Source of the DNA: a virus
Strand: one strand, 5' to 3'
Length of the DNA: 47,950 nucleotides
IMG/VR virus record: IMGVR_UViG_3300017528_000216
Location: 1-47,950 of that record
The notes under the pieces are model-generated. The model did no database searches and had not been told where the DNA came from. It worked only from the letters and a program-made list of their open reading frames with translations. Positions 1 through 47,950 of this stretch are shown here, in pieces. The stretch's first letter is position 1. Each line of letters starts with the position of its first letter. Both the position numbers and the translations under genes were made by a program.

Positions 1-127
1 AGGTAGTTCCTCCGGTTATGCGAATGTGGTCTTACTGCGCAGCACCACGCTCCAGGTGTTATTGAGCGTTTTTGCTACCCAGAACGATTTCCAGCCGCAG
101 GTGACGAACTGATTAAGGTTGTCACTC
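1..127. repeat. Terminal 127-bp overlap, first copy
   Basis: Bases 1-127 are identical to 47824-47950. The repeat begins and ends inside the capsid gene and its upstream neighbour, with no feature at its borders. A direct repeat of exactly 127 bp is the overlap expected when a de Bruijn assembler closes a circle. The gene order reads through the junction without a break. I infer a circular or circularly permuted genome of 47,823 bp, not a true terminal repeat. Confidence 0.95.
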
Positions 128-999
128 TTATCCGGTTGATCGTTGATGTACATCCGCGGTTTCTGTTCGTCGAGGCCCGCCATTTTCGGAACCCCATAAG
201 CATCCCGACCAGTCACAATCGAACTGTAGATTGCGCCGCCCGCAGAATAGGTTCCCTCGGTGCCGTTGGTGTTCGCTTCAATCCAGGGCTGGGTCTGAAC
301 GATGACGCGGCAGTTGTACCACCGCCCCACTTCACCCGTAAAGAGGCCTTTGATTGTTCCGTATTGACCGGCATTGATGAATTTGGAGTCCTGCATCAGA
401 TCAAAAGCGACCTGAGGCGGAACGATGCAGACAAACTCACCGTTCTTCATGGGAGCGCGAGTGAGTTGAAGCTTGGTCATTGCGCGGAGGACATCCGGCA
501 AGGTTAGAGCTCCACCAGAGGCGGTCGCAGCAACAAGGTTATTGAAGCTGGTGATGCCCTGGGCATACATCTTGTTTCCTGAAGCAATGCCAGTCACGAC
601 TTCCGTCATGACGATGAAGTCGGCGTGTTGAGCCGAATCCTCGCCAAGCGTGTCGATTGACTGCCGAAGTGTCGGATACAACTCGATCAGGGTTAATTGG
701 TCACTGAACTTCGAGAGTTCGCCGTATTGAACCAGCGTCGCCTCGACAGCGGTGTAAGCAATTTCCCGATAAGTAGCAAGCGGCACCCCTTCTGAGAGGG
801 TCTGAACCTGAGAACGGTCCCCGGCATCGGGCCGGAGCCAACGAATTACCTTACTTCCTGCATTTTTTTGGAAGGTAACATCGTCCCCGAACTGGTTCAT
901 GACCAATCGTTGCCTTGCGTAATCCAATAACTTTTTTGAGAATACGAAGGCCATCTGAGCACTGGTTAAACCCGAAGTGCTCGTGGTCATTAACGCCAT
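16..999 (-). CDS. Major capsid protein, N4-gp56 family
   Basis: Forms the icosahedral shell. The 327-aa product has the hallmarks of the N4-gp56 capsid family (HK97 fold). An N-terminal segment has FSKKLLDYARQRLVMNQFGD near residues 20-39, followed by a block on parallel capsid spines that ends EGVPLATYREI, then an EATLVQYGELSKFSDQL motif. The second half holds the P-domain-like stretch with GEFVCIVPPQVAFDLMQD. Length matches the family. The start at 999 has an AGGAA ribosome site about six bases upstream. It follows portal and scaffold-like genes, the usual head-gene order. The last 112 coding bases are present again in the terminal overlap. Family assignment is secure; the exact phage clade is not. 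Confidence 0.93.
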   Translation of the reverse strand: MALMTTSTSGLTSAQMAFVFSKKLLDYARQRLVMNQFGDDVTFQKNAGSKVIRWLRPDAGDRSQVQTLSEGVPLATYREIAYTAVEATLVQYGELSKFSDQLTLIELYPTLRQSIDTLGEDSAQHADFIVMTEVVTGIASGNKMYAQGITSFNNLVAATASGGALTLPDVLRAMTKLQLTRAPMKNGEFVCIVPPQVAFDLMQDSKFINAGQYGTIKGLFTGEVGRWYNCRVIVQTQPWIEANTNGTEGTYSAGGAIYSSIVTGRDAYGVPKMAGLDEQKPRMYINDQPDKSDNLNQFVTCGWKSFWVAKTLNNTWSVVLRSKTTFA

Positions 1000-1121
1000 A
1001 AATAATTCCTATCGTTAAACTTAACATTTTAGGTTTTAGTTGTTGGCACAGTAGGACGACTTCGAGGTTGCCATTCCAGTTGTCGTAGATGCAGCGATAC
1101 GCCCGCTGCCAGCGAAGAAAA

Positions 1122-2279
1122 TCATCGTGTCCAAATCTTTGCCCCTTGTTTCCGAGCGGCTTCATCCATTTCGTCGAGTAGTTCGTCAGCCGTCATCTGT
1201 TCTCGCGGCTTAGGTTGACGAGCCTGGGTCGGGCTGCTTGAGCCCAGAGTGGTAAGTTTGTTCAGCCGGTCGATCTCGGCCTGCAATTCCGTTATTTTTG
1301 CGTCCTTTGCTTCGTTGCCAAAGGCTTTCTGGCGCAGTTTAGCGACTTCCAAGGCCAGCGCAAAGCCGTCAGGGATCATCCGAAAAATGCTGGGCCGATC
1401 GTATTTTTTGCTCAATTCGGCTTCTTGGGCGAAAACGGCCTTGATCTCCTGAGTCAGAGGCGCGTTTTCGTCAGACAATTCTGGGTGCGCGGTCATTGCT
1501 TCCATCGCCAGTTGACTCTGGCGGCGCTCGAACAAATCTTGAGCTTCCTTGGCCTCTCGGGTAGCGGCGCGTTCGGCAGCTACTTCGGCCCGTTCGCTTA
1601 CTTCGGCGTAATTCTCGCCGTTTGGCCCTTCTTCTCCTTTTAGAGCTCGCCGCCTGTAATCTTTGGCTAGTTCTCGGAGTTCGTAGGAGGAGTAAATCGG
1701 ATCGCCGTGTTCATCCACGGGTCGTTGTCCGTTGCGCTGGGCGCGGATTTGGAGCTTTTCTTCTTCGATCCTTTGCTTTTCGCGCTCAATTTCGGCTTTT
1801 TCTGCCGCGAACTGCGCGCGGGTTCGGGCTTTTTCTTCATCGAAGCCTGCGAGGAGGCTTTTTTGGCGCTCTTTTTCTTTCTTGGCCTTTTCATACTTGG
1901 TATCAGTTGGAGCAATGTCCCGCCCTTGTACGTCCCGTCCAACATCAACTTCATCGGGTATCTTTTTATCAGCGTGAACAGGTTCGGGTACACTTTCTTC
2001 ACCCTTTTCAACGAAACGCCCAGTTTCACGGTCGCGTTCTCTGACATCGGCTTGTTCTTTGGTTTCACCTTCAGGTTCGGTGCCAGCCTCCTCTGTTTTC
2101 TTCTCTATGCCAGCTTCTTGACTCACCGCTTTTTCGGCTGGCACCTCCCCCTTATCCGCCTGTGAGGGCACAGTAGGCGAAATTGCTTTGGCAGTAGCCG
2201 GATGGAGCGTTTCGGGGACAGGCTCCTTGTCGTAAGCCTCCAAATCCGCCAAAATTTCCTCTTCCGTCATCGTTCCCAT
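1122..2279 (-). CDS. Putative capsid scaffolding protein
   Basis: A 385-aa, highly charged, Glu/Lys/Ala-rich protein. Residues 1-120 look disordered and acidic. About 130-260 is a long predicted coiled coil rich in KAEIEREKQRIEEEK-type heptads. The C-terminus is a short amphipathic helix plus a basic tail (ending QGAKIWTR), where scaffolds usually bind capsid subunits. It sits directly between portal and capsid, the standard scaffold position. There is no sequence signature for a protease domain. The call rests on composition and position, not on a recognised family. A minor head protein is the alternative. Confidence 0.7.
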   Translation of the reverse strand: MGTMTEEEILADLEAYDKEPVPETLHPATAKAISPTVPSQADKGEVPAEKAVSQEAGIEKKTEEAGTEPEGETKEQADVRERDRETGRFVEKGEESVPEPVHADKKIPDEVDVGRDVQGRDIAPTDTKYEKAKKEKERQKSLLAGFDEEKARTRAQFAAEKAEIEREKQRIEEEKLQIRAQRNGQRPVDEHGDPIYSSYELRELAKDYRRRALKGEEGPNGENYAEVSERAEVAAERAATREAKEAQDLFERRQSQLAMEAMTAHPELSDENAPLTQEIKAVFAQEAELSKKYDRPSIFRMIPDGFALALEVAKLRQKAFGNEAKDAKITELQAEIDRLNKLTTLGSSSPTQARQPKPREQMTADELLDEMDEAARKQGAKIWTR

Positions 2280-2282
2280 ACT

Positions 2283-2609
2283 TTACTGGTCAAGCATTGA
2301 AGTTTCGATCTCGTAGTCCTCAGCGGGTAGGTTCTGCTGCTTCTGCGGCAGCATGGATTCGAGTAGTCCTACTATATAGGCAACGCCCGCGGCGTAACCG
2401 CAGGAACGCTTTGAATCCTGACGGCCTACTGCCCAAATCGCAGTACTGGCTACTTCATTTTGCAACAGCTTGTGCAGCTTGTTGCCAGTGTGAGTAGAGA
2501 AAGCGCCACCCAACCACTGCCGGTCGCCATCGTTCCAGTCAATTTCCCAATTATTATCAAATGGGAACCCTTTTAAGATCGCCCAAGCTAATCGGAAACG
2601 CCGAAACAT
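2283..2609 (-). CDS. Hypothetical protein between portal and scaffold
   Basis: A 108-aa product I do not recognise. It starts with a basic segment (MFRRFRLAWAI), has a Trp-rich part (FDNNWEIDWNDGDRQWLGG) and a small hydrophobic helix near residues 72-88. It ends three bases before the scaffold-like gene, so it is co-transcribed with the head genes. The hydrophobic helix with Gly/Ala could be buried rather than membrane spanning. A head-completion or minor virion role is possible from position alone. Confidence 0.7.
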   Translation of the reverse strand: MFRRFRLAWAILKGFPFDNNWEIDWNDGDRQWLGGAFSTHTGNKLHKLLQNEVASTAIWAVGRQDSKRSCGYAAGVAYIVGLLESMLPQKQQNLPAEDYEIETSMLDQ

Positions 2610-2618
2610 CTGGTGGCC

Positions 2619-2927
2619 TTATACTCCATCTTTAACTAAGTGTCGATGGGAGATAATCCGGTCAGCTTCTTCGCCGGTATCAAGAAAGCGCACCCGCCAG
2701 TTCTCGTAGCCGCGCAGGTGATGAAAGACCTGGGCATCATTCAGCTTCTTTAGTTCAGCGCGTCCATGCAGAAGCGCATCTTTTTTGGTCGGATCATCAT
2801 AAACATCGACCTGTTGGCCTTTTTTTAAGGTAGTGGCGAGAATTGGAAGGCGTTCTGGATCGAGCGCCTTCTCTTGTTTCTTGGTCATCTGCCGGACGAT
2901 ATTTTCGGTGGTAGTTAGAGTATTCAT
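2619..2927 (-). CDS. Hypothetical protein coupled to portal
   Basis: A 102-aa product that starts inside the portal stop codon (ATGA overlap at 2924-2927), so translation is probably coupled. The region KKGQQVDVYDDP around residues 36-47 and the later RGYENWRVRFLDTGEEADRI look like a small SH3-type beta barrel with a bound-strand loop. There is no catalytic motif. I do not recognise the family. Location suggests a head or regulatory accessory protein. Confidence 0.75.
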   Translation of the reverse strand: MNTLTTTENIVRQMTKKQEKALDPERLPILATTLKKGQQVDVYDDPTKKDALLHGRAELKKLNDAQVFHHLRGYENWRVRFLDTGEEADRIISHRHLVKDGV

Positions 2928-5065
2928 GGTGATGTTGCTGGATGTGGTTGGGCTAAGGGTGGAGTGATGGGTGCAACTGGGAGATCGGGTAGTCCGAGTT
3001 CGCGGAAGATGGTGTTAATGTCGCCGTGGCTGACCGGCACGCCTTTCCCGATCAGATTAGCGAGCATGTTACCGGCATTGACCGCCATTTTCGCCCTTTC
3101 ATCCGGGTCTTGACCAGGAGGAGGCTCCGGTGCAGCCCCGTTCTGTCCTAGTGCTGCACCCGCAGCAGAGGCAGCGCCGTTCTGTTGCTGCATCGGAACC
3201 ACATTAGGAGCGGGAGAAGCGGCGATCTGGGCCAGAATTTGCATGAAAGGTTGCACCGCCTGAGTGATCTGGCGAAGCGCCTTGTCCTTTTTTTGGGCCA
3301 ACTGCTGCAAGTGAGCTTGAACATGCTGGATGAAAGCTTGCGCCTGCATCGGAGTCGGCGGGTCTTGTTGCTGCAATCTTATCTGGAAAAACTGGAGGAG
3401 CGACGCGCAATGAGTCTTGTCGTCATCAGAAGCGTGGGTCTGGGCGTGGAAGTTGTTCAAAATTCTGACAATCTCGTTTTCCTGAACTTCCGCCTGATCC
3501 TGCTGCATTTCCTGCGGATCAGCTACCAGCCGTTTAATAAGACGCGGATCGTCCTGTTCGAGTAACCACTTGGTAGCTTCGCCCCACCGGATGTACTGAG
3601 CCATCGGCCCAGACTGCCATAGTTGCACCATTGAAATGCCCTTAGCGAGCCGGGCTGCTTTGTTCCACGAATCAGGAGAACCATTGGGGGTGATGATGTA
3701 TTTGTCATGGAGCGCGGCGCGATCGAGTTGATCGAATCCCTCTCTAGTAAGGTACCGGAGGCTGTCGTAGTTGTACTGGAGGAGGACGGAGTAAGCCATC
3801 TTGAAGATGTCGCCTAGGTCCAGCCGGAAAATCCTCGCACGCAAATCATTTCCCTGACCGGATTGGCCCACGATCGCGTTAATCGCGGTGGCGGTTACTC
3901 GTTCTCCCCCAGCGGCTCCTCTGCCACCCGGAGTAAGGTGGGAGGGAGAAGCTAAGTCGGGCATTTGCACCCGATACTCGGCCAGCGCCCGAGTAAAATT
4001 CATTTCCTGATCCAGTTCCAGCGGTGGCGGCACGCTCTGACTCTTGCGCAGTCCAGCGGGTAGCAGTTTCCCAGGGGCGTTCTGGAAGTTTATGGCGTTG
4101 GGGATCGGATTATCGGACTCGAAATTGGGATTAACATTGAACTGCATCCAGATAGCTTTACTCGTCCACGTTCTATTAAGGTACGACTCATGGCTGGCAG
4201 TCAGTTCAGTAACACCGCGGGGCGCAAAGTGCCCTTTCTTGGTGATCTCGTACCTTAATAGACAGAAGGGGAGATTCCCGTGCTTGAAGGGGAGCCCGAA
4301 GGCAGGGGCGATAGTCTCAGTGGTATCACAGGGGAGCACGGGGGAAATTACGTCCACAATCCAGGGGCCGGAATGATCTTCGCTCTCTTTATGGTACACT
4401 TCCCAGAGGACGATCTGCTCGTCTTTGCCGCAGTTAATCCCTTCCCGCCATTCCACTGCGTTCTGTTTCTGGGCATCGCCCGTATCCTCCTCGTTCCCCT
4501 TGCCGCAGATTTTATCAATCAGATCAGAATCTTTGTTGTAGCGCGGGTTGGCGCGGTACTGCGCCTTACTATAATGGAGGACGTGAACGAGAAAATCGGC
4601 ACAATAGAGTTCCTTGGTCCAAACGGGGACAATCAAGTGCAGCGGATCGACCTGATCGAAGGCCAGCATCTTCAAATCGGGATTCCAAAAGATTTTAAGG
4701 GGAACCGCACCGCCTTCCTGCATCTGGTCAATGCTGCCGTATATTTCGCGCTCGAAATTGGAGCAGTGTTTGAGTTGGTAATCGAACCAGTATCCGATGG
4801 AAGTAGTGAGCGATGGACTTTGGTCGTTGAGAGCGACGAAAGTGGCCAGATTTTCGTCCGAATAAAGCTGCTGGACGTAGTAGGGCTTGAGTTTTTCGAT
4901 GAGGGCGTCAGCAAGCTTAAACTTGAGGTTGGGAGCGCCCGGATAAGGTTCTGGCGGTTTCCCGCGCCCGTGGCGTAAATTGTAGAGAACTAACTGCTTA
5001 TCTTCCCAGGTCTTACGCTCCCGCAACGCGTCAAAGATTTGGTCGTGGAGAGTTTCACTTACCAT
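2924..5065 (-). CDS. Portal protein
   Basis: Dodecameric portal through which DNA enters and leaves the head. The 713-aa product has a podoviral portal layout. The N-terminal part holds ALIEKLKPYYVQQLY and a wing-like alpha/beta region. The central stem region has the Gly-rich loop GGRGAAGGERVTATAINAI (about residues 388-406), which resembles the conserved portal segment before the DNA-tunnel helix. A Gln-rich C-terminal helical crown or barrel follows (IQHVQAHLQQLAQKKDK). A Pro/Ala/Gly-rich tail ends the protein. The gene lies directly downstream of the terminase genes and overlaps both neighbours. Confidence 0.85.
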   Translation of the reverse strand: MVSETLHDQIFDALRERKTWEDKQLVLYNLRHGRGKPPEPYPGAPNLKFKLADALIEKLKPYYVQQLYSDENLATFVALNDQSPSLTTSIGYWFDYQLKHCSNFEREIYGSIDQMQEGGAVPLKIFWNPDLKMLAFDQVDPLHLIVPVWTKELYCADFLVHVLHYSKAQYRANPRYNKDSDLIDKICGKGNEEDTGDAQKQNAVEWREGINCGKDEQIVLWEVYHKESEDHSGPWIVDVISPVLPCDTTETIAPAFGLPFKHGNLPFCLLRYEITKKGHFAPRGVTELTASHESYLNRTWTSKAIWMQFNVNPNFESDNPIPNAINFQNAPGKLLPAGLRKSQSVPPPLELDQEMNFTRALAEYRVQMPDLASPSHLTPGGRGAAGGERVTATAINAIVGQSGQGNDLRARIFRLDLGDIFKMAYSVLLQYNYDSLRYLTREGFDQLDRAALHDKYIITPNGSPDSWNKAARLAKGISMVQLWQSGPMAQYIRWGEATKWLLEQDDPRLIKRLVADPQEMQQDQAEVQENEIVRILNNFHAQTHASDDDKTHCASLLQFFQIRLQQQDPPTPMQAQAFIQHVQAHLQQLAQKKDKALRQITQAVQPFMQILAQIAASPAPNVVPMQQQNGAASAAGAALGQNGAAPEPPPGQDPDERAKMAVNAGNMLANLIGKGVPVSHGDINTIFRELGLPDLPVAPITPPLAQPHPATSP

Positions 5066-5249
5066 TGGGACAATGTTTCAGGATTTCAGCAAAAATATCG
5101 GCAGCGTCGGCGCGCATCTGCTTCTTTGTTACCTTACAAGCGGATTTGTGTCCGAAGTAAAGGCCTTTGTAAGTTGCCGACCAGCCCCAGTAGCGACCGC
5201 TTTCTCCCCACCCAAAATGGTAGTGCAGGTGAGGATAATCCTGGCTCAT
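5055..5249 (-). CDS. Small aromatic hypothetical protein before portal
   Basis: A 64-aa product whose last codons overlap the portal start by about 11 bases. The N-terminus is strikingly rich in Trp, Tyr, His and Gly (YPHLHYHFGWGESGRYWGW), and the rest is a short basic helix. The start codon overlaps the stop of the small frame upstream (ATGA, 5246-5249). No recognised family. The coupling on both sides argues that it is a real gene. Confidence 0.65.
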   Translation of the reverse strand: MSQDYPHLHYHFGWGESGRYWGWSATYKGLYFGHKSACKVTKKQMRADAADIFAEILKHCPNGK

Positions 5250-5395
5250 GGCGAAATCACGTAATCGCTTAAATCATCGACCTTGCACGTCCCATCCGCC
5301 TTATATAGTAAGGCGGTGTGAACCACCGTTTGCGTCGGAGAGTAGGAAGTGACGCACTCAAATATTGTCCACGACACGTCACCCGAATCGGTCAC
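5246..5395 (-). CDS. Possible small ORF, fragment of a phage beta module
   Basis: An open frame with no ATG, readable from a GTG at 5395 to a TGA that overlaps the next start (ATGA), about 49 aa. The frame is open further upstream, to a stop inside the terminase gene. Upstream of the GTG it encodes INPPAFGTVV and just after it DSGDVSWTIF. This resembles the G-T-V-T-D-G-x-V-T-W signature of small modules in phage tail and head-fibre proteins. It may be a decayed or minimal module. An unusual start codon (ATT or GTG) would be needed. Confidence 0.4.
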   Translation of the reverse strand: MTDSGDVSWTIFECVTSYSPTQTVVHTALLYKADGTCKVDDLSDYVISP

Positions 5396-5430
5396 TACAG
5401 TTCCAAAGGCAGGCGGGTTAATAACTGCCT

Positions 5431-6837
5431 TTAAGAGATCGCGCCCAGATCGTCAAGTACTTCCTGCTCGATGGAAGTCTCCCGATAATCGTAAATACTG
5501 CTGAACATGCCCGGACGAATATCGAATACTTTTCCAAAAGCCGGATCAACGACCCCACAAATCCAGGCTCCGGCAGTAGCATCGCCCTTGTCCGGTGAAG
5601 GGAGGTTGCGCTCCATCCGCATGACGTGCTTATCCTCGATCCCCATGCGTCCGTCTTTGAGCCAAATCCGCTGCCGACTGCAAAGCTGCTTTTTTAAATC
5701 CTCGTCCCGAGGCAAGATCACTTCCGCCCGCTCGATCGCCGTCCCCAGTTCCAGCCACGCTTGAGCTCCCCAGCTTTTGTAGCTGGCTTTAATTTCAGAC
5801 TGGCTCCCAAAGTTCTTGCGGTGGATGTTCCACCCTGCTTCACCAAGGAGATCAAGCGTTCGTTTGGCCGAAGCGTCCCCGAAGATTGAATCTTCCTTTA
5901 CTCCAAGGCGTTTGAAGTGGTGGATGAAGCGCCCGACGTTACTGAACTCGTCCTTTTCTCTCCAGGCAGCTTCGAGCGTGAGCCGATTACCTTCTCGCAT
6001 AGCGATAACATTTTCATCGCCTCCGCTGGCGAAATCGCAAAATAGAACCCTTGTCCCAGGTCGATAGGGAGGCGGATTATCAAGACATCGTTCCAGACTC
6101 GAAAGCGGCACGATGTAGCGGTTGGCTTCGTCCTGCTCCATGAACTCCCCGTAAATCGTGCTCCGGGTGTAGGGATGATTTTCTCCATAACTCCGTATCG
6201 TATCCTCAATCTTGCTCTTCTCAATGTGCGGGCAATCTTTGAGCCCCGCCCGAATCGTCTTGTACCCCAGATCAGCATTGGAAAACGCCTCGAAAAAGAA
6301 CCCCTCCATCGTCCCAGGGGAACTGGTCAGGAGCTTCCACGTATAAGAACACCGATCTATTCCTTGATCAATCTCCCCCTTGATCGTCTTGGCTTCGTCC
6401 GCAATCCACAGCAGCGGCGACTCCGGCATTTCCGCATGGCTCCCTTCCACCCGTCCTGCGTCATCAGTAGTAAAGGCACTTATCCCACCACCAGTCGGCG
6501 TCGTGATCCTATAGTAAGGACTAGCCACTCGCTTCCACGACGGAAACTTCGAGAGGTGCCGCTCAAAAGCCGGTATCAACTGCTCCGTCAACTGCCGCGA
6601 AGATGCCGTCGTGATATTAGCCCACCCCCTAGGGAATATCGCCGCCACATACAACGCCGCCGGTGCCACCACCTTTTTCGACTTCCCCGCCCCGTTCGGC
6701 GTACATAACGCGATCTTAGTCCGCCCAGATGTGTTCTCTAAGTGCGATAACGCTTCCCCCTGCCACTTGTACAACTCCTCCCCTAATATAGTACTCGCAA
6801 ACCCAAACGGCGTTATCGCAAACTCGTCAGCGTTCAT
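5431..6837 (-). CDS. terL: Terminase large subunit
   Basis: ATP-driven DNA packaging motor with headful or site-specific nuclease. The 468-aa protein has Walker A TPNGAGKS at residues 46-53, Walker B LLWIADE at 142-148, a TSSPG coupling motif near 171-175 and a C-terminal RNase H-like nuclease. The acidic residues D268 (LFCDFASGGDE), D321 (IFGDASAKR) and D419 (DKGDATAG) fit the three-metal-ligand pattern. Length is normal for a complete TerL. It lies between small genes following TerS and the portal gene. I did not try to deduce the packaging mode. Confidence 0.95.
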   Translation of the reverse strand: MNADEFAITPFGFASTILGEELYKWQGEALSHLENTSGRTKIALCTPNGAGKSKKVVAPAALYVAAIFPRGWANITTASSRQLTEQLIPAFERHLSKFPSWKRVASPYYRITTPTGGGISAFTTDDAGRVEGSHAEMPESPLLWIADEAKTIKGEIDQGIDRCSYTWKLLTSSPGTMEGFFFEAFSNADLGYKTIRAGLKDCPHIEKSKIEDTIRSYGENHPYTRSTIYGEFMEQDEANRYIVPLSSLERCLDNPPPYRPGTRVLFCDFASGGDENVIAMREGNRLTLEAAWREKDEFSNVGRFIHHFKRLGVKEDSIFGDASAKRTLDLLGEAGWNIHRKNFGSQSEIKASYKSWGAQAWLELGTAIERAEVILPRDEDLKKQLCSRQRIWLKDGRMGIEDKHVMRMERNLPSPDKGDATAGAWICGVVDPAFGKVFDIRPGMFSSIYDYRETSIEQEVLDDLGAIS

Positions 6838-6850
6838 CGGATCATCCGAT

Positions 6851-7108
6851 TCATTCTATCCGCTCAATCGCCGTCCCACTGAACACACTCGCCTTACTCA
6901 CCGGAATCTCTCCCTCCTTCTCTAAGGCAAACTTCAGTATCGCCCGCCTCTCCTCATGCCCGTGCCGATGCAACATATTAATTATGATCGCAGCTAACGC
7001 CCGCTGATCCATTGGCAATTCCGCCCCAACCCCTGCCGGTATAACCTTCCCAGGACCAACTCGAACAGGCGAATTATGCAAATTGGTTATTTCCCTCGCT
7101 TCGCTCAT
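6851..7108 (-). CDS. Hypothetical protein upstream of terL
   Basis: An 85-aa product when started at the ATG at 7108, which overlaps the upstream stop (ATGA). A start five codons earlier at 7123 is possible but would overlap the neighbour more. NLHNSPVRVGPGKVIPAG looks like a beta-hairpin module of the kind seen in small head-tail or decoration proteins. A helical part follows (QRALAAIIINMLHRHGHEER). No recognised family. Immediate proximity to terL suggests a head-assembly context. Confidence 0.7.
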   Translation of the reverse strand: MSEAREITNLHNSPVRVGPGKVIPAGVGAELPMDQRALAAIIINMLHRHGHEERRAILKFALEKEGEIPVSKASVFSGTAIERIE

Positions 7109-7281
7109 TCTACCTCCTCCCACATGTTCAATGGCAAGTTGTCACACTTCCGGTTCACCATCCAAAGCTTATACTCCTCCTGCCACTCCACTAACCCATC
7201 GCCATATACTACCCGATAATCCCCTTCCTCATTCGCTACCTTTAATTTCTCAAACGCTGCCAACAAATCCCTTATCCTCAC
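7105..7281 (-). CDS. Small hypothetical protein, GTG start
   Basis: I choose the GTG at 7281, which overlaps the upstream stop as GTGA. The alternative ATG at 7344 would overlap the preceding gene by 67 bases. This gives 58 aa: a helix (VRIRDLLAAFEKLKVANEE), then a beta-like segment (GDYRVVYGDGLVEWQEEYK) with several aromatic residues. It then couples by ATGA to the next gene. Not recognised. Confidence 0.6.
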   Translation of the reverse strand: MRIRDLLAAFEKLKVANEEGDYRVVYGDGLVEWQEEYKLWMVNRKCDNLPLNMWEEVE

Positions 7282-7478
7282 CGCCCCACCCACTTCGCCC
7301 GCACCATCCAGTAACTTAGTTTCCTCACCAGTATCGGCGCACATCTAACCACCCTACCACCCTCCACCACAAACCCCGCAACAAAATTCCGCTCCACCAC
7401 TCGGTAAACCCCGTCCGCCATCCCGCGTAATGCCTTCGGCCACCCGGCTTCGCCACCCTTCACCTTCGGTAATTCCAT
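7278..7478 (-). CDS. Small conserved phage protein (CAPIL motif)
   Basis: A 66-aa product with the stretch YRVVERNFVAGFVVEGGRVV followed by RCAPILVRKLSYW. I know this pattern from small phage and actinobacterial hypothetical proteins in which 'AGF-V--GRV-RCAPIL' is conserved, function unknown. It probably forms a compact beta sheet with a C-terminal helix. A TAGGGA sequence three to four bases before the ATG is an acceptable ribosome site. It is the first gene after a 220-bp gap and overlaps the next by GTGA. Confidence 0.7.
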   Translation of the reverse strand: MELPKVKGGEAGWPKALRGMADGVYRVVERNFVAGFVVEGGRVVRCAPILVRKLSYWMVRAKWVGR

Positions 7479-7701
7479 TCCCTATAATCACCATAAAACC
7501 ACTTTTCGCAATACTTTCCTCCCAGCCACCGGCCCGCGGGGTCGCGCGGCAGCGTCCCCCCTCCGGGTCGCCCAGGCCGGCAGCTAACTTCTTACGGTAA
7601 GAAGTTAAGTAGTGTTATGGTATCTATAGACTTCTTACGCTTTGCACATAATACGCGTACTGCGTAGGTGGAATCGCCTAGTCGCACGACCACGGCGTAC
7701 G
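7479..7701. other. Gene-free gap between TerS and the terL group
   Basis: No convincing frame on either strand. About 7530-7585 is markedly GC-rich. It shares the 11-mer CCAGGCCGGCA (7572-7582) with the gene-free region at 11092-11102. Next come the palindrome and half-site described separately, and CATAATACGCG at 7647-7657. The latter is the exact reverse complement of 10980-10990. The shared words suggest common regulation of both gaps. Confidence 0.5.
7585..7639. promoter_or_regulatory. Operator-like palindrome plus half-site
   Basis: Two 11-base arms, TAACTTCTTAC and GTAAGAAGTTA, flank a single G (7585-7607), which is perfect dyad symmetry. The 10-mer ACTTCTTACG at 7587-7596 is repeated at 7630-7639, 43 bases away, as a half-site. 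There is no T-run next to the arms, so a terminator is unlikely. The likely role is binding of a dimeric regulator controlling late minus-strand genes. The cognate protein is unknown. Confidence 0.5.
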
Positions 7702-8214
7702 TTAGTCGGGTGAATGAATGAGTGGTGTGGAAGGAGAAGAAAGCATCTGTTGGCGCAGCGCTTGAAGCTGCTTCAGCTTGTCGTCACTAACAACTAAGAC
7801 GTTCGTGTTCTGATTGATAGTCACGCCACTAGGCGCATCCCCGTACTCTCTGGGCGCTAACTTTCCTGCCACCCATTTTCTAGCGTCAACCGCGTTACGG
7901 GTGGCAGTAACGACTGACATTTCCTCTCCGATCACTGCGTCGCTCATTGGCACAATTTCGCTCACGTACGATTCTACCTGATAACGTCGCGCGCGCTGGT
8001 ACTGCTCACGCAAATCGGGTCGGTCATCTAGGGCGCGCATGAGCGTTTCCCAGTCAAGAGCGTGAATATCTAGGAAAGCTTTAACGGGTTTGCCTTGTGA
8101 AACGTAAGCGAGGAGGTGAGGAAAGACCTTGCGTAGGACGGCTTTTTGGGAGCGTTTAGGCTGTTGGGAGAGCGCTGCAAGCTGCTTGTCTTGGTCCTGC
8201 TTTCCGTTTTTCAT
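7702..8214 (-). CDS. terS: Terminase small subunit, Sf6-like
   Basis: DNA-recognition subunit of the packaging motor. From the ATG at 8214 the product is 170 aa; a TTG 14 codons earlier is less likely. An N-terminal helix-turn-helix-like part (KAFLDIHALDWETLMRAL) is followed by YQRARRYQVESYVSEIVPM. Then NAVDARKWVAGKLAPREYGD (about residues 121-140) matches the conserved oligomerisation end of Sf6-type small terminases. A loosely ordered tail ends the protein. There is no obvious Shine-Dalgarno before ATG. It precedes the terL group on the same strand. Confidence 0.85.
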   Translation of the reverse strand: MKNGKQDQDKQLAALSQQPKRSQKAVLRKVFPHLLAYVSQGKPVKAFLDIHALDWETLMRALDDRPDLREQYQRARRYQVESYVSEIVPMSDAVIGEEMSVVTATRNAVDARKWVAGKLAPREYGDAPSGVTINQNTNVLVVSDDKLKQLQALRQQMLSSPSTPLIHSPD

Positions 8215-8219
8215 TTGTC

Positions 8220-8455
8220 TGTTGTGTACTCGTACCCACTGCGAGTACAGACGCAAGCGTAAATGAGAGTCGCGCGATTAAATGTACAAGAGTACAAGAG
8301 AAGAGGCTGAAGGACTCTCTTGTACGCCACGCTAACACGGACAACGTACCAGCGTGCGTGCTGGGATAGCTTGTACAATTACAGAGTGGTAGTGCATTAT
8401 CACTCTGTACTCTTACGTACCTGTACTCGCTGCCACTGTGTACGTACAGAAGGAC
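8220..8455. promoter_or_regulatory. Cluster of GTAC sites upstream of TerS
   Basis: Thirteen GTAC tetranucleotides lie within about 240 bases where about one is expected. They occur in larger words. GTACAAGAG is present at 8284-8292 and 8292-8300 and inverted at 8317-8325, forming a 10-bp stem. TGTACTCG faces CGAGTACA around 8225-8250, and CTGTACTC is repeated near 8405-8430. TACAGAGTG and CACTCTGTA form another nine-base inverted pair. No credible gene lies here. It probably holds the late promoter and binding sites of a regulator; this is inference. Confidence 0.45.
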
Positions 8456-8540
8456 AATTTCCGAAAACTTGGCAAGCAAAAAAATACCTGCCTGCATATA
8501 TCTCGTTAGGAAATGACGGTTTTTCAGCACCTTGCGCTCC

Positions 8541-8581
8541 AAAAAAAATTGCGTGGTACGGGCTTTAACCATACCACGCAA
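8541..8581 (-). terminator. Intrinsic terminator of the amidoligase/GATase module
   Basis: Read on the minus strand, a perfect 10-bp stem (TTGCGTGGTA at 8572-8581 in minus reading, and TACCACGCAA) encloses a 13-base loop and runs directly into eight Ts (8548-8541). It lies 28 bases after the stop codon of the amidotransferase gene. This is a textbook Rho-independent terminator and separates the module from the late genes. Confidence 0.9.
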
Positions 8582-8608
8582 CTAGGATTTAATTGTTAAT
8601 TTCTGTAA

Positions 8609-9544
8609 TTATCCGCTATAGCGTTCGTTCTCCTCCTCCGTTAAATCCGCTATTTCCCTGCCGTCGTCGTCCCTCAGAGTGGCGTCGTTCGCACGATGCA
8701 ATTCCTCCTCACACTCTTTCCGCCACTCTTCTTCACTCATTTCATTGAGCCGTTTCGTCAGCTTGGTTCGCTCCCACGTATTTGTCTCGTGATTGTGCTT
8801 GTACTCCCATTCGCTCCCGTATCCCTCCACCCCACGCGGCTCATAAGCGCTGTAGTCGTGCGGATCACCATCCCGCTCCTTCCACTCCACCTTGCCACTG
8901 CAAGCGCTACCATAGCCCGCATAGGCGCGAGAAGAGGCACCACCACGGCGGGAAAGAGCATAGTCGGTCGGCAGATAATTCACCCAATTTCCACCACTCC
9001 ACTTGTAACCGCCGTTGCTGTACCACGACCCATTTTTCCACTCTCCCTGTTTCTCATTGTAAATGACATGGCTCCCGTCGCCTCTCAGGATCACGATTTT
9101 GTTTAAATCCCCAATGTTTCCCTCCACCAAAAAACGCAACGCGCCCGAATCGAATTGCACGCCCGCTTCCAGCATCGGCGCTAAGACCAATTCCGCAAAA
9201 TGCGCCGTATCTGACAACGCCTTATCGCTGCACTCAATATCAATCACTCCATTGTGAATCATCGCGTACTCGTCGCCACTCCCCAACGCAAAGGGGTGGC
9301 AGTTTGTTACGTTCGTCACCCCATGCGTCGCGAACCGGAAATGAATTATCGCTGTTTCCCTCGCGTGATTGTACTCGCGGAAGCTTTTGTAGAATTCCTT
9401 CCACGTGAAAAATCCCTTGTGAATTTCCACCTTACCTCCTCTCGCAATCGCGAATCCCGCTCCATCCTCGTTCGCATCCCACCCATTACGTAGATATTTT
9501 TTCTTAATCGTAACCCCTTTTGGTTTGTAAATTGCTAAACACAT
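8609..9544 (-). CDS. Class II glutamine amidotransferase (Ntn hydrolase)
   Basis: Predicted to release ammonia from glutamine, or to act as an isopeptide-cleaving Ntn hydrolase. The 311-aa product starts MCLAIY, so C2 becomes the nucleophile after Met removal. R70 in HFRFATHG, N98-G99 in MIHNGV and D112 in SDTAHF match the glutaminase signature positions. The core ends near residue 175. The rest is Gly/Trp/Tyr-rich, then acidic and helical, and is not a synthase domain. An SD of GGAGGAG lies 11 bases before the start. It follows the amidoligase gene by six bases. Such pairs are known from comparative genomics of amidoligases; the substrate is unknown. Confidence 0.85.
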   Translation of the reverse strand: MCLAIYKPKGVTIKKKYLRNGWDANEDGAGFAIARGGKVEIHKGFFTWKEFYKSFREYNHARETAIIHFRFATHGVTNVTNCHPFALGSGDEYAMIHNGVIDIECSDKALSDTAHFAELVLAPMLEAGVQFDSGALRFLVEGNIGDLNKIVILRGDGSHVIYNEKQGEWKNGSWYSNGGYKWSGGNWVNYLPTDYALSRRGGASSRAYAGYGSACSGKVEWKERDGDPHDYSAYEPRGVEGYGSEWEYKHNHETNTWERTKLTKRLNEMSEEEWRKECEEELHRANDATLRDDDGREIADLTEEENERYSG

Positions 9545-9550
9545 AATTTT

Positions 9551-10678
9551 CTATTGCTCCTCCGTTTGATTGTAATTTTCCTGATTGTTTTCCCTCGCGT
9601 CGTACCCAATTGCCTTAGTTAGTTCCGACTCCCGACCAAACCAGCGCGCCTGAATAAACGCAGTAAGGTTCGGCCATTTACTCTTATTCTCTTCCACGAA
9701 CCCGCAGAATTGAACGCGCGACTGGCTTTCGCGAATGGATCGTGCCGCGCATCCCGCATACGTTGTAAGCGCATCTGTGAATTCCAATGCCTTAAACACG
9801 CTCGCTTGACGCAAGGTGCCTTTAAACAATCGAAATTCGATTGTGTCCTCGTTCTGCAAATTGATTGCTTCGTACCGATCGTCGTTGTACTTCGCTGCTC
9901 TCCCCATTTTTTTAGGCAGAATTTTGCAGTACGAACAACTATCCCTCCCAGCTATCATTTTAATGAAGCGCCGATTGTGATTGGCGCTGACAAAGCAAAC
10001 TGTTTTTGCAATCGCTAAGTCGGACAAAGGCGTGCGTGATACGTGAATATGTAACCCGCACGATTGTTTCCGCCACGAACGCAAACCAAGCGGCATATTG
10101 GCGAACAAAGGCGCTAGCCTCGTTTTATGCTCTTCCATGCTGGCAGGTTGGGTGGCAATTTCAATTCCATAGTCCAAGCTTCCATCATCTTTTAAGGACG
10201 CATAGTTTCCCAAGATTCCATGCAACGCGCGAAGCTTTTCGTTTCGTTCGCCACTCTCAACTTCCGTTTCTATTTCCAACCCGAAAAATTTCGGCCCTTG
10301 CCCGAAAAATTTAATGCTAGGATAATAGAACCCGCCGTCGTCATCATCGGGATCGTCATCCCGATCCGCGTCAATAGCATCCTGACAAGTAGGACAATTC
10401 CTGCTATACCAACGCGCCGCCTCAGTCGCGAAATTGTCCCCACAGTAAGCACACGAACGCGCGCAATTATCGCACACTAAACGAGTACCAATCGAACCAT
10501 AACGATTGTAAACGCGCACCCTGCTTGTTTCATCCTGATAAGCTGCTTCTCCGCAAGCTGCACATATAACTTGCACGCGCGTTTCGCGCTCAGGTTCGCA
10601 ATATTCAACTTGTTGTTCGCAGCTTGTAGCAGATTCCTCCCAGACCATTTCTCCGTTTATGTCTGTAATCCACGGCAT
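9551..10678 (-). CDS. Amidoligase (COOH-NH2 ligase) with N-terminal zinc fingers
   Basis: Predicted ATP-dependent ligase of the glutamine-synthetase-like amidoligase family, joining a carboxylate to an amine. Of 375 aa, residues 39-98 hold four CxxC pairs (C39/C42, C69/C72, C76/C79, C95/C98), enough for two zinc sites. A long Asp stretch follows. The catalytic core starts at FFGLEIETE (E135, E137), then DDGSLDYGIEI (D165, E173), GLHIHVSR (H210, H212) and TIEFRLFKGTLR (E281, R283). These are the metal- and ATP-binding positions of the family. AGAAGGA provides a good ribosome site. With the downstream amidotransferase it forms a two-gene transcription unit. Confidence 0.85.
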   Translation of the reverse strand: MPWITDINGEMVWEESATSCEQQVEYCEPERETRVQVICAACGEAAYQDETSRVRVYNRYGSIGTRLVCDNCARSCAYCGDNFATEAARWYSRNCPTCQDAIDADRDDDPDDDDGGFYYPSIKFFGQGPKFFGLEIETEVESGERNEKLRALHGILGNYASLKDDGSLDYGIEIATQPASMEEHKTRLAPLFANMPLGLRSWRKQSCGLHIHVSRTPLSDLAIAKTVCFVSANHNRRFIKMIAGRDSCSYCKILPKKMGRAAKYNDDRYEAINLQNEDTIEFRLFKGTLRQASVFKALEFTDALTTYAGCAARSIRESQSRVQFCGFVEENKSKWPNLTAFIQARWFGRESELTKAIGYDARENNQENYNQTEEQ

Positions 10679-11260
10679 ATTATTTTTTTCCTTCTATTTT
10701 GTTTGATTGTTTATGTTTCACTAACAACGCAATCCTACGTCACCTATATATACATGCAAGCAGGAAAAGCATTATTTTTCATTTATTTTTGCGAGGTATT
10801 AAGCAGGTAGGATGCCAAGCAGCAGGTTTTATTTGCTTGCACGCATCCCGCTTTCGTGCGATCTTAGGAACCTGATGAAATTAGCCGTCTGGTTTTAGCA
10901 AACCTAGTAACACGCTAGGACGTTCAACCGTGCGCGATGTCGCACGATGTCGCACCAGGCATTTCTCAATAACGCAATTCGCGTATTATGCCAGAAACGT
11001 AAAAAGGCGATCTCGCCTCTGGCCACCTATTTTTTACGTATCCAGCTTGTTACGTAAACTGCGTGCCTGGATTGATGTCCCGGCACCTGGGCCAGGCCGG
11101 CACGCAATTCGCGTAATATGTAGAACTAGGGAAAAGCGTCGCCCGCGCGGGGGCCAGTACTGGTATGAGCCGCCCCGCCATAGCGAAAGCGCGGCATAGC
11201 GAACGCCACCCCCCGACGAAAAATGAGGAATAGCGAAAGCCTGCCCATTAAAAATTATTG
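10679..11260. other. Gene-free divergent control region
   Basis: About 580 bp between the leftward amidoligase gene and the rightward early operon, with no supportable gene. The first 130 bases are AT-rich and hold TATATATA near 10745, a possible leftward -10. A tandem CGATGTCGCA lies near 10936-10956. A 19-base word occurs twice with one mismatch, at 10972-10990 and 11102-11120. ATAGCGAA is repeated at 11180, 11196 and 11230. The repeats suggest several binding sites for early control or an origin. I see no tRNA. Confidence 0.6.
10972..11120. repeat. Direct repeat pair in control region
   Basis: ACGCAATTCGCGTA followed by T/A and TATG occurs at 10972-10990 and 11102-11120, exactly 130 bases apart. 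The core CGCGTATTATG (10980-10990) is found inverted at 7647-7657 near the terL group. It therefore marks both the early/accessory and late control gaps and is a candidate phage-specific regulatory site. Confidence 0.5.
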
Positions 11261-11288
11261 TTGACGGCTTTTTGCCAGCATGTAATAT
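11261..11288 (+). promoter_or_regulatory. Sigma70-like early promoter
   Basis: TTGACG at 11261-11266, a 16-base spacer and TAATAT at 11283-11288. Expected transcription start is near 11295, only about two bases before the ATG at 11297, so the mRNA would be leaderless or nearly so. No Shine-Dalgarno precedes that ATG, which fits. The TAATAT-CTGCCA-xx-ATGAA arrangement is matched at 15919-15937. Confidence 0.65.
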
Positions 11289-11296
11289 CTGCCAGT

Positions 11297-11626
11297 ATGA
11301 ATAAGCAAACAATAAGTGGAAATGATATTCTCGCTGCGCTGATCCGTGGCGAACTGACCGACGCGCAAGTCATCGGGGTTGTCAATGAGAACCGGAGGCG
11401 GAAGAACGCGGAGAAGCTGTTGAAAGCGCAAACCCTCAAAATCGGTGAGCGTTGCAAAATCAGCGGCATCAGACCGAAACGGCTCAATGGCACGATCGGC
11501 ACGATTGCAGGATTCAACCGCACTAATACAAGGGCGGATTTGAAGATCGCGAATAATAGCATCGCTGATGGTTCGATGATTTACGGCATACCGCTGGTGT
11601 GCCTAACTAAAATGGAGGACAAATAA
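11297..11626 (+). CDS. Early protein with KOW-like segment
   Basis: The first gene of the plus operon, 109 aa. The N-terminal half is helical (ISGNDILAALIRGELTDAQV) and basic. The segment LKIGERCKISGIRPKRLNGT then IGTIAGF has the Lys/Gly pattern of a KOW or SH3-like nucleic-acid-binding strand pair, as in small phage proteins. A TTG at 11258 is in frame but would overlap the promoter. I prefer the ATG at 11297, nine bases after the -10 box. The DNA/RNA-binding role is inferred from resemblance only. Confidence 0.7.
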   Translation: MNKQTISGNDILAALIRGELTDAQVIGVVNENRRRKNAEKLLKAQTLKIGERCKISGIRPKRLNGTIGTIAGFNRTNTRADLKIANNSIADGSMIYGIPLVCLTKMEDK

Positions 11627-11627
11627 A

Positions 11628-12191
11628 GTGGACAAACTAACACTGGAAGAAATCTCAAAGGGCGAACAGTTCCGCATCATTGTGGACGCACTACTCCCGA
11701 CACGGAGCCCGCGCCCCGATGTTTGGTATCAACTGGTCGCTGAACTAATCAACGACGGATTCAAATTCAACCATCCCACGGGGGAATGGATCAATCACGA
11801 ACCCGTTACAATCAGAGGCAGGGCGTGCTTTACCGAAGCGCGAGCATGGTTGCGGCATTGGGATAACACCCAAAGCCATCACGTCGGGGGCGATATTGAA
11901 CTAAGAATTGGAACACGGATTCGGCTCATTCGGGACGTTGAGCGTTATCCCTACTTCATCGCCAAAGCGGGACTGGAAGGCGTTATCACTGAAAACAATG
12001 AATTTCATATAGCGGCTAGGATGGATACGCCTCTGGCGGGAGCCGAGCAGTGGGACAACAACATTTTGTGGAACGATTGCAACGAAGGGATGGAAGCTTT
12101 CGTTGATGACGTTCAACTGATTGGCTACGCGCAAGACCCAGAAGGGCGCGACCAAGAGTTTGGCCCGAACTGGCGCAAGATCATCAAGTGA
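11628..12191 (+). CDS. Hypothetical early protein with SH3-like domain
   Basis: Starts with GTG at 11628, preceded by GGAGG at suitable distance inside the previous gene. The product has 187 aa. Residues 1-85 form an alpha/beta part with LRHWD at its end. Residues 95-165 contain IGTRIRLIRDVERYPYFIAK and a following GLEGVI strand, a pattern I have met in small phage proteins of unknown function that look like SH3 barrels. No catalytic motif is visible. Confidence 0.75.
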   Translation: MDKLTLEEISKGEQFRIIVDALLPTRSPRPDVWYQLVAELINDGFKFNHPTGEWINHEPVTIRGRACFTEARAWLRHWDNTQSHHVGGDIELRIGTRIRLIRDVERYPYFIAKAGLEGVITENNEFHIAARMDTPLAGAEQWDNNILWNDCNEGMEAFVDDVQLIGYAQDPEGRDQEFGPNWRKIIK

Positions 12192-12391
12192 ACACATACG
12201 AATTTGTTAGCAGCTTAACTAAGAAGCAGTGTCGCTACCTATTACGCTACGCTGGCTTCTACTGCCGCAAAGATGAAGGGCGAGGCGATCTTAGGTTTGC
12301 CGTTGAGCAAAACCTGAAAGCGGGCACGATCGCCCCTAACATGGCGGAAAACATTTTTGGTAAGATTAGAAAGAAACGACACAAACAATGA
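12188..12391 (+). CDS. Small basic hypothetical protein
   Basis: A 67-aa product starting with GTG that overlaps the previous stop (GTGA). It is helical and basic, with two Cys (CRYLLRYAGFYCRK) and a Lys/Arg-rich C-terminus (KIRKKRHKQ). The size and charge fit a nucleic-acid-binding or inhibitor peptide of an early phage operon. Not recognised. Confidence 0.65.
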   Translation: MNTYEFVSSLTKKQCRYLLRYAGFYCRKDEGRGDLRFAVEQNLKAGTIAPNMAENIFGKIRKKRHKQ

Positions 12392-12609
12392 ACGACACAA
12401 TGGACACGCATCCTTGGGATTGGGAAGTAGAAAAACCGCTCCCCAAGGAGCGCAAGATTATCACGCGGCTGGTGCGTCCACCTGTTCCTTCGGTGCGGTT
12501 TGATTGGGTGGCGTTCCGCGAAGGGAACGAGGAAACCGGCCCCTTCTATTGGGGAGCGACCGAGGCGGACGCGCTGGCAGAGCTAAAGGAATATGAGGAG
12601 GAAGCATGA
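12388..12609 (+). CDS. Small hypothetical early protein
   Basis: A 73-aa product that overlaps its neighbours by four bases on each side (ATGA). FDWVAFREGNEETGPFYWGA is followed by an acidic helix. This resembles short phage proteins carrying a 'W-A---G-E-G---G-G-T--EA---L' pattern. It is acidic overall and has no enzymatic motif. Confidence 0.7.
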   Translation: MNDTMDTHPWDWEVEKPLPKERKIITRLVRPPVPSVRFDWVAFREGNEETGPFYWGATEADALAELKEYEEEA

Positions 12610-12815
12610 CTAAAATCAACTCGCGTCAAGCGCATCTGATTGCGCTAAATGTAGATCGCGGCGACGGGAGCAAACTAGCGGCACTAATTAAGCGACATAA
12701 CGAATTGCACGAAGCTGCGAAAGATGTTTTGGCGCACCATCGAGTGAAGGCTCTGCCTTTAACCGATACGCTAACACCGAGGATCGAAAGGCTAAAAGCC
12801 GCAATCACAAAATGA
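12606..12815 (+). CDS. Small helical hypothetical protein
   Basis: A 69-aa, all-helical product (QAHLIALNVDRGDGSKLAAL, then HNELHEAAKDVLAHH) with no Cys. It is translationally coupled on both sides by ATGA overlaps. It could be a small DNA-binding or anti-host peptide; nothing more specific can be said. Confidence 0.65.
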   Translation: MTKINSRQAHLIALNVDRGDGSKLAALIKRHNELHEAAKDVLAHHRVKALPLTDTLTPRIERLKAAITK

Positions 12816-13171
12816 AAGACTACCGAACTAATCCAGACAGGATACCGCCTGACCACGCTCTAGCGAAAGCGGCACGGGAAACTAATGACTACACCGAGGC
12901 GCACGGCCTAAAGGCAACGGTCGATTGGCTCGCGATGGATTGCACGGTCGATCAGTTGCGTTACCTAGCCGAACAGCGAACCCTCCGCGCCCTTGCTGCC
13001 CGCTACCTCGGCTACAACATGGGGCATAAGCCAGCGATGGACGAAGAAGTGGCGCAAATGCTGGTTCAGACCGATCACTGGCGCAAACTCTCGCCCCTAG
13101 TTACCGCTGCCTATATGGATGGGATAGCGATTGGATACAAAGGGAAAGGAATAGCGAATGAAAATTCTTAG
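12812..13171 (+). CDS. Hypothetical early protein
   Basis: A 119-aa helical product. The middle section DWLAMDCTVDQLRYLAEQRT then LRALAARYL reads like a bundle of amphipathic helices. The C-terminus has an Ala/Tyr/Gly segment (TAAYMDGIAIGYKGKG). It overlaps the following short membrane gene by 14 bases. Not recognised. Confidence 0.7.
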   Translation: MKDYRTNPDRIPPDHALAKAARETNDYTEAHGLKATVDWLAMDCTVDQLRYLAEQRTLRALAARYLGYNMGHKPAMDEEVAQMLVQTDHWRKLSPLVTAAYMDGIAIGYKGKGIANENS

Positions 13172-13304
13172 GCAGGAATGGAGACATTGGAAGGATTGCG
13201 CAGCCGCAGAAGGCATAAATCCAGTCGCGGCGCTGTTAGTGGCAATTCCGATTGCGCTTTACCTGACCTACTACGTCGTCCGCATGATATGGGAGGTTTT
13301 ATGA
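13158..13304 (+). CDS. Small single-pass membrane protein
   Basis: An overlooked 48-aa frame from the ATG at 13158 to the TGA at 13302-13304. A basic, Trp-containing N-terminus (MKILRQEWRHWKDC) is followed by a clear membrane helix (PVAALLVAIPIALYLTYYVV) and a short tail. The stop overlaps the next start as ATGA, preceded by a strong GGGAGG. The pattern of coupling and the clean helix support a real gene. Possible inner-membrane effector or superinfection protein. Confidence 0.6.
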   Translation: MKILRQEWRHWKDCAAAEGINPVAALLVAIPIALYLTYYVVRMIWEVL

Positions 13305-13495
13305 CTGATGACATGACAGTGAAACAGATGGCCTCGCTTGGGGGACACGCTCGCGCGGCCAAGCTAACACAAAAGCGTCTGAGTGAGATCGGAACCAAAG
13401 CGGTCACGGCTCGCTGGCGCAAATCAAAACAGGAACACAACAACAAACAAAAGGAGATAACAAAATGGAAGAGGAAAAAGACCAAGAAATCATAA
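13301..13495 (+). CDS. Small Lys-rich hypothetical protein
   Basis: A 64-aa product from the ATG at 13301, where GGGAGG lies six bases upstream. The N-terminal half MASLGGHARAAKLTQKRLSE resembles the repeated 'GG-ARAA-LT-E-R' motif of small bacterial and phage proteins. The C-terminus is extremely basic (KWKRKKTKKS). Nucleic-acid binding is likely from charge. It overlaps the next gene by 31 bases. Confidence 0.7.
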   Translation: MTDDMTVKQMASLGGHARAAKLTQKRLSEIGTKAVTARWRKSKQEHNNKQKEITKWKRKKTKKS

Positions 13496-13947
13496 CGACG
13501 ACGGCCCCGCTTGATGCGGTGATTGAGCGTCGTAAAAAGGCTGCGGCCTACCAACGAGCGCGCGTCGCTCGCTTGCGTGCCCTCGGCCTAAGTGCCAGAG
13601 GCAAGCCGCTCAAGGATCGCCACAAGAACCGCGACCCTGAGAAGCAGAAGCGGTATCAGGACGCTTACAACGTGAAGCAAAAGGCAGCGCGCAAGCGCCT
13701 CGGCTTAACCATCGCGGAGTTTATGAAACTGCCGAGGGCCGTGCGCCTGAAAGAGTTGAATGGTGTGAGGCGAGGCAAGGCGCGAGCAAAAGCGACCACG
13801 GCTGATAACGGCGTGGTGCCTGAAGTGCTCGTAAAGCCTCTCCGGTCTGATACCGATCGGAGCGTTAAATTCTGCCCGCACTGCGGCTGGAACATTGACG
13901 CTACCCGCAAGGCGCAGGCGTTCGTGGACGGGAGGGTTGCATCATGA
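13465..13947 (+). CDS. Basic protein with C-terminal zinc-ribbon half
   Basis: A 160-aa product preceded by AGGAGA. Residues 25-110 are highly basic with helical repeats (RKKAAAYQRARVARLRALGL and RKRLGLTIAEFMKLP). The C-terminus VKFCPHCGWNID is a CxxC knuckle, of which only one pair is present, so zinc would need a second protein or residue. It probably binds nucleic acid. No precise family is recognised. Confidence 0.7.
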   Translation: MEEEKDQEIITTTAPLDAVIERRKKAAAYQRARVARLRALGLSARGKPLKDRHKNRDPEKQKRYQDAYNVKQKAARKRLGLTIAEFMKLPRAVRLKELNGVRRGKARAKATTADNGVVPEVLVKPLRSDTDRSVKFCPHCGWNIDATRKAQAFVDGRVAS

Positions 13948-14222
13948 ATAACGGCAAACGTCCAAGTCCTGTCAGAAACGAACTGTTGGGCGGTGGAGCG
14001 CGGCATGATGCCGCGTTCTACGCCTCCTACGGTCTGGCGGGAAAATATATCTCGCGCCTGACTGGACTGCGGGAAGGTCAGGTGAGCTACGCCTTAAAGC
14101 GAGCACAGGTCAGGATCACCGACTACCGCAACGGTATGGGTAACGTCGCCACTATCGTCATGAAACTGACGCAACAGGAAGTGGACGACCAACTATACAA
14201 ACATCTGAAAAAAACACTGTAA
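13944..14222 (+). CDS. Putative helix-turn-helix DNA-binding protein
   Basis: A 92-aa product. Residues 28-58, YGLAGKYISRLTGLREGQVS then YALKRAQVRI, form a helix-turn-helix of the type found in small phage regulators ('Y--K-IA--TGL---QV-Y-L'). It is coupled to the upstream gene by ATGA. A candidate early regulator whose sites could be the repeats of the control gaps; that link is speculation. Confidence 0.7.
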   Translation: MNNGKRPSPVRNELLGGGARHDAAFYASYGLAGKYISRLTGLREGQVSYALKRAQVRITDYRNGMGNVATIVMKLTQQEVDDQLYKHLKKTL

Positions 14223-14236
14223 GCAAAGGAACATAT

Positions 14237-14434
14237 ATGAAGAGACAACTAATCGCGCTGATCGTTTTGATCGGCACAATCGCAGCAATGAGTATGGCTT
14301 ACCCAACGAAGTGCCCATTCGTGGACATCGAAACGGGGCTGCCATGCCTAGGCGTACCCATGCCTGTTTCCTATACGGCAGCGGGTGCAATTTACGAATG
14401 CAGCAACGGCCACCGTTGGGTGGAGGCTAACTAA
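14237..14434 (+). CDS. Small secreted or membrane-anchored Cys protein
   Basis: A 65-aa product with an N-terminal hydrophobic helix (LIALIVLIGTIAAMSMAYP) that could be a signal peptide or anchor. The outer part has C28, C39 and C55 with NGHRW at the end, a degenerate zinc-ribbon-like arrangement. AAAGGAA precedes the ATG. It is followed two bases later by a clearly secreted protein, forming a small envelope-directed group. Confidence 0.65.
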   Translation: MKRQLIALIVLIGTIAAMSMAYPTKCPFVDIETGLPCLGVPMPVSYTAAGAIYECSNGHRWVEAN

Positions 14435-14435
14435 C

Positions 14436-14864
14436 ATGAGGAAACTATTAACAATCGCGCTGCTGCTCTTAACGGGCAGCAGCCTCTACTGCCAAGTCAT
14501 TAACCTGTCCACTCGTGGATGGGTTGGGCCGAGCGATAACATCTTAATCGCCGGTTTCATTCTGGATCGCCAGTCCACCATCATCGTCCGAGGACTCGGG
14601 CCGACCCTGTTGGGATTTGATCCCAATTTCCAGGTTCTGTCCGATCCGATGGTGGCGATCGCGGATTCAACCGACAACATCATCTACTTCAACGACGACT
14701 GGACGACTGACCCGAAGGCGTCGGAGTTGGGTGATTTAACCCCGCACAATGAGAAGGAAGCGGCCATGAAGGTAACACTGCCAGCAGGTCGCTACACCGT
14801 CCTGCTGATCGGATACCGTAACGGAACCGGCATGGGGCTGGTCGAAATGTACTTCGTACAATGA
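14436..14864 (+). CDS. Secreted protein with Verrucomicrobiota-type exoprotein domain
   Basis: From the ATG at 14436 the product is 142 aa, with a signal peptide (MRKLLTIALLLLTGSSLYCQ). It is followed by one compact domain: NLSTRGWVGPSDNILIAGFI, IIVRGLGPTLLGF, DPMVAIAD, NDDW, then TLPAGRYTVLLIGYRNGTGM and GLVEMYFVQ. From memory this is the repeat unit of large secreted proteins of Verrucomicrobiota and other soil bacteria ('STRG-VG-GDN--I-GF', 'GLVEVYD'). A single stand-alone copy in an early phage operon suggests acquisition from the host and a role at the cell envelope. The call rests on remembered resemblance. Confidence 0.7.
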   Translation: MRKLLTIALLLLTGSSLYCQVINLSTRGWVGPSDNILIAGFILDRQSTIIVRGLGPTLLGFDPNFQVLSDPMVAIADSTDNIIYFNDDWTTDPKASELGDLTPHNEKEAAMKVTLPAGRYTVLLIGYRNGTGMGLVEMYFVQ

Positions 14865-15034
14865 GAATACAAGAATGGCGGGAACCAGTCCTGACGATCA
14901 CCGGCCCCTTTATTTTGGGGCCGGTTCTTAAGGCAAAACGTCGGAGAATCAAACCACCGCTCTTTATGCTGCTGCTGTCGGCAGCGGCAGCGGTGACGGG
15001 GGTGATCTTTCTTTTTCTGAGCTACAGATTATGA
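14861..15034 (+). CDS. Small single-pass membrane protein
   Basis: An overlooked 57-aa frame, starting in the previous stop (ATGA at 14861) and ending in the next start (ATGA at 15031). A basic stretch KAKRRRIKPP precedes a strong membrane helix (LFMLLLSAAAAVTGVIFLFL). The basic side probably stays in the cytoplasm. A stable hairpin lies in the first half of the gene. Function unknown; the coupling on both ends is good evidence. Confidence 0.65.
   Translation: MRIQEWREPVLTITGPFILGPVLKAKRRRIKPPLFMLLLSAAAAVTGVIFLFLSYRL
14900..14925 (+). other. Strong GC hairpin inside a coding region
   Basis: ACCGGCCCC (14900-14908), an eight-base loop and GGGGCCGGT (14917-14925) form a perfect nine-base stem. 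It is followed by TCTTAAGG, which is a poor U-tract. It could be an attenuator or an mRNA-stability element dividing the operon. It coincides with codons of the small membrane protein. Confidence 0.45.
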
Positions 15035-15714
15035 CACCAGAAGCGAAACCCGCCATGGCGGGCAGGCAGGCGGCAGAGTGGCAGATTGTCGATTATGGCG
15101 AGTCCGTAGGCATGGTGCTACAGCAAGGCGACGATGAATTAGCGGTACTGGACACTAAGCTAACTTACGCCAAAGCATCTAGGCTGCGCGATCTGCACAA
15201 CGCCGCCATGGCGGGCAGGCAGGCGGCAGAGGATCAGGCATTAGACAATGCGATTGCGGCACTCGGACAAGGGCAAAAGGGAACTGCTCGGCAGTTTCTC
15301 AGGTCAGCCATCGACGCCGCCGCCAAGCTGCCGAAGGCATTTGATGAAAGACAAGGGACGCCAGACCCTGCGCCCACACCGGACTGCAAGTGTATCGAAC
15401 AAGGCTATCCAGAGCAGGACTGCAAATGGCACGGGGAAGCAGCACAACACGCGACCACACCGGACGTGGAGCAGATTGCGCGGGAATTGGCGAAAGACGT
15501 TTGCGCGGTGTTGGGATTTGAAGACTGGCGAACTCGCAGCGAGTCCATCTTGCATCTTATTCGACCGCCGCTCGCCCAAGCCCGAAAACCGCTGGTACAG
15601 GCGTTAGCACAAATCCGCGCAGGATTGCAGAAATATTATGATGGCAAACAGGATGCTGCTGAGACAATAGATGACATAGGAGCAGCCGCACTCACCGGCA
15701 CGGAGGAGAAATGA
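15031..15714 (+). CDS. Hypothetical protein with repeated MAGRQAAE insert
   Basis: A 227-aa product. The segment AMAGRQAAE occurs twice (about residues 9-17 and 60-68), encoded by an identical 29-base repeat. Between the copies lies a beta-rich part (QIVDYGESVGMVLQQGDDEL). A Pro-rich, Cys-containing linker (PTPDCKCIEQGY) follows, then a helical C-terminal half (DVEQIARELAKDVCAVLGFE). I do not recognise a family. The repeat looks like an in-frame insertion of a mobile palindrome. Confidence 0.7.
   Translation: MTPEAKPAMAGRQAAEWQIVDYGESVGMVLQQGDDELAVLDTKLTYAKASRLRDLHNAAMAGRQAAEDQALDNAIAALGQGQKGTARQFLRSAIDAAAKLPKAFDERQGTPDPAPTPDCKCIEQGYPEQDCKWHGEAAQHATTPDVEQIARELAKDVCAVLGFEDWRTRSESILHLIRPPLAQARKPLVQALAQIRAGLQKYYDGKQDAAETIDDIGAAALTGTEEK
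15050..15078 (+). repeat. 29-bp direct repeat with palindrome, copy 1
   Basis: Identical to 15203-15231, 153 bases apart and in the same reading frame. It begins with the palindrome CCGCCATGGCGG and continues with GGCAGGC-type units. This is the size and style of small interspersed palindromic elements. Only these two copies were seen in the window. Confidence 0.8.
15203..15231 (+). repeat. 29-bp direct repeat with palindrome, copy 2
   Basis: Second exact copy of the element at 15050-15078. Both encode AMAGRQAAE. The flanking sequence differs from that of copy 1 on both sides, so the copied unit is sharply bounded. Confidence 0.8.
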
Positions 15715-15890
15715 AAGACAAGCCAGCAGCTTGTTCCTACGGTCATGCTTGGACGCCGGAAAACACCTATCTTTGGCGAGGAATCAAGTTTTGCAGGGCG
15801 TGTATGAGGCGGCGCGATGTAGCCAAACGGCCCGAGCGCAAAACATTCTGCGGACCGGAGCGCAAATTTCGGCCCGCAGATGCGGCATAA
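15711..15890 (+). CDS. Small Cys/His zinc-binding protein
   Basis: A 59-aa frame starting in the preceding stop (ATGA) with GGAGA nearby. It has CSYGHAWTPENTYLWRG then FCRACMRRR, the 'C--GH--TPENTY---G---C--C---R' pattern of small phage proteins related to the zinc knuckle of HNH endonucleases. The catalytic HNH residues are absent, so DNA or RNA binding is likelier than cleavage. A second Cys and a basic tail follow. Confidence 0.7.
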   Translation: MKDKPAACSYGHAWTPENTYLWRGIKFCRACMRRRDVAKRPERKTFCGPERKFRPADAA

Positions 15891-15897
15891 AAAACTA

Positions 15898-15924
15898 TTG
15901 GACAACGTATAGCAAAACTATAAC
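15898..15924 (+). promoter_or_regulatory. Second promoter with leaderless-type spacing
   Basis: TTGGAC (15898-15903), a 15-base spacer and TATAAC (15919-15924). The sequence TATAAC-CTGCCA-CC-ATGAA repeats the arrangement of the first early promoter (TAATAT-CTGCCA-GT-ATGAA), with exactly the same eight bases between -10 and ATG. The spacer is shorter than ideal. The shared CTGCCA strengthens the case for a functional unit. Confidence 0.5.
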
Positions 15925-15932
15925 CTGCCACC

Positions 15933-16448
15933 ATGAAATTGATCGAAGCGATGAAGCTGATTAAAGAGCTTCAAGTGAAAGCGGAGGACATTCGCAAGAA
16001 AATCAGGGATCACTCCGCTGATTTGGATTACGAAAACCCGATGTATCCTGACCAGAAGCGGCAGGTGCAGGAGTGGCTGCAATCTCACTCGGACATTCTG
16101 AAAGAGGTTCTGAAGCTGCGGGTGGCGATCCAGAGAACCAATATCGTCACTCCCGTCACGGTTCATCTGAACGGGGACGCTGTGACCAAAACCATTGCCG
16201 AGTGGATTCATCGTCGGCGGGATTTGGCCACCAACGAATTAACGGCGTGGTCGATGCTGACCGATCGGAATTTGAAGGAAGGCGTGGTCGCTTCGACGAT
16301 TCCAGGTGGAGCGCCGATGAAGGTGCAAGTGCGGCGCTACTACGATCCGGTGGAACGGGACGCGAAAATGGCGCTCTACAAAGCGGAACCTTCAACTATT
16401 GATCGGACATTGGAAGTAACGAACGCAATTACTTCGCTTGTTGAATGA
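15933..16448 (+). CDS. Hypothetical helical protein, septicolysin/DIP1984-like pattern
   Basis: A 171-aa product. The N-terminal half is helical and charged (KLIKELQVKAEDIRKKIRDH), and LRVAIQRTNIVTPV follows a second helix. Then TKTIAEWIHRRRDLATNELT leads to a basic strand, VQVRRYYDPV. The order of long helices, an '-I-RTN-' box, 'T--E-I-RRD-L' and a C-terminal helix recalls the DIP1984/septicolysin family, known from bacteria and phages but of unknown role. Similarity is at pattern level only. It is first after a probable promoter. Confidence 0.6.
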   Translation: MKLIEAMKLIKELQVKAEDIRKKIRDHSADLDYENPMYPDQKRQVQEWLQSHSDILKEVLKLRVAIQRTNIVTPVTVHLNGDAVTKTIAEWIHRRRDLATNELTAWSMLTDRNLKEGVVASTIPGGAPMKVQVRRYYDPVERDAKMALYKAEPSTIDRTLEVTNAITSLVE

Positions 16449-16570
16449 ATTTTACCCTACACAGAGAGATAGGCCCGAACCGGCCTCAGTGAAAGCTGAA
16501 AAACAGAGCAAAATGAAGCGTAAGACACCGACGACACAAGTGACAAAACCGAAATACACCGCAAATGTAT

Positions 16571-16641
16571 TTCTCTATAGCTCAATGGTTGAGCACACCA
16601 CATTGGATGGTGCGTTGCCGGTTCGAGTCCGGCTAGAGAAC
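16571..16641 (+). tRNA. tRNA, anticodon TTG (Gln), unusual A33
   Basis: Full cloverleaf: acceptor TTCTCTA/TAGAGAA (16571-16577 and 16634-16640), D arm GCTC/GAGC with AATGGTT loop, anticodon stem CACCA/TGGTG and T arm GCCGG/CCGGC with TTCGAGT loop. The variable loop has four bases. The seven-base anticodon loop is CATTGGA, giving anticodon TTG at 16603-16605. The base before it is A, not the nearly universal T33. CCA is not encoded. The discriminator is C. Predicted tRNA-Gln for CAA codons; the loop might instead mark a decayed or special tRNA. Confidence 0.85.
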
Positions 16642-16671
16642 GCAAAACCTCAAGGCTCAAGTCTTATGACC

Positions 16672-16723
16672 AAAGGTAGTAAGGCTCAATCAGAGCAAGG
16701 TAGTATGGGGCAAGGTAGCAAGG
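16672..16723 (+). repeat. Three imperfect CAAGGTAG repeats
   Basis: A(A/C)AGGTAG-type 13-base units lie at 16672-16684, 16696-16708 and 16711-16723, just downstream of the tRNA, in a stretch of about 190 bases without a convincing gene. The related word AAGGCTCAA occurs at 16652 and 16681. They may be remnants of local duplication or binding sites. The rest of 16449-16829 holds nothing else I can support. Confidence 0.4.
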
Positions 16724-16829
16724 GTGTAACGCTAGGCGTAGTTGCCAGCGAATGTCCTGCGGTAAGTTATGTTTCTTCGTTTCTCAACCTGAGCTTCGCA
16801 GGCTTCCTCTTTGGGAGGGTATTCTTTTT

Positions 16830-17006
16830 ATGACAACCAACCAATTAACCACCATCCAGATCACCAAAAAGACTTTGCGCAAAGTGCGAGCCTACTGTCG
16901 CAGGAACGGTTTTATCCAACGCTATTGGGTTGAGGATGTACTGCTTCGCTGGATTGTAGGAAAAAAAGCAAGGGGAGCGGCCAATCGCAACCGCTCCCCT
17001 GAATGA
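16830..17006 (+). CDS. Putative ribbon-helix-helix DNA-binding protein
   Basis: From the ATG at 16830, 58 aa. NQLTTIQITKKTLRKVRAYC gives the beta strand and first helix, and RNGFIQRYWVEDVLLRWIV the turn and second helix, an Arc/MetJ-type fold. A basic tail follows. GGGAGG lies about 12 bases before the start and could pair with CCTC upstream. A small dimeric repressor is a reasonable guess. Its target is unknown. Confidence 0.65.
   Translation: MTTNQLTTIQITKKTLRKVRAYCRRNGFIQRYWVEDVLLRWIVGKKARGAANRNRSPE
16971..17000. other. Perfect 10-bp hairpin at a gene junction
   Basis: AGGGGAGCGG, a ten-base loop and CCGCTCCCCT cover the last codons of the ribbon-helix-helix gene and end three bases before the next ATG. 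Read on the minus strand, the stem is followed by TGC and seven Ts, so it would work as a terminator against antisense transcription. On the plus strand it may control entry to the next gene. Confidence 0.55.
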
Positions 17007-18064
17007 ACATACAAACAAACTTAGAAGAGACTAAAAATATGGACACACAAATTGTAAAAGCAAGCGCGGAATTGGAGCGCCCGATGCGGGTCGAGGACGT
17101 TCTTGAGCAGGTCGCCCTCATTCAGCGCATCATGCAGAGTGTGATGAAGCAGGGCGAGCACTACGGGGTTATTCCGGGCACGGGACAGAAACCGTCCTTG
17201 CTCAAACCTGGGGCAGAAAAAATCTGCTTCACTTTCCGGCTCGCTCCCGAGTACGAAGTGATCGAGAGGCAAATGGAGCGCGAGCATCGCGAGTATCGCG
17301 TCACCTGCACACTGCGAACTGTGACGGGTCGGAGTGTCGGCCAAGGCGTCGGCTCCTGCTCGACGATGGAAAGTAAGTATCGCTTCCGAACCGGCCCGAA
17401 AGAAGGAACAGGGAAGCCGGTTCCGCATGAGTACTGGAACATGCGCAAGACCGATCCGGCAAAGGCGCTGGAACTGATCGGGGGCAAGGGGCATATCGTC
17501 GCGAAAGAGAGCGGCATGTGGCAAATCTTTACGCAGGGCGAAAAGATGGAGAACGACTCGATCGCTGACACCTACAATACCGTGCTTAAAATGGCGAAGA
17601 AACGCGCCCACGTTGATGCGGTGCTGACGGCGACGGCAGCGAGCGACATCTTTACGCAAGACGTTGAGGAAATCGTGGAGAATCTGAAGGTGGTGACGCA
17701 GGAGCCGGAAACAGAGGGATCATTCCAGCAAGCCGCCAAGGACGCTTTATTCGGAGCGCAGAAGCCCAGCGGTCCTGCGGATTGGCGTGAAGTCGGGGTT
17801 GCGGCCCAAGGGCCAAGCGAAGGCATGGCATTGGGGGAGTTGGACGAGGAAAAGCTGGAATTCCTGTTCTCTAACTGGATTCCGGCTCGGCTTGGGAAAG
17901 CAGCCTCGAAGGAAATCACACCAGCAGAACGGGCGATGATTGACGGGGTGATCGAGTGGAAACGACAACAGAACAAACCCAATCCAATGAACGCCAAACA
18001 GTTTCAGGAAGAACGCGAGCGCCAGCAAGCGGCAGCGGCAGACGAGGAGTTTCCGGCGTTATGA
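17003..18064 (+). CDS. Conserved phage protein, possible DNA-annealing or recombination factor
   Basis: A 353-aa product (341 if the ATG at 17039 is used). It has EHYGVIPGTGQKPSLLKPGA then EKICFTFRLAPEYEV, YRVTCTLRT, GQGVGSCSTMESKYR and a helix NTVLKMAKKRAHVDAVLTAT ending ASDIFTQDVEE. I recognise this order from many phage genomes, where it sits with nucleases. The 'NTV-KMAKKRA-VDA' helix resembles the basic helix of annealing proteins. The C-terminal third is a variable acidic tail. The exact activity is unproven. It overlaps the previous stop as ATGA. Confidence 0.65.
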   Translation: MNIQTNLEETKNMDTQIVKASAELERPMRVEDVLEQVALIQRIMQSVMKQGEHYGVIPGTGQKPSLLKPGAEKICFTFRLAPEYEVIERQMEREHREYRVTCTLRTVTGRSVGQGVGSCSTMESKYRFRTGPKEGTGKPVPHEYWNMRKTDPAKALELIGGKGHIVAKESGMWQIFTQGEKMENDSIADTYNTVLKMAKKRAHVDAVLTATAASDIFTQDVEEIVENLKVVTQEPETEGSFQQAAKDALFGAQKPSGPADWREVGVAAQGPSEGMALGELDEEKLEFLFSNWIPARLGKAASKEITPAERAMIDGVIEWKRQQNKPNPMNAKQFQEERERQQAAAADEEFPAL

Positions 18065-18357
18065 GCCTGCGATCCTCGACAATTTACGTTGAGCCCAAGA
18101 CGGTGCGGCGGCTCCTCGTACTGGTGAAACTGTATCCAGAGCGAGTTGCAGAGATCGGCAGCGGTAATGCTCCTCGTGAAAAAACTGCTGACGAGCGGGC
18201 TGATGCGATTCTCAATGAAGCGATTAAAGAGAAGTACCCACAAGTAATTGCTCTCGAAAAGGAACTGGCAATCACAGAAAAGGATTTTATGGAGCGAGCG
18301 AAAAACAACATTCTCGCTGAAGTTGAACAACAAATAATGAAAGGACAATTAGAATGA
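18061..18357 (+). CDS. Small hypothetical helical protein
   Basis: From the ATG at 18061, which overlaps the preceding stop as ATGA, the product is 98 aa. It opens with a strand (STIYVEPKTVRRLLVLVKLY) and continues as long charged helices (EKELAITEKDFMERAKNNIL). The short strand plus helix might be a ribbon-helix-helix. Its immediate position after the putative annealing protein suggests a partner. Confidence 0.7.
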   Translation: MSLRSSTIYVEPKTVRRLLVLVKLYPERVAEIGSGNAPREKTADERADAILNEAIKEKYPQVIALEKELAITEKDFMERAKNNILAEVEQQIMKGQLE

Positions 18358-18812
18358 GAAAGTTAGCAGTTATAATTGCGCTCCCGCTAATCACAGCGAG
18401 CAGCGCGTTCGCAGGGGATTTTGCACAAGCCTATGACGCGAGTAAAGGCCCCTCCACACTAATAGCGGCGATCATCACCCTCGCCATTATGATCGTCGGT
18501 TCGATCATCTTGGTGATGCGTGACAAAGGCAAACGGTTGCCACTTGCCACCATCGCTACAGTAATCGCAATGATGCTGGCAAGCGCAAACGCGGGCGACT
18601 TCGCCAACGCTGCCGATAGCGGATATGGGCCGAGCAATAATATGTGGAATAGGTTCGGCTCATGGTTCGGTTCATTCTGGACGAGCCATTTTAGCTGGGA
18701 GAATGTTACCGACTCGTTCGGCAGATTTACTCCCGTGCCGAGCGCGACTCCAAGCTGCGGTGACGGTAGATGCGGCGGTAACGGCGCGTCCCCGCCACGC
18801 CAACAGAACTAA
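18354..18812 (+). CDS. Membrane protein with signal peptide and repeated GDFA box
   Basis: A 152-aa product. A signal peptide (VIIALPLITASSAFA) is followed by GDFAQAYDASKGPS, then a hydrophobic helix (IAAIITLAIMIVGSIILVM), a basic stop (RDKGKRLP) and a second helix ending ASANA. The box recurs after this as GDFANAADSGYGPS. The tail is Trp-, Ser- and Pro-rich with a CGDGRCGG end. Repeats outside the membrane suggest an envelope-exposed protein. Not recognised. A strong terminator lies nine bases after the stop. Confidence 0.7.
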   Translation: MRKLAVIIALPLITASSAFAGDFAQAYDASKGPSTLIAAIITLAIMIVGSIILVMRDKGKRLPLATIATVIAMMLASANAGDFANAADSGYGPSNNMWNRFGSWFGSFWTSHFSWENVTDSFGRFTPVPSATPSCGDGRCGGNGASPPRQQN

Positions 18813-18820
18813 AATGAATC

Positions 18821-18892
18821 TGCCTGTCGCCGTGCTCTTCCGCGTGGGGTTTGCGTCCACTTTCCCCACAAACGGCGGCAGGCATCCTTTTT
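18821..18892 (+). terminator. Two-tier intrinsic terminator in the plus operon
   Basis: A 12-base outer stem (TGCCTGTCGCCG at 18821-18832 and CGGCGGCAGGCA at 18873-18884, one G.U pair) encloses an inner hairpin GTGGGG/CCCCAC. It is followed by TCCTTTTT. It ends five bases before the next ATG, so read-through or antitermination would be needed for downstream genes unless they have their own promoter. Confidence 0.8.
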
Positions 18893-18896
18893 GATT

Positions 18897-19145
18897 ATGG
18901 ATTACGCGGGTTCAAGTCCGATGGAAGATGAACAGTACATCATAGCCTTGGAGCAGTGGAAAAAAGAGGCGATGATCGTTTTTGACGATCTGAACCTGCA
19001 AGAGATCGGGAAGGAACTCGATCTGCCACTCGGAGCAAACATCGCTAAAGAAATCCTGCCTTGGATCAGAGTGATGAAAAAGCAGCGGCGTTTATGGGCA
19101 CTTACTGGTGAGTATTTCATGAAAGTTTATGGACGTTTTACCTGA
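18897..19145 (+). CDS. Small hypothetical protein before nuclease
   Basis: An 82-aa, mostly helical, acidic-to-neutral protein from the ATG at 18897. A TTG at 18891 is an alternative but lies in the terminator T-run. It contains DEQYIIALEQWKKEAMIVFD and an end KKQRRLWALTGEYFMKVYGR. It overlaps the nuclease gene by 17 bases. Not recognised. Confidence 0.65.
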   Translation: MDYAGSSPMEDEQYIIALEQWKKEAMIVFDDLNLQEIGKELDLPLGANIAKEILPWIRVMKKQRRLWALTGEYFMKVYGRFT

Positions 19146-19524
19146 AAACATTCTGAAGTGCATGTCCAAGAAAGACAGGGAGTCGTTGGGAAAGGGAGGA
19201 TTGCTGGCAAGCGAGGCTTTGGAGAAAGGGGAAACTCGGCTCGAACGTGAATTGCAATCAGAGATTGTTCAGTACTTACAGTTGAAGGGTATTGCAGTGC
19301 TGTGGTTCCGCACCGATAAGCGAACGAGAGCGACAGTCGGATGGCCAGATATTTCGTTTTGCAAGGACGGAGTTCCGTGGGGGATCGAAGTCAAGACTTC
19401 GGCGGGCCGAGTGCGGGCCGAGCAGTACGAAACCATGCGCAAAATGACTTGTGACGGGTGGCAGTGCGCGGTCGTGCGCAGCTTCAAAGAGTTTCATGAC
19501 TTGGTGTTCAAGGGTTATGATTGA
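19129..19524 (+). CDS. VRR-NUC domain nuclease
   Basis: A 131-aa single-domain nuclease of the VRR-NUC branch of the PD-(D/E)XK superfamily. E40 lies in the ERELQSEIVQYLQLKG helix. TVGWPDISF supplies the conserved Asp, and GIEVKTSAGR the E-x-K pair (about residues 87-89), followed by RVRAEQYETMR. Such stand-alone nucleases of phages are thought to resolve branched DNA. It probably acts with the putative annealing protein in recombination. It overlaps the previous gene by 17 bases. Confidence 0.85.
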   Translation: MDVLPENILKCMSKKDRESLGKGGLLASEALEKGETRLERELQSEIVQYLQLKGIAVLWFRTDKRTRATVGWPDISFCKDGVPWGIEVKTSAGRVRAEQYETMRKMTCDGWQCAVVRSFKEFHDLVFKGYD

Positions 19525-19534
19525 GGAGGAATTA

Positions 19535-19687
19535 ATGCGTCAATTTCAAGCTGCCCGTGCCAAGTGGCGGCGCTCCCCTAACCCAAAAAATCATACTACC
19601 ATGCTGACAGCATTTAATGCATGGGGTGACGCGCTTAGAGCGCAAAACGGCAACAGTGAAGTGAAGCGAATTGACGGTCATGAATGA
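19535..19687 (+). CDS. Small basic hypothetical protein
   Basis: A 50-aa product with a strong GAGGAGGA ribosome site before the ATG at 19535. The sequence is a helix with an aromatic-basic face (RQFQAARAKWRRSPNPKNHT) and a C-terminal helix NAWGDALRAQNG. It probably binds nucleic acid. It overlaps the following start by eight bases. Confidence 0.6.
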   Translation: MRQFQAARAKWRRSPNPKNHTTMLTAFNAWGDALRAQNGNSEVKRIDGHE

Positions 19688-19913
19688 GGCGCAGGTTGTT
19701 CTCTACAAATTGAAGCAGCGGCAGACCTTCGAGTTGAGCTCTCGCTTCAGTCCTCGGGTTGCAAACTTTGTGGAGCAAGCACGCGACATGGCGCTGGTAG
19801 CGTGGGGTAGCGTTGGCGGCGGAAAGATGGGGCAGGACGTGCTGGAAGTGTTAATGGAACAGATCAGTCAGGCTACTAACGCCTGTGAAATGCTAAAGCG
19901 GAGGAAACAATGA
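19680..19913 (+). CDS. Small helical hypothetical protein
   Basis: A 77-aa product from the ATG at 19680. VANFVEQARDMALVAWGSVG and DVLEVLMEQISQATNACEML are amphipathic helices. Downstream coupling is by ATGA. Nothing more can be inferred. Confidence 0.6.
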   Translation: MNEAQVVLYKLKQRQTFELSSRFSPRVANFVEQARDMALVAWGSVGGGKMGQDVLEVLMEQISQATNACEMLKRRKQ

Positions 19914-20224
19914 AGTGCAGTCGTTGCGGGTGGGAGGAACAAATTTACCGACCCAAAGGGGACGCGGATTTGCCTGATCTGTTCAAAAGTTGGGCTGTCC
20001 GAAAGTATCCGAAACAACGCGATACCATTATGAAGTGGCAAAGTTGGCTGCAAGTGCCACAATACTTGCGCGACGAATATCGACGGAAACTCAGAGGCCC
20101 ACGCGGGATTATTTCACATGAGCGATCCAACTCTAATCACGGTAGATTTGAGCGAAGTTCTGGAAAGCCTAGAGCGGTTGTACATGGCACAGCGCAGCCG
20201 AGGGTTCGCCCGTCCAAAGCCTAA
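19910..20224 (+). CDS. Zinc-knuckle hypothetical protein
   Basis: A 104-aa product that begins with the knuckle MKCSRCGWEEQ (CxxC at residues 3-6) and continues with a helical, aromatic part (TIMKWQSWLQVPQYLRDEYR). The last third overlaps the next gene by 107 bases in another frame. It is Arg/Ser-rich and probably unconstrained, so the functional part may be residues 1-70. Confidence 0.6.
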   Translation: MKCSRCGWEEQIYRPKGDADLPDLFKSWAVRKYPKQRDTIMKWQSWLQVPQYLRDEYRRKLRGPRGIISHERSNSNHGRFERSSGKPRAVVHGTAQPRVRPSKA

Positions 20225-20390
20225 GCTGATTGATCCCAATGATCGCGCCGCTGCCGACATTCCTGCTTCTTTTCTCGAATGGTGGAAGCAGCATGAGAAC
20301 TGCGACATCAACCCTGTAGTTGCGTGGAAGGCGGCGTATTTCCGAAACAAGTATTATGAAGCTTCACGAAAGTCAGCCGGACCTTTTTAA
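20118..20390 (+). CDS. Small hypothetical protein
   Basis: A 90-aa product with the regular segment SDPTLITVDLSEVLESLERL, Pro/Lys-rich middle and a helix PASFLEWWKQHENCD. It overlaps the preceding gene by 107 bases and the following one by 35. The composition looks more natural than that of the overlapping tail, so this frame is likely expressed. Not recognised. Confidence 0.55.
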   Translation: MSDPTLITVDLSEVLESLERLYMAQRSRGFARPKPKLIDPNDRAAADIPASFLEWWKQHENCDINPVVAWKAAYFRNKYYEASRKSAGPF

Positions 20391-20712
20391 TGGAATGGTC
20401 GATCGCGGCAGCGTGTTCGTTCGTAACCACGCTCGCGCGACCGATCCTGACACCTCCCAGGCTGCGGCAGAAAGCGTAGCTGACAAGGTAACGCTGGTTC
20501 AACAGCGGGTGTTGGAAATCCACGAAAAGAATCCCCACGGATTGACTGACGAGGAGTTGACTGACCTTTACATCACACACTTTGGCCCAACGGGTGAATC
20601 CTCGATCAGAAGTCGGCGGCATGATCTGACTGCCAAGGGCCGGTTTGAGGATATTGGGCGGCGAGAACTACGCAGTGGCCGCAAAGGAATTGTTTGGCGG
20701 CTGCTGCTTTGA
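20356..20712 (+). CDS. Phage winged-helix protein
   Basis: A 118-aa product from the ATG at 20356. The sequence ARATDPDTSQAAAESV, then VQQRVLEIHEKNPHGLTDEE, IRSRRHDLTAKGRFEDIGRR and GIVWRLL forms a winged helix. I know this pattern from phage early regions, often near DNA-modification genes. It probably binds DNA, perhaps as a regulator. It overlaps the preceding gene by 35 bases. Confidence 0.8.
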   Translation: MKLHESQPDLFNGMVDRGSVFVRNHARATDPDTSQAAAESVADKVTLVQQRVLEIHEKNPHGLTDEELTDLYITHFGPTGESSIRSRRHDLTAKGRFEDIGRRELRSGRKGIVWRLLL

Positions 20713-20714
20713 AA

Positions 20715-20891
20715 ATGAATGACGATACGCAGCGCCTCGATTGGTTAGAGAGAACAAGATCGGAAATTGATACCGACGGCCCTGGATTTATTATCTACAA
20801 CGCCAGCGAAGAACTAGGCCGCGGGGCCAGCAAAGGAGCTTGGAAAACTTTGCGCGAAGCCATCGACGCCGCCATGAAAAACCAGCACTGA
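20715..20891 (+). CDS. Small hypothetical protein before methyltransferase
   Basis: A 58-aa product from the ATG at 20715. TQRLDWLERTRSEIDTDGPG and a helix TLREAIDAAMKN fit small phage proteins that start 'D--RLDWLE'. Its stop overlaps a possible CTG start of the methyltransferase (CTGA). A TTG start for the methyltransferase lies inside it. Confidence 0.65.
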   Translation: MNDDTQRLDWLERTRSEIDTDGPGFIIYNASEELGRGASKGAWKTLREAIDAAMKNQH

Positions 20892-21739
20892 AACCAACCC
20901 ATCTTGATCTCTTCAGTGGAATCGGAGGCTTTGCTCTTTCCGCTCGATGGGCCGGATTCAGAACCATCGGCTTCTGCGAGACCGACAAATACTGCCGAAG
21001 AGTACTCGCCAAAAACTTCTCCGTCCCAATCTGGGGCGACATCACCTGCCTCGATGGAAAACAATTCGATGGAGTCGATCTCGTCACAGGGGGATTTCCT
21101 TGCCAACCTTTCAGCTACGCCGGGAAGCGCGGAGGCGCGGGAGATGACCGTGCGCTCTGGCCGGAAATGTTCCGCGTTGTCTCGGAGGCAAGACCCGCTT
21201 GGGTGCTTGGAGAGAATGTTGCTGGAATCATCGGAGTGGAACTCGACACTGTGCTATCTGACCTGGAAGGAATCGGCTACGCCTGCCGGTCGTTTGTTAT
21301 TCCAGCTTGTGCCGTGGACGCAAAGCACAGACGAAACCGAGTCTGGATTGTGGCGCACGCCGGATGCCTCGGTCGTAACGGGAGGAGCGGCGAACGCTTT
21401 GGACCGGAAGGAACATGGGCACGCGATCAGCTTGGCCGATCAGGTGAACACGCCGGCAATGTGGCCGACTCCTCGGAAGAGCGATTACAAGGGAAGCGGG
21501 CCAGTGGGGAGCAAGAGCCACACGCACATGGAGGACAGGGATTATCTGTGTGCTGTCGTTGGCCCGACGAAGAAGAGTGGTTCACTCAATCCGGCATGGG
21601 TCGAGTGGCTCATGGGGTACGAAACCGGGTTCACCGACTCAAAGCATTAGGCAATGCCATCGTCCCACAGGTCGCCTACCAAATACTTCGAGCAATACGC
21701 CTCTCTGATAAAGGGCTACAAACTCCATCCTTACTTTGA
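20840..21739 (+). CDS. DNA cytosine-C5 methyltransferase
   Basis: Transfers methyl groups to C5 of cytosine in DNA, probably shielding phage DNA from host restriction. From the TTG at 20840 the product is 299 aa. Motif I is DLFSGIGGFAL (23-33), the catalytic motif IV GGFPCQPFS has C88, motif VI is ENV (125-127), motif VIII is RRNRVWIVA (164-172) and motif X is ALGNAIVPQVAYQI (269-282). The target-recognition region is short, about 80 residues. No ATG is in frame upstream of motif I; a CTG at 20888 coupled to the previous stop is an alternative. No restriction enzyme gene was seen, apart from the frame nested here. Confidence 0.93.
   Translation: MENFARSHRRRHEKPALKPTHLDLFSGIGGFALSARWAGFRTIGFCETDKYCRRVLAKNFSVPIWGDITCLDGKQFDGVDLVTGGFPCQPFSYAGKRGGAGDDRALWPEMFRVVSEARPAWVLGENVAGIIGVELDTVLSDLEGIGYACRSFVIPACAVDAKHRRNRVWIVAHAGCLGRNGRSGERFGPEGTWARDQLGRSGEHAGNVADSSEERLQGKRASGEQEPHAHGGQGLSVCCRWPDEEEWFTQSGMGRVAHGVRNRVHRLKALGNAIVPQVAYQILRAIRLSDKGLQTPSLL
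20904..21650 (+). CDS. Nested out-of-frame gene inside the methyltransferase
   Basis: A 248-aa frame lies wholly within the methyltransferase gene, shifted by +1, from ATG to TAG. It contains SEWNSTLCYLTWKESATPAG, GLWRTPDASVVTGGAA, MWPTPRKSDYKGSG and the ending SGSLNPAWVEWLMGYETGFT. Products with 'LTWK---TP-GRL', 'WPTP-ASD' and 'LNP-WVEWLMG-P-G-T' are familiar from phage and bacterial genomes beside cytosine methyltransferases. Codons for VAHGV and WLMGY are read from the same bases in the two frames. Both frames therefore carry conserved motifs. Function unknown. It could be an artefact of methyltransferase conservation. Confidence 0.5.
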   Translation: MISSVESEALLFPLDGPDSEPSASARPTNTAEEYSPKTSPSQSGATSPASMENNSMESISSQGDFLANLSATPGSAEAREMTVRSGRKCSALSRRQDPLGCLERMLLESSEWNSTLCYLTWKESATPAGRLLFQLVPWTQSTDETESGLWRTPDASVVTGGAANALDRKEHGHAISLADQVNTPAMWPTPRKSDYKGSGPVGSKSHTHMEDRDYLCAVVGPTKKSGSLNPAWVEWLMGYETGFTDSKH

Positions 21740-21959
21740 GGATGCGAAGCCTGAAGACTGGGCTATAATGGGCCGCGACATGCCAAAAGCTAAACCATCA
21801 GAGGATAAGTGCGTCCTACTGTTGAAAAAAATTCTGGCACGACTCGATGCGATGGGCGACCTATCGCCCGAACTAGAAAGGCAACTGGAAATTAACAGGC
21901 GCTTAGTCAGAAACATTGATCGCCTCGTTCCAGACCGAAACCCAACCAAGAAAGAATAA
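21654..21959 (+). CDS. Small hypothetical protein after methyltransferase
   Basis: A 101-aa frame. Its first 28 codons overlap the methyltransferase end, and it begins four bases after the nested frame stops. The N-terminal Ser/Arg/Pro-rich part is probably a shadow. The credible part starts around the ATG at 21768 or 21780 and holds a helical region (DKCVLLLKKILARLDAMGDL then ELERQLEINRRLVRNIDRLV). This resembles a small coiled coil. Start uncertain. Confidence 0.55.
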   Translation: MPSSHRSPTKYFEQYASLIKGYKLHPYFEDAKPEDWAIMGRDMPKAKPSEDKCVLLLKKILARLDAMGDLSPELERQLEINRRLVRNIDRLVPDRNPTKKE

Positions 21960-21961
21960 AT

Positions 21962-22195
21962 ATGGCTCAAACACAAGCAGAAGCAGCCGCAGAGCTGCAA
22001 AACGTAAACCAGACACTCCAAAAGGTCGCCACCGAAACCCAAAGTTTGCTCGACAAGATCGCAGCCTTGGAAGCAGCCGCAGGGAACGCCGATGTTCAGC
22101 CCGAATTGCAAGCCGCGATTGACGCCGTGGTTGCACAATCCAAAGTAGTTGACGATCTGGTCGCTGACACCGTGTCAGGGAAGAAAAAGAAATAG
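21962..22195 (+). CDS. Small coiled-coil protein
   Basis: A 77-aa, Ala/Gln/Val-rich helical protein (ELQNVNQTLQKVATETQSLL, DKIAALEAAAG, then PELQAAIDAVVAQSKVVDDL) ending in KKKK. It resembles short phage coiled-coil proteins of unknown role. It is the last gene of the plus block, and a hairpin follows 26 bases later. Confidence 0.75.
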   Translation: MAQTQAEAAAELQNVNQTLQKVATETQSLLDKIAALEAAAGNADVQPELQAAIDAVVAQSKVVDDLVADTVSGKKKK

Positions 22196-22221
22196 TTTTC
22201 TGCCGAAGTGGGAGAACAGGT

Positions 22222-22252
22222 AGGGGGCGACTCTATGGCGGGGTCGCCCTCT
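22222..22252. terminator. Hairpin between convergent operons
   Basis: AGGGGGCGAC and GTCGCCCTCT pair over ten bases with one G.T, enclosing an 11-base loop. It lies between the ends of the plus block (22195) and the minus ejection-gene block (22258). No good U-tract is present on either side, so it may work weakly in both directions or with Rho. Confidence 0.5.
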
Positions 22253-22257
22253 ATGCT

Positions 22258-24087
22258 TTAGCCTGAGAATCCGCTCTTGCCGCTCTTCGCCTTCCGCTGC
22301 ATTTTCTTTTCCAGTTCCACTTCTTCCCTCGTCGGCACCTTCCCGCGCAGCCCTGGGATCGCCATTTCTAATTGCTGTCCTATGCCAGTTGGCTTGCGCT
22401 GCAACGGGTAACCGTAATCAAGAGGCCAAGGCCAACCCGCCGCGTCCCCGTCATGCTGATCGGTCCACTTGGCTACGTTCTGAAGCAACTGCGGGATCAG
22501 TCCCACTACTTGTTTACCCAGTTCCTTGCTTGGGTTGCTGTCCCAGCCGCCACCAAGCAGACTGTCCAAGGTTGAGACTTCCTTGATGAACGGAACCTCT
22601 CTCATGACATGCTGCATGGCCTGCCCGTAGGCCGCAGCCATGTTCGCTCCGGGCTTGATCCCTTTCTTAGTCAACTTCTCCTCCATCAGATGACCGGTGT
22701 CGGCCCCAGCCTGCATGGTCAGGAGCGGCGGGGCGTGCATGAGCCAGCGCGGTACTCTCACCCCCAGAATCTCGGCTTCGCCTTCCTTTATCTCACCCGG
22801 CTGGGCTGGATGCTTGGGATCATAAGGCCGACCAAACTGATCTTTGAGAAGCAGTCCTGTCGTGAAAAGAGCCGCTCCGATTGCACCCTTTTTATAGCTG
22901 CGGACGAGCGAGGCTTTCTCCGCTGGACTCACGTTATCAAGCCCCTTCGCCATGATACGAGCCGTTTTGAACGCGCCCGCAACCAGCCCGCCCCCAGACA
23001 TATTGACTGTCTCAAGTGCGACATTGGTCGGTACTCGCACTATCGGTAGAAGCAGCCGGATCATCTTGGCAGCAGCAAACCCAGCCCCAGGAGCGAGCTT
23101 CTGGTGCTCCAAGTAATTGACCAGCACGTTGAGGCTTTGGCTCGCGAGGTTGTCGCGTAGAAAGATCGAGCGTTCACCCGCAGCCTTAGCTGCTTCATGG
23201 ATTTCAGTTAAGACCTGTGGATCGGACAAATCTTTGCCTAGCTCAGTTGCTTCTTTCTTTAAGAAAGCCGAGGCATGATCGTAGGCTGCTTTGTAGGCGG
23301 GCCGTTTTCCGGCAGCGTGGAGATTGACCGATGACCGATCCAGCCATTTCGTTACCGTCCCGCTGAAAGGCGAGGGCCGGATGTTCTCGCTAGTCTTAAT
23401 CCTTCCGGCGAGTACCCCTGGAATGTCTTTAATTCCTTGGTAAACCCCCCTATAGTAGGCGGGAAGAGAACTGATCCCAGCGCCTTCCACTCCTGCGCCC
23501 TTGAAAATCTTGCCGATGTAGGGCGTGCGGCGCATGAAAGAGTTGAAAGCCGCTTCTACCGTCCGTTGTGCTACTCGCACAGTAGCGGCCCCAGCAATCT
23601 TACCGATCGTTTCAACGCCGGTCAGCTTTGACCACCGGCTGAGTGCTACCGCTTTGTCGGAGTAACGCCGAATCGGTCCTTGGGTTTCCAATTCCTTTTT
23701 CTGCAACGCCGCTTCAAACCGTTTCTGCGCGTTCTCAAATGCCTCCTGCTTGAGCACTGACTCACCAGCAACCGGCAGCTTTTCTCTCACCCGCTTGGCA
23801 AAATCCCCTTCCTTGATCCGCTTCTCGTATTCAGCAGTTCGCTTCTCCAACCGGACATCGCGCGCGCGGATTTTTTTAGCCAGCACGGTTTGCATGGCCG
23901 AGTCATAAGTCGCCTTGGATCGGGCGTACATGTCCTGCAAGTAAGGTTTGATCTCCGGCCCGAACTCCTTGGCCATCGTCTGATGCCACACTCTTGCGTC
24001 CTTTACGCCTCTCGCCATGTGGCCCGCTCCAATGATGATCTCGTCATGAAGCTTCTCGGAATCGAGTCCGTTAGCGCAAGGGTTCAT
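22258..24087 (-). CDS. Ejection (internal virion) protein
   Basis: From the ATG at 24087, which overlaps the previous stop as ATGA, 609 aa; an ATG at 24117 is an alternative. The first 150 residues are charged helices (IRARDVRLEKRTAEYEKRIK). The middle contains hydrophobic and Gly-rich segments (KMIRLLLPIVRVPTNVALET, VNMSGGGLVAGAFKTARI and AIGAALFTTGLLL) suited to membrane insertion. The pattern 'LLP-VRVP-N----' occurs in large phage proteins delivered with DNA. The C-terminus is basic. It closes the late block after two other virion-ejection candidates. No enzyme motif is seen. Confidence 0.65.
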   Translation of the reverse strand: MNPCANGLDSEKLHDEIIIGAGHMARGVKDARVWHQTMAKEFGPEIKPYLQDMYARSKATYDSAMQTVLAKKIRARDVRLEKRTAEYEKRIKEGDFAKRVREKLPVAGESVLKQEAFENAQKRFEAALQKKELETQGPIRRYSDKAVALSRWSKLTGVETIGKIAGAATVRVAQRTVEAAFNSFMRRTPYIGKIFKGAGVEGAGISSLPAYYRGVYQGIKDIPGVLAGRIKTSENIRPSPFSGTVTKWLDRSSVNLHAAGKRPAYKAAYDHASAFLKKEATELGKDLSDPQVLTEIHEAAKAAGERSIFLRDNLASQSLNVLVNYLEHQKLAPGAGFAAAKMIRLLLPIVRVPTNVALETVNMSGGGLVAGAFKTARIMAKGLDNVSPAEKASLVRSYKKGAIGAALFTTGLLLKDQFGRPYDPKHPAQPGEIKEGEAEILGVRVPRWLMHAPPLLTMQAGADTGHLMEEKLTKKGIKPGANMAAAYGQAMQHVMREVPFIKEVSTLDSLLGGGWDSNPSKELGKQVVGLIPQLLQNVAKWTDQHDGDAAGWPWPLDYGYPLQRKPTGIGQQLEMAIPGLRGKVPTREEVELEKKMQRKAKSGKSGFSG

Positions 24088-26801
24088 AGGATGCAGGGCT
24101 CCACTTCCTTCGTCCATTCAACCTTGCCGCGTTCCTTGGCGATGCGGGCACGGGCCGCATCTGCCTCGGCTTTGAGGATTTCGTTGATGTCCTTGGCGGT
24201 CTTGGCTCCGTTGGCTTTCTTCCCCACGCTCTCCTGGGCTTTATTCGCAAATTTCGCGTCTGCTTCCAACTGGGATTGAACTTTTCCTCTGGCACGGCCC
24301 GCCTCCTGAACATCTTTAATGTGCCCAGCGACTTGCTTGGCTTCGGCTTCGGTCAAAGCCTTCCCACCCTTGGCGGCTCGGAATCGGGCCTCCATTGCCG
24401 CTGGATTGTAAAATTCTTGCAGGATCATCTTCCGAATATTTCCGCCCCGACCCCAGCCAGTCCCACTTTTATCCAAGGCGGTAAAGGCTTCCTGCAATCT
24501 CTCTTTGGTTGCGGCCTGCCGATCCCCAGCTGCTCCTGCTTTTTCGGCTGCGTCAGCGGAATTGTAGGCATCGACCGCAGCCTTGTGATCCAGTTCCGCC
24601 TTCTGCCAATTCCGAAGCAGGCTTACATGCTCGTCGTCGCTGACGGGCCGAGGCTTCCCCTTGGCTACCTTCTGAGCCAGCCGCTCGTCGTAGCCAGGAT
24701 ACCGCGCGTCGCGCTCGCGTGCTACATCAGCGGCCTTTCCCCAGGTTTGGCTTAGTTCGCGCTCGTAGGGATCAACTCCGGCAGCTTCACGGGCCGCAGC
24801 TACATCAGCTTGCGTGCCGCGAACTGGTTCTGCTGCTACCGCCGTCGGCTGCGGCGCTTCTCCGACAACGCCGCCGCCACCGCCTGTCGGTCGGCTCGCT
24901 CCTTGCCGAACTTCTCCTTGGTATGTTGGTACGTTTGGCCGTGGTGGAACTCCTTGATGTTCTGGGATACCACCTTGCGCGATGTCCCCTTCTTCAATGG
25001 CATTAACCTCACCTCCTTCTGGTATATTTGGTTTCGCTAACTCTGCCTGAAGTTCAGCAATACGCGCCTCGGCACCGGGATCAACCCGCAATCCCGCGTC
25101 CCGCATCGTCTGCTGTTGTTGCAAAAGCGGGCCGAGCTCTTCTTGGATGACCTTGTTACGGTTGAGAATGAAGCGCGTGATGTCAGCGGTAGTTCGAGGT
25201 GGTTCAAATCGAGCCACACTTGGGCCGGGTGGTAGGACAGGCTGGGCCTGCAAATCACGAAGCTGCTGACTGGTCAGGGGTTTGTCCTGTCCGATAAGGT
25301 CGGCTGCTTTCTGGCGGGAAAGAAATTGATCGCCCAAGGCAAACCCGTGCTGGGCATCCTCATTGGTAATTTCCGCCCCTACCTCGGGCTGTTCTTTGAT
25401 TATGTCTGCATGGGTCTGACCACGTTGCCCGATAGCATCTGGCGGGCCTTTCGGTGCGAGCCGCAAAGCTGGAACCAGATCATTGATGACCTGGTATCTG
25501 TCAGCCGGAACAGTAGGAGCTGCTGGTTCGGGCGCTGTCAGCCCAACTTCAGGCTTCGGCTCTGCTTTTGCCGCCCCAGCCTTACCACCTCGCAGCCCAA
25601 GGGCAGGAGAAACGGATACCGCTGCTTCCGCGACAATCTTTGCTTTCTCTTCGGGATCATCCGTCCCAATGAAGCGACGGTAGAGCTCTGGGAACTGAGA
25701 CAATCCTTGCAGGGTGAACCCACCTGCGATTGCCTTGCCTGCAATGCCTTCTGGGATTGCGCCGAGTAAAGCGATCCCTCCCGGTGAACTCATTTTAGCT
25801 ACTTGCTCCAATGTGCCTTTGGCGGCTCCGGTAAGAATTGGGGCTTCCGATGGAAGTCCTTCGGTGGCCTCCAGCGTAGCAGCAGCAGGCGGGTATAGCT
25901 TGGCGATCTCTTTGCCAGAAGGAATGAGTTGTTGCGCCACAGCTTCATCAAATCGACGCAATGGGATTCCTAAGAAACTTTCAGGCGACGGCTTCTTTGC
26001 AAACTCCATAAATCTGTCAAGCATGGACGGGCCTTCGCCTGGGGGTACATATTTATCGCCTTCCCAATGCCCTGCTTTCTCGGGAGCAGCCGAGGCGTAA
26101 ATGGATTGATCTGAAAATGTCGGGTGATTTGGCTTCTTGAAAGTATCCGGCCAGTGCCCCGTCTGCGGATCAGGTGTTAGACCTGCCTTAAAAGCACCGC
26201 GCAAATCGTAGTCCGCTCCTGAGTCCTTCGGAGCGTAGTTCGCCTTCCAGACTGCGAATCTGTTTTCTTCCTCTGGGGTAAGTTGAGTGTCGTAAGATGG
26301 CCCGCCGCCTGTCTCCTTTGGCGCTGCTGCTGGAGAATCCGGTATCGGTGGAGGAGGAGTAAACCCAGAGCGACGGCGAAGGTCTGGGCCTTCGATGCCA
26401 AACCGCTCACCGCCTGCTGCAAAAGTCTGCGGGCCTCCGGCAAAACCAACAGTTCCAGAAGCATTGCCGGTAGCTCGCCCAGAAATGTCTGAGCCGTTAA
26501 GGGCAGCGAGAAGGTTGTTCCTATAATCGGCTCCCGGTCTGGGCCGGAAACTTATCTTTGGATAATAGTTCCGATCAGTCGCAGTCTGATAAAGACTCTG
26601 GCCTCTGGCTTGCGCTCGATTGAAGAGCGTTTCAATAAATGCCTGGTGTGCATCTGGCCCTTGGCCTCCGACTTCGTTGTCGGTTAAGGAATATATCTGC
26701 TGTCGTAATTCGGGATCAGCCAGTTCGTCAGCAAATCCAAAGCGAGTACTTGCTAAGTCTGGATCGCCGTCAGGGATCGGTGGTGGAGGGGTGAAGGCCA
26801 A
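24084..26801 (-). CDS. Ejection protein with N-terminal peptidoglycan-hydrolase-like domain
   Basis: A 905-aa product. The first 150 residues have LTDNEVGGQGPDAHQAFIET then LFNRAQARGQSLYQT, YYP, and FAGGPQTFAAGGERFGIEGP. The E in NEVGG followed by 'NRA-ARG' and a 'GG-QTF' strand fits the cell-wall-degrading head of phage internal proteins, as in muramidase- or SleB-like domains. Residues 150-700 are Pro/Ala/Gly-rich, with long disordered stretches and a repeat of FTPPPPIPD at residues 3-11 and 146-154. The end is helical. The role is probably local wall digestion during DNA entry. Exact enzyme class unproven. Confidence 0.65.
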   Translation of the reverse strand: MAFTPPPPIPDGDPDLASTRFGFADELADPELRQQIYSLTDNEVGGQGPDAHQAFIETLFNRAQARGQSLYQTATDRNYYPKISFRPRPGADYRNNLLAALNGSDISGRATGNASGTVGFAGGPQTFAAGGERFGIEGPDLRRRSGFTPPPPIPDSPAAAPKETGGGPSYDTQLTPEEENRFAVWKANYAPKDSGADYDLRGAFKAGLTPDPQTGHWPDTFKKPNHPTFSDQSIYASAAPEKAGHWEGDKYVPPGEGPSMLDRFMEFAKKPSPESFLGIPLRRFDEAVAQQLIPSGKEIAKLYPPAAATLEATEGLPSEAPILTGAAKGTLEQVAKMSSPGGIALLGAIPEGIAGKAIAGGFTLQGLSQFPELYRRFIGTDDPEEKAKIVAEAAVSVSPALGLRGGKAGAAKAEPKPEVGLTAPEPAAPTVPADRYQVINDLVPALRLAPKGPPDAIGQRGQTHADIIKEQPEVGAEITNEDAQHGFALGDQFLSRQKAADLIGQDKPLTSQQLRDLQAQPVLPPGPSVARFEPPRTTADITRFILNRNKVIQEELGPLLQQQQTMRDAGLRVDPGAEARIAELQAELAKPNIPEGGEVNAIEEGDIAQGGIPEHQGVPPRPNVPTYQGEVRQGASRPTGGGGGVVGEAPQPTAVAAEPVRGTQADVAAAREAAGVDPYERELSQTWGKAADVARERDARYPGYDERLAQKVAKGKPRPVSDDEHVSLLRNWQKAELDHKAAVDAYNSADAAEKAGAAGDRQAATKERLQEAFTALDKSGTGWGRGGNIRKMILQEFYNPAAMEARFRAAKGGKALTEAEAKQVAGHIKDVQEAGRARGKVQSQLEADAKFANKAQESVGKKANGAKTAKDINEILKAEADAARARIAKERGKVEWTKEVEPCIL

Positions 26802-26804
26802 TTT

Positions 26805-27902
26805 TTAATCCCAGTTGTTTTCATCAAACGGATCGCCACCGTGGTAAAGTCTGCCGCCGTATCGTTGACCCGCCACATAGCCGCCCTGGTTTTGCCCACC
26901 TGCTGCCGGTCGAGCCTGCGCCCCCGACTGTATGTTTTTATGTTGGGCAATTATGGCGTTGAACTCAGACAACGGAATCCTACCTGCAAATGAAGGGCTT
27001 TTAGCAAAGGTTTTCTGCATTTCTATAGCAGTCGTGGGAGTCGCCACTTGCTCACCCTTTTCATTCACATACTGGATCGTAGCTGGGTTAGCTGGGTCGT
27101 ATGGAGTGGTGGTATCCAGCTTGTTCAATATGGTTTGATTGAGCCCACCATGTTTAGCTTCCAGGTCTTTGTAGAACTGTTTCGCGCCTGCGCTTTCCGT
27201 TCCACCAGCCTCCGCTGCCTGCCGCCTGCGCTCCGCTGCGTCCTGAGTTGGAGTGGCCCAGCCGCCCAGACTGGTTGACCAAATCTTGCCACTAGGAGCC
27301 TTAGTGCCTAGTTCCCCTTGAGTCAGCGCAAGCAGTCGGGCGGTCTGAGCCTGCTTGTACATGTCGCCTAAACTCTGAGTGTAAAGTTTGTCGCGCGCAG
27401 AATAAATTTCACTCGGCCTCATTAGCTGCTGGGTCGGATAACCAAGCGCGCGATTCTGCGCTGCTTCCGCCGCAGTGAGAGCGGTGCTGGGCATTCCCGC
27501 TCCGACTACCGGCCTGAAGGTTGCAAGCGAAGCCGGTGGAGTCGCTGGCGCAATCGGTTGTCCGGTTGGACTCAAATCTAGGCCGCGCTCGGCATAGGCT
27601 GGATCAACTGTTGGTGCTGCTGGCTGCGCGGCTGGTGCTGCGGCTCCACCTACTGCTGTCGCCTGCGGTGCGCTGCCCGCAAGAAGCTGGCTCGCAATCG
27701 CGTCCTGCCGCCGTTGGTCGATCATCGAGCCCAGACCAGACAGGACACCTTGAATGCTGCTCGCGATCTCCTTTTGGTTCTGCTCCCTCTGGCCTGCAAT
27801 CAGCGCGACCAATTTCGGGTCAACTGTTTCGGGAATAAAGAACGGCGCGCGCGAAGGAAAAATTCCCTGCCCGAATCCTGGTGCTGTCCACGGAAGAGCC
27901 AT
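26805..27902 (-). CDS. Ejection or internal virion protein
   Basis: From the ATG at 27902 the product is 365 aa. The first A of that ATG is the last A of the upstream TAA. It has MALPWTAPGFGQGIFPSRAP, then Pro/Ala-rich low-complexity (PAAQPAAPTVDP), then helices (RDKLYTQSLGDMYKQAQTAR), and a Gly/Gln/Arg-rich tail. The composition is that of short-tailed phage ejection proteins. No enzymatic motif. A longer start at 28004 would overlap the previous gene by 100 bases and is unlikely. Confidence 0.6.
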   Translation of the reverse strand: MALPWTAPGFGQGIFPSRAPFFIPETVDPKLVALIAGQREQNQKEIASSIQGVLSGLGSMIDQRRQDAIASQLLAGSAPQATAVGGAAAPAAQPAAPTVDPAYAERGLDLSPTGQPIAPATPPASLATFRPVVGAGMPSTALTAAEAAQNRALGYPTQQLMRPSEIYSARDKLYTQSLGDMYKQAQTARLLALTQGELGTKAPSGKIWSTSLGGWATPTQDAAERRRQAAEAGGTESAGAKQFYKDLEAKHGGLNQTILNKLDTTTPYDPANPATIQYVNEKGEQVATPTTAIEMQKTFAKSPSFAGRIPLSEFNAIIAQHKNIQSGAQARPAAGGQNQGGYVAGQRYGGRLYHGGDPFDENNWD

Positions 27903-28867
27903 TATGCGTACACCTCCATAGGAATCTGTTTCATTTCGATGTCGGTTTTCGAGTAATCTACCCGCCAGAATCCGTCCTCTCCCAGCCTGCAAGCGTCTGG
28001 ACAAGTCGCCAACAACTCCTGCGCTATCGTCCCACGGAACCGCTGGTCAGGCACGTCATTAAAGTTGAACTCGTAGATCGGGTGTCCCTTCCGACTGCGA
28101 CCCACGTACTCGATGTGATTCTTTAGCCGCGCGTCGGAGAAGTATCCGCCGATCCCGCCGATAATCGCTCCACCGGCAATAGCATAGGGGTTGCCACCGC
28201 CCATCGTTGCACCAGACAACGCTCCGCTGGCTGCACCCGTCAAACTCGATGCCCACGGGTTACGGCCAGCGCCGGAGGCTGCGTAGGCTGCGAGCATGTT
28301 CTGATAATTCGGAGCGGCCATCTGCCCCGGCGCTGACGGATTGACATAAGCAGACGCTCGATCAGGAGTAACTGGGTTCACCACCGTTAGCTGCTGTTCC
28401 GGTGTCGGCCCCGCAAGGAACGCTCCCACGTTCTGTTGCGCCTGCTGTTGATAGTTCAACAGATTCTGCCCTTTGAAAATGTCCTCGAACGCGGCAGGCG
28501 CGTTGCCGGTGGTGTTACCGTGGGCAACGCCCGAAGCGCGAGCCATACTGTTCCATGCCTGTTCCAAACCTGGAGTAAGCTGACCGCGCCTCGCGGCTGC
28601 CAGATTTTCTCCGACTACCCCCGAAAGTTGTGACCGAAGGTTCCAACTCTCAGGATCAAGTTGTGAGAGAGCCTGACGCTGCTGCGCATACATCCGCGGC
28701 CCGTATTGAGCCTGAAGATCAAGCTGCTGTTCTACCCGCATCGGATCATACTTCGTCCGTGCCGCCTGCTCGCCTTCCAACAGTTGAGGCAGATATTTGA
28801 GATAAACCTGAAGGCTCTGTTTGTAGTCCTTCGATGGATTCGGAGTCGGCGGCTTAGGTTGGGACAT
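27902..28867 (-). CDS. Virion protein with C-terminal chaperone domain (S74-like)
   Basis: A 321-aa product. Residues 1-135 are helical and Gln-rich (QQLDLQAQYGPRMYAQQRQA). A Gly/Ala-rich hydrophobic section follows (GGAIIGGIGGYF) that could insert in a membrane. Residues 243-321 have SDARLKNHIEYVGRSRKGHP, IYEFNFND, GTIAQELLATCPDACR and WRVDYSK. This is the pattern of the intramolecular chaperone autoprocessing (peptidase S74) domain, which normally trimerises tail spikes and cleaves itself at the SD start. Its presence on an ejection-gene-like protein is unusual. Confidence 0.7.
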   Translation of the reverse strand: MSQPKPPTPNPSKDYKQSLQVYLKYLPQLLEGEQAARTKYDPMRVEQQLDLQAQYGPRMYAQQRQALSQLDPESWNLRSQLSGVVGENLAAARRGQLTPGLEQAWNSMARASGVAHGNTTGNAPAAFEDIFKGQNLLNYQQQAQQNVGAFLAGPTPEQQLTVVNPVTPDRASAYVNPSAPGQMAAPNYQNMLAAYAASGAGRNPWASSLTGAASGALSGATMGGGNPYAIAGGAIIGGIGGYFSDARLKNHIEYVGRSRKGHPIYEFNFNDVPDQRFRGTIAQELLATCPDACRLGEDGFWRVDYSKTDIEMKQIPMEVYA

Positions 28868-29267
28868 GATGATTCTCCTTCAAAACGTGATGGACAAAGC
28901 GGTGTGCCGGATAAAAGCGCAATTCGCCGCGCCGCATCCATGCTGCTGTTGGTCGGGCACCGAAACGGTGAGTGCCCTCAACGATTAACCCGCGCATAGC
29001 TCTGTCGTGAGCGGCATACAGAAAATCGCAGTAAATTACTGATCCTTCTGGGTCATGCTGGTAATGGGTGTGTCCGTCCTCGGGCCGCATGACGGGCCGG
29101 AAGAGGCCTAGGCCGGAAATCGTTTCATTGTCATCACTTACGCAAATGGCGTAACGATTCTTGATGAACCAGATTACCCAACTCAAGACAAGCTGTCGAT
29201 CCTTGGCCCACGGATAGGGATAATGATCCTGAATTACATCAAGCACTCGATCCATTGTGACCATAAC
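28854..29267 (-). CDS. GNAT-like acetyltransferase fold protein
   Basis: From the ATG at 29267 with GGAAGG nine bases upstream, 137 aa. A strand pattern AICVSDDNETISGLGLFRPV, then VIYCDFLYAAHDRAMRGLIV, a helix and a 'GARPTAAWMRRGELRFYPA' ending resemble the small GNAT-type proteins of phages. The classical Q/R-x-x-G-x-G/A acetyl-CoA loop is not obvious, so catalysis is doubtful. It lies with the ejection genes. Confidence 0.5.
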   Translation of the reverse strand, partial: VMVTMDRVLDVIQDHYPYPWAKDRQLVLSWVIWFIKNRYAICVSDDNETISGLGLFRPVMRPEDGHTHYQHDPEGSVIYCDFLYAAHDRAMRGLIVEGTHRFGARPTAAWMRRGELRFYPAHRFVHHVLKENHHVPT

Positions 29268-29532
29268 TTTTAATCCTTCCCAACCGATCGGCCTCGTCAA
29301 AAATGCAGCGTCCCGGCATCCGTCGAATAGTTTTCCAGCGTCCATAGACACGTTGCCTGATCCGACCCATCACTATCTCGTCATGCAAGCCTAGCTCCCG
29401 TGCTGCTGCTGGGAAGCTCATGTCTGGAAACTGACCAGCGTCACGCTGCTTGATGCAGATCATGGCGATTGATTCAAGCCGACGTTCAAGATCGCTGGAA
29501 TACCGATAAGTTGTTAGCGGTTTTACACTCAC
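29239..29532 (-). CDS. Hypothetical helical protein, possible DNA binding
   Basis: Starts with GTG, with AGGA six bases before it. The product is 97 aa. FPAAARELGLHDEIVMGRIR then QRVYGRWKTIRR resembles a helix-turn-helix followed by a basic tail. It is the first gene of the ejection block after a gap of 235 bases. No specific family. Confidence 0.6.
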   Translation of the reverse strand: MSVKPLTTYRYSSDLERRLESIAMICIKQRDAGQFPDMSFPAAARELGLHDEIVMGRIRQRVYGRWKTIRRMPGRCIFDEADRLGRIKSYGHNGSSA

Positions 29533-29576
29533 GTTTTTCCTGTCAAGTAAAAGTTTCTAACGAGGGAAGAGCTAAC

Positions 29577-29600
29577 GAAAAGTGGGCATTTGAGCCACTT
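29577..29600 (-). terminator. Weak leftward terminator
   Basis: On the minus strand AAGTGG and CCACTT form a six-base stem with a nine-base loop, followed by TT and CGTT. It lies between the tail gene ending at 29768 and the ejection block starting at 29532. Marginal stability. Confidence 0.3.
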
Positions 29601-29630
29601 ACTGAAAATCCAATATGGTAAATTACCTAT

Positions 29631-29765
29631 GTGAACACACAATGGAAGAGAAGTAATGGGGAGGTTATGCTGTCGCGCTGGTGGCGAACACCATCGGCGC
29701 GAGCGGCCTACCGCAGAGTGCAGCGAGAAAGAAAGCGTAGGCTTAGAGAATTGAAGAAGAGATAG
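29631..29765 (+). CDS. Possible tiny basic gene on the opposite strand
   Basis: A 44-aa frame from a GTG at 29631 (or 32 aa from the ATG at 29667, with GGGGAGG close by) fills a gap in the minus-strand block. It is exceptionally basic (YRRVQRERKRRLRELKKR at the end) with WW in the middle. TATGGT lies about 11 bases before the GTG and TTGAGC 18 bases further upstream, a passable promoter. Could be a DNA- or RNA-binding peptide. Chance is not excluded. Confidence 0.4.
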   Translation: MNTQWKRSNGEVMLSRWWRTPSARAAYRRVQRERKRRLRELKKR

Positions 29766-29767
29766 TC

Positions 29768-31396
29768 TCATATCTCTATATCGACCGTGTTGATGAACCC
29801 GCCAGTAACGATGCTGCGTAAGACCAGCTTCTTGCTGGCGGTCGTCAGCTTGTATTGCAACTCACGGTAGGGAGGGAATTGCTGAAGCCCAAAGCCACGC
29901 CGTTTTACTCCCACCGAGGGCAATAGGAAGGGGAGCTCAACCGGCAGGACAACTGAGCCGCTGACGGTGGAAAAGGTTTTGAATGCTTCCAGATCGCCAC
30001 CGTCGCGGATGATCTGCACCGTCACATCGGCAGAGGATCGGTAAAACTCGAACTGGCAGTTGAACCCCTGCTTTTTGCAGACTGGCTCCTTGTGATCGAA
30101 GGCTTTGGTCAGAACCGTGGTCGGGATATTGCGAATCCCAAGAGCGTTGATGTCCTGATAGGTGGCGTCCACTTCGTTGTCCACCGTCACGTAGTCGAGC
30201 CATTCCACCACCGTCCCGTCCGTCTGCCCGAACAGGAGCCTCGGTACTCCGTTGACTGTTCGGAATGACCAGCAGGTCGGTGTCCAGCCTGTCCAGGTGC
30301 CGTGCCAGCTACTTGTCAGGACATTGTAAACCGCGACAAAGTTGGGCTGGGTTGCACTGTCCAATGGGAGTGCTAAAAAGTATCTATTATTCCAAAAAGT
30401 AGCGTTGGCGGTGTTAATAGCGGCAGGATTGATTCGATCAATTATGTCTTGGATGGGATAGCTGAGTGGATCGCCGATGTCCGTTTGAGTCTCAGCGGCG
30501 AGGGTGCGCTGGACGCTTCGGACTCCGCTGGTCGTCAGCATATAGACATCGCCCCCGACCTGACATGCCGTGGCTGGGGCCAAACAGCCGATGGCAAGGT
30601 GGATTGGTTTTTTCTCGAAACCAGCGATGGTGTTGCTCGGGTCTTGAACCTGCAACTGCGGGTCGCAGTTGATGTACCAAAGGCTGTTCCGCTTCATCAC
30701 GATCAACCGGAAATCAGTCCACGGACAAATGCCGGTCACGGGGATTGCATCACCTGAAACAGTGAGTGACCACAGCGCCCGATCCCAGACCGTGCCTTCC
30801 AAAAACTGCGAGAAATAGATCGCTTCCGGCTCAGTCGGCCCGCCCGTGACAATCAATCGACCCGTGTGCCATACCATCCACCGCGGGTTAGGTGGAGGAT
30901 GTGCGTTGGTGGTGGTTCCAAGACTGCTCCAAGCCGTTCCGTTCCATACTTTGATCGCTGTCTCTTGCCCTGGGAAAATGAGAAAGAGTTTCCCGCCTGC
31001 TCCCATCACCATGATGATGCGCTCGGTCAGTCCGCCAGTGTGAGTGTAACTGCCAAGGGCGACCCAATCGGCCCCATCCCATTTCCACATTGATCCTTCA
31101 TTGCCGGTAGCGACCGGATACGAAGCCGAAGGCGAATCGTAGTAAGCCAAGCCTTCAATGAAACTGTTGGTTGAGGGACCGCCTCCGATCGGAGTTGCGG
31201 CAGCGTTCGCCAGCCGGATTGTGCCGCGCCGGGTTCTCAGTTCACCAGTGCGGGTGACATCGCAGTTGATAAGCTGGGCCGACTCGTTCTCGGACAAAAG
31301 ATTGGCCCGCGTACCACTGGCCTGACCACCAATGAACGAACCAATTCCGTCATATTGGATTTGATCGTCGAGAGTCTCAATGTTTAGAACTGGCAT
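29768..31396 (-). CDS. Tail protein, beta-propeller/stabilisation-like
   Basis: A 542-aa product. [20 protein letters not shown] then [12 protein letters not shown] near residues 33-64 is the opening I associate with podoviral tail hub or packaged-DNA stabilisation proteins. Regular W-containing blades follow ([59 protein letters not shown]), as in a beta propeller. The C-terminal 100 residues are a beta sandwich. It lies downstream of the spike-like genes and upstream of the ejection genes. Exact homology to P22 gp10 or T7 gp12 cannot be decided by eye. Confidence 0.7.
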
Positions 31397-32297
31397 CGCG
31401 GGAAAGTTTGGATGTTCCGAGTTTGAGAAGTTGTCGGGCGCTTGAAGTGGTGGTGTACTGGACGGGCGGCAGCGGAGGCGACTGGGTTTGATCGCAGCAG
31501 TTGGTATCGCTGTAGCGCGTCACCACATCGGAAAAGAAGTAGGTCGTGTTGGCCTCAAGCCCGCCGATCGTCACTGTCATCGGGCCGTTTTGGATGGCAT
31601 CGCCGCCTTCAACTTGCGTGGTCGGAGGGTTGGTCATGCCGTAGAGAATGGTGTAGCCGTCGCCTGCGGTTGCAGTCCACTGGACTGTGACCGTGACGTA
31701 GGCCACACTCGGGGATGGTGAAGGTGTCGCGGTGGGAGTTGGTGTGGGTGGCGTCGGTGTTGCTGTTGGGGTTGGCGTTACCGTGGGCGTCGTGGTCGGC
31801 GTTGGCGACGGTAGCGGTGTGGCTGTGGGTGTCGCTGTCGGTAACGGAGTAGGCGATGGTGAAACTGGCGGACTGGCTGTGGCTGTTGGCGTTGGCGTTG
31901 GGACTGGCGACACTGTGGCTGTGGGTGCTGGAGTAGCCGACGTTACGCTGAAATTGACCAGCTTCGGAGTCCCAGCGTTCCCAGTTCCATTGAGCGCGCT
32001 CCACGGCGTAGCAGTGAGAGAGTGATTCCCAAGCTGGTTCGGCGTAAATATGTACTGGAATGGTGCCGCCGAGTCGATAACGATGGTGCCGCCTTCCCGT
32101 CTGAATACGACGCTCCTAGTTGTCGCATTAACCTTGGCCTCAATCACGTAATTACTCCCTGCTGTCAGCACCGTTCCGTTGATAAAAGAACCGCCACTGT
32201 AAACCAAGTCCTCGGTAATAGTTGGAGGCGCGGTCGCCTGCGGCTGCTGCGCCATCACTGCCACCACAGTCAAAAGGAGCAATGCTGCTGTTTTCAT
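31377..32297 (-). CDS. Secreted-type tail protein: Ig-like, Pro-Thr linker, FN3
   Basis: A 306-aa product with signal peptide [18 protein letters not shown]. Residues 25-120 form an Ig-like beta domain ([20 protein letters not shown]). About 120-205 is a Pro-Thr/Ser-Ala linker ([11 protein letters not shown] units). Residues 205-285 form an FN3-like domain ([20 protein letters not shown] then [11 protein letters not shown]). The linker is a DNA minisatellite. It overlaps the following gene. Architecture is that of a bacterial exoprotein rather than a classical tail fibre. Confidence 0.8.
31705..31925 (-). repeat. Pro-Thr-encoding minisatellite
   Basis: About 220 bases of GT-rich, low-complexity DNA (GGTGTGGGTG, GTTGGCGTT, GTGGCTGTGG units on the plus strand). 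It encodes the flexible linker of the Ig/FN3 protein. The array is irregular and in frame. Slippage could vary the linker length. A smaller Pro-Thr block encodes the linker at about 42820-42860. Confidence 0.7.
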
Positions 32298-33790
32298 AAA
32301 GAAGGTATGCTAGGGAAAGCTGGAATTGCTGGGAGCTTTGTCGTTGTGCCCAAGGCCGGAGCAGTCATGTCCACGTAGCTGGTGACTAAATCTGCTATCG
32401 CTACCGCCGTATCGTAGCTCTGTGTTGCTGTTGCTGTGACTTTCTTATATTGCGCAGTAATAGTCATTCCGGTCACAGCAATTCCGTTGGAGCAGGCTTG
32501 CGCCTGGGGGCTCCATGTTCCATTGGTGGTATCGGTGTCGGCGGTGAATCCGTTGAAGCTCGCAGTGCTTTCTGCCCCGACCATTGCCACCACGTAATGT
32601 CCATTCGCGATTGAAGATGTTGTCAGGCTCGGTGTTGCTGTGGTTGCTGGACTCCCTACATTTCCTCCGGTGTATCCAGTGGCATCGGCAAATTCGAACA
32701 CTAGAAATGTTTTTGCTACAATGGCCGCGCTAACATAGGTAATGGTCACGGTATCTCCCACAGCCAAGGCCGTAGTCATTGGCGCGGTATAAATACCTAT
32801 CTCTACACCCGCGCCAGCTATGCCGGGATCGTTGACCGTATTTTGCCGCAAGGTCCACGTATTGCTCTTGCTGTCGGTTAAGGTCGAAGGAAAGTTTCCG
32901 ACTGCCCCTGGCCCGGTGGCATTGTTGTTATCAGCCGCAACACACATTACCGCCTGAGAATTTTGCGCTATCGCATTGGTAAAGGTTAAAGTGTTAGCTG
33001 CGTCCGAGGTGTTCGTTGATGTTGTAACCAATCTCGTAAAGGCAGGAACTTCTGCTATCTGTAACACGTTGCTTACATTATCGGCGCTTGTTATTACAGG
33101 ATCGAAAGTTTGGGTTGAAGCTGTCGTTGTTTGAATCTTGTACTGGCTCATTGTGCTCATGCCAGTAGCGCCCGTTCCGGTACCGATGCTTTGCTTTGTA
33201 CTCCAAGTGCCGTTGGTCGTATCGGAATCGCCCGTGTAGGTGTCGGGGCTTTCTGCGCCGTTAGTCCACAGACACATTTCTCCCACGAACATAACCCCCG
33301 ACGTTCCTTGTTGTCCGGTGCTGGCTGCGATAGTGGTATTCCCGTAGCCCCTTGTAATAAGGATAGTTCCGGCTGTGCCCGCAACTGCTTCGGTCAGTGT
33401 CCAAGCCTTCGCCGTGACGTTGGCGGTGGTATAAGTCATAACGATGCTGCCGCCCGTAGTTAGTCCATTGCTCAGGATTGCCGTATAGATTGCGCTTTCG
33501 ACTGAAGCATTGGCTCCTGCGCCAGAAACAGGCAACGTACCCCTCCTATACCAGATGTTGCCCGCGGAATCGGTGATCGACGCAGGTGTGTTGGTCGCGC
33601 TGTTTACGGCATTATCGCCGTGCCAGCACAAGATTCCCATCGCGCCGGTCGTGAAGTTGCTCCCCGGCGTTATCGTTGTCGATGCCTCGGAATTGCTGTT
33701 CGCTCCGGTGCCGCGGTCTGCGCCGGTGATGGCCGCGAGTGTCATGCTCGCCGGAAACAGAAGCGCCGCTAAGAGAGAACGAAACTTCAT
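32294..33790 (-). CDS. Secreted-type protein with two tandem beta domains
   Basis: A 498-aa product with signal peptide [20 protein letters not shown]. The rest consists of two similar halves. One has [20 protein letters not shown] and [17 protein letters not shown]. The other has [20 protein letters not shown] and [15 protein letters not shown]. Each half looks like a Thr/Ser/Gly-rich beta sandwich of the kind found in secreted proteins. It overlaps both neighbours by ATGA. It is probably an adhesin or receptor-binding component. Confidence 0.75.
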
Positions 33791-36700
33791 GGCAAGACCT
33801 GAATCTCTGCCGGTGTTGGAGTCGGATTCGCTGCGGTAACAGTAACGGTTACAGTATCAGAGCAGGTTGTGCCGACACACGCCGTCAGGTCGTAAGTTCC
33901 AGCGATGAAACTCGTACCATTGAGCTCATACGGAGCGGTCGTATCGGAGTTGATGGTTGTCCCATTGCTCTTAAAATCCACCGTTCCAGGCGTACCGCTC
34001 ACGCTTGCGGCCATATCAATCGTAGCTGGGGCAGGCGAAAAGTTGGTGTTGTTTGCTGGTTTTGTCAGACTGACTTGAGTTGGATTGATTACATTAAGGG
34101 TGAATGGGTCTTGCGTAGCGTTGCCTTCGCTGTTATGCGCCGTGATCTTGAAAGCGTAGGAGGTAGGTGAGGCTGGCGGATTGCCGCTCATGGTCAAAGT
34201 ACCATCGCCGTTATCCGTAGCTGTAAGGAAGGCAGGTTTAGGCGTCGGCGCTGGCGTAAAAGTCGGGGCCGGATTGCCGGTAGTGCGCACGGTGAAGCAG
34301 TTCACAGTCGGAGTGCTGCTGCAATCCGCGGCCACGCTCGCGGTAAAGGTAGTGCTGTTCGGGCTTGTAATTGTGGGCGCGGTGTTGGCGCTGGCCGGAG
34401 TTGCTACCAACGGGTGCGGGTAAGTGAAACCCGGAGCGCCTGGTCGATAAAACGAAGAAAACTCAGGCGTGATTGTGTTGGGTGTGGCGGCAGCACGCGG
34501 GAGCGGCGGACTCTGCGGTCCGATGGTGCTGCAAAGTGTTTGCCCGGTCGCCGGATCGACAAAGGTTTTGCCCCAATCTGCCCCAACTCTAGTCTCTGGC
34601 CGAACATCATCCGATGTTCCAGCTATCGTGTCTGGGCCGTTCGTGCCAGCCAACGCGGTGTCATCCCACTTGTAACCCTTATCAAATAACGGCTTGAAGA
34701 GTTTTTCATCTGCGGTCAGATCGGCAAAAGTCAGGCCAGGATGAAATTGAAGTGACCGGATAGAGGTGGCATTACCAAGAGCCTGTTGATAGCCGCGGTC
34801 TATATAAAGAACCTGAAACGGATCACCGGCTGTGAAATAATTTATTTCGTTCGTTGATTGACTCCAATCAGAGTAGCCTCCCGGTCCCGTTCCCACCCGC
34901 TTGCGTGTGCCCCAGTTGTAGGAACCGCCAACGGTATCGCTCGTCCAGTAAGGATTCTGGCCTTCAGCATTGTCGTTCGCGAGCCGCGGCGGTCTGAAGC
35001 CAGGAACAAAACCTGGATTCATTGGCCCTCGACCAACTACCCCAAAGTACTCACCTACTTTTCTGATCTCATAGAAATTGCCGGAAGTGTTTAGGGTTAT
35101 GTCCGATCCGCAAGGGTTCGTTCCGCGAAAGGTAAAGTTTATGTTACCTGCTCCGCTCCCAGCTGTGCTGGCTGTTATTACTTTCCAAGCAACGAAAGCC
35201 TCACTGTTTGGTCGGCCCCGACGAACCGTTGGGTTCCTGAGAACAAAACCTTTGAAGTAATTAGCTGGGATGGGATTGGAAGCCGAGCATGGCGAAGCCC
35301 CGCACAGATTCGTTCCCGTCACAGTCGCGCCCGTCGCGCCGTTAATAATGGCTTTCCCGTTTAATTGATAGCTAGTGTAATTGCCAGCCGGAATCGAGAC
35401 AGTGGCGTAAACATCGCCAAAACGAGTATCGCTATCTTTGCCGTGAACCACCGTATCCGTGGAATTCTGACCCGAGCTAGTAAAGCCTGTGATTATGTCT
35501 AGCCCAGGGCCACGAACGGGCGGTTCGTAAGTGGCAAAGACATCGTGATGGAATCCCTTGAAATCAAAGGGGCCACGCTGGTTTTTGTCCAACGGGTTCA
35601 AACCATCCGGTCCCCAGTAAAAATCATCGTAGTTGTAAACTGAAAATGCTCCGCATGAGTCCGTCCCACCGGAAAGCCCACCCCAAGAGTTCATGCCCGT
35701 GCTGTTGCTCCTAGCACCAGCCTGCATGGTCATGTAATTATCTACGCTGACGTTTTCGCCATCCCGCTGCTCGATCGGGGTAATATCGTCGCGCTGCTCC
35801 CATGAGTCAGTAGGTTGCACGGGTGCGGGCGATGGGCCTAGGGTCGGCACGCTGCGCAGATGGTGGTTCTTGGTGTACTCTAGTAATACTGCGCTAAAAC
35901 GCTGCGTTCCACTTTCGCGAACGCCATGAGTAGCCAGTGAACCCCAGGTCGTATTATGACGGAAAATGAAAATCCCTCCGCCCTGTGTCGTTCCCGAGTT
36001 ACTCCCGCAGTCAATTATCGCTGCTGTTCCAAAGTGGAAGATATTATCCTCGAAATAAAGCCCATCTATGTTTCCGGCAATGTCTTGCTTGTTTGGGGGC
36101 AGATAAGCCGAAGCGTAATCGCCATAATCGCCGTTCCCGTTTACACTGCTAGGAAACGCCCATCCAATCGGGCTGCTGGAATGCGCTCCATCTGCACGCA
36201 CGGTCAAAGGTCGGAGAAGATTCCAGTCTAACTCGCAATGGTCAATCACTCCAAATACCCAGCCTGACCATTTTAGCCAATCCCCCCCACTATTCGGCGT
36301 CGTGCCGGTAAGTTGTAGCGTTTGGCCGCTAAATGCTGCCTTTGTGCGCATTTTTAGATTAACGTGAGTGCTGTCCACGAATTGAGTAATTCGGGTCTGT
36401 ATTTCAAGCTTGGAATTGTCCCCTGGTATATAAACCACCCTGCCTGCATCACCAGCGGCAAAGGTTCCGCCAGTACAAGTTAAAGCTGTTGAGTTAGCGG
36501 CGGCGCTGCATCCAGTCATGGTTTTCCCAGCCCCGTCATAGTAGGGATTACGGAAAGCACAGTAACCGACCCTCATACCACCCGTAACCGTCGTTCCCGA
36601 TACGGTGTAAGTGCTAACGCCATCGACCCGCAGTTGGTCATCCTTACTATAAAAGTCTATGTTATAGATGAGCCCTGTTTTCCTCGGAGTAGGATTGCCG

Positions 36701-37017
36701 CATGTGTACCAGACCATCCCGCCAGTACCGACAGTGTTACCGTGGATAGTTGGCCGGTGCGCTATTGTCCCGTCAGCCCCGTAGAGCTCAATGTTAAAGC
36801 CCTTGTTAATTCGCAGGGTTCCATTCCATTCCCACATTCCAGTCGCTTCACCGCTGGAATCAGGAATAACAATCCGATCCCCTGACGCTAGGATTGGCGG
36901 CGTGGTGTTATTTATGATGTTCTGAATGGTTGGAAGGTTCCCATCAGCAGGAGTCCAAACCGTTGCCCATGCGCTACTCGCCAAAACTAGGAATGTGATG
37001 ATTCGTTTTAATGCCAT
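33787..37017 (-). CDS. Large beta-helix (pectate-lyase-like) tail spike with signal peptide
   Basis: A 1076-aa product. A signal peptide (MALKRIITFLVLASSAWA) is followed by a pectate-lyase-like beta helix (about 25-560). This has NKGFNIELYGADGT, YNIDFYSKDDQL, VIDHCELDWN, YFEDNIFHFG and IFIFRHNTTW, the repeating N/H-rich turns of parallel helices. The C-terminal 250 residues hold two Ig-like domains (APTITSPNSTTF then VSLTKPANNTNF) and a Pro-Thr tail. The fold suggests a polysaccharide depolymerase. Catalytic residues cannot be assigned by eye. The signal peptide is atypical for a tail spike. Confidence 0.75.
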   Translation of the reverse strand: MALKRIITFLVLASSAWATVWTPADGNLPTIQNIINNTTPPILASGDRIVIPDSSGEATGMWEWNGTLRINKGFNIELYGADGTIAHRPTIHGNTVGTGGMVWYTCGNPTPRKTGLIYNIDFYSKDDQLRVDGVSTYTVSGTTVTGGMRVGYCAFRNPYYDGAGKTMTGCSAAANSTALTCTGGTFAAGDAGRVVYIPGDNSKLEIQTRITQFVDSTHVNLKMRTKAAFSGQTLQLTGTTPNSGGDWLKWSGWVFGVIDHCELDWNLLRPLTVRADGAHSSSPIGWAFPSSVNGNGDYGDYASAYLPPNKQDIAGNIDGLYFEDNIFHFGTAAIIDCGSNSGTTQGGGIFIFRHNTTWGSLATHGVRESGTQRFSAVLLEYTKNHHLRSVPTLGPSPAPVQPTDSWEQRDDITPIEQRDGENVSVDNYMTMQAGARSNSTGMNSWGGLSGGTDSCGAFSVYNYDDFYWGPDGLNPLDKNQRGPFDFKGFHHDVFATYEPPVRGPGLDIITGFTSSGQNSTDTVVHGKDSDTRFGDVYATVSIPAGNYTSYQLNGKAIINGATGATVTGTNLCGASPCSASNPIPANYFKGFVLRNPTVRRGRPNSEAFVAWKVITASTAGSGAGNINFTFRGTNPCGSDITLNTSGNFYEIRKVGEYFGVVGRGPMNPGFVPGFRPPRLANDNAEGQNPYWTSDTVGGSYNWGTRKRVGTGPGGYSDWSQSTNEINYFTAGDPFQVLYIDRGYQQALGNATSIRSLQFHPGLTFADLTADEKLFKPLFDKGYKWDDTALAGTNGPDTIAGTSDDVRPETRVGADWGKTFVDPATGQTLCSTIGPQSPPLPRAAATPNTITPEFSSFYRPGAPGFTYPHPLVATPASANTAPTITSPNSTTFTASVAADCSSTPTVNCFTVRTTGNPAPTFTPAPTPKPAFLTATDNGDGTLTMSGNPPASPTSYAFKITAHNSEGNATQDPFTLNVINPTQVSLTKPANNTNFSPAPATIDMAASVSGTPGTVDFKSNGTTINSDTTAPYELNGTSFIAGTYDLTACVGTTCSDTVTVTVTAANPTPTPAEIQVLP

Positions 37018-40000
37018 GTCTTAAACCAGTTACCCGTGCCACTTGCTACCCCAGTCCACGAGACAGTTGGATCGCTTGATTTTTGAATTGCTTTGCCCGC
37101 TGCTGTTCCTGAAACCCAGTTCGGATGCTTGCCGGTAGTATCAATCACGCTCGTCTTGAGCACGATCCAGTAAGTTGTGTTCGCGGTTAAGCTCACCCCG
37201 CTAAAGGTGAAGGACGTAGGCGTGGCGATTCCTAGTGTAGCGGTGCTGCCGATAGCAAAGAGATCAGCATAAGTTGGCATCGGGCTGTTGGTGGAAGTGG
37301 CTACAATTCCAGCCGGAGCAAGCGCAGGAACACCAGCATTGTCCGCGTAGATATAAGCCGTCACGGTCCCGTCGCGACTCGCTCCGGTATAGAACAAGGC
37401 AACATCAATTCGGCAAATAGCGGTGTTGCCTGCGGTAGCGGTGAACTTGGTCGCCAGCCATTGCGTAGTGCCGGTGCCGAATGTCGATCCACTGGTGGAG
37501 ACAGGTAGGAAACTATCACCTAGGGAAGAACAAGCCGCCGTCGTTGTGGCGCTGGCCTCGGTCGCAAAGGATGACTGTCCGCCAGTGTTGACCGATCTTA
37601 CCTTGTAGTAATACAGTGTCCCAGGAGTAAGTCCGGTGTTGGTGTATGTTGTTACTCCTACGCCTCTGGTCGTGATAGGAGAAGTGCCGTAGCTGGTATT
37701 GTTAGTAACCGAGCGAAAGACTTCAAATCCGGTTTCGTTGGTGGAATTATCCGTCCAGCTTAGATTTATCGCAGTGCTGGCGGGCGATCCAACCACAGCC
37801 GAGAGTGCAGAGGGAGCAGCCGGAAGGGTTGCGGTGGTGAAGTTTGTTATCGGTTGCTCCCATTCCCATACGCCAGAGCCGCCGACGTAAACGCCTTTAA
37901 GCTGGTCTGTCGCTCCGTTGGTAGCGGTAAGAGTTACTAGCCCAGCCCCACCGCCCGAAGTCGCGCTGTCAATCGGCAGATTTATAGTTCCCGCAGCGCC
38001 TGATCCGGGTTGCACCAGCATCAGCAAGACTTGCATCCCGTCGAACGGACTCGGAATTAGCAGGTTGTTCACGCCATTGCCGAGCGAGATGTACGCCTTT
38101 TGCGCCCCAGATACCGTTGGGTCTGGATTAAGAGTGACGTTTCCGCCGCTAGTGGACAAAATTTGGAAACCCTGATTAACCGTCGCCTTTTGCGAAGGAA
38201 CGCTCCAATTACTCGTTCCGTCCGATGAATAAAAGCGCGTCCCGTTGGCCTCGTCGAATGTCACGCTAAGGGGACCGTAGTTAAAGGTATCAGTTCCGTT
38301 CGTCGAGGTAACGGTCACGGGATGCGACGTGCTTACTGAGCCGGAGAAATCGACAACCTTTATGAAATTAGCTGGCTTGTACAGACCAGCGTCCGGTAAA
38401 GTTATAGTAAGGGTTCCGGCCAGGTTTCCAGCAATCCAAACAGTATCAATGCAAGTGCCGAGGCTACAGGTGTTGGTCACGTTTACGGTCGTGCCGCTGG
38501 CAATGGTGTTGTCCTTCGTTCCTATGGTAAAGACGTTGGGCGAAAGGTTGGTAGGAGAGATCGGTCCCTTACTCACGCTCCCGCTAGAGTTGATATTGGT
38601 TAGCACTCCCTCGGTGCCCGCGTTGGTTGGCACCACGGAAACGCTGTCGCCTATATTAGCAGGAGCGAATTTCCACGGTGGCGTTTGGCCGGAAGGTTGA
38701 TTGGAGACATCCACGATCACCTTCTGGGTAGCGTCGGATGGGTCTTGAAAAGCTGTGATGGTGCTGGCGGTAGTGACAACCTGCCACCCAGTCTGATTAA
38801 CATTCTCAAACTCAACAGATTTGCCGCCATACACTCCGGTTGCGCCACCGATAAACGGCCTGAAATCGGCAGTGCCGCCGTTCAAAGTGTTGGTGCCGTT
38901 GCGCCGGAATGATCTACCGAAGTTGCCAGTAGTGACGTTATCGGTGTAGATGATTCGCCTCCCTGCGGGATAACTGGCCGCTGGTGGAAGTGTTATCACC
39001 CTGTCGATGGAACTGAGAGCTACTGTTTCGATGACCGCGGTAGCTCCGGTCGTCCAAGTTGCAGGAGCCGCGCTGGTGCCATTGTTGGCTAATGTCACTT
39101 GTGAATCGACCTGTCCCGCGCTGATGTCAGTTCGTAACGTGGTCGCAGAGATCGCAGTGACGGTATTGTCGTTGTTGATGCGAGGATAAGTCTGCGCGCC
39201 TGGGTTGGTGAGAGTGAACAAGTTCTGGCCAACTGTGGTTCCACCGAGGGTTGTGCGCGCGGTAGCCGCACTCATAAAGGTTGGAGCCGCCGCACTGCCG
39301 CTTGAGTTGCCGTAGAAGGTCAGCGCCGAAGCATTGGGCTTATCGAAAGTTATCTCTGGCGTAGTGCCGGGCGTCGCGATGCTGATTGATAAAAGATCGG
39401 TGACATTGTTCACCCGCGTCAGGGTCGTAACGGTTCCGGCACCGATCGCACTCCTGAACCCCGTGTCGGACAAGGTGGATACCGAGTTGTCCGCATTGAT
39501 TCGAGGGAAAGCAATGATGCCTGGGTTGCCCAGACTCATGAAAGAAAGGCCAGTTTCGGTAACACTCAGGTTGGTCGGAACTGCGGTGCTTCCGGTGCTG
39601 TTACCCTTGACCGTCCGCGCGGGCATGGTCGCCAGCGAGAAAGTGTTGGCAGTAAGAGCAAGGCCGCTTCCTGCTGAGTAAGTGGTGCCTCCGGTTCCGG
39701 TCAGAGTATAAGCAATCGAAGTGCTATTGATTGTGATCGGCTGCGGAGTTGTTACACCCCAGCTTGTTGCTGTCTGAGTGGTGCCACTGGAAACAAACAC
39801 GCTTCCTGAAACTTCCGTGCCGGTATCAGCGTCGGTCGCGCGTGACCAAGCGCCTGCCGCCGTAACGTAGATTCCATTCTGGCTTGCCGTGGATTGATTC
39901 TTTACCAGCACACGACTGGCCGAAGTCAGCACCCCGTCGATGGTTTGTTCGCCTGAGAGAGTCAGGTTGGCAGTCGATGCCGTTAGTACTGCCGGATGGG

Positions 40001-40670
40001 GCGGGCCGACATTTGCTGCCGTGTCCACATAAGATTTATTGGCCGCATCTGAGGCCGACGTTGGATCGGCAAGGTTAGTGATTTTGAAACCAGCAATCGA
40101 CACATCCGCAGTAGGTGGAGCAACGGTATCTAGTCTCAGTGCGCCAAGGGTGGTGTTGATCGTTCCGATGGCCGAAGTGTTGCTGGCAATATTACCCTGC
40201 ATCGCAGTGTTAGCACTGGCCTGCGCGGTCGAAATTGGTTTGTTGGCGTCGCTCGTGTTATCGACGTTATTTAAGCTCAACGCCACTTTCGCCGTGGCAG
40301 CGTCCATGAAGGTTGGCTCGTCAGTCGAGCCAGTACCGTTGCCGAAGAACGTGAACGCTGGCTGTGAACTAAAGATCGCGCTGGCCGACCAGTTATCGGC
40401 CCCATCATTACTGAAGCTCACAGGACTGATGAAAATGCCTGGAAAGGAAAGTGTAATGGAAGTCACCCCACCACCGCCTCCACCACCACCGCCACCACCG
40501 ACCACATTTACGCCGTTTACCTGAAGCTGACTGGGATTGAAGTTGACTACTCCGGTATTAAGAACATGGCGGGTCAGGGCATCCACCACCACAGCTTCGA
40601 CTGCGTAAAGGGTTGAAAAACCCACGCTCAGTCCACAAAAGACAAGTGTAAGTAAGGTTTTGCGTATCAT
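37008..40670 (-). CDS. Long tail-fibre-like protein with signal peptide and FN3 domain
   Basis: A 1220-aa product. The N-terminus is hydrophobic and Sec-like (LLTLVFCGLSVGFSTLYAVE). An 11-Gly run lies at residues 58-68. Repeats follow, including FFGNGTGSTDEPTFMDAATA, KGNSTGSTAVPTNLSV and FYGNSSGSAAAPTFMSAATA. These spaced 'GN-(S/T)G' units are usual in phage fibres. An FN3 domain with INLSWTDNSTNETGFEVFRS lies near residues 975-1065, and a C-terminal beta domain ends at ASGTGNWFKTWH. The repeats are long, variable-region-like, suggesting receptor contact. Confidence 0.8.
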   Translation of the reverse strand: MIRKTLLTLVFCGLSVGFSTLYAVEAVVVDALTRHVLNTGVVNFNPSQLQVNGVNVVGGGGGGGGGGGVTSITLSFPGIFISPVSFSNDGADNWSASAIFSSQPAFTFFGNGTGSTDEPTFMDAATAKVALSLNNVDNTSDANKPISTAQASANTAMQGNIASNTSAIGTINTTLGALRLDTVAPPTADVSIAGFKITNLADPTSASDAANKSYVDTAANVGPPHPAVLTASTANLTLSGEQTIDGVLTSASRVLVKNQSTASQNGIYVTAAGAWSRATDADTGTEVSGSVFVSSGTTQTATSWGVTTPQPITINSTSIAYTLTGTGGTTYSAGSGLALTANTFSLATMPARTVKGNSTGSTAVPTNLSVTETGLSFMSLGNPGIIAFPRINADNSVSTLSDTGFRSAIGAGTVTTLTRVNNVTDLLSISIATPGTTPEITFDKPNASALTFYGNSSGSAAAPTFMSAATARTTLGGTTVGQNLFTLTNPGAQTYPRINNDNTVTAISATTLRTDISAGQVDSQVTLANNGTSAAPATWTTGATAVIETVALSSIDRVITLPPAASYPAGRRIIYTDNVTTGNFGRSFRRNGTNTLNGGTADFRPFIGGATGVYGGKSVEFENVNQTGWQVVTTASTITAFQDPSDATQKVIVDVSNQPSGQTPPWKFAPANIGDSVSVVPTNAGTEGVLTNINSSGSVSKGPISPTNLSPNVFTIGTKDNTIASGTTVNVTNTCSLGTCIDTVWIAGNLAGTLTITLPDAGLYKPANFIKVVDFSGSVSTSHPVTVTSTNGTDTFNYGPLSVTFDEANGTRFYSSDGTSNWSVPSQKATVNQGFQILSTSGGNVTLNPDPTVSGAQKAYISLGNGVNNLLIPSPFDGMQVLLMLVQPGSGAAGTINLPIDSATSGGGAGLVTLTATNGATDQLKGVYVGGSGVWEWEQPITNFTTATLPAAPSALSAVVGSPASTAINLSWTDNSTNETGFEVFRSVTNNTSYGTSPITTRGVGVTTYTNTGLTPGTLYYYKVRSVNTGGQSSFATEASATTTAACSSLGDSFLPVSTSGSTFGTGTTQWLATKFTATAGNTAICRIDVALFYTGASRDGTVTAYIYADNAGVPALAPAGIVATSTNSPMPTYADLFAIGSTATLGIATPTSFTFSGVSLTANTTYWIVLKTSVIDTTGKHPNWVSGTAAGKAIQKSSDPTVSWTGVASGTGNWFKTWH

Positions 40671-40948
40671 GGCAAAAATCCGGCAACGACCTGCCAGTGT
40701 CGGGTTAAATCATCTGCGGGTTGGATTTGGGAAGTGTCGGCGGGGTTAGCGGCATCGGCCTGCAATTCGACTTCAGCCCCTACCCGGCTGGTTCCAGTTC
40801 CAGTGATGATGTCAAAGACTGAACCGTTGGCTAGGCCGACAGTGGGAACCAGTGAGAGGGAGAGGCGATCGGTGATGTCGAAGCGAGTAATCCGAACGCT
40901 CTCTGAACTGGGGAACGCCTGTGAAAAATCAAGGATAGGTGAGCTCAT
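40667..40948 (-). CDS. Small hypothetical tail-region protein
   Basis: A 93-aa product that overlaps its neighbours (ATGA). DITDRLSLSLVPTVGLANGS then FDIITGTGTSRVGAEVELQA forms beta strands; a short acidic end follows. Not recognised. Its place between adaptor and fibre suggests a tail attachment or fibre connector. Confidence 0.65.
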   Translation of the reverse strand: MSSPILDFSQAFPSSESVRITRFDITDRLSLSLVPTVGLANGSVFDIITGTGTSRVGAEVELQADAANPADTSQIQPADDLTRHWQVVAGFLP

Positions 40949-42525
40949 ACGAAATCTGCTTTATCGCATAACCAATTTGAGAAGTAGTCGTCCTCCAACG
41001 CGCTCCACGGAGCCGACACCCACGGAATGACGCGGCTGCCGACGCTGTTCTGTCGGACTTCCAGATCAAGGAGGGATTGAAGGGAGGCGTCCGCCTTCAT
41101 CTTGCACTCCGCTGCCCCCGGCTTATCTCCCAGCTTGGAATAGGCGTCGGAGGTAGCCATGTGAATCAGGTAATTGGCAATGTTACGAATACCCGGAGTG
41201 TCCTCGTCCTGAACCAAAGGTTTCATCGCGCGCTTGCCTAAAACCAGACAGTGATGGGCGGCAGTTGAGTGCGGCTGAATCCAAAGCCGCATCCGTTTGC
41301 GCTCCCGCTCGTAGCTGCGGAGCGTTCCAAGATTAACGCCACTGGCGGCTCCGGTAATAGTGATGTCGCCAACCGTAAGCTGCTTGGCCGCGGTCAGAGG
41401 GGTGTCGTAGGTGAAGCCGGTGTAAACTGGACTGGTGCCATTGAGATTGACCGACTCCTGCAAAATGTCTCCCGCGCTCTCCCCGCGAACCATGATCGGC
41501 GTGTTGTCACTGGCATCGGTGCTCACAAAAGCCAGCCGCTCGCGGATGGGTGGGAGGCGTGATACCGCTACCGGAGTCAAGATGGTGTAGGCCACAGGAA
41601 ATCCAGTAGCTTGCTCAAAGATGGTGGGAGTGATGGCGAAGTAGGTCGAGAGATCGACTGGCCCGAGGGTAAGCCCTTTGGTGTCGGCACGGCACTGAAT
41701 CACGCTTGAGAAATACCAAGGGAGAATCACCTGCTCGCCATCGGAATCCACTTGGGCCATGACCAAGCTCTCTGGCCAGAGGTAGGCGTCATAGACCTGG
41801 ACGTAATTGCGCCGGAGAAATTCTCTCACCATTATGCCCACATCCGGCGTCCACTGACCGATCCGCGCGCAAACTGCGTCAGTCATTTCCGCGAGGCTGT
41901 TCCCCGCAACGGTCAAATTCTTCGCCCTGCGCGGCACATTGGTTTGCGACTGTTCCAACGCGACGGCATCGGCAAATAGCTTCTCGGCTTCGGCAAACTT
42001 CTGCTGCGCTTTGCCGTACTGTCGGTGGTACTCCAGCATGTCGGCTTCGCCGTAAGCCAGCAAAACCTGATCTATCCCGCGAATGATCGGGCTGTCGCCG
42101 TCATTAACCAGCGGTGGCAGAGCCTTCTTTCCGATCACCAGCATTGAACCGATTACCGCTGGAATCGGGTAAAGCCTGATGCGCTTGGTGGCGTCGTCCT
42201 CAGTGTACTCCTGGTAGTACTGAGGAATGCCAGTGCGCTCGAAAATGTTCGGATCAGTCTCGACAAAGTAAGTGTCATCAACTGGATCGAGGAAATGATC
42301 GCCGTAACGGATGGAAAGGACGCGATCGACTCCGCTGGGGAGAGCCACGCTGTCGGTGCCAGCGACCGAAGCAATGGTGTCGCGCCGACGACCGTCACGC
42401 CAGTCGAAACGGTAATAAACCCACTGGTAGCGATTCTGGATAAATGCCTTGCAGGTTGTCTGCGAATCGGAGTCGGTGGTGCCGACCTTTTTGCAGATGA
42501 TCGAGCTATAGCCGCCCAAGTCCAT
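40945..42525 (-). CDS. Tail adaptor/tubular protein with internal duplication
   Basis: A 526-aa product made of two related halves. First half: FIQNRYQWVYYRF (28-40), PNIFERTGIPQYYQ (92-105), LVIGKKALPPLV (129-140). Second half: FLRRNYVQVYDAYLW (236-250), PTIFEQATGFPVAYT (300-314), LVLGKRAMKPLV (427-438). The second half has an inserted beta domain of about 80 residues (318-400). Each half resembles the podoviral gp4/gp11-type adaptor that binds the portal with helical bundles and a beta domain. It is normally a single domain of 180-220 aa, so this is a fused pair. Confidence 0.75.
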   Translation of the reverse strand: MDLGGYSSIICKKVGTTDSDSQTTCKAFIQNRYQWVYYRFDWRDGRRRDTIASVAGTDSVALPSGVDRVLSIRYGDHFLDPVDDTYFVETDPNIFERTGIPQYYQEYTEDDATKRIRLYPIPAVIGSMLVIGKKALPPLVNDGDSPIIRGIDQVLLAYGEADMLEYHRQYGKAQQKFAEAEKLFADAVALEQSQTNVPRRAKNLTVAGNSLAEMTDAVCARIGQWTPDVGIMVREFLRRNYVQVYDAYLWPESLVMAQVDSDGEQVILPWYFSSVIQCRADTKGLTLGPVDLSTYFAITPTIFEQATGFPVAYTILTPVAVSRLPPIRERLAFVSTDASDNTPIMVRGESAGDILQESVNLNGTSPVYTGFTYDTPLTAAKQLTVGDITITGAASGVNLGTLRSYERERKRMRLWIQPHSTAAHHCLVLGKRAMKPLVQDEDTPGIRNIANYLIHMATSDAYSKLGDKPGAAECKMKADASLQSLLDLEVRQNSVGSRVIPWVSAPWSALEDDYFSNWLCDKADFV

Positions 42526-42944
42526 TATTGTCCTCCTCCTCCCTGACCATTGTAAGTCGCGCTGGCGATTGCCGAATCAGTCAGGCCAGTCTTGTAACCC
42601 AATGCCTTAACCGTCTTGCTGGCGTTGCCAGTGACGCTTATGGTTCCACCGTAAACCAAGGTGCTGCCCTGCGGAGTCGCGCCGCTGTGAACTGGTGTCG
42701 TGCCTGGAGTGTTGGATACCGTATAAAAGATAGTGGCACCAGAAGTCGCGCACGTAATGGAAACTGAAATTGGCTGATCGCCGCTGGAAGGAAACATCAC
42801 CGGAGTCGCCACTACTGTTCCCGGTATCGGAGTCGGTGTGGGCGTAGGCGTCGCGCCCGGAGGGGTTGGAGCGGGGCCAGTTTCGGCCACCATCGAAAAC
42901 GGCAGGCCGAGTTGAGCTAGAAAGAGAGCGAGTAGGGCTACCAT
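42525..42944 (-). CDS. Secreted-type protein with Pro-Thr linker and chitobiase-C-like domain
   Basis: A 139-aa product. Signal peptide MVALLALFLAQLGLPFSMVA, then a short Pro-Thr linker (PTPTPTPTPIPG), then a compact beta domain with ISVSITCATSGATIFYTVSN and KTVKALGYKTGLTDSAIASA. The latter is the chitobiase/beta-hexosaminidase C-terminal-like module, common in verrucomicrobial exoproteins ('SG-TI-YT---G-P'). The end is GQGGGGQ. It lies among tail genes. Confidence 0.7.
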   Translation of the reverse strand: MVALLALFLAQLGLPFSMVAETGPAPTPPGATPTPTPTPIPGTVVATPVMFPSSGDQPISVSITCATSGATIFYTVSNTPGTTPVHSGATPQGSTLVYGGTISVTGNASKTVKALGYKTGLTDSAIASATYNGQGGGGQ

Positions 42945-43634
42945 TTAATAGTTCTGGCTCGCGGTTCCGTAAACTACGCTTCCGATGTGGATGAAGGTGT
43001 AGAGATCAGTCTTGTTTACCGTGGCTGTTTGGGTCGGAGCCGTGCCACCTCTCCATGTGATCCCACCTGCCACTGTGAAAGCTGCGGTGTAAGGCCCGCC
43101 AGAAGCGGCTTGCTTTATGGCGACTGTCACCGTTTCGCCATCTGAAATGTTTGTCAGGGTGTAAGTGGTATTGCCAGCAAGAGTGCGGCTGAAGGTTCGG
43201 GCGATTGAGCAATCAACGGTCGTCCCACCAGCGGTATTGGTAGCATCTGAGGTGTCAGCGGGAGTGAGAAGTCGGAAAGTTGGCGCTGCCGCCGCTCCAC
43301 TGTTCGGGCCTCCCAAGAAAGTGTTGGCAGTTCTGGTTGTGGTTGTGACAACGGCGCTCCCAGCGCCAAGGAGGTTGGCCAGTGATACTGCTTTGAGGGT
43401 ACTGGTGGAGGCTTGGTTGAACAGGAAAACATCGGTCGTGAGGGGAGTTGCAGTAGCCTTGTTAGAAAGGAAGGTCGAGAGGATGGTTGCGCTATCCACC
43501 AAGGTATTGAGATCGGATGCGTGAACCGTATCCCCATCAGTGAAGGTGTGACCTTTGGAAAGGTCTTGCGCGTAAAGCTGGCTGAAAGCCAGAGTTATGA
43601 ATCCCGTTAATGAGAATATTACCCTATAACGCAT
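42945..43634 (-). CDS. Secreted-type tail-region protein
   Basis: A 229-aa product. Signal peptide MRYRVIFSLTGFITLAFSQL with an AQ end, then LSKGHTFTDGDTVHASDLNT and a Thr/Ala-rich beta part. 'TFTDGDTV-A-DLN-LV-' is a common opening of phage structural proteins, here preceded by a leader. The end has TVAGGITWRGGTAPTQT then YTFIHIGSVVYG. RBS AAGGAAT. It probably forms part of the tail appendage. Confidence 0.7.
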   Translation of the reverse strand: MRYRVIFSLTGFITLAFSQLYAQDLSKGHTFTDGDTVHASDLNTLVDSATILSTFLSNKATATPLTTDVFLFNQASTSTLKAVSLANLLGAGSAVVTTTTRTANTFLGGPNSGAAAAPTFRLLTPADTSDATNTAGGTTVDCSIARTFSRTLAGNTTYTLTNISDGETVTVAIKQAASGGPYTAAFTVAGGITWRGGTAPTQTATVNKTDLYTFIHIGSVVYGTASQNY

Positions 43635-43655
43635 AACGATATATTCCTTTTAACA

Positions 43656-44357
43656 TCAGTCGCTCTCGTCCATGTAAGCCACCACCGGACTGCCGCTGGC
43701 CGCGATAACCTGGATCAGCGCAGTGCCGCGCCACTCGATTGATTCCCCTGCTTTAATCGGCATCCCGTTGGCAGTCGTTACCGTGGCCGGTCCCACATAG
43801 ACCGTGATAGTGGTATCGGTGTTTTTGAGGATTGCCCGACGACGGGTGGCGTTAGCGGCAACGAGGGTGCCTGCGCTGCCGGAGGTAGTGACTTGGCCAG
43901 TCGCAGTGGTAGTGACGAACGCTCCTTTTACATTTAGCGCAGTCGTCAGGTTCGGCTGATCGGTGGCAATAACGACCCGCGGAGTCGATGCGCTCTTGTT
44001 GCCCGAGTTGGTATCAACCGTAGTCGGCCAGTTGGATTCGGTGGTGCGTAAACCACCAGCGGTGGTCAGCGACAACGCACTCGTTTGCGCGGTGGTATAG
44101 GAAGGAGCAGCCGTGGTCACTGCCGCTAGGCCCAACATGCCGGATTGACCGGAGGTGGTTGATCCCTGCGTGACCACGCCAGAGGAGCCGCCGCTAATGG
44201 TGAGCCCGCCGTCGTTGCCAACAAGCAGGAAATGGAATAATCCATCAGCGCCGATCCCACCGATCATCTGGCCTTGATTTAGAGCGGTGCCTGGTTGACC
44301 GATGTCAGCGCCGTAGGCAAACGCTGGAATTAAGAGTAGGAGTAGTAGTTTTTTCAT
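43656..44357 (-). CDS. Secreted-type structural protein with phage appendage motif
   Basis: A 233-aa product. A signal peptide (MKKLLLLLLIPAFAYGADIG) is followed by a Gly/Thr-rich section and NKSASTPRVVIATDQPNLTT, then ALNVK. The latter is a signature of phage appendage or capsid-fibre proteins in uncultured phages. The C-terminal part has RRRAILKNTDTTITVYVGPA then GESIEWRGTALIQVIA, a small beta barrel. Thus a virion module is fused to a leader. It lies between the lysis cassette and other tail genes. Confidence 0.75.
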   Translation of the reverse strand: MKKLLLLLLIPAFAYGADIGQPGTALNQGQMIGGIGADGLFHFLLVGNDGGLTISGGSSGVVTQGSTTSGQSGMLGLAAVTTAAPSYTTAQTSALSLTTAGGLRTTESNWPTTVDTNSGNKSASTPRVVIATDQPNLTTALNVKGAFVTTTATGQVTTSGSAGTLVAANATRRRAILKNTDTTITVYVGPATVTTANGMPIKAGESIEWRGTALIQVIAASGSPVVAYMDESD

Positions 44358-44891
44358 TTAGAGATAATGCGCGCCGCCGAGTACCCGATAATCGACGGAC
44401 AGTATTCCTTTGTTTATGGTTCCGCCGAGCTTCTGGAAGGCGACGGGTGTTAGGTCTATTCCGTGGTTGGTGTAACGGGCTGGGCCTAAATCAATCAGTG
44501 GCACATCGAGCCAGTTCCCAGCCGGGGTGCCAACTCTTACCTTGGTAAACCAAGGAATGCGCGGGAGCGGTGAACCCTCAGTAGCAGCGAGGCCGAAGCC
44601 GTGCATGGGTAGAGCGCAACCCACAACATCGGGAGTTTTGAGAGTGCTGACTCCGCTCGCGGTTTCACCGTTGTCCTGCTTGTCCAGCGCGGTGCCGAAC
44701 CATGTGGCGAGAACGCCCCGGACAACAAGATCAGGGCCGACGACTACGGCGTGGAAATAAAAACCTTTGTCTCCGATAAGAAGTTCCTGCGGAGGAGCTT
44801 TCTTGGAAAACTCCATGAAGCGCGAATGCCGCCAACTCATCCGGCGTTGCAAGGGAACGTGTTTTTTATAGCGGGCTGGTTTAAGACTCAT
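44358..44891 (-). CDS. RlpA-like double-psi beta-barrel protein (putative endolysin)
   Basis: From the ATG at 44891, overlapping the papain-gene stop as ATGA, 177 aa. A basic N-terminus is followed by the barrel: ATWFGTALDKQDNGETASGV (62-81), then VGCALPM, PWFTKVRVGTPAG, PLIDLGPARY and GIDLTPVAFQKLGG (about 144-157). These resemble RlpA and lytic-transglycosylase 3D/DPBB domains with an Asp in IDLGP. Likely a peptidoglycan-cleaving lysin. There is no signal peptide, so it would need a holin or wall access. Confidence 0.75.
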   Translation of the reverse strand: MSLKPARYKKHVPLQRRMSWRHSRFMEFSKKAPPQELLIGDKGFYFHAVVVGPDLVVRGVLATWFGTALDKQDNGETASGVSTLKTPDVVGCALPMHGFGLAATEGSPLPRIPWFTKVRVGTPAGNWLDVPLIDLGPARYTNHGIDLTPVAFQKLGGTINKGILSVDYRVLGGAHYL

Positions 44892-45673
44892 GTTACACCT
44901 ACCTCCTCGATTAACCGGATTGACCACAGATCGTCGGCCAGATTTGCGTCGAGCAAGTACTCGTAGGGCATGGTGAAGTACCCGTTTACTCCCCAGTCGG
45001 TGCCCCATGAGTTACGAACAATGATGATTTGCTTGTCGTGATCGTAGCCGCAGCCGACTACGGCGTGACCGCCCAGCATCGTTTCTTCCTGTTTCGGGTA
45101 TTGGAGGACTCCGCTTTTGGCCACCTCATCACTTTCAAATCCATCGTAAACGCTGAATCCAAAGGCGAATGGAAAACCATCAGCTAGACAACCGCGAACG
45201 TCCTCGATCCGCTGACAGACTCGCTCATAAGCGATGGCCTGATGTTTCTTAGCCTCGCGATAGGATTTGCGCGGCGGCTTCTTAGAAAATTTGTCGATCT
45301 CGTATGGCCACATTTCTTCGGGCGGCGCACCGTCAGCGGACACAACTTTGATCCCGCTCCGAATCTGAGCACCGGAATCCTCCCCAGTCGTGCCTTCCAT
45401 TACTCGCTCGCCATAATAGATAAAAAGGCGGGATGGAGTGAAGTTTTCGCCGCCACCGGGCTGTTTCAGTTGGGCATATTCCAAGAGCCCAGCGATAGAT
45501 TGGGCGGTACAACTGCCAAGGTCGCCCTGGTCATAGCAGGGAGGAAAGTGGTCGCGCAAATCAACCAGTGCAGGCAACGGTTCTACCCTCGGTCGAGCTA
45601 CGCGAAGCTTATCTCGGTGATCCGGCAAATCCGGCTTCCAGCCGTACCACTTAATGTTGAGCGGTTTTGGCAT
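44888..45673 (-). CDS. Papain-like cysteine peptidase (C1 family)
   Basis: From the ATG at 45673, 261 aa. A proline-rich propeptide-like beginning is followed by the catalytic triad region: CYDQGDLGSCTAQSIAG (Q49, C55), GGHAVVGCGYDH (H203) and VRNSWGTDWGVNGYFTMP (N221). All papain active-site positions are present. There is no secretory signal. Phage-borne papain-like enzymes are rare. It lies between a lipoprotein and an RlpA-like lysin, so cross-bridge or envelope peptide cleavage during lysis or entry is plausible. Host-targeted proteolysis is the alternative. Confidence 0.9.
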   Translation of the reverse strand: MPKPLNIKWYGWKPDLPDHRDKLRVARPRVEPLPALVDLRDHFPPCYDQGDLGSCTAQSIAGLLEYAQLKQPGGGENFTPSRLFIYYGERVMEGTTGEDSGAQIRSGIKVVSADGAPPEEMWPYEIDKFSKKPPRKSYREAKKHQAIAYERVCQRIEDVRGCLADGFPFAFGFSVYDGFESDEVAKSGVLQYPKQEETMLGGHAVVGCGYDHDKQIIIVRNSWGTDWGVNGYFTMPYEYLLDANLADDLWSIRLIEEVGVT

Positions 45674-45932
45674 AGGCGTGGGGACGGGCCGCGATTTCGC
45701 GCAGAGCGCCAGCCGGAACATTCGGATATTTGGCGCTGAGTTTGCCGACAGTGGTGGCTTGAGTGTTTGCTCCCTCTTTTGTTCCGAGGAATCCGATGAC
45801 GGTTATTGCGGTTGAAGCAATGTCGGCAATAAGCTGCTGATTTTTGGGATCATTGAGCCATCCCTGTGCCGTCTGCATGGAAGCGCATCCGGTGTAAATC
45901 AACAATAGAGCTAAAGTTACGAGTTTTTTCAT
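45651..45932 (-). CDS. Small lipoprotein (spanin-like candidate)
   Basis: A 93-aa product with lipoprotein signal MKKLVTLALLLIYTGCASMQ, with lipobox YTGC. The mature part begins TAQGWLNDPKNQQ and contains IADIASTAITVIGFLGTKEG, possibly a second hydrophobic segment. It overlaps the papain gene by 23 bases. Position in the lysis cassette and lipid anchoring fit an outer-membrane spanin subunit (Rz1-like); the sequence is not diagnostic. Confidence 0.65.
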   Translation of the reverse strand: MKKLVTLALLLIYTGCASMQTAQGWLNDPKNQQLIADIASTAITVIGFLGTKEGANTQATTVGKLSAKYPNVPAGALREIAARPHAYAKTAQH

Positions 45933-46063
45933 CGGAATAAGACTGCGAGCGCCACAAAGATGATGGCTACGGGAAGCAGTGGCGCTGGCAAGCCGTAGGT
46001 TAGGAGAACAAAAATGATCGCCAGTATGGCGAGGACGTTGGAGGCGGTTAGGTAGGATTTCAT
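45929..46063 (-). CDS. Small membrane protein, two helices
   Basis: From the ATG at 46063, overlapping the upstream stop as ATGA, 44 aa. VLAILAIIFVLLTYGL and LLPVAIIFVALAVLF are two membrane helices separated by PAP. Holin-like size and shape. A start at 46150 would add a soluble, non-conserved-looking stretch and is unlikely. Confidence 0.65.
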   Translation of the reverse strand: MKSYLTASNVLAILAIIFVLLTYGLPAPLLPVAIIFVALAVLFR

Positions 46064-46212
46064 AGTTTCACCAGAAGGAAGATGACGATAATGAGGACAA
46101 TCAGGCCGGAGGGATACCAGCCCAGACCCCATCCGTGTGCATAAGGCCATACTGGTAGAAAGCAGAGCAGAAGAATGATAAGAACGAGGTAGATGAGGGT
46201 CGTTCTGCTCAT
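46060..46212 (-). CDS. DUF3309-like small membrane protein
   Basis: An overlooked 50-aa frame with ATGA overlaps on both ends. MSRTTLIYLVLIILLLCFLP, then VWPYAHGWGLGWYPSG and a second helix LIVLIIVIFLLVKL. The order 'helix-LP-WP---GWG--P-G---helix' is the pattern of DUF3309, seen in bacteria and phages. Function unknown; it may contribute to membrane permeabilisation. Confidence 0.75.
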   Translation of the reverse strand: MSRTTLIYLVLIILLLCFLPVWPYAHGWGLGWYPSGLIVLIIVIFLLVKL

Positions 46213-46466
46213 TTCTTTTCCCTTTTGACTAAGGTTTCTCTGTGAAATTGGAGCGGGGGATTGGGTAACTCGCTCTCGCTGCTTTGTGCAAAGGTAGTGG
46301 AAAGGAAGGCTTTGAGTGCGGTAGCTCCTGCCACCAGTCCGGCAAGGATGGCGGTGATGGTCTGACGCCGATCCATCGGCTTGTCAGAGGACAGAAGTGC
46401 CATGACAGGGGTGATAGCACCGATGATGGTGTAAAGAGCGCCTTGGATTAACAGTTGTTTGCTCAT
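46209..46466 (-). CDS. Holin-like membrane protein
   Basis: An 85-aa product. LIQGALYTIIGAITPVMALL and ITAILAGLVAGATALKAFLS are two membrane helices linked by a charged turn (SSDKPMDRRQ). A Ser/Pro-rich acidic-to-basic tail ends in KREKK. Typical class II holin layout. It overlaps the next gene by ATGA. Confidence 0.75.
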   Translation of the reverse strand: MSKQLLIQGALYTIIGAITPVMALLSSDKPMDRRQTITAILAGLVAGATALKAFLSTTFAQSSESELPNPPLQFHRETLVKREKK

Positions 46467-46467
46467 T

Positions 46468-46713
46468 TTATTGTTTTCTTTCTTTTTCGCGTTCTACTAG
46501 CCATTCCAAATTGTTGTTCACTTTTTCCAGCTTCGGGTACATATCTCTGGCCAATCCCTCCAACCGCTCGATCCGGTGTTGCTGTTCGTCATTGATGTTT
46601 TCGATCTTGGAAATCCGCCCTTCGTAGCGCATCAGGAAAACAGCGAACGATCCAAGCAATGCAACTACTGTCGCGAGATTGCTCACACTGAATTTGGGAG
46701 CGTTCATCGTCAT
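46468..46713 (-). CDS. Membrane-anchored coiled-coil protein, possible i-spanin or holin partner
   Basis: An 81-aa product. One membrane helix (NLATVVALLGSFAVFLM) is followed by a coiled coil (RISKIENINDEQQHRIERLE then LEKVNNNLEWLVEREKE). An N-in membrane helix with a periplasmic coiled coil is the layout of i-spanins and of several lysis regulators. It is coupled to its neighbours. Confidence 0.7.
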   Translation of the reverse strand: MTMNAPKFSVSNLATVVALLGSFAVFLMRYEGRISKIENINDEQQHRIERLEGLARDMYPKLEKVNNNLEWLVEREKERKQ

Positions 46714-46916
46714 TCATGCGACCATACTTTCTTTAAGGTTTCCTTGGAGTATCCGGGAATCTTGAACTTCGGCCCTTGCTCACATTCCAGAGCGTAGAGG
46801 GTCTTTATCATTCGCTCCTTGAATGGGAGCGCCATTAAAGAGTCAGTGCCACGCCGGATTTTACCCGGCGTGACAAGCTCTGCTGGTTTCCCAGCCCGAT
46901 AAACCCAAGTTGGCAA
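46710..46916 (-). CDS. Small hypothetical protein before lysis cassette
   Basis: A 68-aa basic product with WVYRAGKPAELVTPGKIRRG and KERMIKTLYALECEQGPKFK. It looks like a beta hairpin followed by helix. It is coupled downstream by ATGA. No recognised family. It may be a head or tail accessory protein. Confidence 0.65.
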   Translation of the reverse strand: MPTWVYRAGKPAELVTPGKIRRGTDSLMALPFKERMIKTLYALECEQGPKFKIPGYSKETLKKVWSHE

Positions 46917-46918
46917 AC

Positions 46919-47227
46919 TTAGTAACCGGCGCTTTCTCCGGCATCCCGCGTTTGCATACTCATGTTATAAGCCCGATCCAGTTCCGACAGATCGTCAGCC
47001 GGTTCCATCGGAGTTTCCGGTAAGGGCTTATTTTGAATATCGGTAGGTTTCAACCAAGCGATACCATTGATGACGCGCGTTATCGTAGCTCCGACTTTCA
47101 CGTCAACGGTGTCTCCGACTTCCGGCGTGGTGCCGTCAATCATGAGATCGTCAACGCTGCAAGGCAGTTCTACTTCGCTCGTCCGAGTGTCGGTCGCCTG
47201 ATCTGGACTGATAGCGGTCTCCGCCAT
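46919..47227 (-). CDS. Small beta-barrel-like hypothetical protein
   Basis: A 102-aa acidic product. A strand-rich core (TPEVGDTVDVKVGATITRVI then NGIAWLKPTDIQN) lies between disordered ends. The pattern 'GD-VDVKV-GTI-R--NG' is common in small head-associated phage proteins. It starts in the stop codon of the next upstream gene. Confidence 0.65.
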   Translation of the reverse strand: MAETAISPDQATDTRTSEVELPCSVDDLMIDGTTPEVGDTVDVKVGATITRVINGIAWLKPTDIQNKPLPETPMEPADDLSELDRAYNMSMQTRDAGESAGY

Positions 47228-47823
47228 TACTCAAAGCGGCTGCGCAGGTTAGGATCGCTCGTGTTCTCAGCGTCGATTTCAAAATGCTCCCTCATTGCGT
47301 GAGGGTGAGCATTTTTGAGCACATAGAAGAGATAATCCTCACCCCGAGGAGCGAACTCCTCGACGGGAAAAGAAATCTTCTCGTGCGTTTCGCCGTGAAC
47401 AGAATGGAGGGTGAGTTTGCCCTTGTAGAGCTTGTCCCCCTTCATTTCGTCCGAAAGCTCAACTTTGATGATCCGGTCGGCCCGGTTGGGATCAATACCG
47501 AACTTCTCATTGAACTTCCGCCGCGCTTCCACCCGCAGGTCGATCGCTTTCCGCTCGGGATGGGCTTCCTCAAGGATTTTTTCAGCTTCCTTGTCGGCAC
47601 CGTCAGAATAATCCCGCATGGCCTTATCCTTCTTGTCGCCTTCTTCCCCTTCCTCTCCGCGAGCTTCTTTCGTCTGCTGCGTAATGGTTTTGCCGGTGTC
47701 CTTACCTACAATGGTGTTGGCCTCTTTTTCCTGACGGGCTTTGAGTTGCTTGGCTGCGCCAGCATCCTCGTCCCGCTCGGATCGGTCGGCTCTTTTCGGT
47801 TCGTCTTTTTCTTTCGTCGCCAT
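47227..47823 (-). CDS. Hypothetical head-region protein with charged N-terminus
   Basis: A 198-aa product, the first gene after the capsid on the circle, with a strong GGAGGA site. The first 95 residues are highly charged and probably disordered (KEAEKILEEAHPERKAID at the end). The C-terminal half has ADRIIKVELSDEMKGDKLYK then GETHEKISFPVEEFAPRGED, a beta barrel with a helical end (YVLKNAHPHAMREHFEID). A head-decoration or capsid-associated function is plausible from position. Confidence 0.7.
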   Translation of the reverse strand: MATKEKDEPKRADRSERDEDAGAAKQLKARQEKEANTIVGKDTGKTITQQTKEARGEEGEEGDKKDKAMRDYSDGADKEAEKILEEAHPERKAIDLRVEARRKFNEKFGIDPNRADRIIKVELSDEMKGDKLYKGKLTLHSVHGETHEKISFPVEEFAPRGEDYLFYVLKNAHPHAMREHFEIDAENTSDPNLRSRFE

Positions 47824-47950
47824 AGGTAGTTCCTCCGGTTATGCGAATGTGGTCTTACTGCGCAGCACCACGCTCCAGGTGTTATTGAGCGTTTTTGCTA
47901 CCCAGAACGATTTCCAGCCGCAGGTGACGAACTGATTAAGGTTGTCACTC
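47824..47950. repeat. Terminal 127-bp overlap, second copy
   Basis: Exact copy of 1-127. It contains the 3' end of the capsid gene (stop at 47839-47841), so the capsid C-terminus appears twice in the window but once in the genome. It should be trimmed before counting genes. Confidence 0.95.

Follow-up and report, generated by a model that had tools for sequence, protein, structure and literature searches.

In the textbook view, the fibres of tailed phages are products of cytoplasmic assembly. P22-like podoviral tails receive their tailspike late, and peripheral spikes can join finished particles. The coat proteins of filamentous phages (M13 pIII and pVIII) are Sec-leadered virion proteins that are cut by signal peptidase and incorporated outside the cytoplasm. 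Unlike the case described here, they are membrane-anchored and assembled by extrusion without lysis, with no tail and no head-first assembly. Phage T5 exports Llp, a single small receptor-blocking lipoprotein that is not part of the virion and is encoded outside the tail operon. Prophages of Porphyromonas gingivalis (Nixviridae) also carry genes with Sec leaders, which obey the Bacteroidetes Q-rule (Gln at +1); they are described as genes of unknown function and have been read as possible outer-membrane modifiers with no link to tails (PMC10367356).

Cultured phages of Cellulophaga baltica contain consecutive Sec-leadered distal-tail proteins. Leadered proteins of phi10:1 (gp091-094), phi19:1 (gp101-103), phi18:3 (gp085-087) and phi39:1 (gp25-26) are annotated in GenBank as structural proteins detected by MS/MS; phi19:1 gp104 has a borderline leader. 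As a caveat on such notes, an exported fibre could co-purify with virions. In phi10:1, phi19:1 and phi39:1, the head and proximal tail proteins that were checked all lack a leader. Of the 14 Cellulophaga-phage leaders listed, 13 have Gln at +1, so that almost all obey the Q-rule for signal peptidase I of Bacteroidetes (PMC5837995). We found no remark on these leaders within the papers searched. The fibres of phi18:1, which grows on the same host species, are leaderless, as are those of crAss001 and phi14:2. Export is therefore not a host requirement, and the leaderless phi18:1 rules out that explanation for the leaders. The phi18:1 protein gp52, which is methylated at R23 in free virions, is leaderless. 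We also considered crAss-like virion proteins as the origin of the pattern and set them aside because none is leadered.

We analyzed a 47,950-nucleotide stretch of viral DNA (IMG/VR record IMGVR_UViG_3300017528_000216, the window), for which an earlier note had claimed seven tail-region proteins with Sec leaders. All seven open reading frames are present where that note had placed them. We graded N-termini with a home-made scorer of n-, h- and c-regions, not SignalP, and included positive controls; 11 textbook E. coli-type signal peptides gave scores of 9.2-13.9. Six of the seven window proteins (31377, 32294, 33787, 37008, 42945 and 43656, named by lower coordinate) scored 11.1-12.8. Each of these six has a net charge of +1 or +2 ahead of its hydrophobic run and shows the hallmarks of Sec and signal peptidase I substrates, namely a positive n-region, a hydrophobic h-region and small residues at -3/-1. 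By this home-made scorer, six predicted leaders are confirmed as textbook Sec leaders, and the claim falls short for the seventh protein (42525-42944), which is atypical and scored 4.1. All seven leaders lack the terminal lipobox cysteine typical of T5 Llp. A small lipoprotein with a lipobox (MKKLVTLALLLIYTGCASM), outside the seven, is encoded at 45651..45932 on the minus strand, in the presumed lysis neighbourhood. The Q-rule holds for just two leaders of the window, those of 42945 and 31377, and the host of the window phage may not be Bacteroidota.

Leaders of this kind are rare in viral loci. At a stricter cut, 16 of 879 open reading frames of at least 120 aa in sampled viral loci (1.8%) were leadered, compared with 6 of 10 genes in the tail region of the window. 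The binomial probability is 7e-9, a rough value because the genes are not independent, and the enrichment is far beyond chance. Nearly all fibre-type tail proteins of this soil phage bear a predicted leader. The scorer found zero leaders among P22 and T7 virion proteins, and in the window it found zero for adaptor, propeller, ejection and capsid proteins. The window shares adaptor and propeller-type proteins with P22-like tails, but the P22 tailspike and tail proteins lack leaders.

All genes considered here lie on the minus strand. The 43656 protein (43656..44357, 233 aa, score 12.8) carries the leader MKKLLLLLLIPAFAYG (44310-44357) and matches phrog_30212 weakly. It is followed by a protein of the SKGHTFTDG family (42945..43634, 229 aa, score 11.1), in which the leader MRYRVIFSLTGFITLAFSQLYA (43569-43634) precedes the mature start QDLSKGHTFTDG. 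The small protein at 42525..42944 has a charge-less hydrophobic N-terminus (42885-42944), a Pro/Thr-rich linker and a CHB_HEX_C_1/Fn3-associated domain (Pfam PF13290, PF13287). It is in frame with the upstream gene, with one TAA between them, and its hydrophobic stretch is conserved in sequence (LAQxGLPFSM), unlike a signal peptide. A leaderless head-tail adaptor (40945..42525; Pfam SU10_adaptor, 4.4e-12) separates it from a tail-fibre protein (37008..40670, 1220 aa, score 11.4) with the leader MIRKTLLTLVFCGLSVGFSTLYA (40602-40670). The fibre matches fibre and head-decoration PHROGs (phrog_2647, 9e-34; phrog_11518, 2e-14) and also contains fn3.

The 33787 protein (33787..37017, 1076 aa, score 12.3) carries the leader MALKRIITFLVLASSAWA (36964-37017) and has Big_7 at its C-terminus. 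It is possibly a beta-helix spike; its phmmer match in the PDB is limited to the C-terminal Ig-like part, and an AlphaFold model built with no alignment as input was useless (pLDDT 30). The 32294 protein (32294..33790, 498 aa, score 12.1) combines a 19-aa leader (33734-33790) with a repeated 'DTTNGTW' module, and the 31377 protein (31377..32297, 306 aa, score 11.8) combines a 16-aa leader (32250-32297) with a Pro/Thr-rich linker. A leaderless propeller-type stabilisation protein is encoded at 29768..31396 (tblastn to the 'phage stabilization protein' of MW202524, 8e-18). Genes for the SU10-type adaptor and the propeller lie among the leadered genes, and the earlier placement of the set in a virion tail operon holds. 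Homology to tail or virion proteins was found for 37008, through its PHROGs, and for 42945, whose homologues in L089 and MW202524 adjoin adaptor- or propeller-type genes; it was not found for 31377, 33787 and 43656. Closely spaced Cys pairs are modestly enriched in the leadered proteins (9 observed vs 3.4 expected, P 0.003), and this enrichment is absent from the other window proteins checked.

Leaders could be artefacts of mis-annotated starts, or functionless remnants of captured exoproteins. The latter idea draws on the Big_7, fn3 and CHB_HEX_C_1 domains in the window, which are also known from bacterial exoproteins. A 4-base overlap joins several leadered starts to the upstream stop, and the remaining starts overlap it by 10 bases, abut it or lie 21 bases past it. 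Because the genes are so tightly packed, the leadered start positions are fixed. In the genes checked there are few or no in-frame starts at the mature end, and pN/pS in the leaders is ~0.4-0.55. On packing, scarce alternative starts and pN/pS, we reject wrong starts. Leaderless homologues, which might have exposed mis-annotated starts, do exist. In the 42945 family they start MGLSKGHTFTDG, where leadered members read ...LYA|QDLSKGHTFTDG, i.e. at the predicted cut. In the 32294 family they start MALTVTSRGTG, where leadered members read ...A|ALTITARGT, i.e. at the mature end; other homologues of the 32294 protein are leadered (L005, L096, L105). Of the fibre homologues of 37008 elsewhere, 75 of 78 are without a leader. 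Some leaderless homologues adjoin an adaptor- or propeller-type gene. Since these homologues are unremarkable tail proteins of phages and start at the mature end, we read the leaders as having been added precisely to ordinary phage tail modules, rather than as wrong starts or as parts of captured exoproteins. The leaders were also retained through gene swaps and divergence. We consider artefact or remnant very improbable and already largely refuted, and the suggestion that the phage acquired exoproteins without losing their leaders is disfavoured.

The same gene slots are leadered in both close relatives, even with a different protein behind the leader. At the 33787 slot the relatives encode different large proteins that are leadered all the same, along with extra leadered genes; the 31377 slot is leadered in both. 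Searching for wider relatives with the propeller and adaptor proteins returned just the two known contigs. Across orthologues (alignments A3, A4 and A5), leader sequences diverge yet their physical pattern stays. In the 42945 family, divergence of the leader has spared its charge, its hydrophobic core and the YA|QD junction, and the mature part is conserved; fibre leaders vary in length and keep LYA; and the 43656 orthologue in L004 has the diverged leader MKKCHFLIILLIPSFVFG, then ADIG after the cut. Together with the pN/pS values, these comparisons indicate leaders that are translated, under purifying selection and diverging in the manner of signal peptides.

This pattern bears on whether the leader might serve inside the cell, as a cytoplasmic assembly or anchoring peptide or one trimmed by a phage protease, with fibres attaching there. 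Known phages assemble their tails in the cytoplasm, 42525-42944 has a conserved N-terminal sequence with no charge, and a record note describes removal of the N-terminal 20 aa of P22 gp7 by the host protease OpdA. However, the other leaders are free in sequence and length and keep charge, hydrophobicity and cleavage motif. Cellulophaga-phage leaders obey a host-specific Q-rule, and leaderless homologues do without the peptide. A cytoplasmic role is improbable on these grounds, as is the related proposal of a virion-attachment peptide that merely looks like a Sec leader.

Leadered tail proteins are shared by unrelated phages and not unique to the window, a point that the earlier note had missed. 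Several unrelated phages have 2-4 leadered distal-tail genes in a run, and leadered runs are present in L018, L049, L096, L105/L106 and L133/L134. The search for relatives that had been proposed found leaders both in matching slots and in unrelated genomes. A run of leader-like frames in L007 was doubtful because the frames overlap and was left out of the count. Like the Cellulophaga phages, the window combines consecutive leadered distal-tail proteins with leaderless head and proximal tail proteins. It differs from them in their Bacteroidota host, their Q-rule sites and the lack of detectable sequence homology (four window proteins searched by tblastn in the phage records). Tape-measure annotations indicate long tails for phi19:1 and phi39:1, whereas the window phage looks like a podovirus. 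The tblastn searches returned no close relative among the phage records, with only C-terminal matches of 42945 in two Leptospira phages. Prokaryote genomes searched with A5 held no relative, and a fibre search there gave three uninformative matches. Because homology to the Cellulophaga phages is lacking, virion membership of the window proteins rests on analogy; with the MS/MS notes as that analogy, it is well supported.

The leadered proteins might instead be exported without joining the virion. As free adhesins or enzymes they would mask receptors of the infected cell and its debris, or remove them, or keep other phages out, in a role like that of the T5 receptor-blocking lipoprotein. On this reading, Llp resembles the window proteins in being an exported phage protein (predicted, for the window) that acts on receptor availability. 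The leaders appear genuine, the 33787-slot proteins differ among relatives, and the Porphyromonas phage genes with Q-rule signal peptides have been read as potential outer-membrane modifiers (PMC10367356). Against this, the homologues that lack leaders belong to tails, some of them encoded beside an adaptor- or propeller-type gene, and the PHROG matches of the 37008 protein are to fibres and head decoration. In four cultured phages, comparable leadered proteins have MS/MS notes as virion parts, and six or seven genes are many for masking. The option of exported host-surface modifiers is thus possible for the window but unlikely. Partial export, in which leaders are inefficient during the late burst, a cytoplasmic share enters virions, an exported share acts outside and both matter, would allow both membership in the virion and modification of the host. 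It is less probable still, given that the leaders reach the scores of efficient E. coli leaders and that an uncut leader would be costly on a virion fibre.

We favour, at a probability of roughly 60%, functional Sec leaders on genuine fibre- or spike-type tail proteins that are exported, cut, folded in the periplasm and joined to virions at lysis. After synthesis, the leadered proteins would cross the inner membrane via Sec, the leader would be removed and the fibre would fold in the periplasm. Meanwhile, heads with adaptor and propeller would assemble in the cytoplasm. Lysis would bring both pools together, making fibre attachment the last assembly step. Export competence of the leadered proteins is well supported by their predicted leaders. 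Cleavage is predicted at the site where leaderless homologues start and which Gln follows at +1 in the Cellulophaga-phage leaders. We infer the stage in the periplasm and the attachment at lysis or later.

The suggestion of a distinct way of deploying receptor-binding proteins was sound as a possibility. In its broader form, tailed phages would have a second tail-assembly route, in which a receptor-binding apparatus made through Sec matures, perhaps with disulfides, in the periplasm and joins the tail tips only once lysis has merged the compartments. Phages of several hosts would have evolved this route repeatedly, and exported fibres that stay free may also keep phages from re-adsorbing to debris; we see the balance for and against this broader idea as even. 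The Cellulophaga phages are cultured and MS-characterised, which makes the question directly testable. If the reading is true, annotation would have to allow that a virion protein may carry a signal peptide. If fibre sets pass through Sec, then folding, disulfides, chaperones, signal peptidase and the timing of lysis would shape the receptor-binding parts of the virion.

Leaders on the tail-module proteins, by which we mean Sec-type signal peptides at the N-terminus, look functional and are under selection. Our n/h/c-region scorer supported six of the seven leaders proposed in the earlier note (31377-32297, 32294-33790, 33787-37017, 37008-40670, 42945-43634 and 43656-44357, minus strand), with scores matching OmpA, DsbA and LamB. 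The seventh proposal, 42525-42944, was not confirmed: its N-terminus lacks charge and holds an unusual conserved motif, and it was left out of the count. Leaders occur in 1.8% of unrelated viral ORFs, and none was scored in the P22 and T7 virion proteins used as a control. The adaptor (40945-42525) and propeller-type stabilisation protein (29768-31396) have no leaders, though they lie between and beside leadered genes. ORF starts are set by tight gene packing. Synonymous sites change faster than non-synonymous ones in the leader codons (pN/pS about 0.4-0.55); thus, the leaders are translated and constrained. The 42945-43634 and 42525-42944 ORFs share a frame, split by a single TAA with an ATG directly after it, and read-through would fuse them. 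Outside the tail operon, two plus-strand ORFs also have strong leader-like N-termini, 14385-14864 from an internal ATG (MRKLLTIALLLLTGSSLYCQ) and 18354-18812 from its first start.

The 47,950-base record has a 127-base direct terminal repeat, so the genome is probably complete at about 47.8 kb. Its late genes, on the minus strand, encode a major head protein (phrog_1357) and an ejection-type virion protein as well as the SU10-type adaptor and the propeller-type stabilisation protein. Neither a tape measure nor a tail tube could be recognised among the window's genes, which fits our inference that the phage is a podovirus. Adjoining genes at 8609-10678, close to the structural genes, match amidoligase-type and glutamine amidotransferase-type PHROGs. 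Upstream of the leadered genes are grouped a papain-family peptidase (44888-45721), a small lipoprotein (45651-45932) and a weak DPBB match (44358-45008), possibly the lysis cassette. The lipoprotein gene near the peptidase gene suggests a diderm host.

The same gene slots are leadered in both close relatives (contigs seen as L002/L004 and L003/L005), which have additional leadered genes upstream of the adaptor. The 33787 slot holds a large leadered protein in each genome, and the post-leader sequences look different. In the SKGHTFTDG family (42945-43634), whole proteins are 65-77% identical and the leaders diverge (MRYRVIFSLTGFITLAFSQLYA, MKRTLLSLFVSMALIHAYA, MKRTLAVALLSLVLNHIYA). A specific binding peptide would keep its sequence, so the relatives' sequences point to signal peptides.

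The clearest test comes from leaderless homologues, which begin where leadered ones are predicted to be cut. SKGHTFTDG proteins of other uncultured phages start MGLSKGHTFTDG or MPDITKGHTFTDG, and that of MW202524, near the stabilisation protein, starts MGTLGRGYTF. The 32294 family has a leaderless MALTVTSRGTG beside leadered ..QA|ALTITARGT and ..EA|AITVTARGT. The 37008 fibre module lacks a leader in 75 of 78 homologues elsewhere, and viral locus L089 carries fibre, adaptor-like, propeller-like and further virion-type genes in the window's order without a leader. Whole phage tail modules have therefore gained or lost leaders exactly at the predicted cleavage point. For the 42945, 32294 and 37008 genes, these homologues refute mis-annotated starts, and, being phage tail modules, make the captured exoproteins suggested earlier unlikely. 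MW202524, a spring-water podovirus, has glycosyltransferase and methyltransferase genes between its head and tail genes (3147-11978). In two related contigs, one gene has the leader MKKLILFIALLIPIGLMAQTIPP (L134, 8998-9578) or MKKLILLPETIPP, missing the hydrophobic core (L133, 9061-10299).

Leadered distal-tail gene runs recur in L018, L049, L096, L105/L106 and L133/L134; these came from tracking fibre homologues, which biases any frequency estimate. In cultured Cellulophaga phages, record notes give experimental MS/MS annotation as structural to leadered phi10:1 gp091-094, phi19:1 gp101-103 (gp104 borderline), phi18:3 gp085-087 and phi39:1 gp25-26. In three of these phages, proteins of the head and proximal tail were checked and lack leaders. 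The window shows no detectable sequence homology to Cellulophaga phage proteins. The borderline protein, with about ten cysteines (MRNIVLILLFFNISFSFGKDYC), occurs as MS/MS-annotated phi19:1 gp104 (L123, 10480-11820) and phi19:3 gp090 (L121, 9888-11228). Gln occupies +1 in 13 of the 14 leaders listed for Cellulophaga phages, the Q-rule that PMC5837995 describes for Bacteroidetes signal peptidase I substrates, so the leaders are tuned to processing by the host itself. The fibres of phi18:1, a phage of the same host species, carry no leaders, so leadered fibres are a phage strategy, not a host necessity.

In a Porphyromonas phage survey, Q-rule-obeying signal-peptide genes were proposed to modify the outer membrane (PMC10367356). 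Searches of open-access titles, abstracts and passages found no description of leadered tail fibres as a class, and the claim that such a class is new applies to that literature. The leadered proteins, unlike the window's other proteins, show an excess of cysteine pairs at close spacing, modest evidence that fits oxidative folding. Analogy supports the view that leadered distal-tail proteins reach virions. They would pass through the periplasm, and the fibres would attach to particles at lysis, which is plausible because podovirus peripheral spikes, as in P22, can join finished particles.
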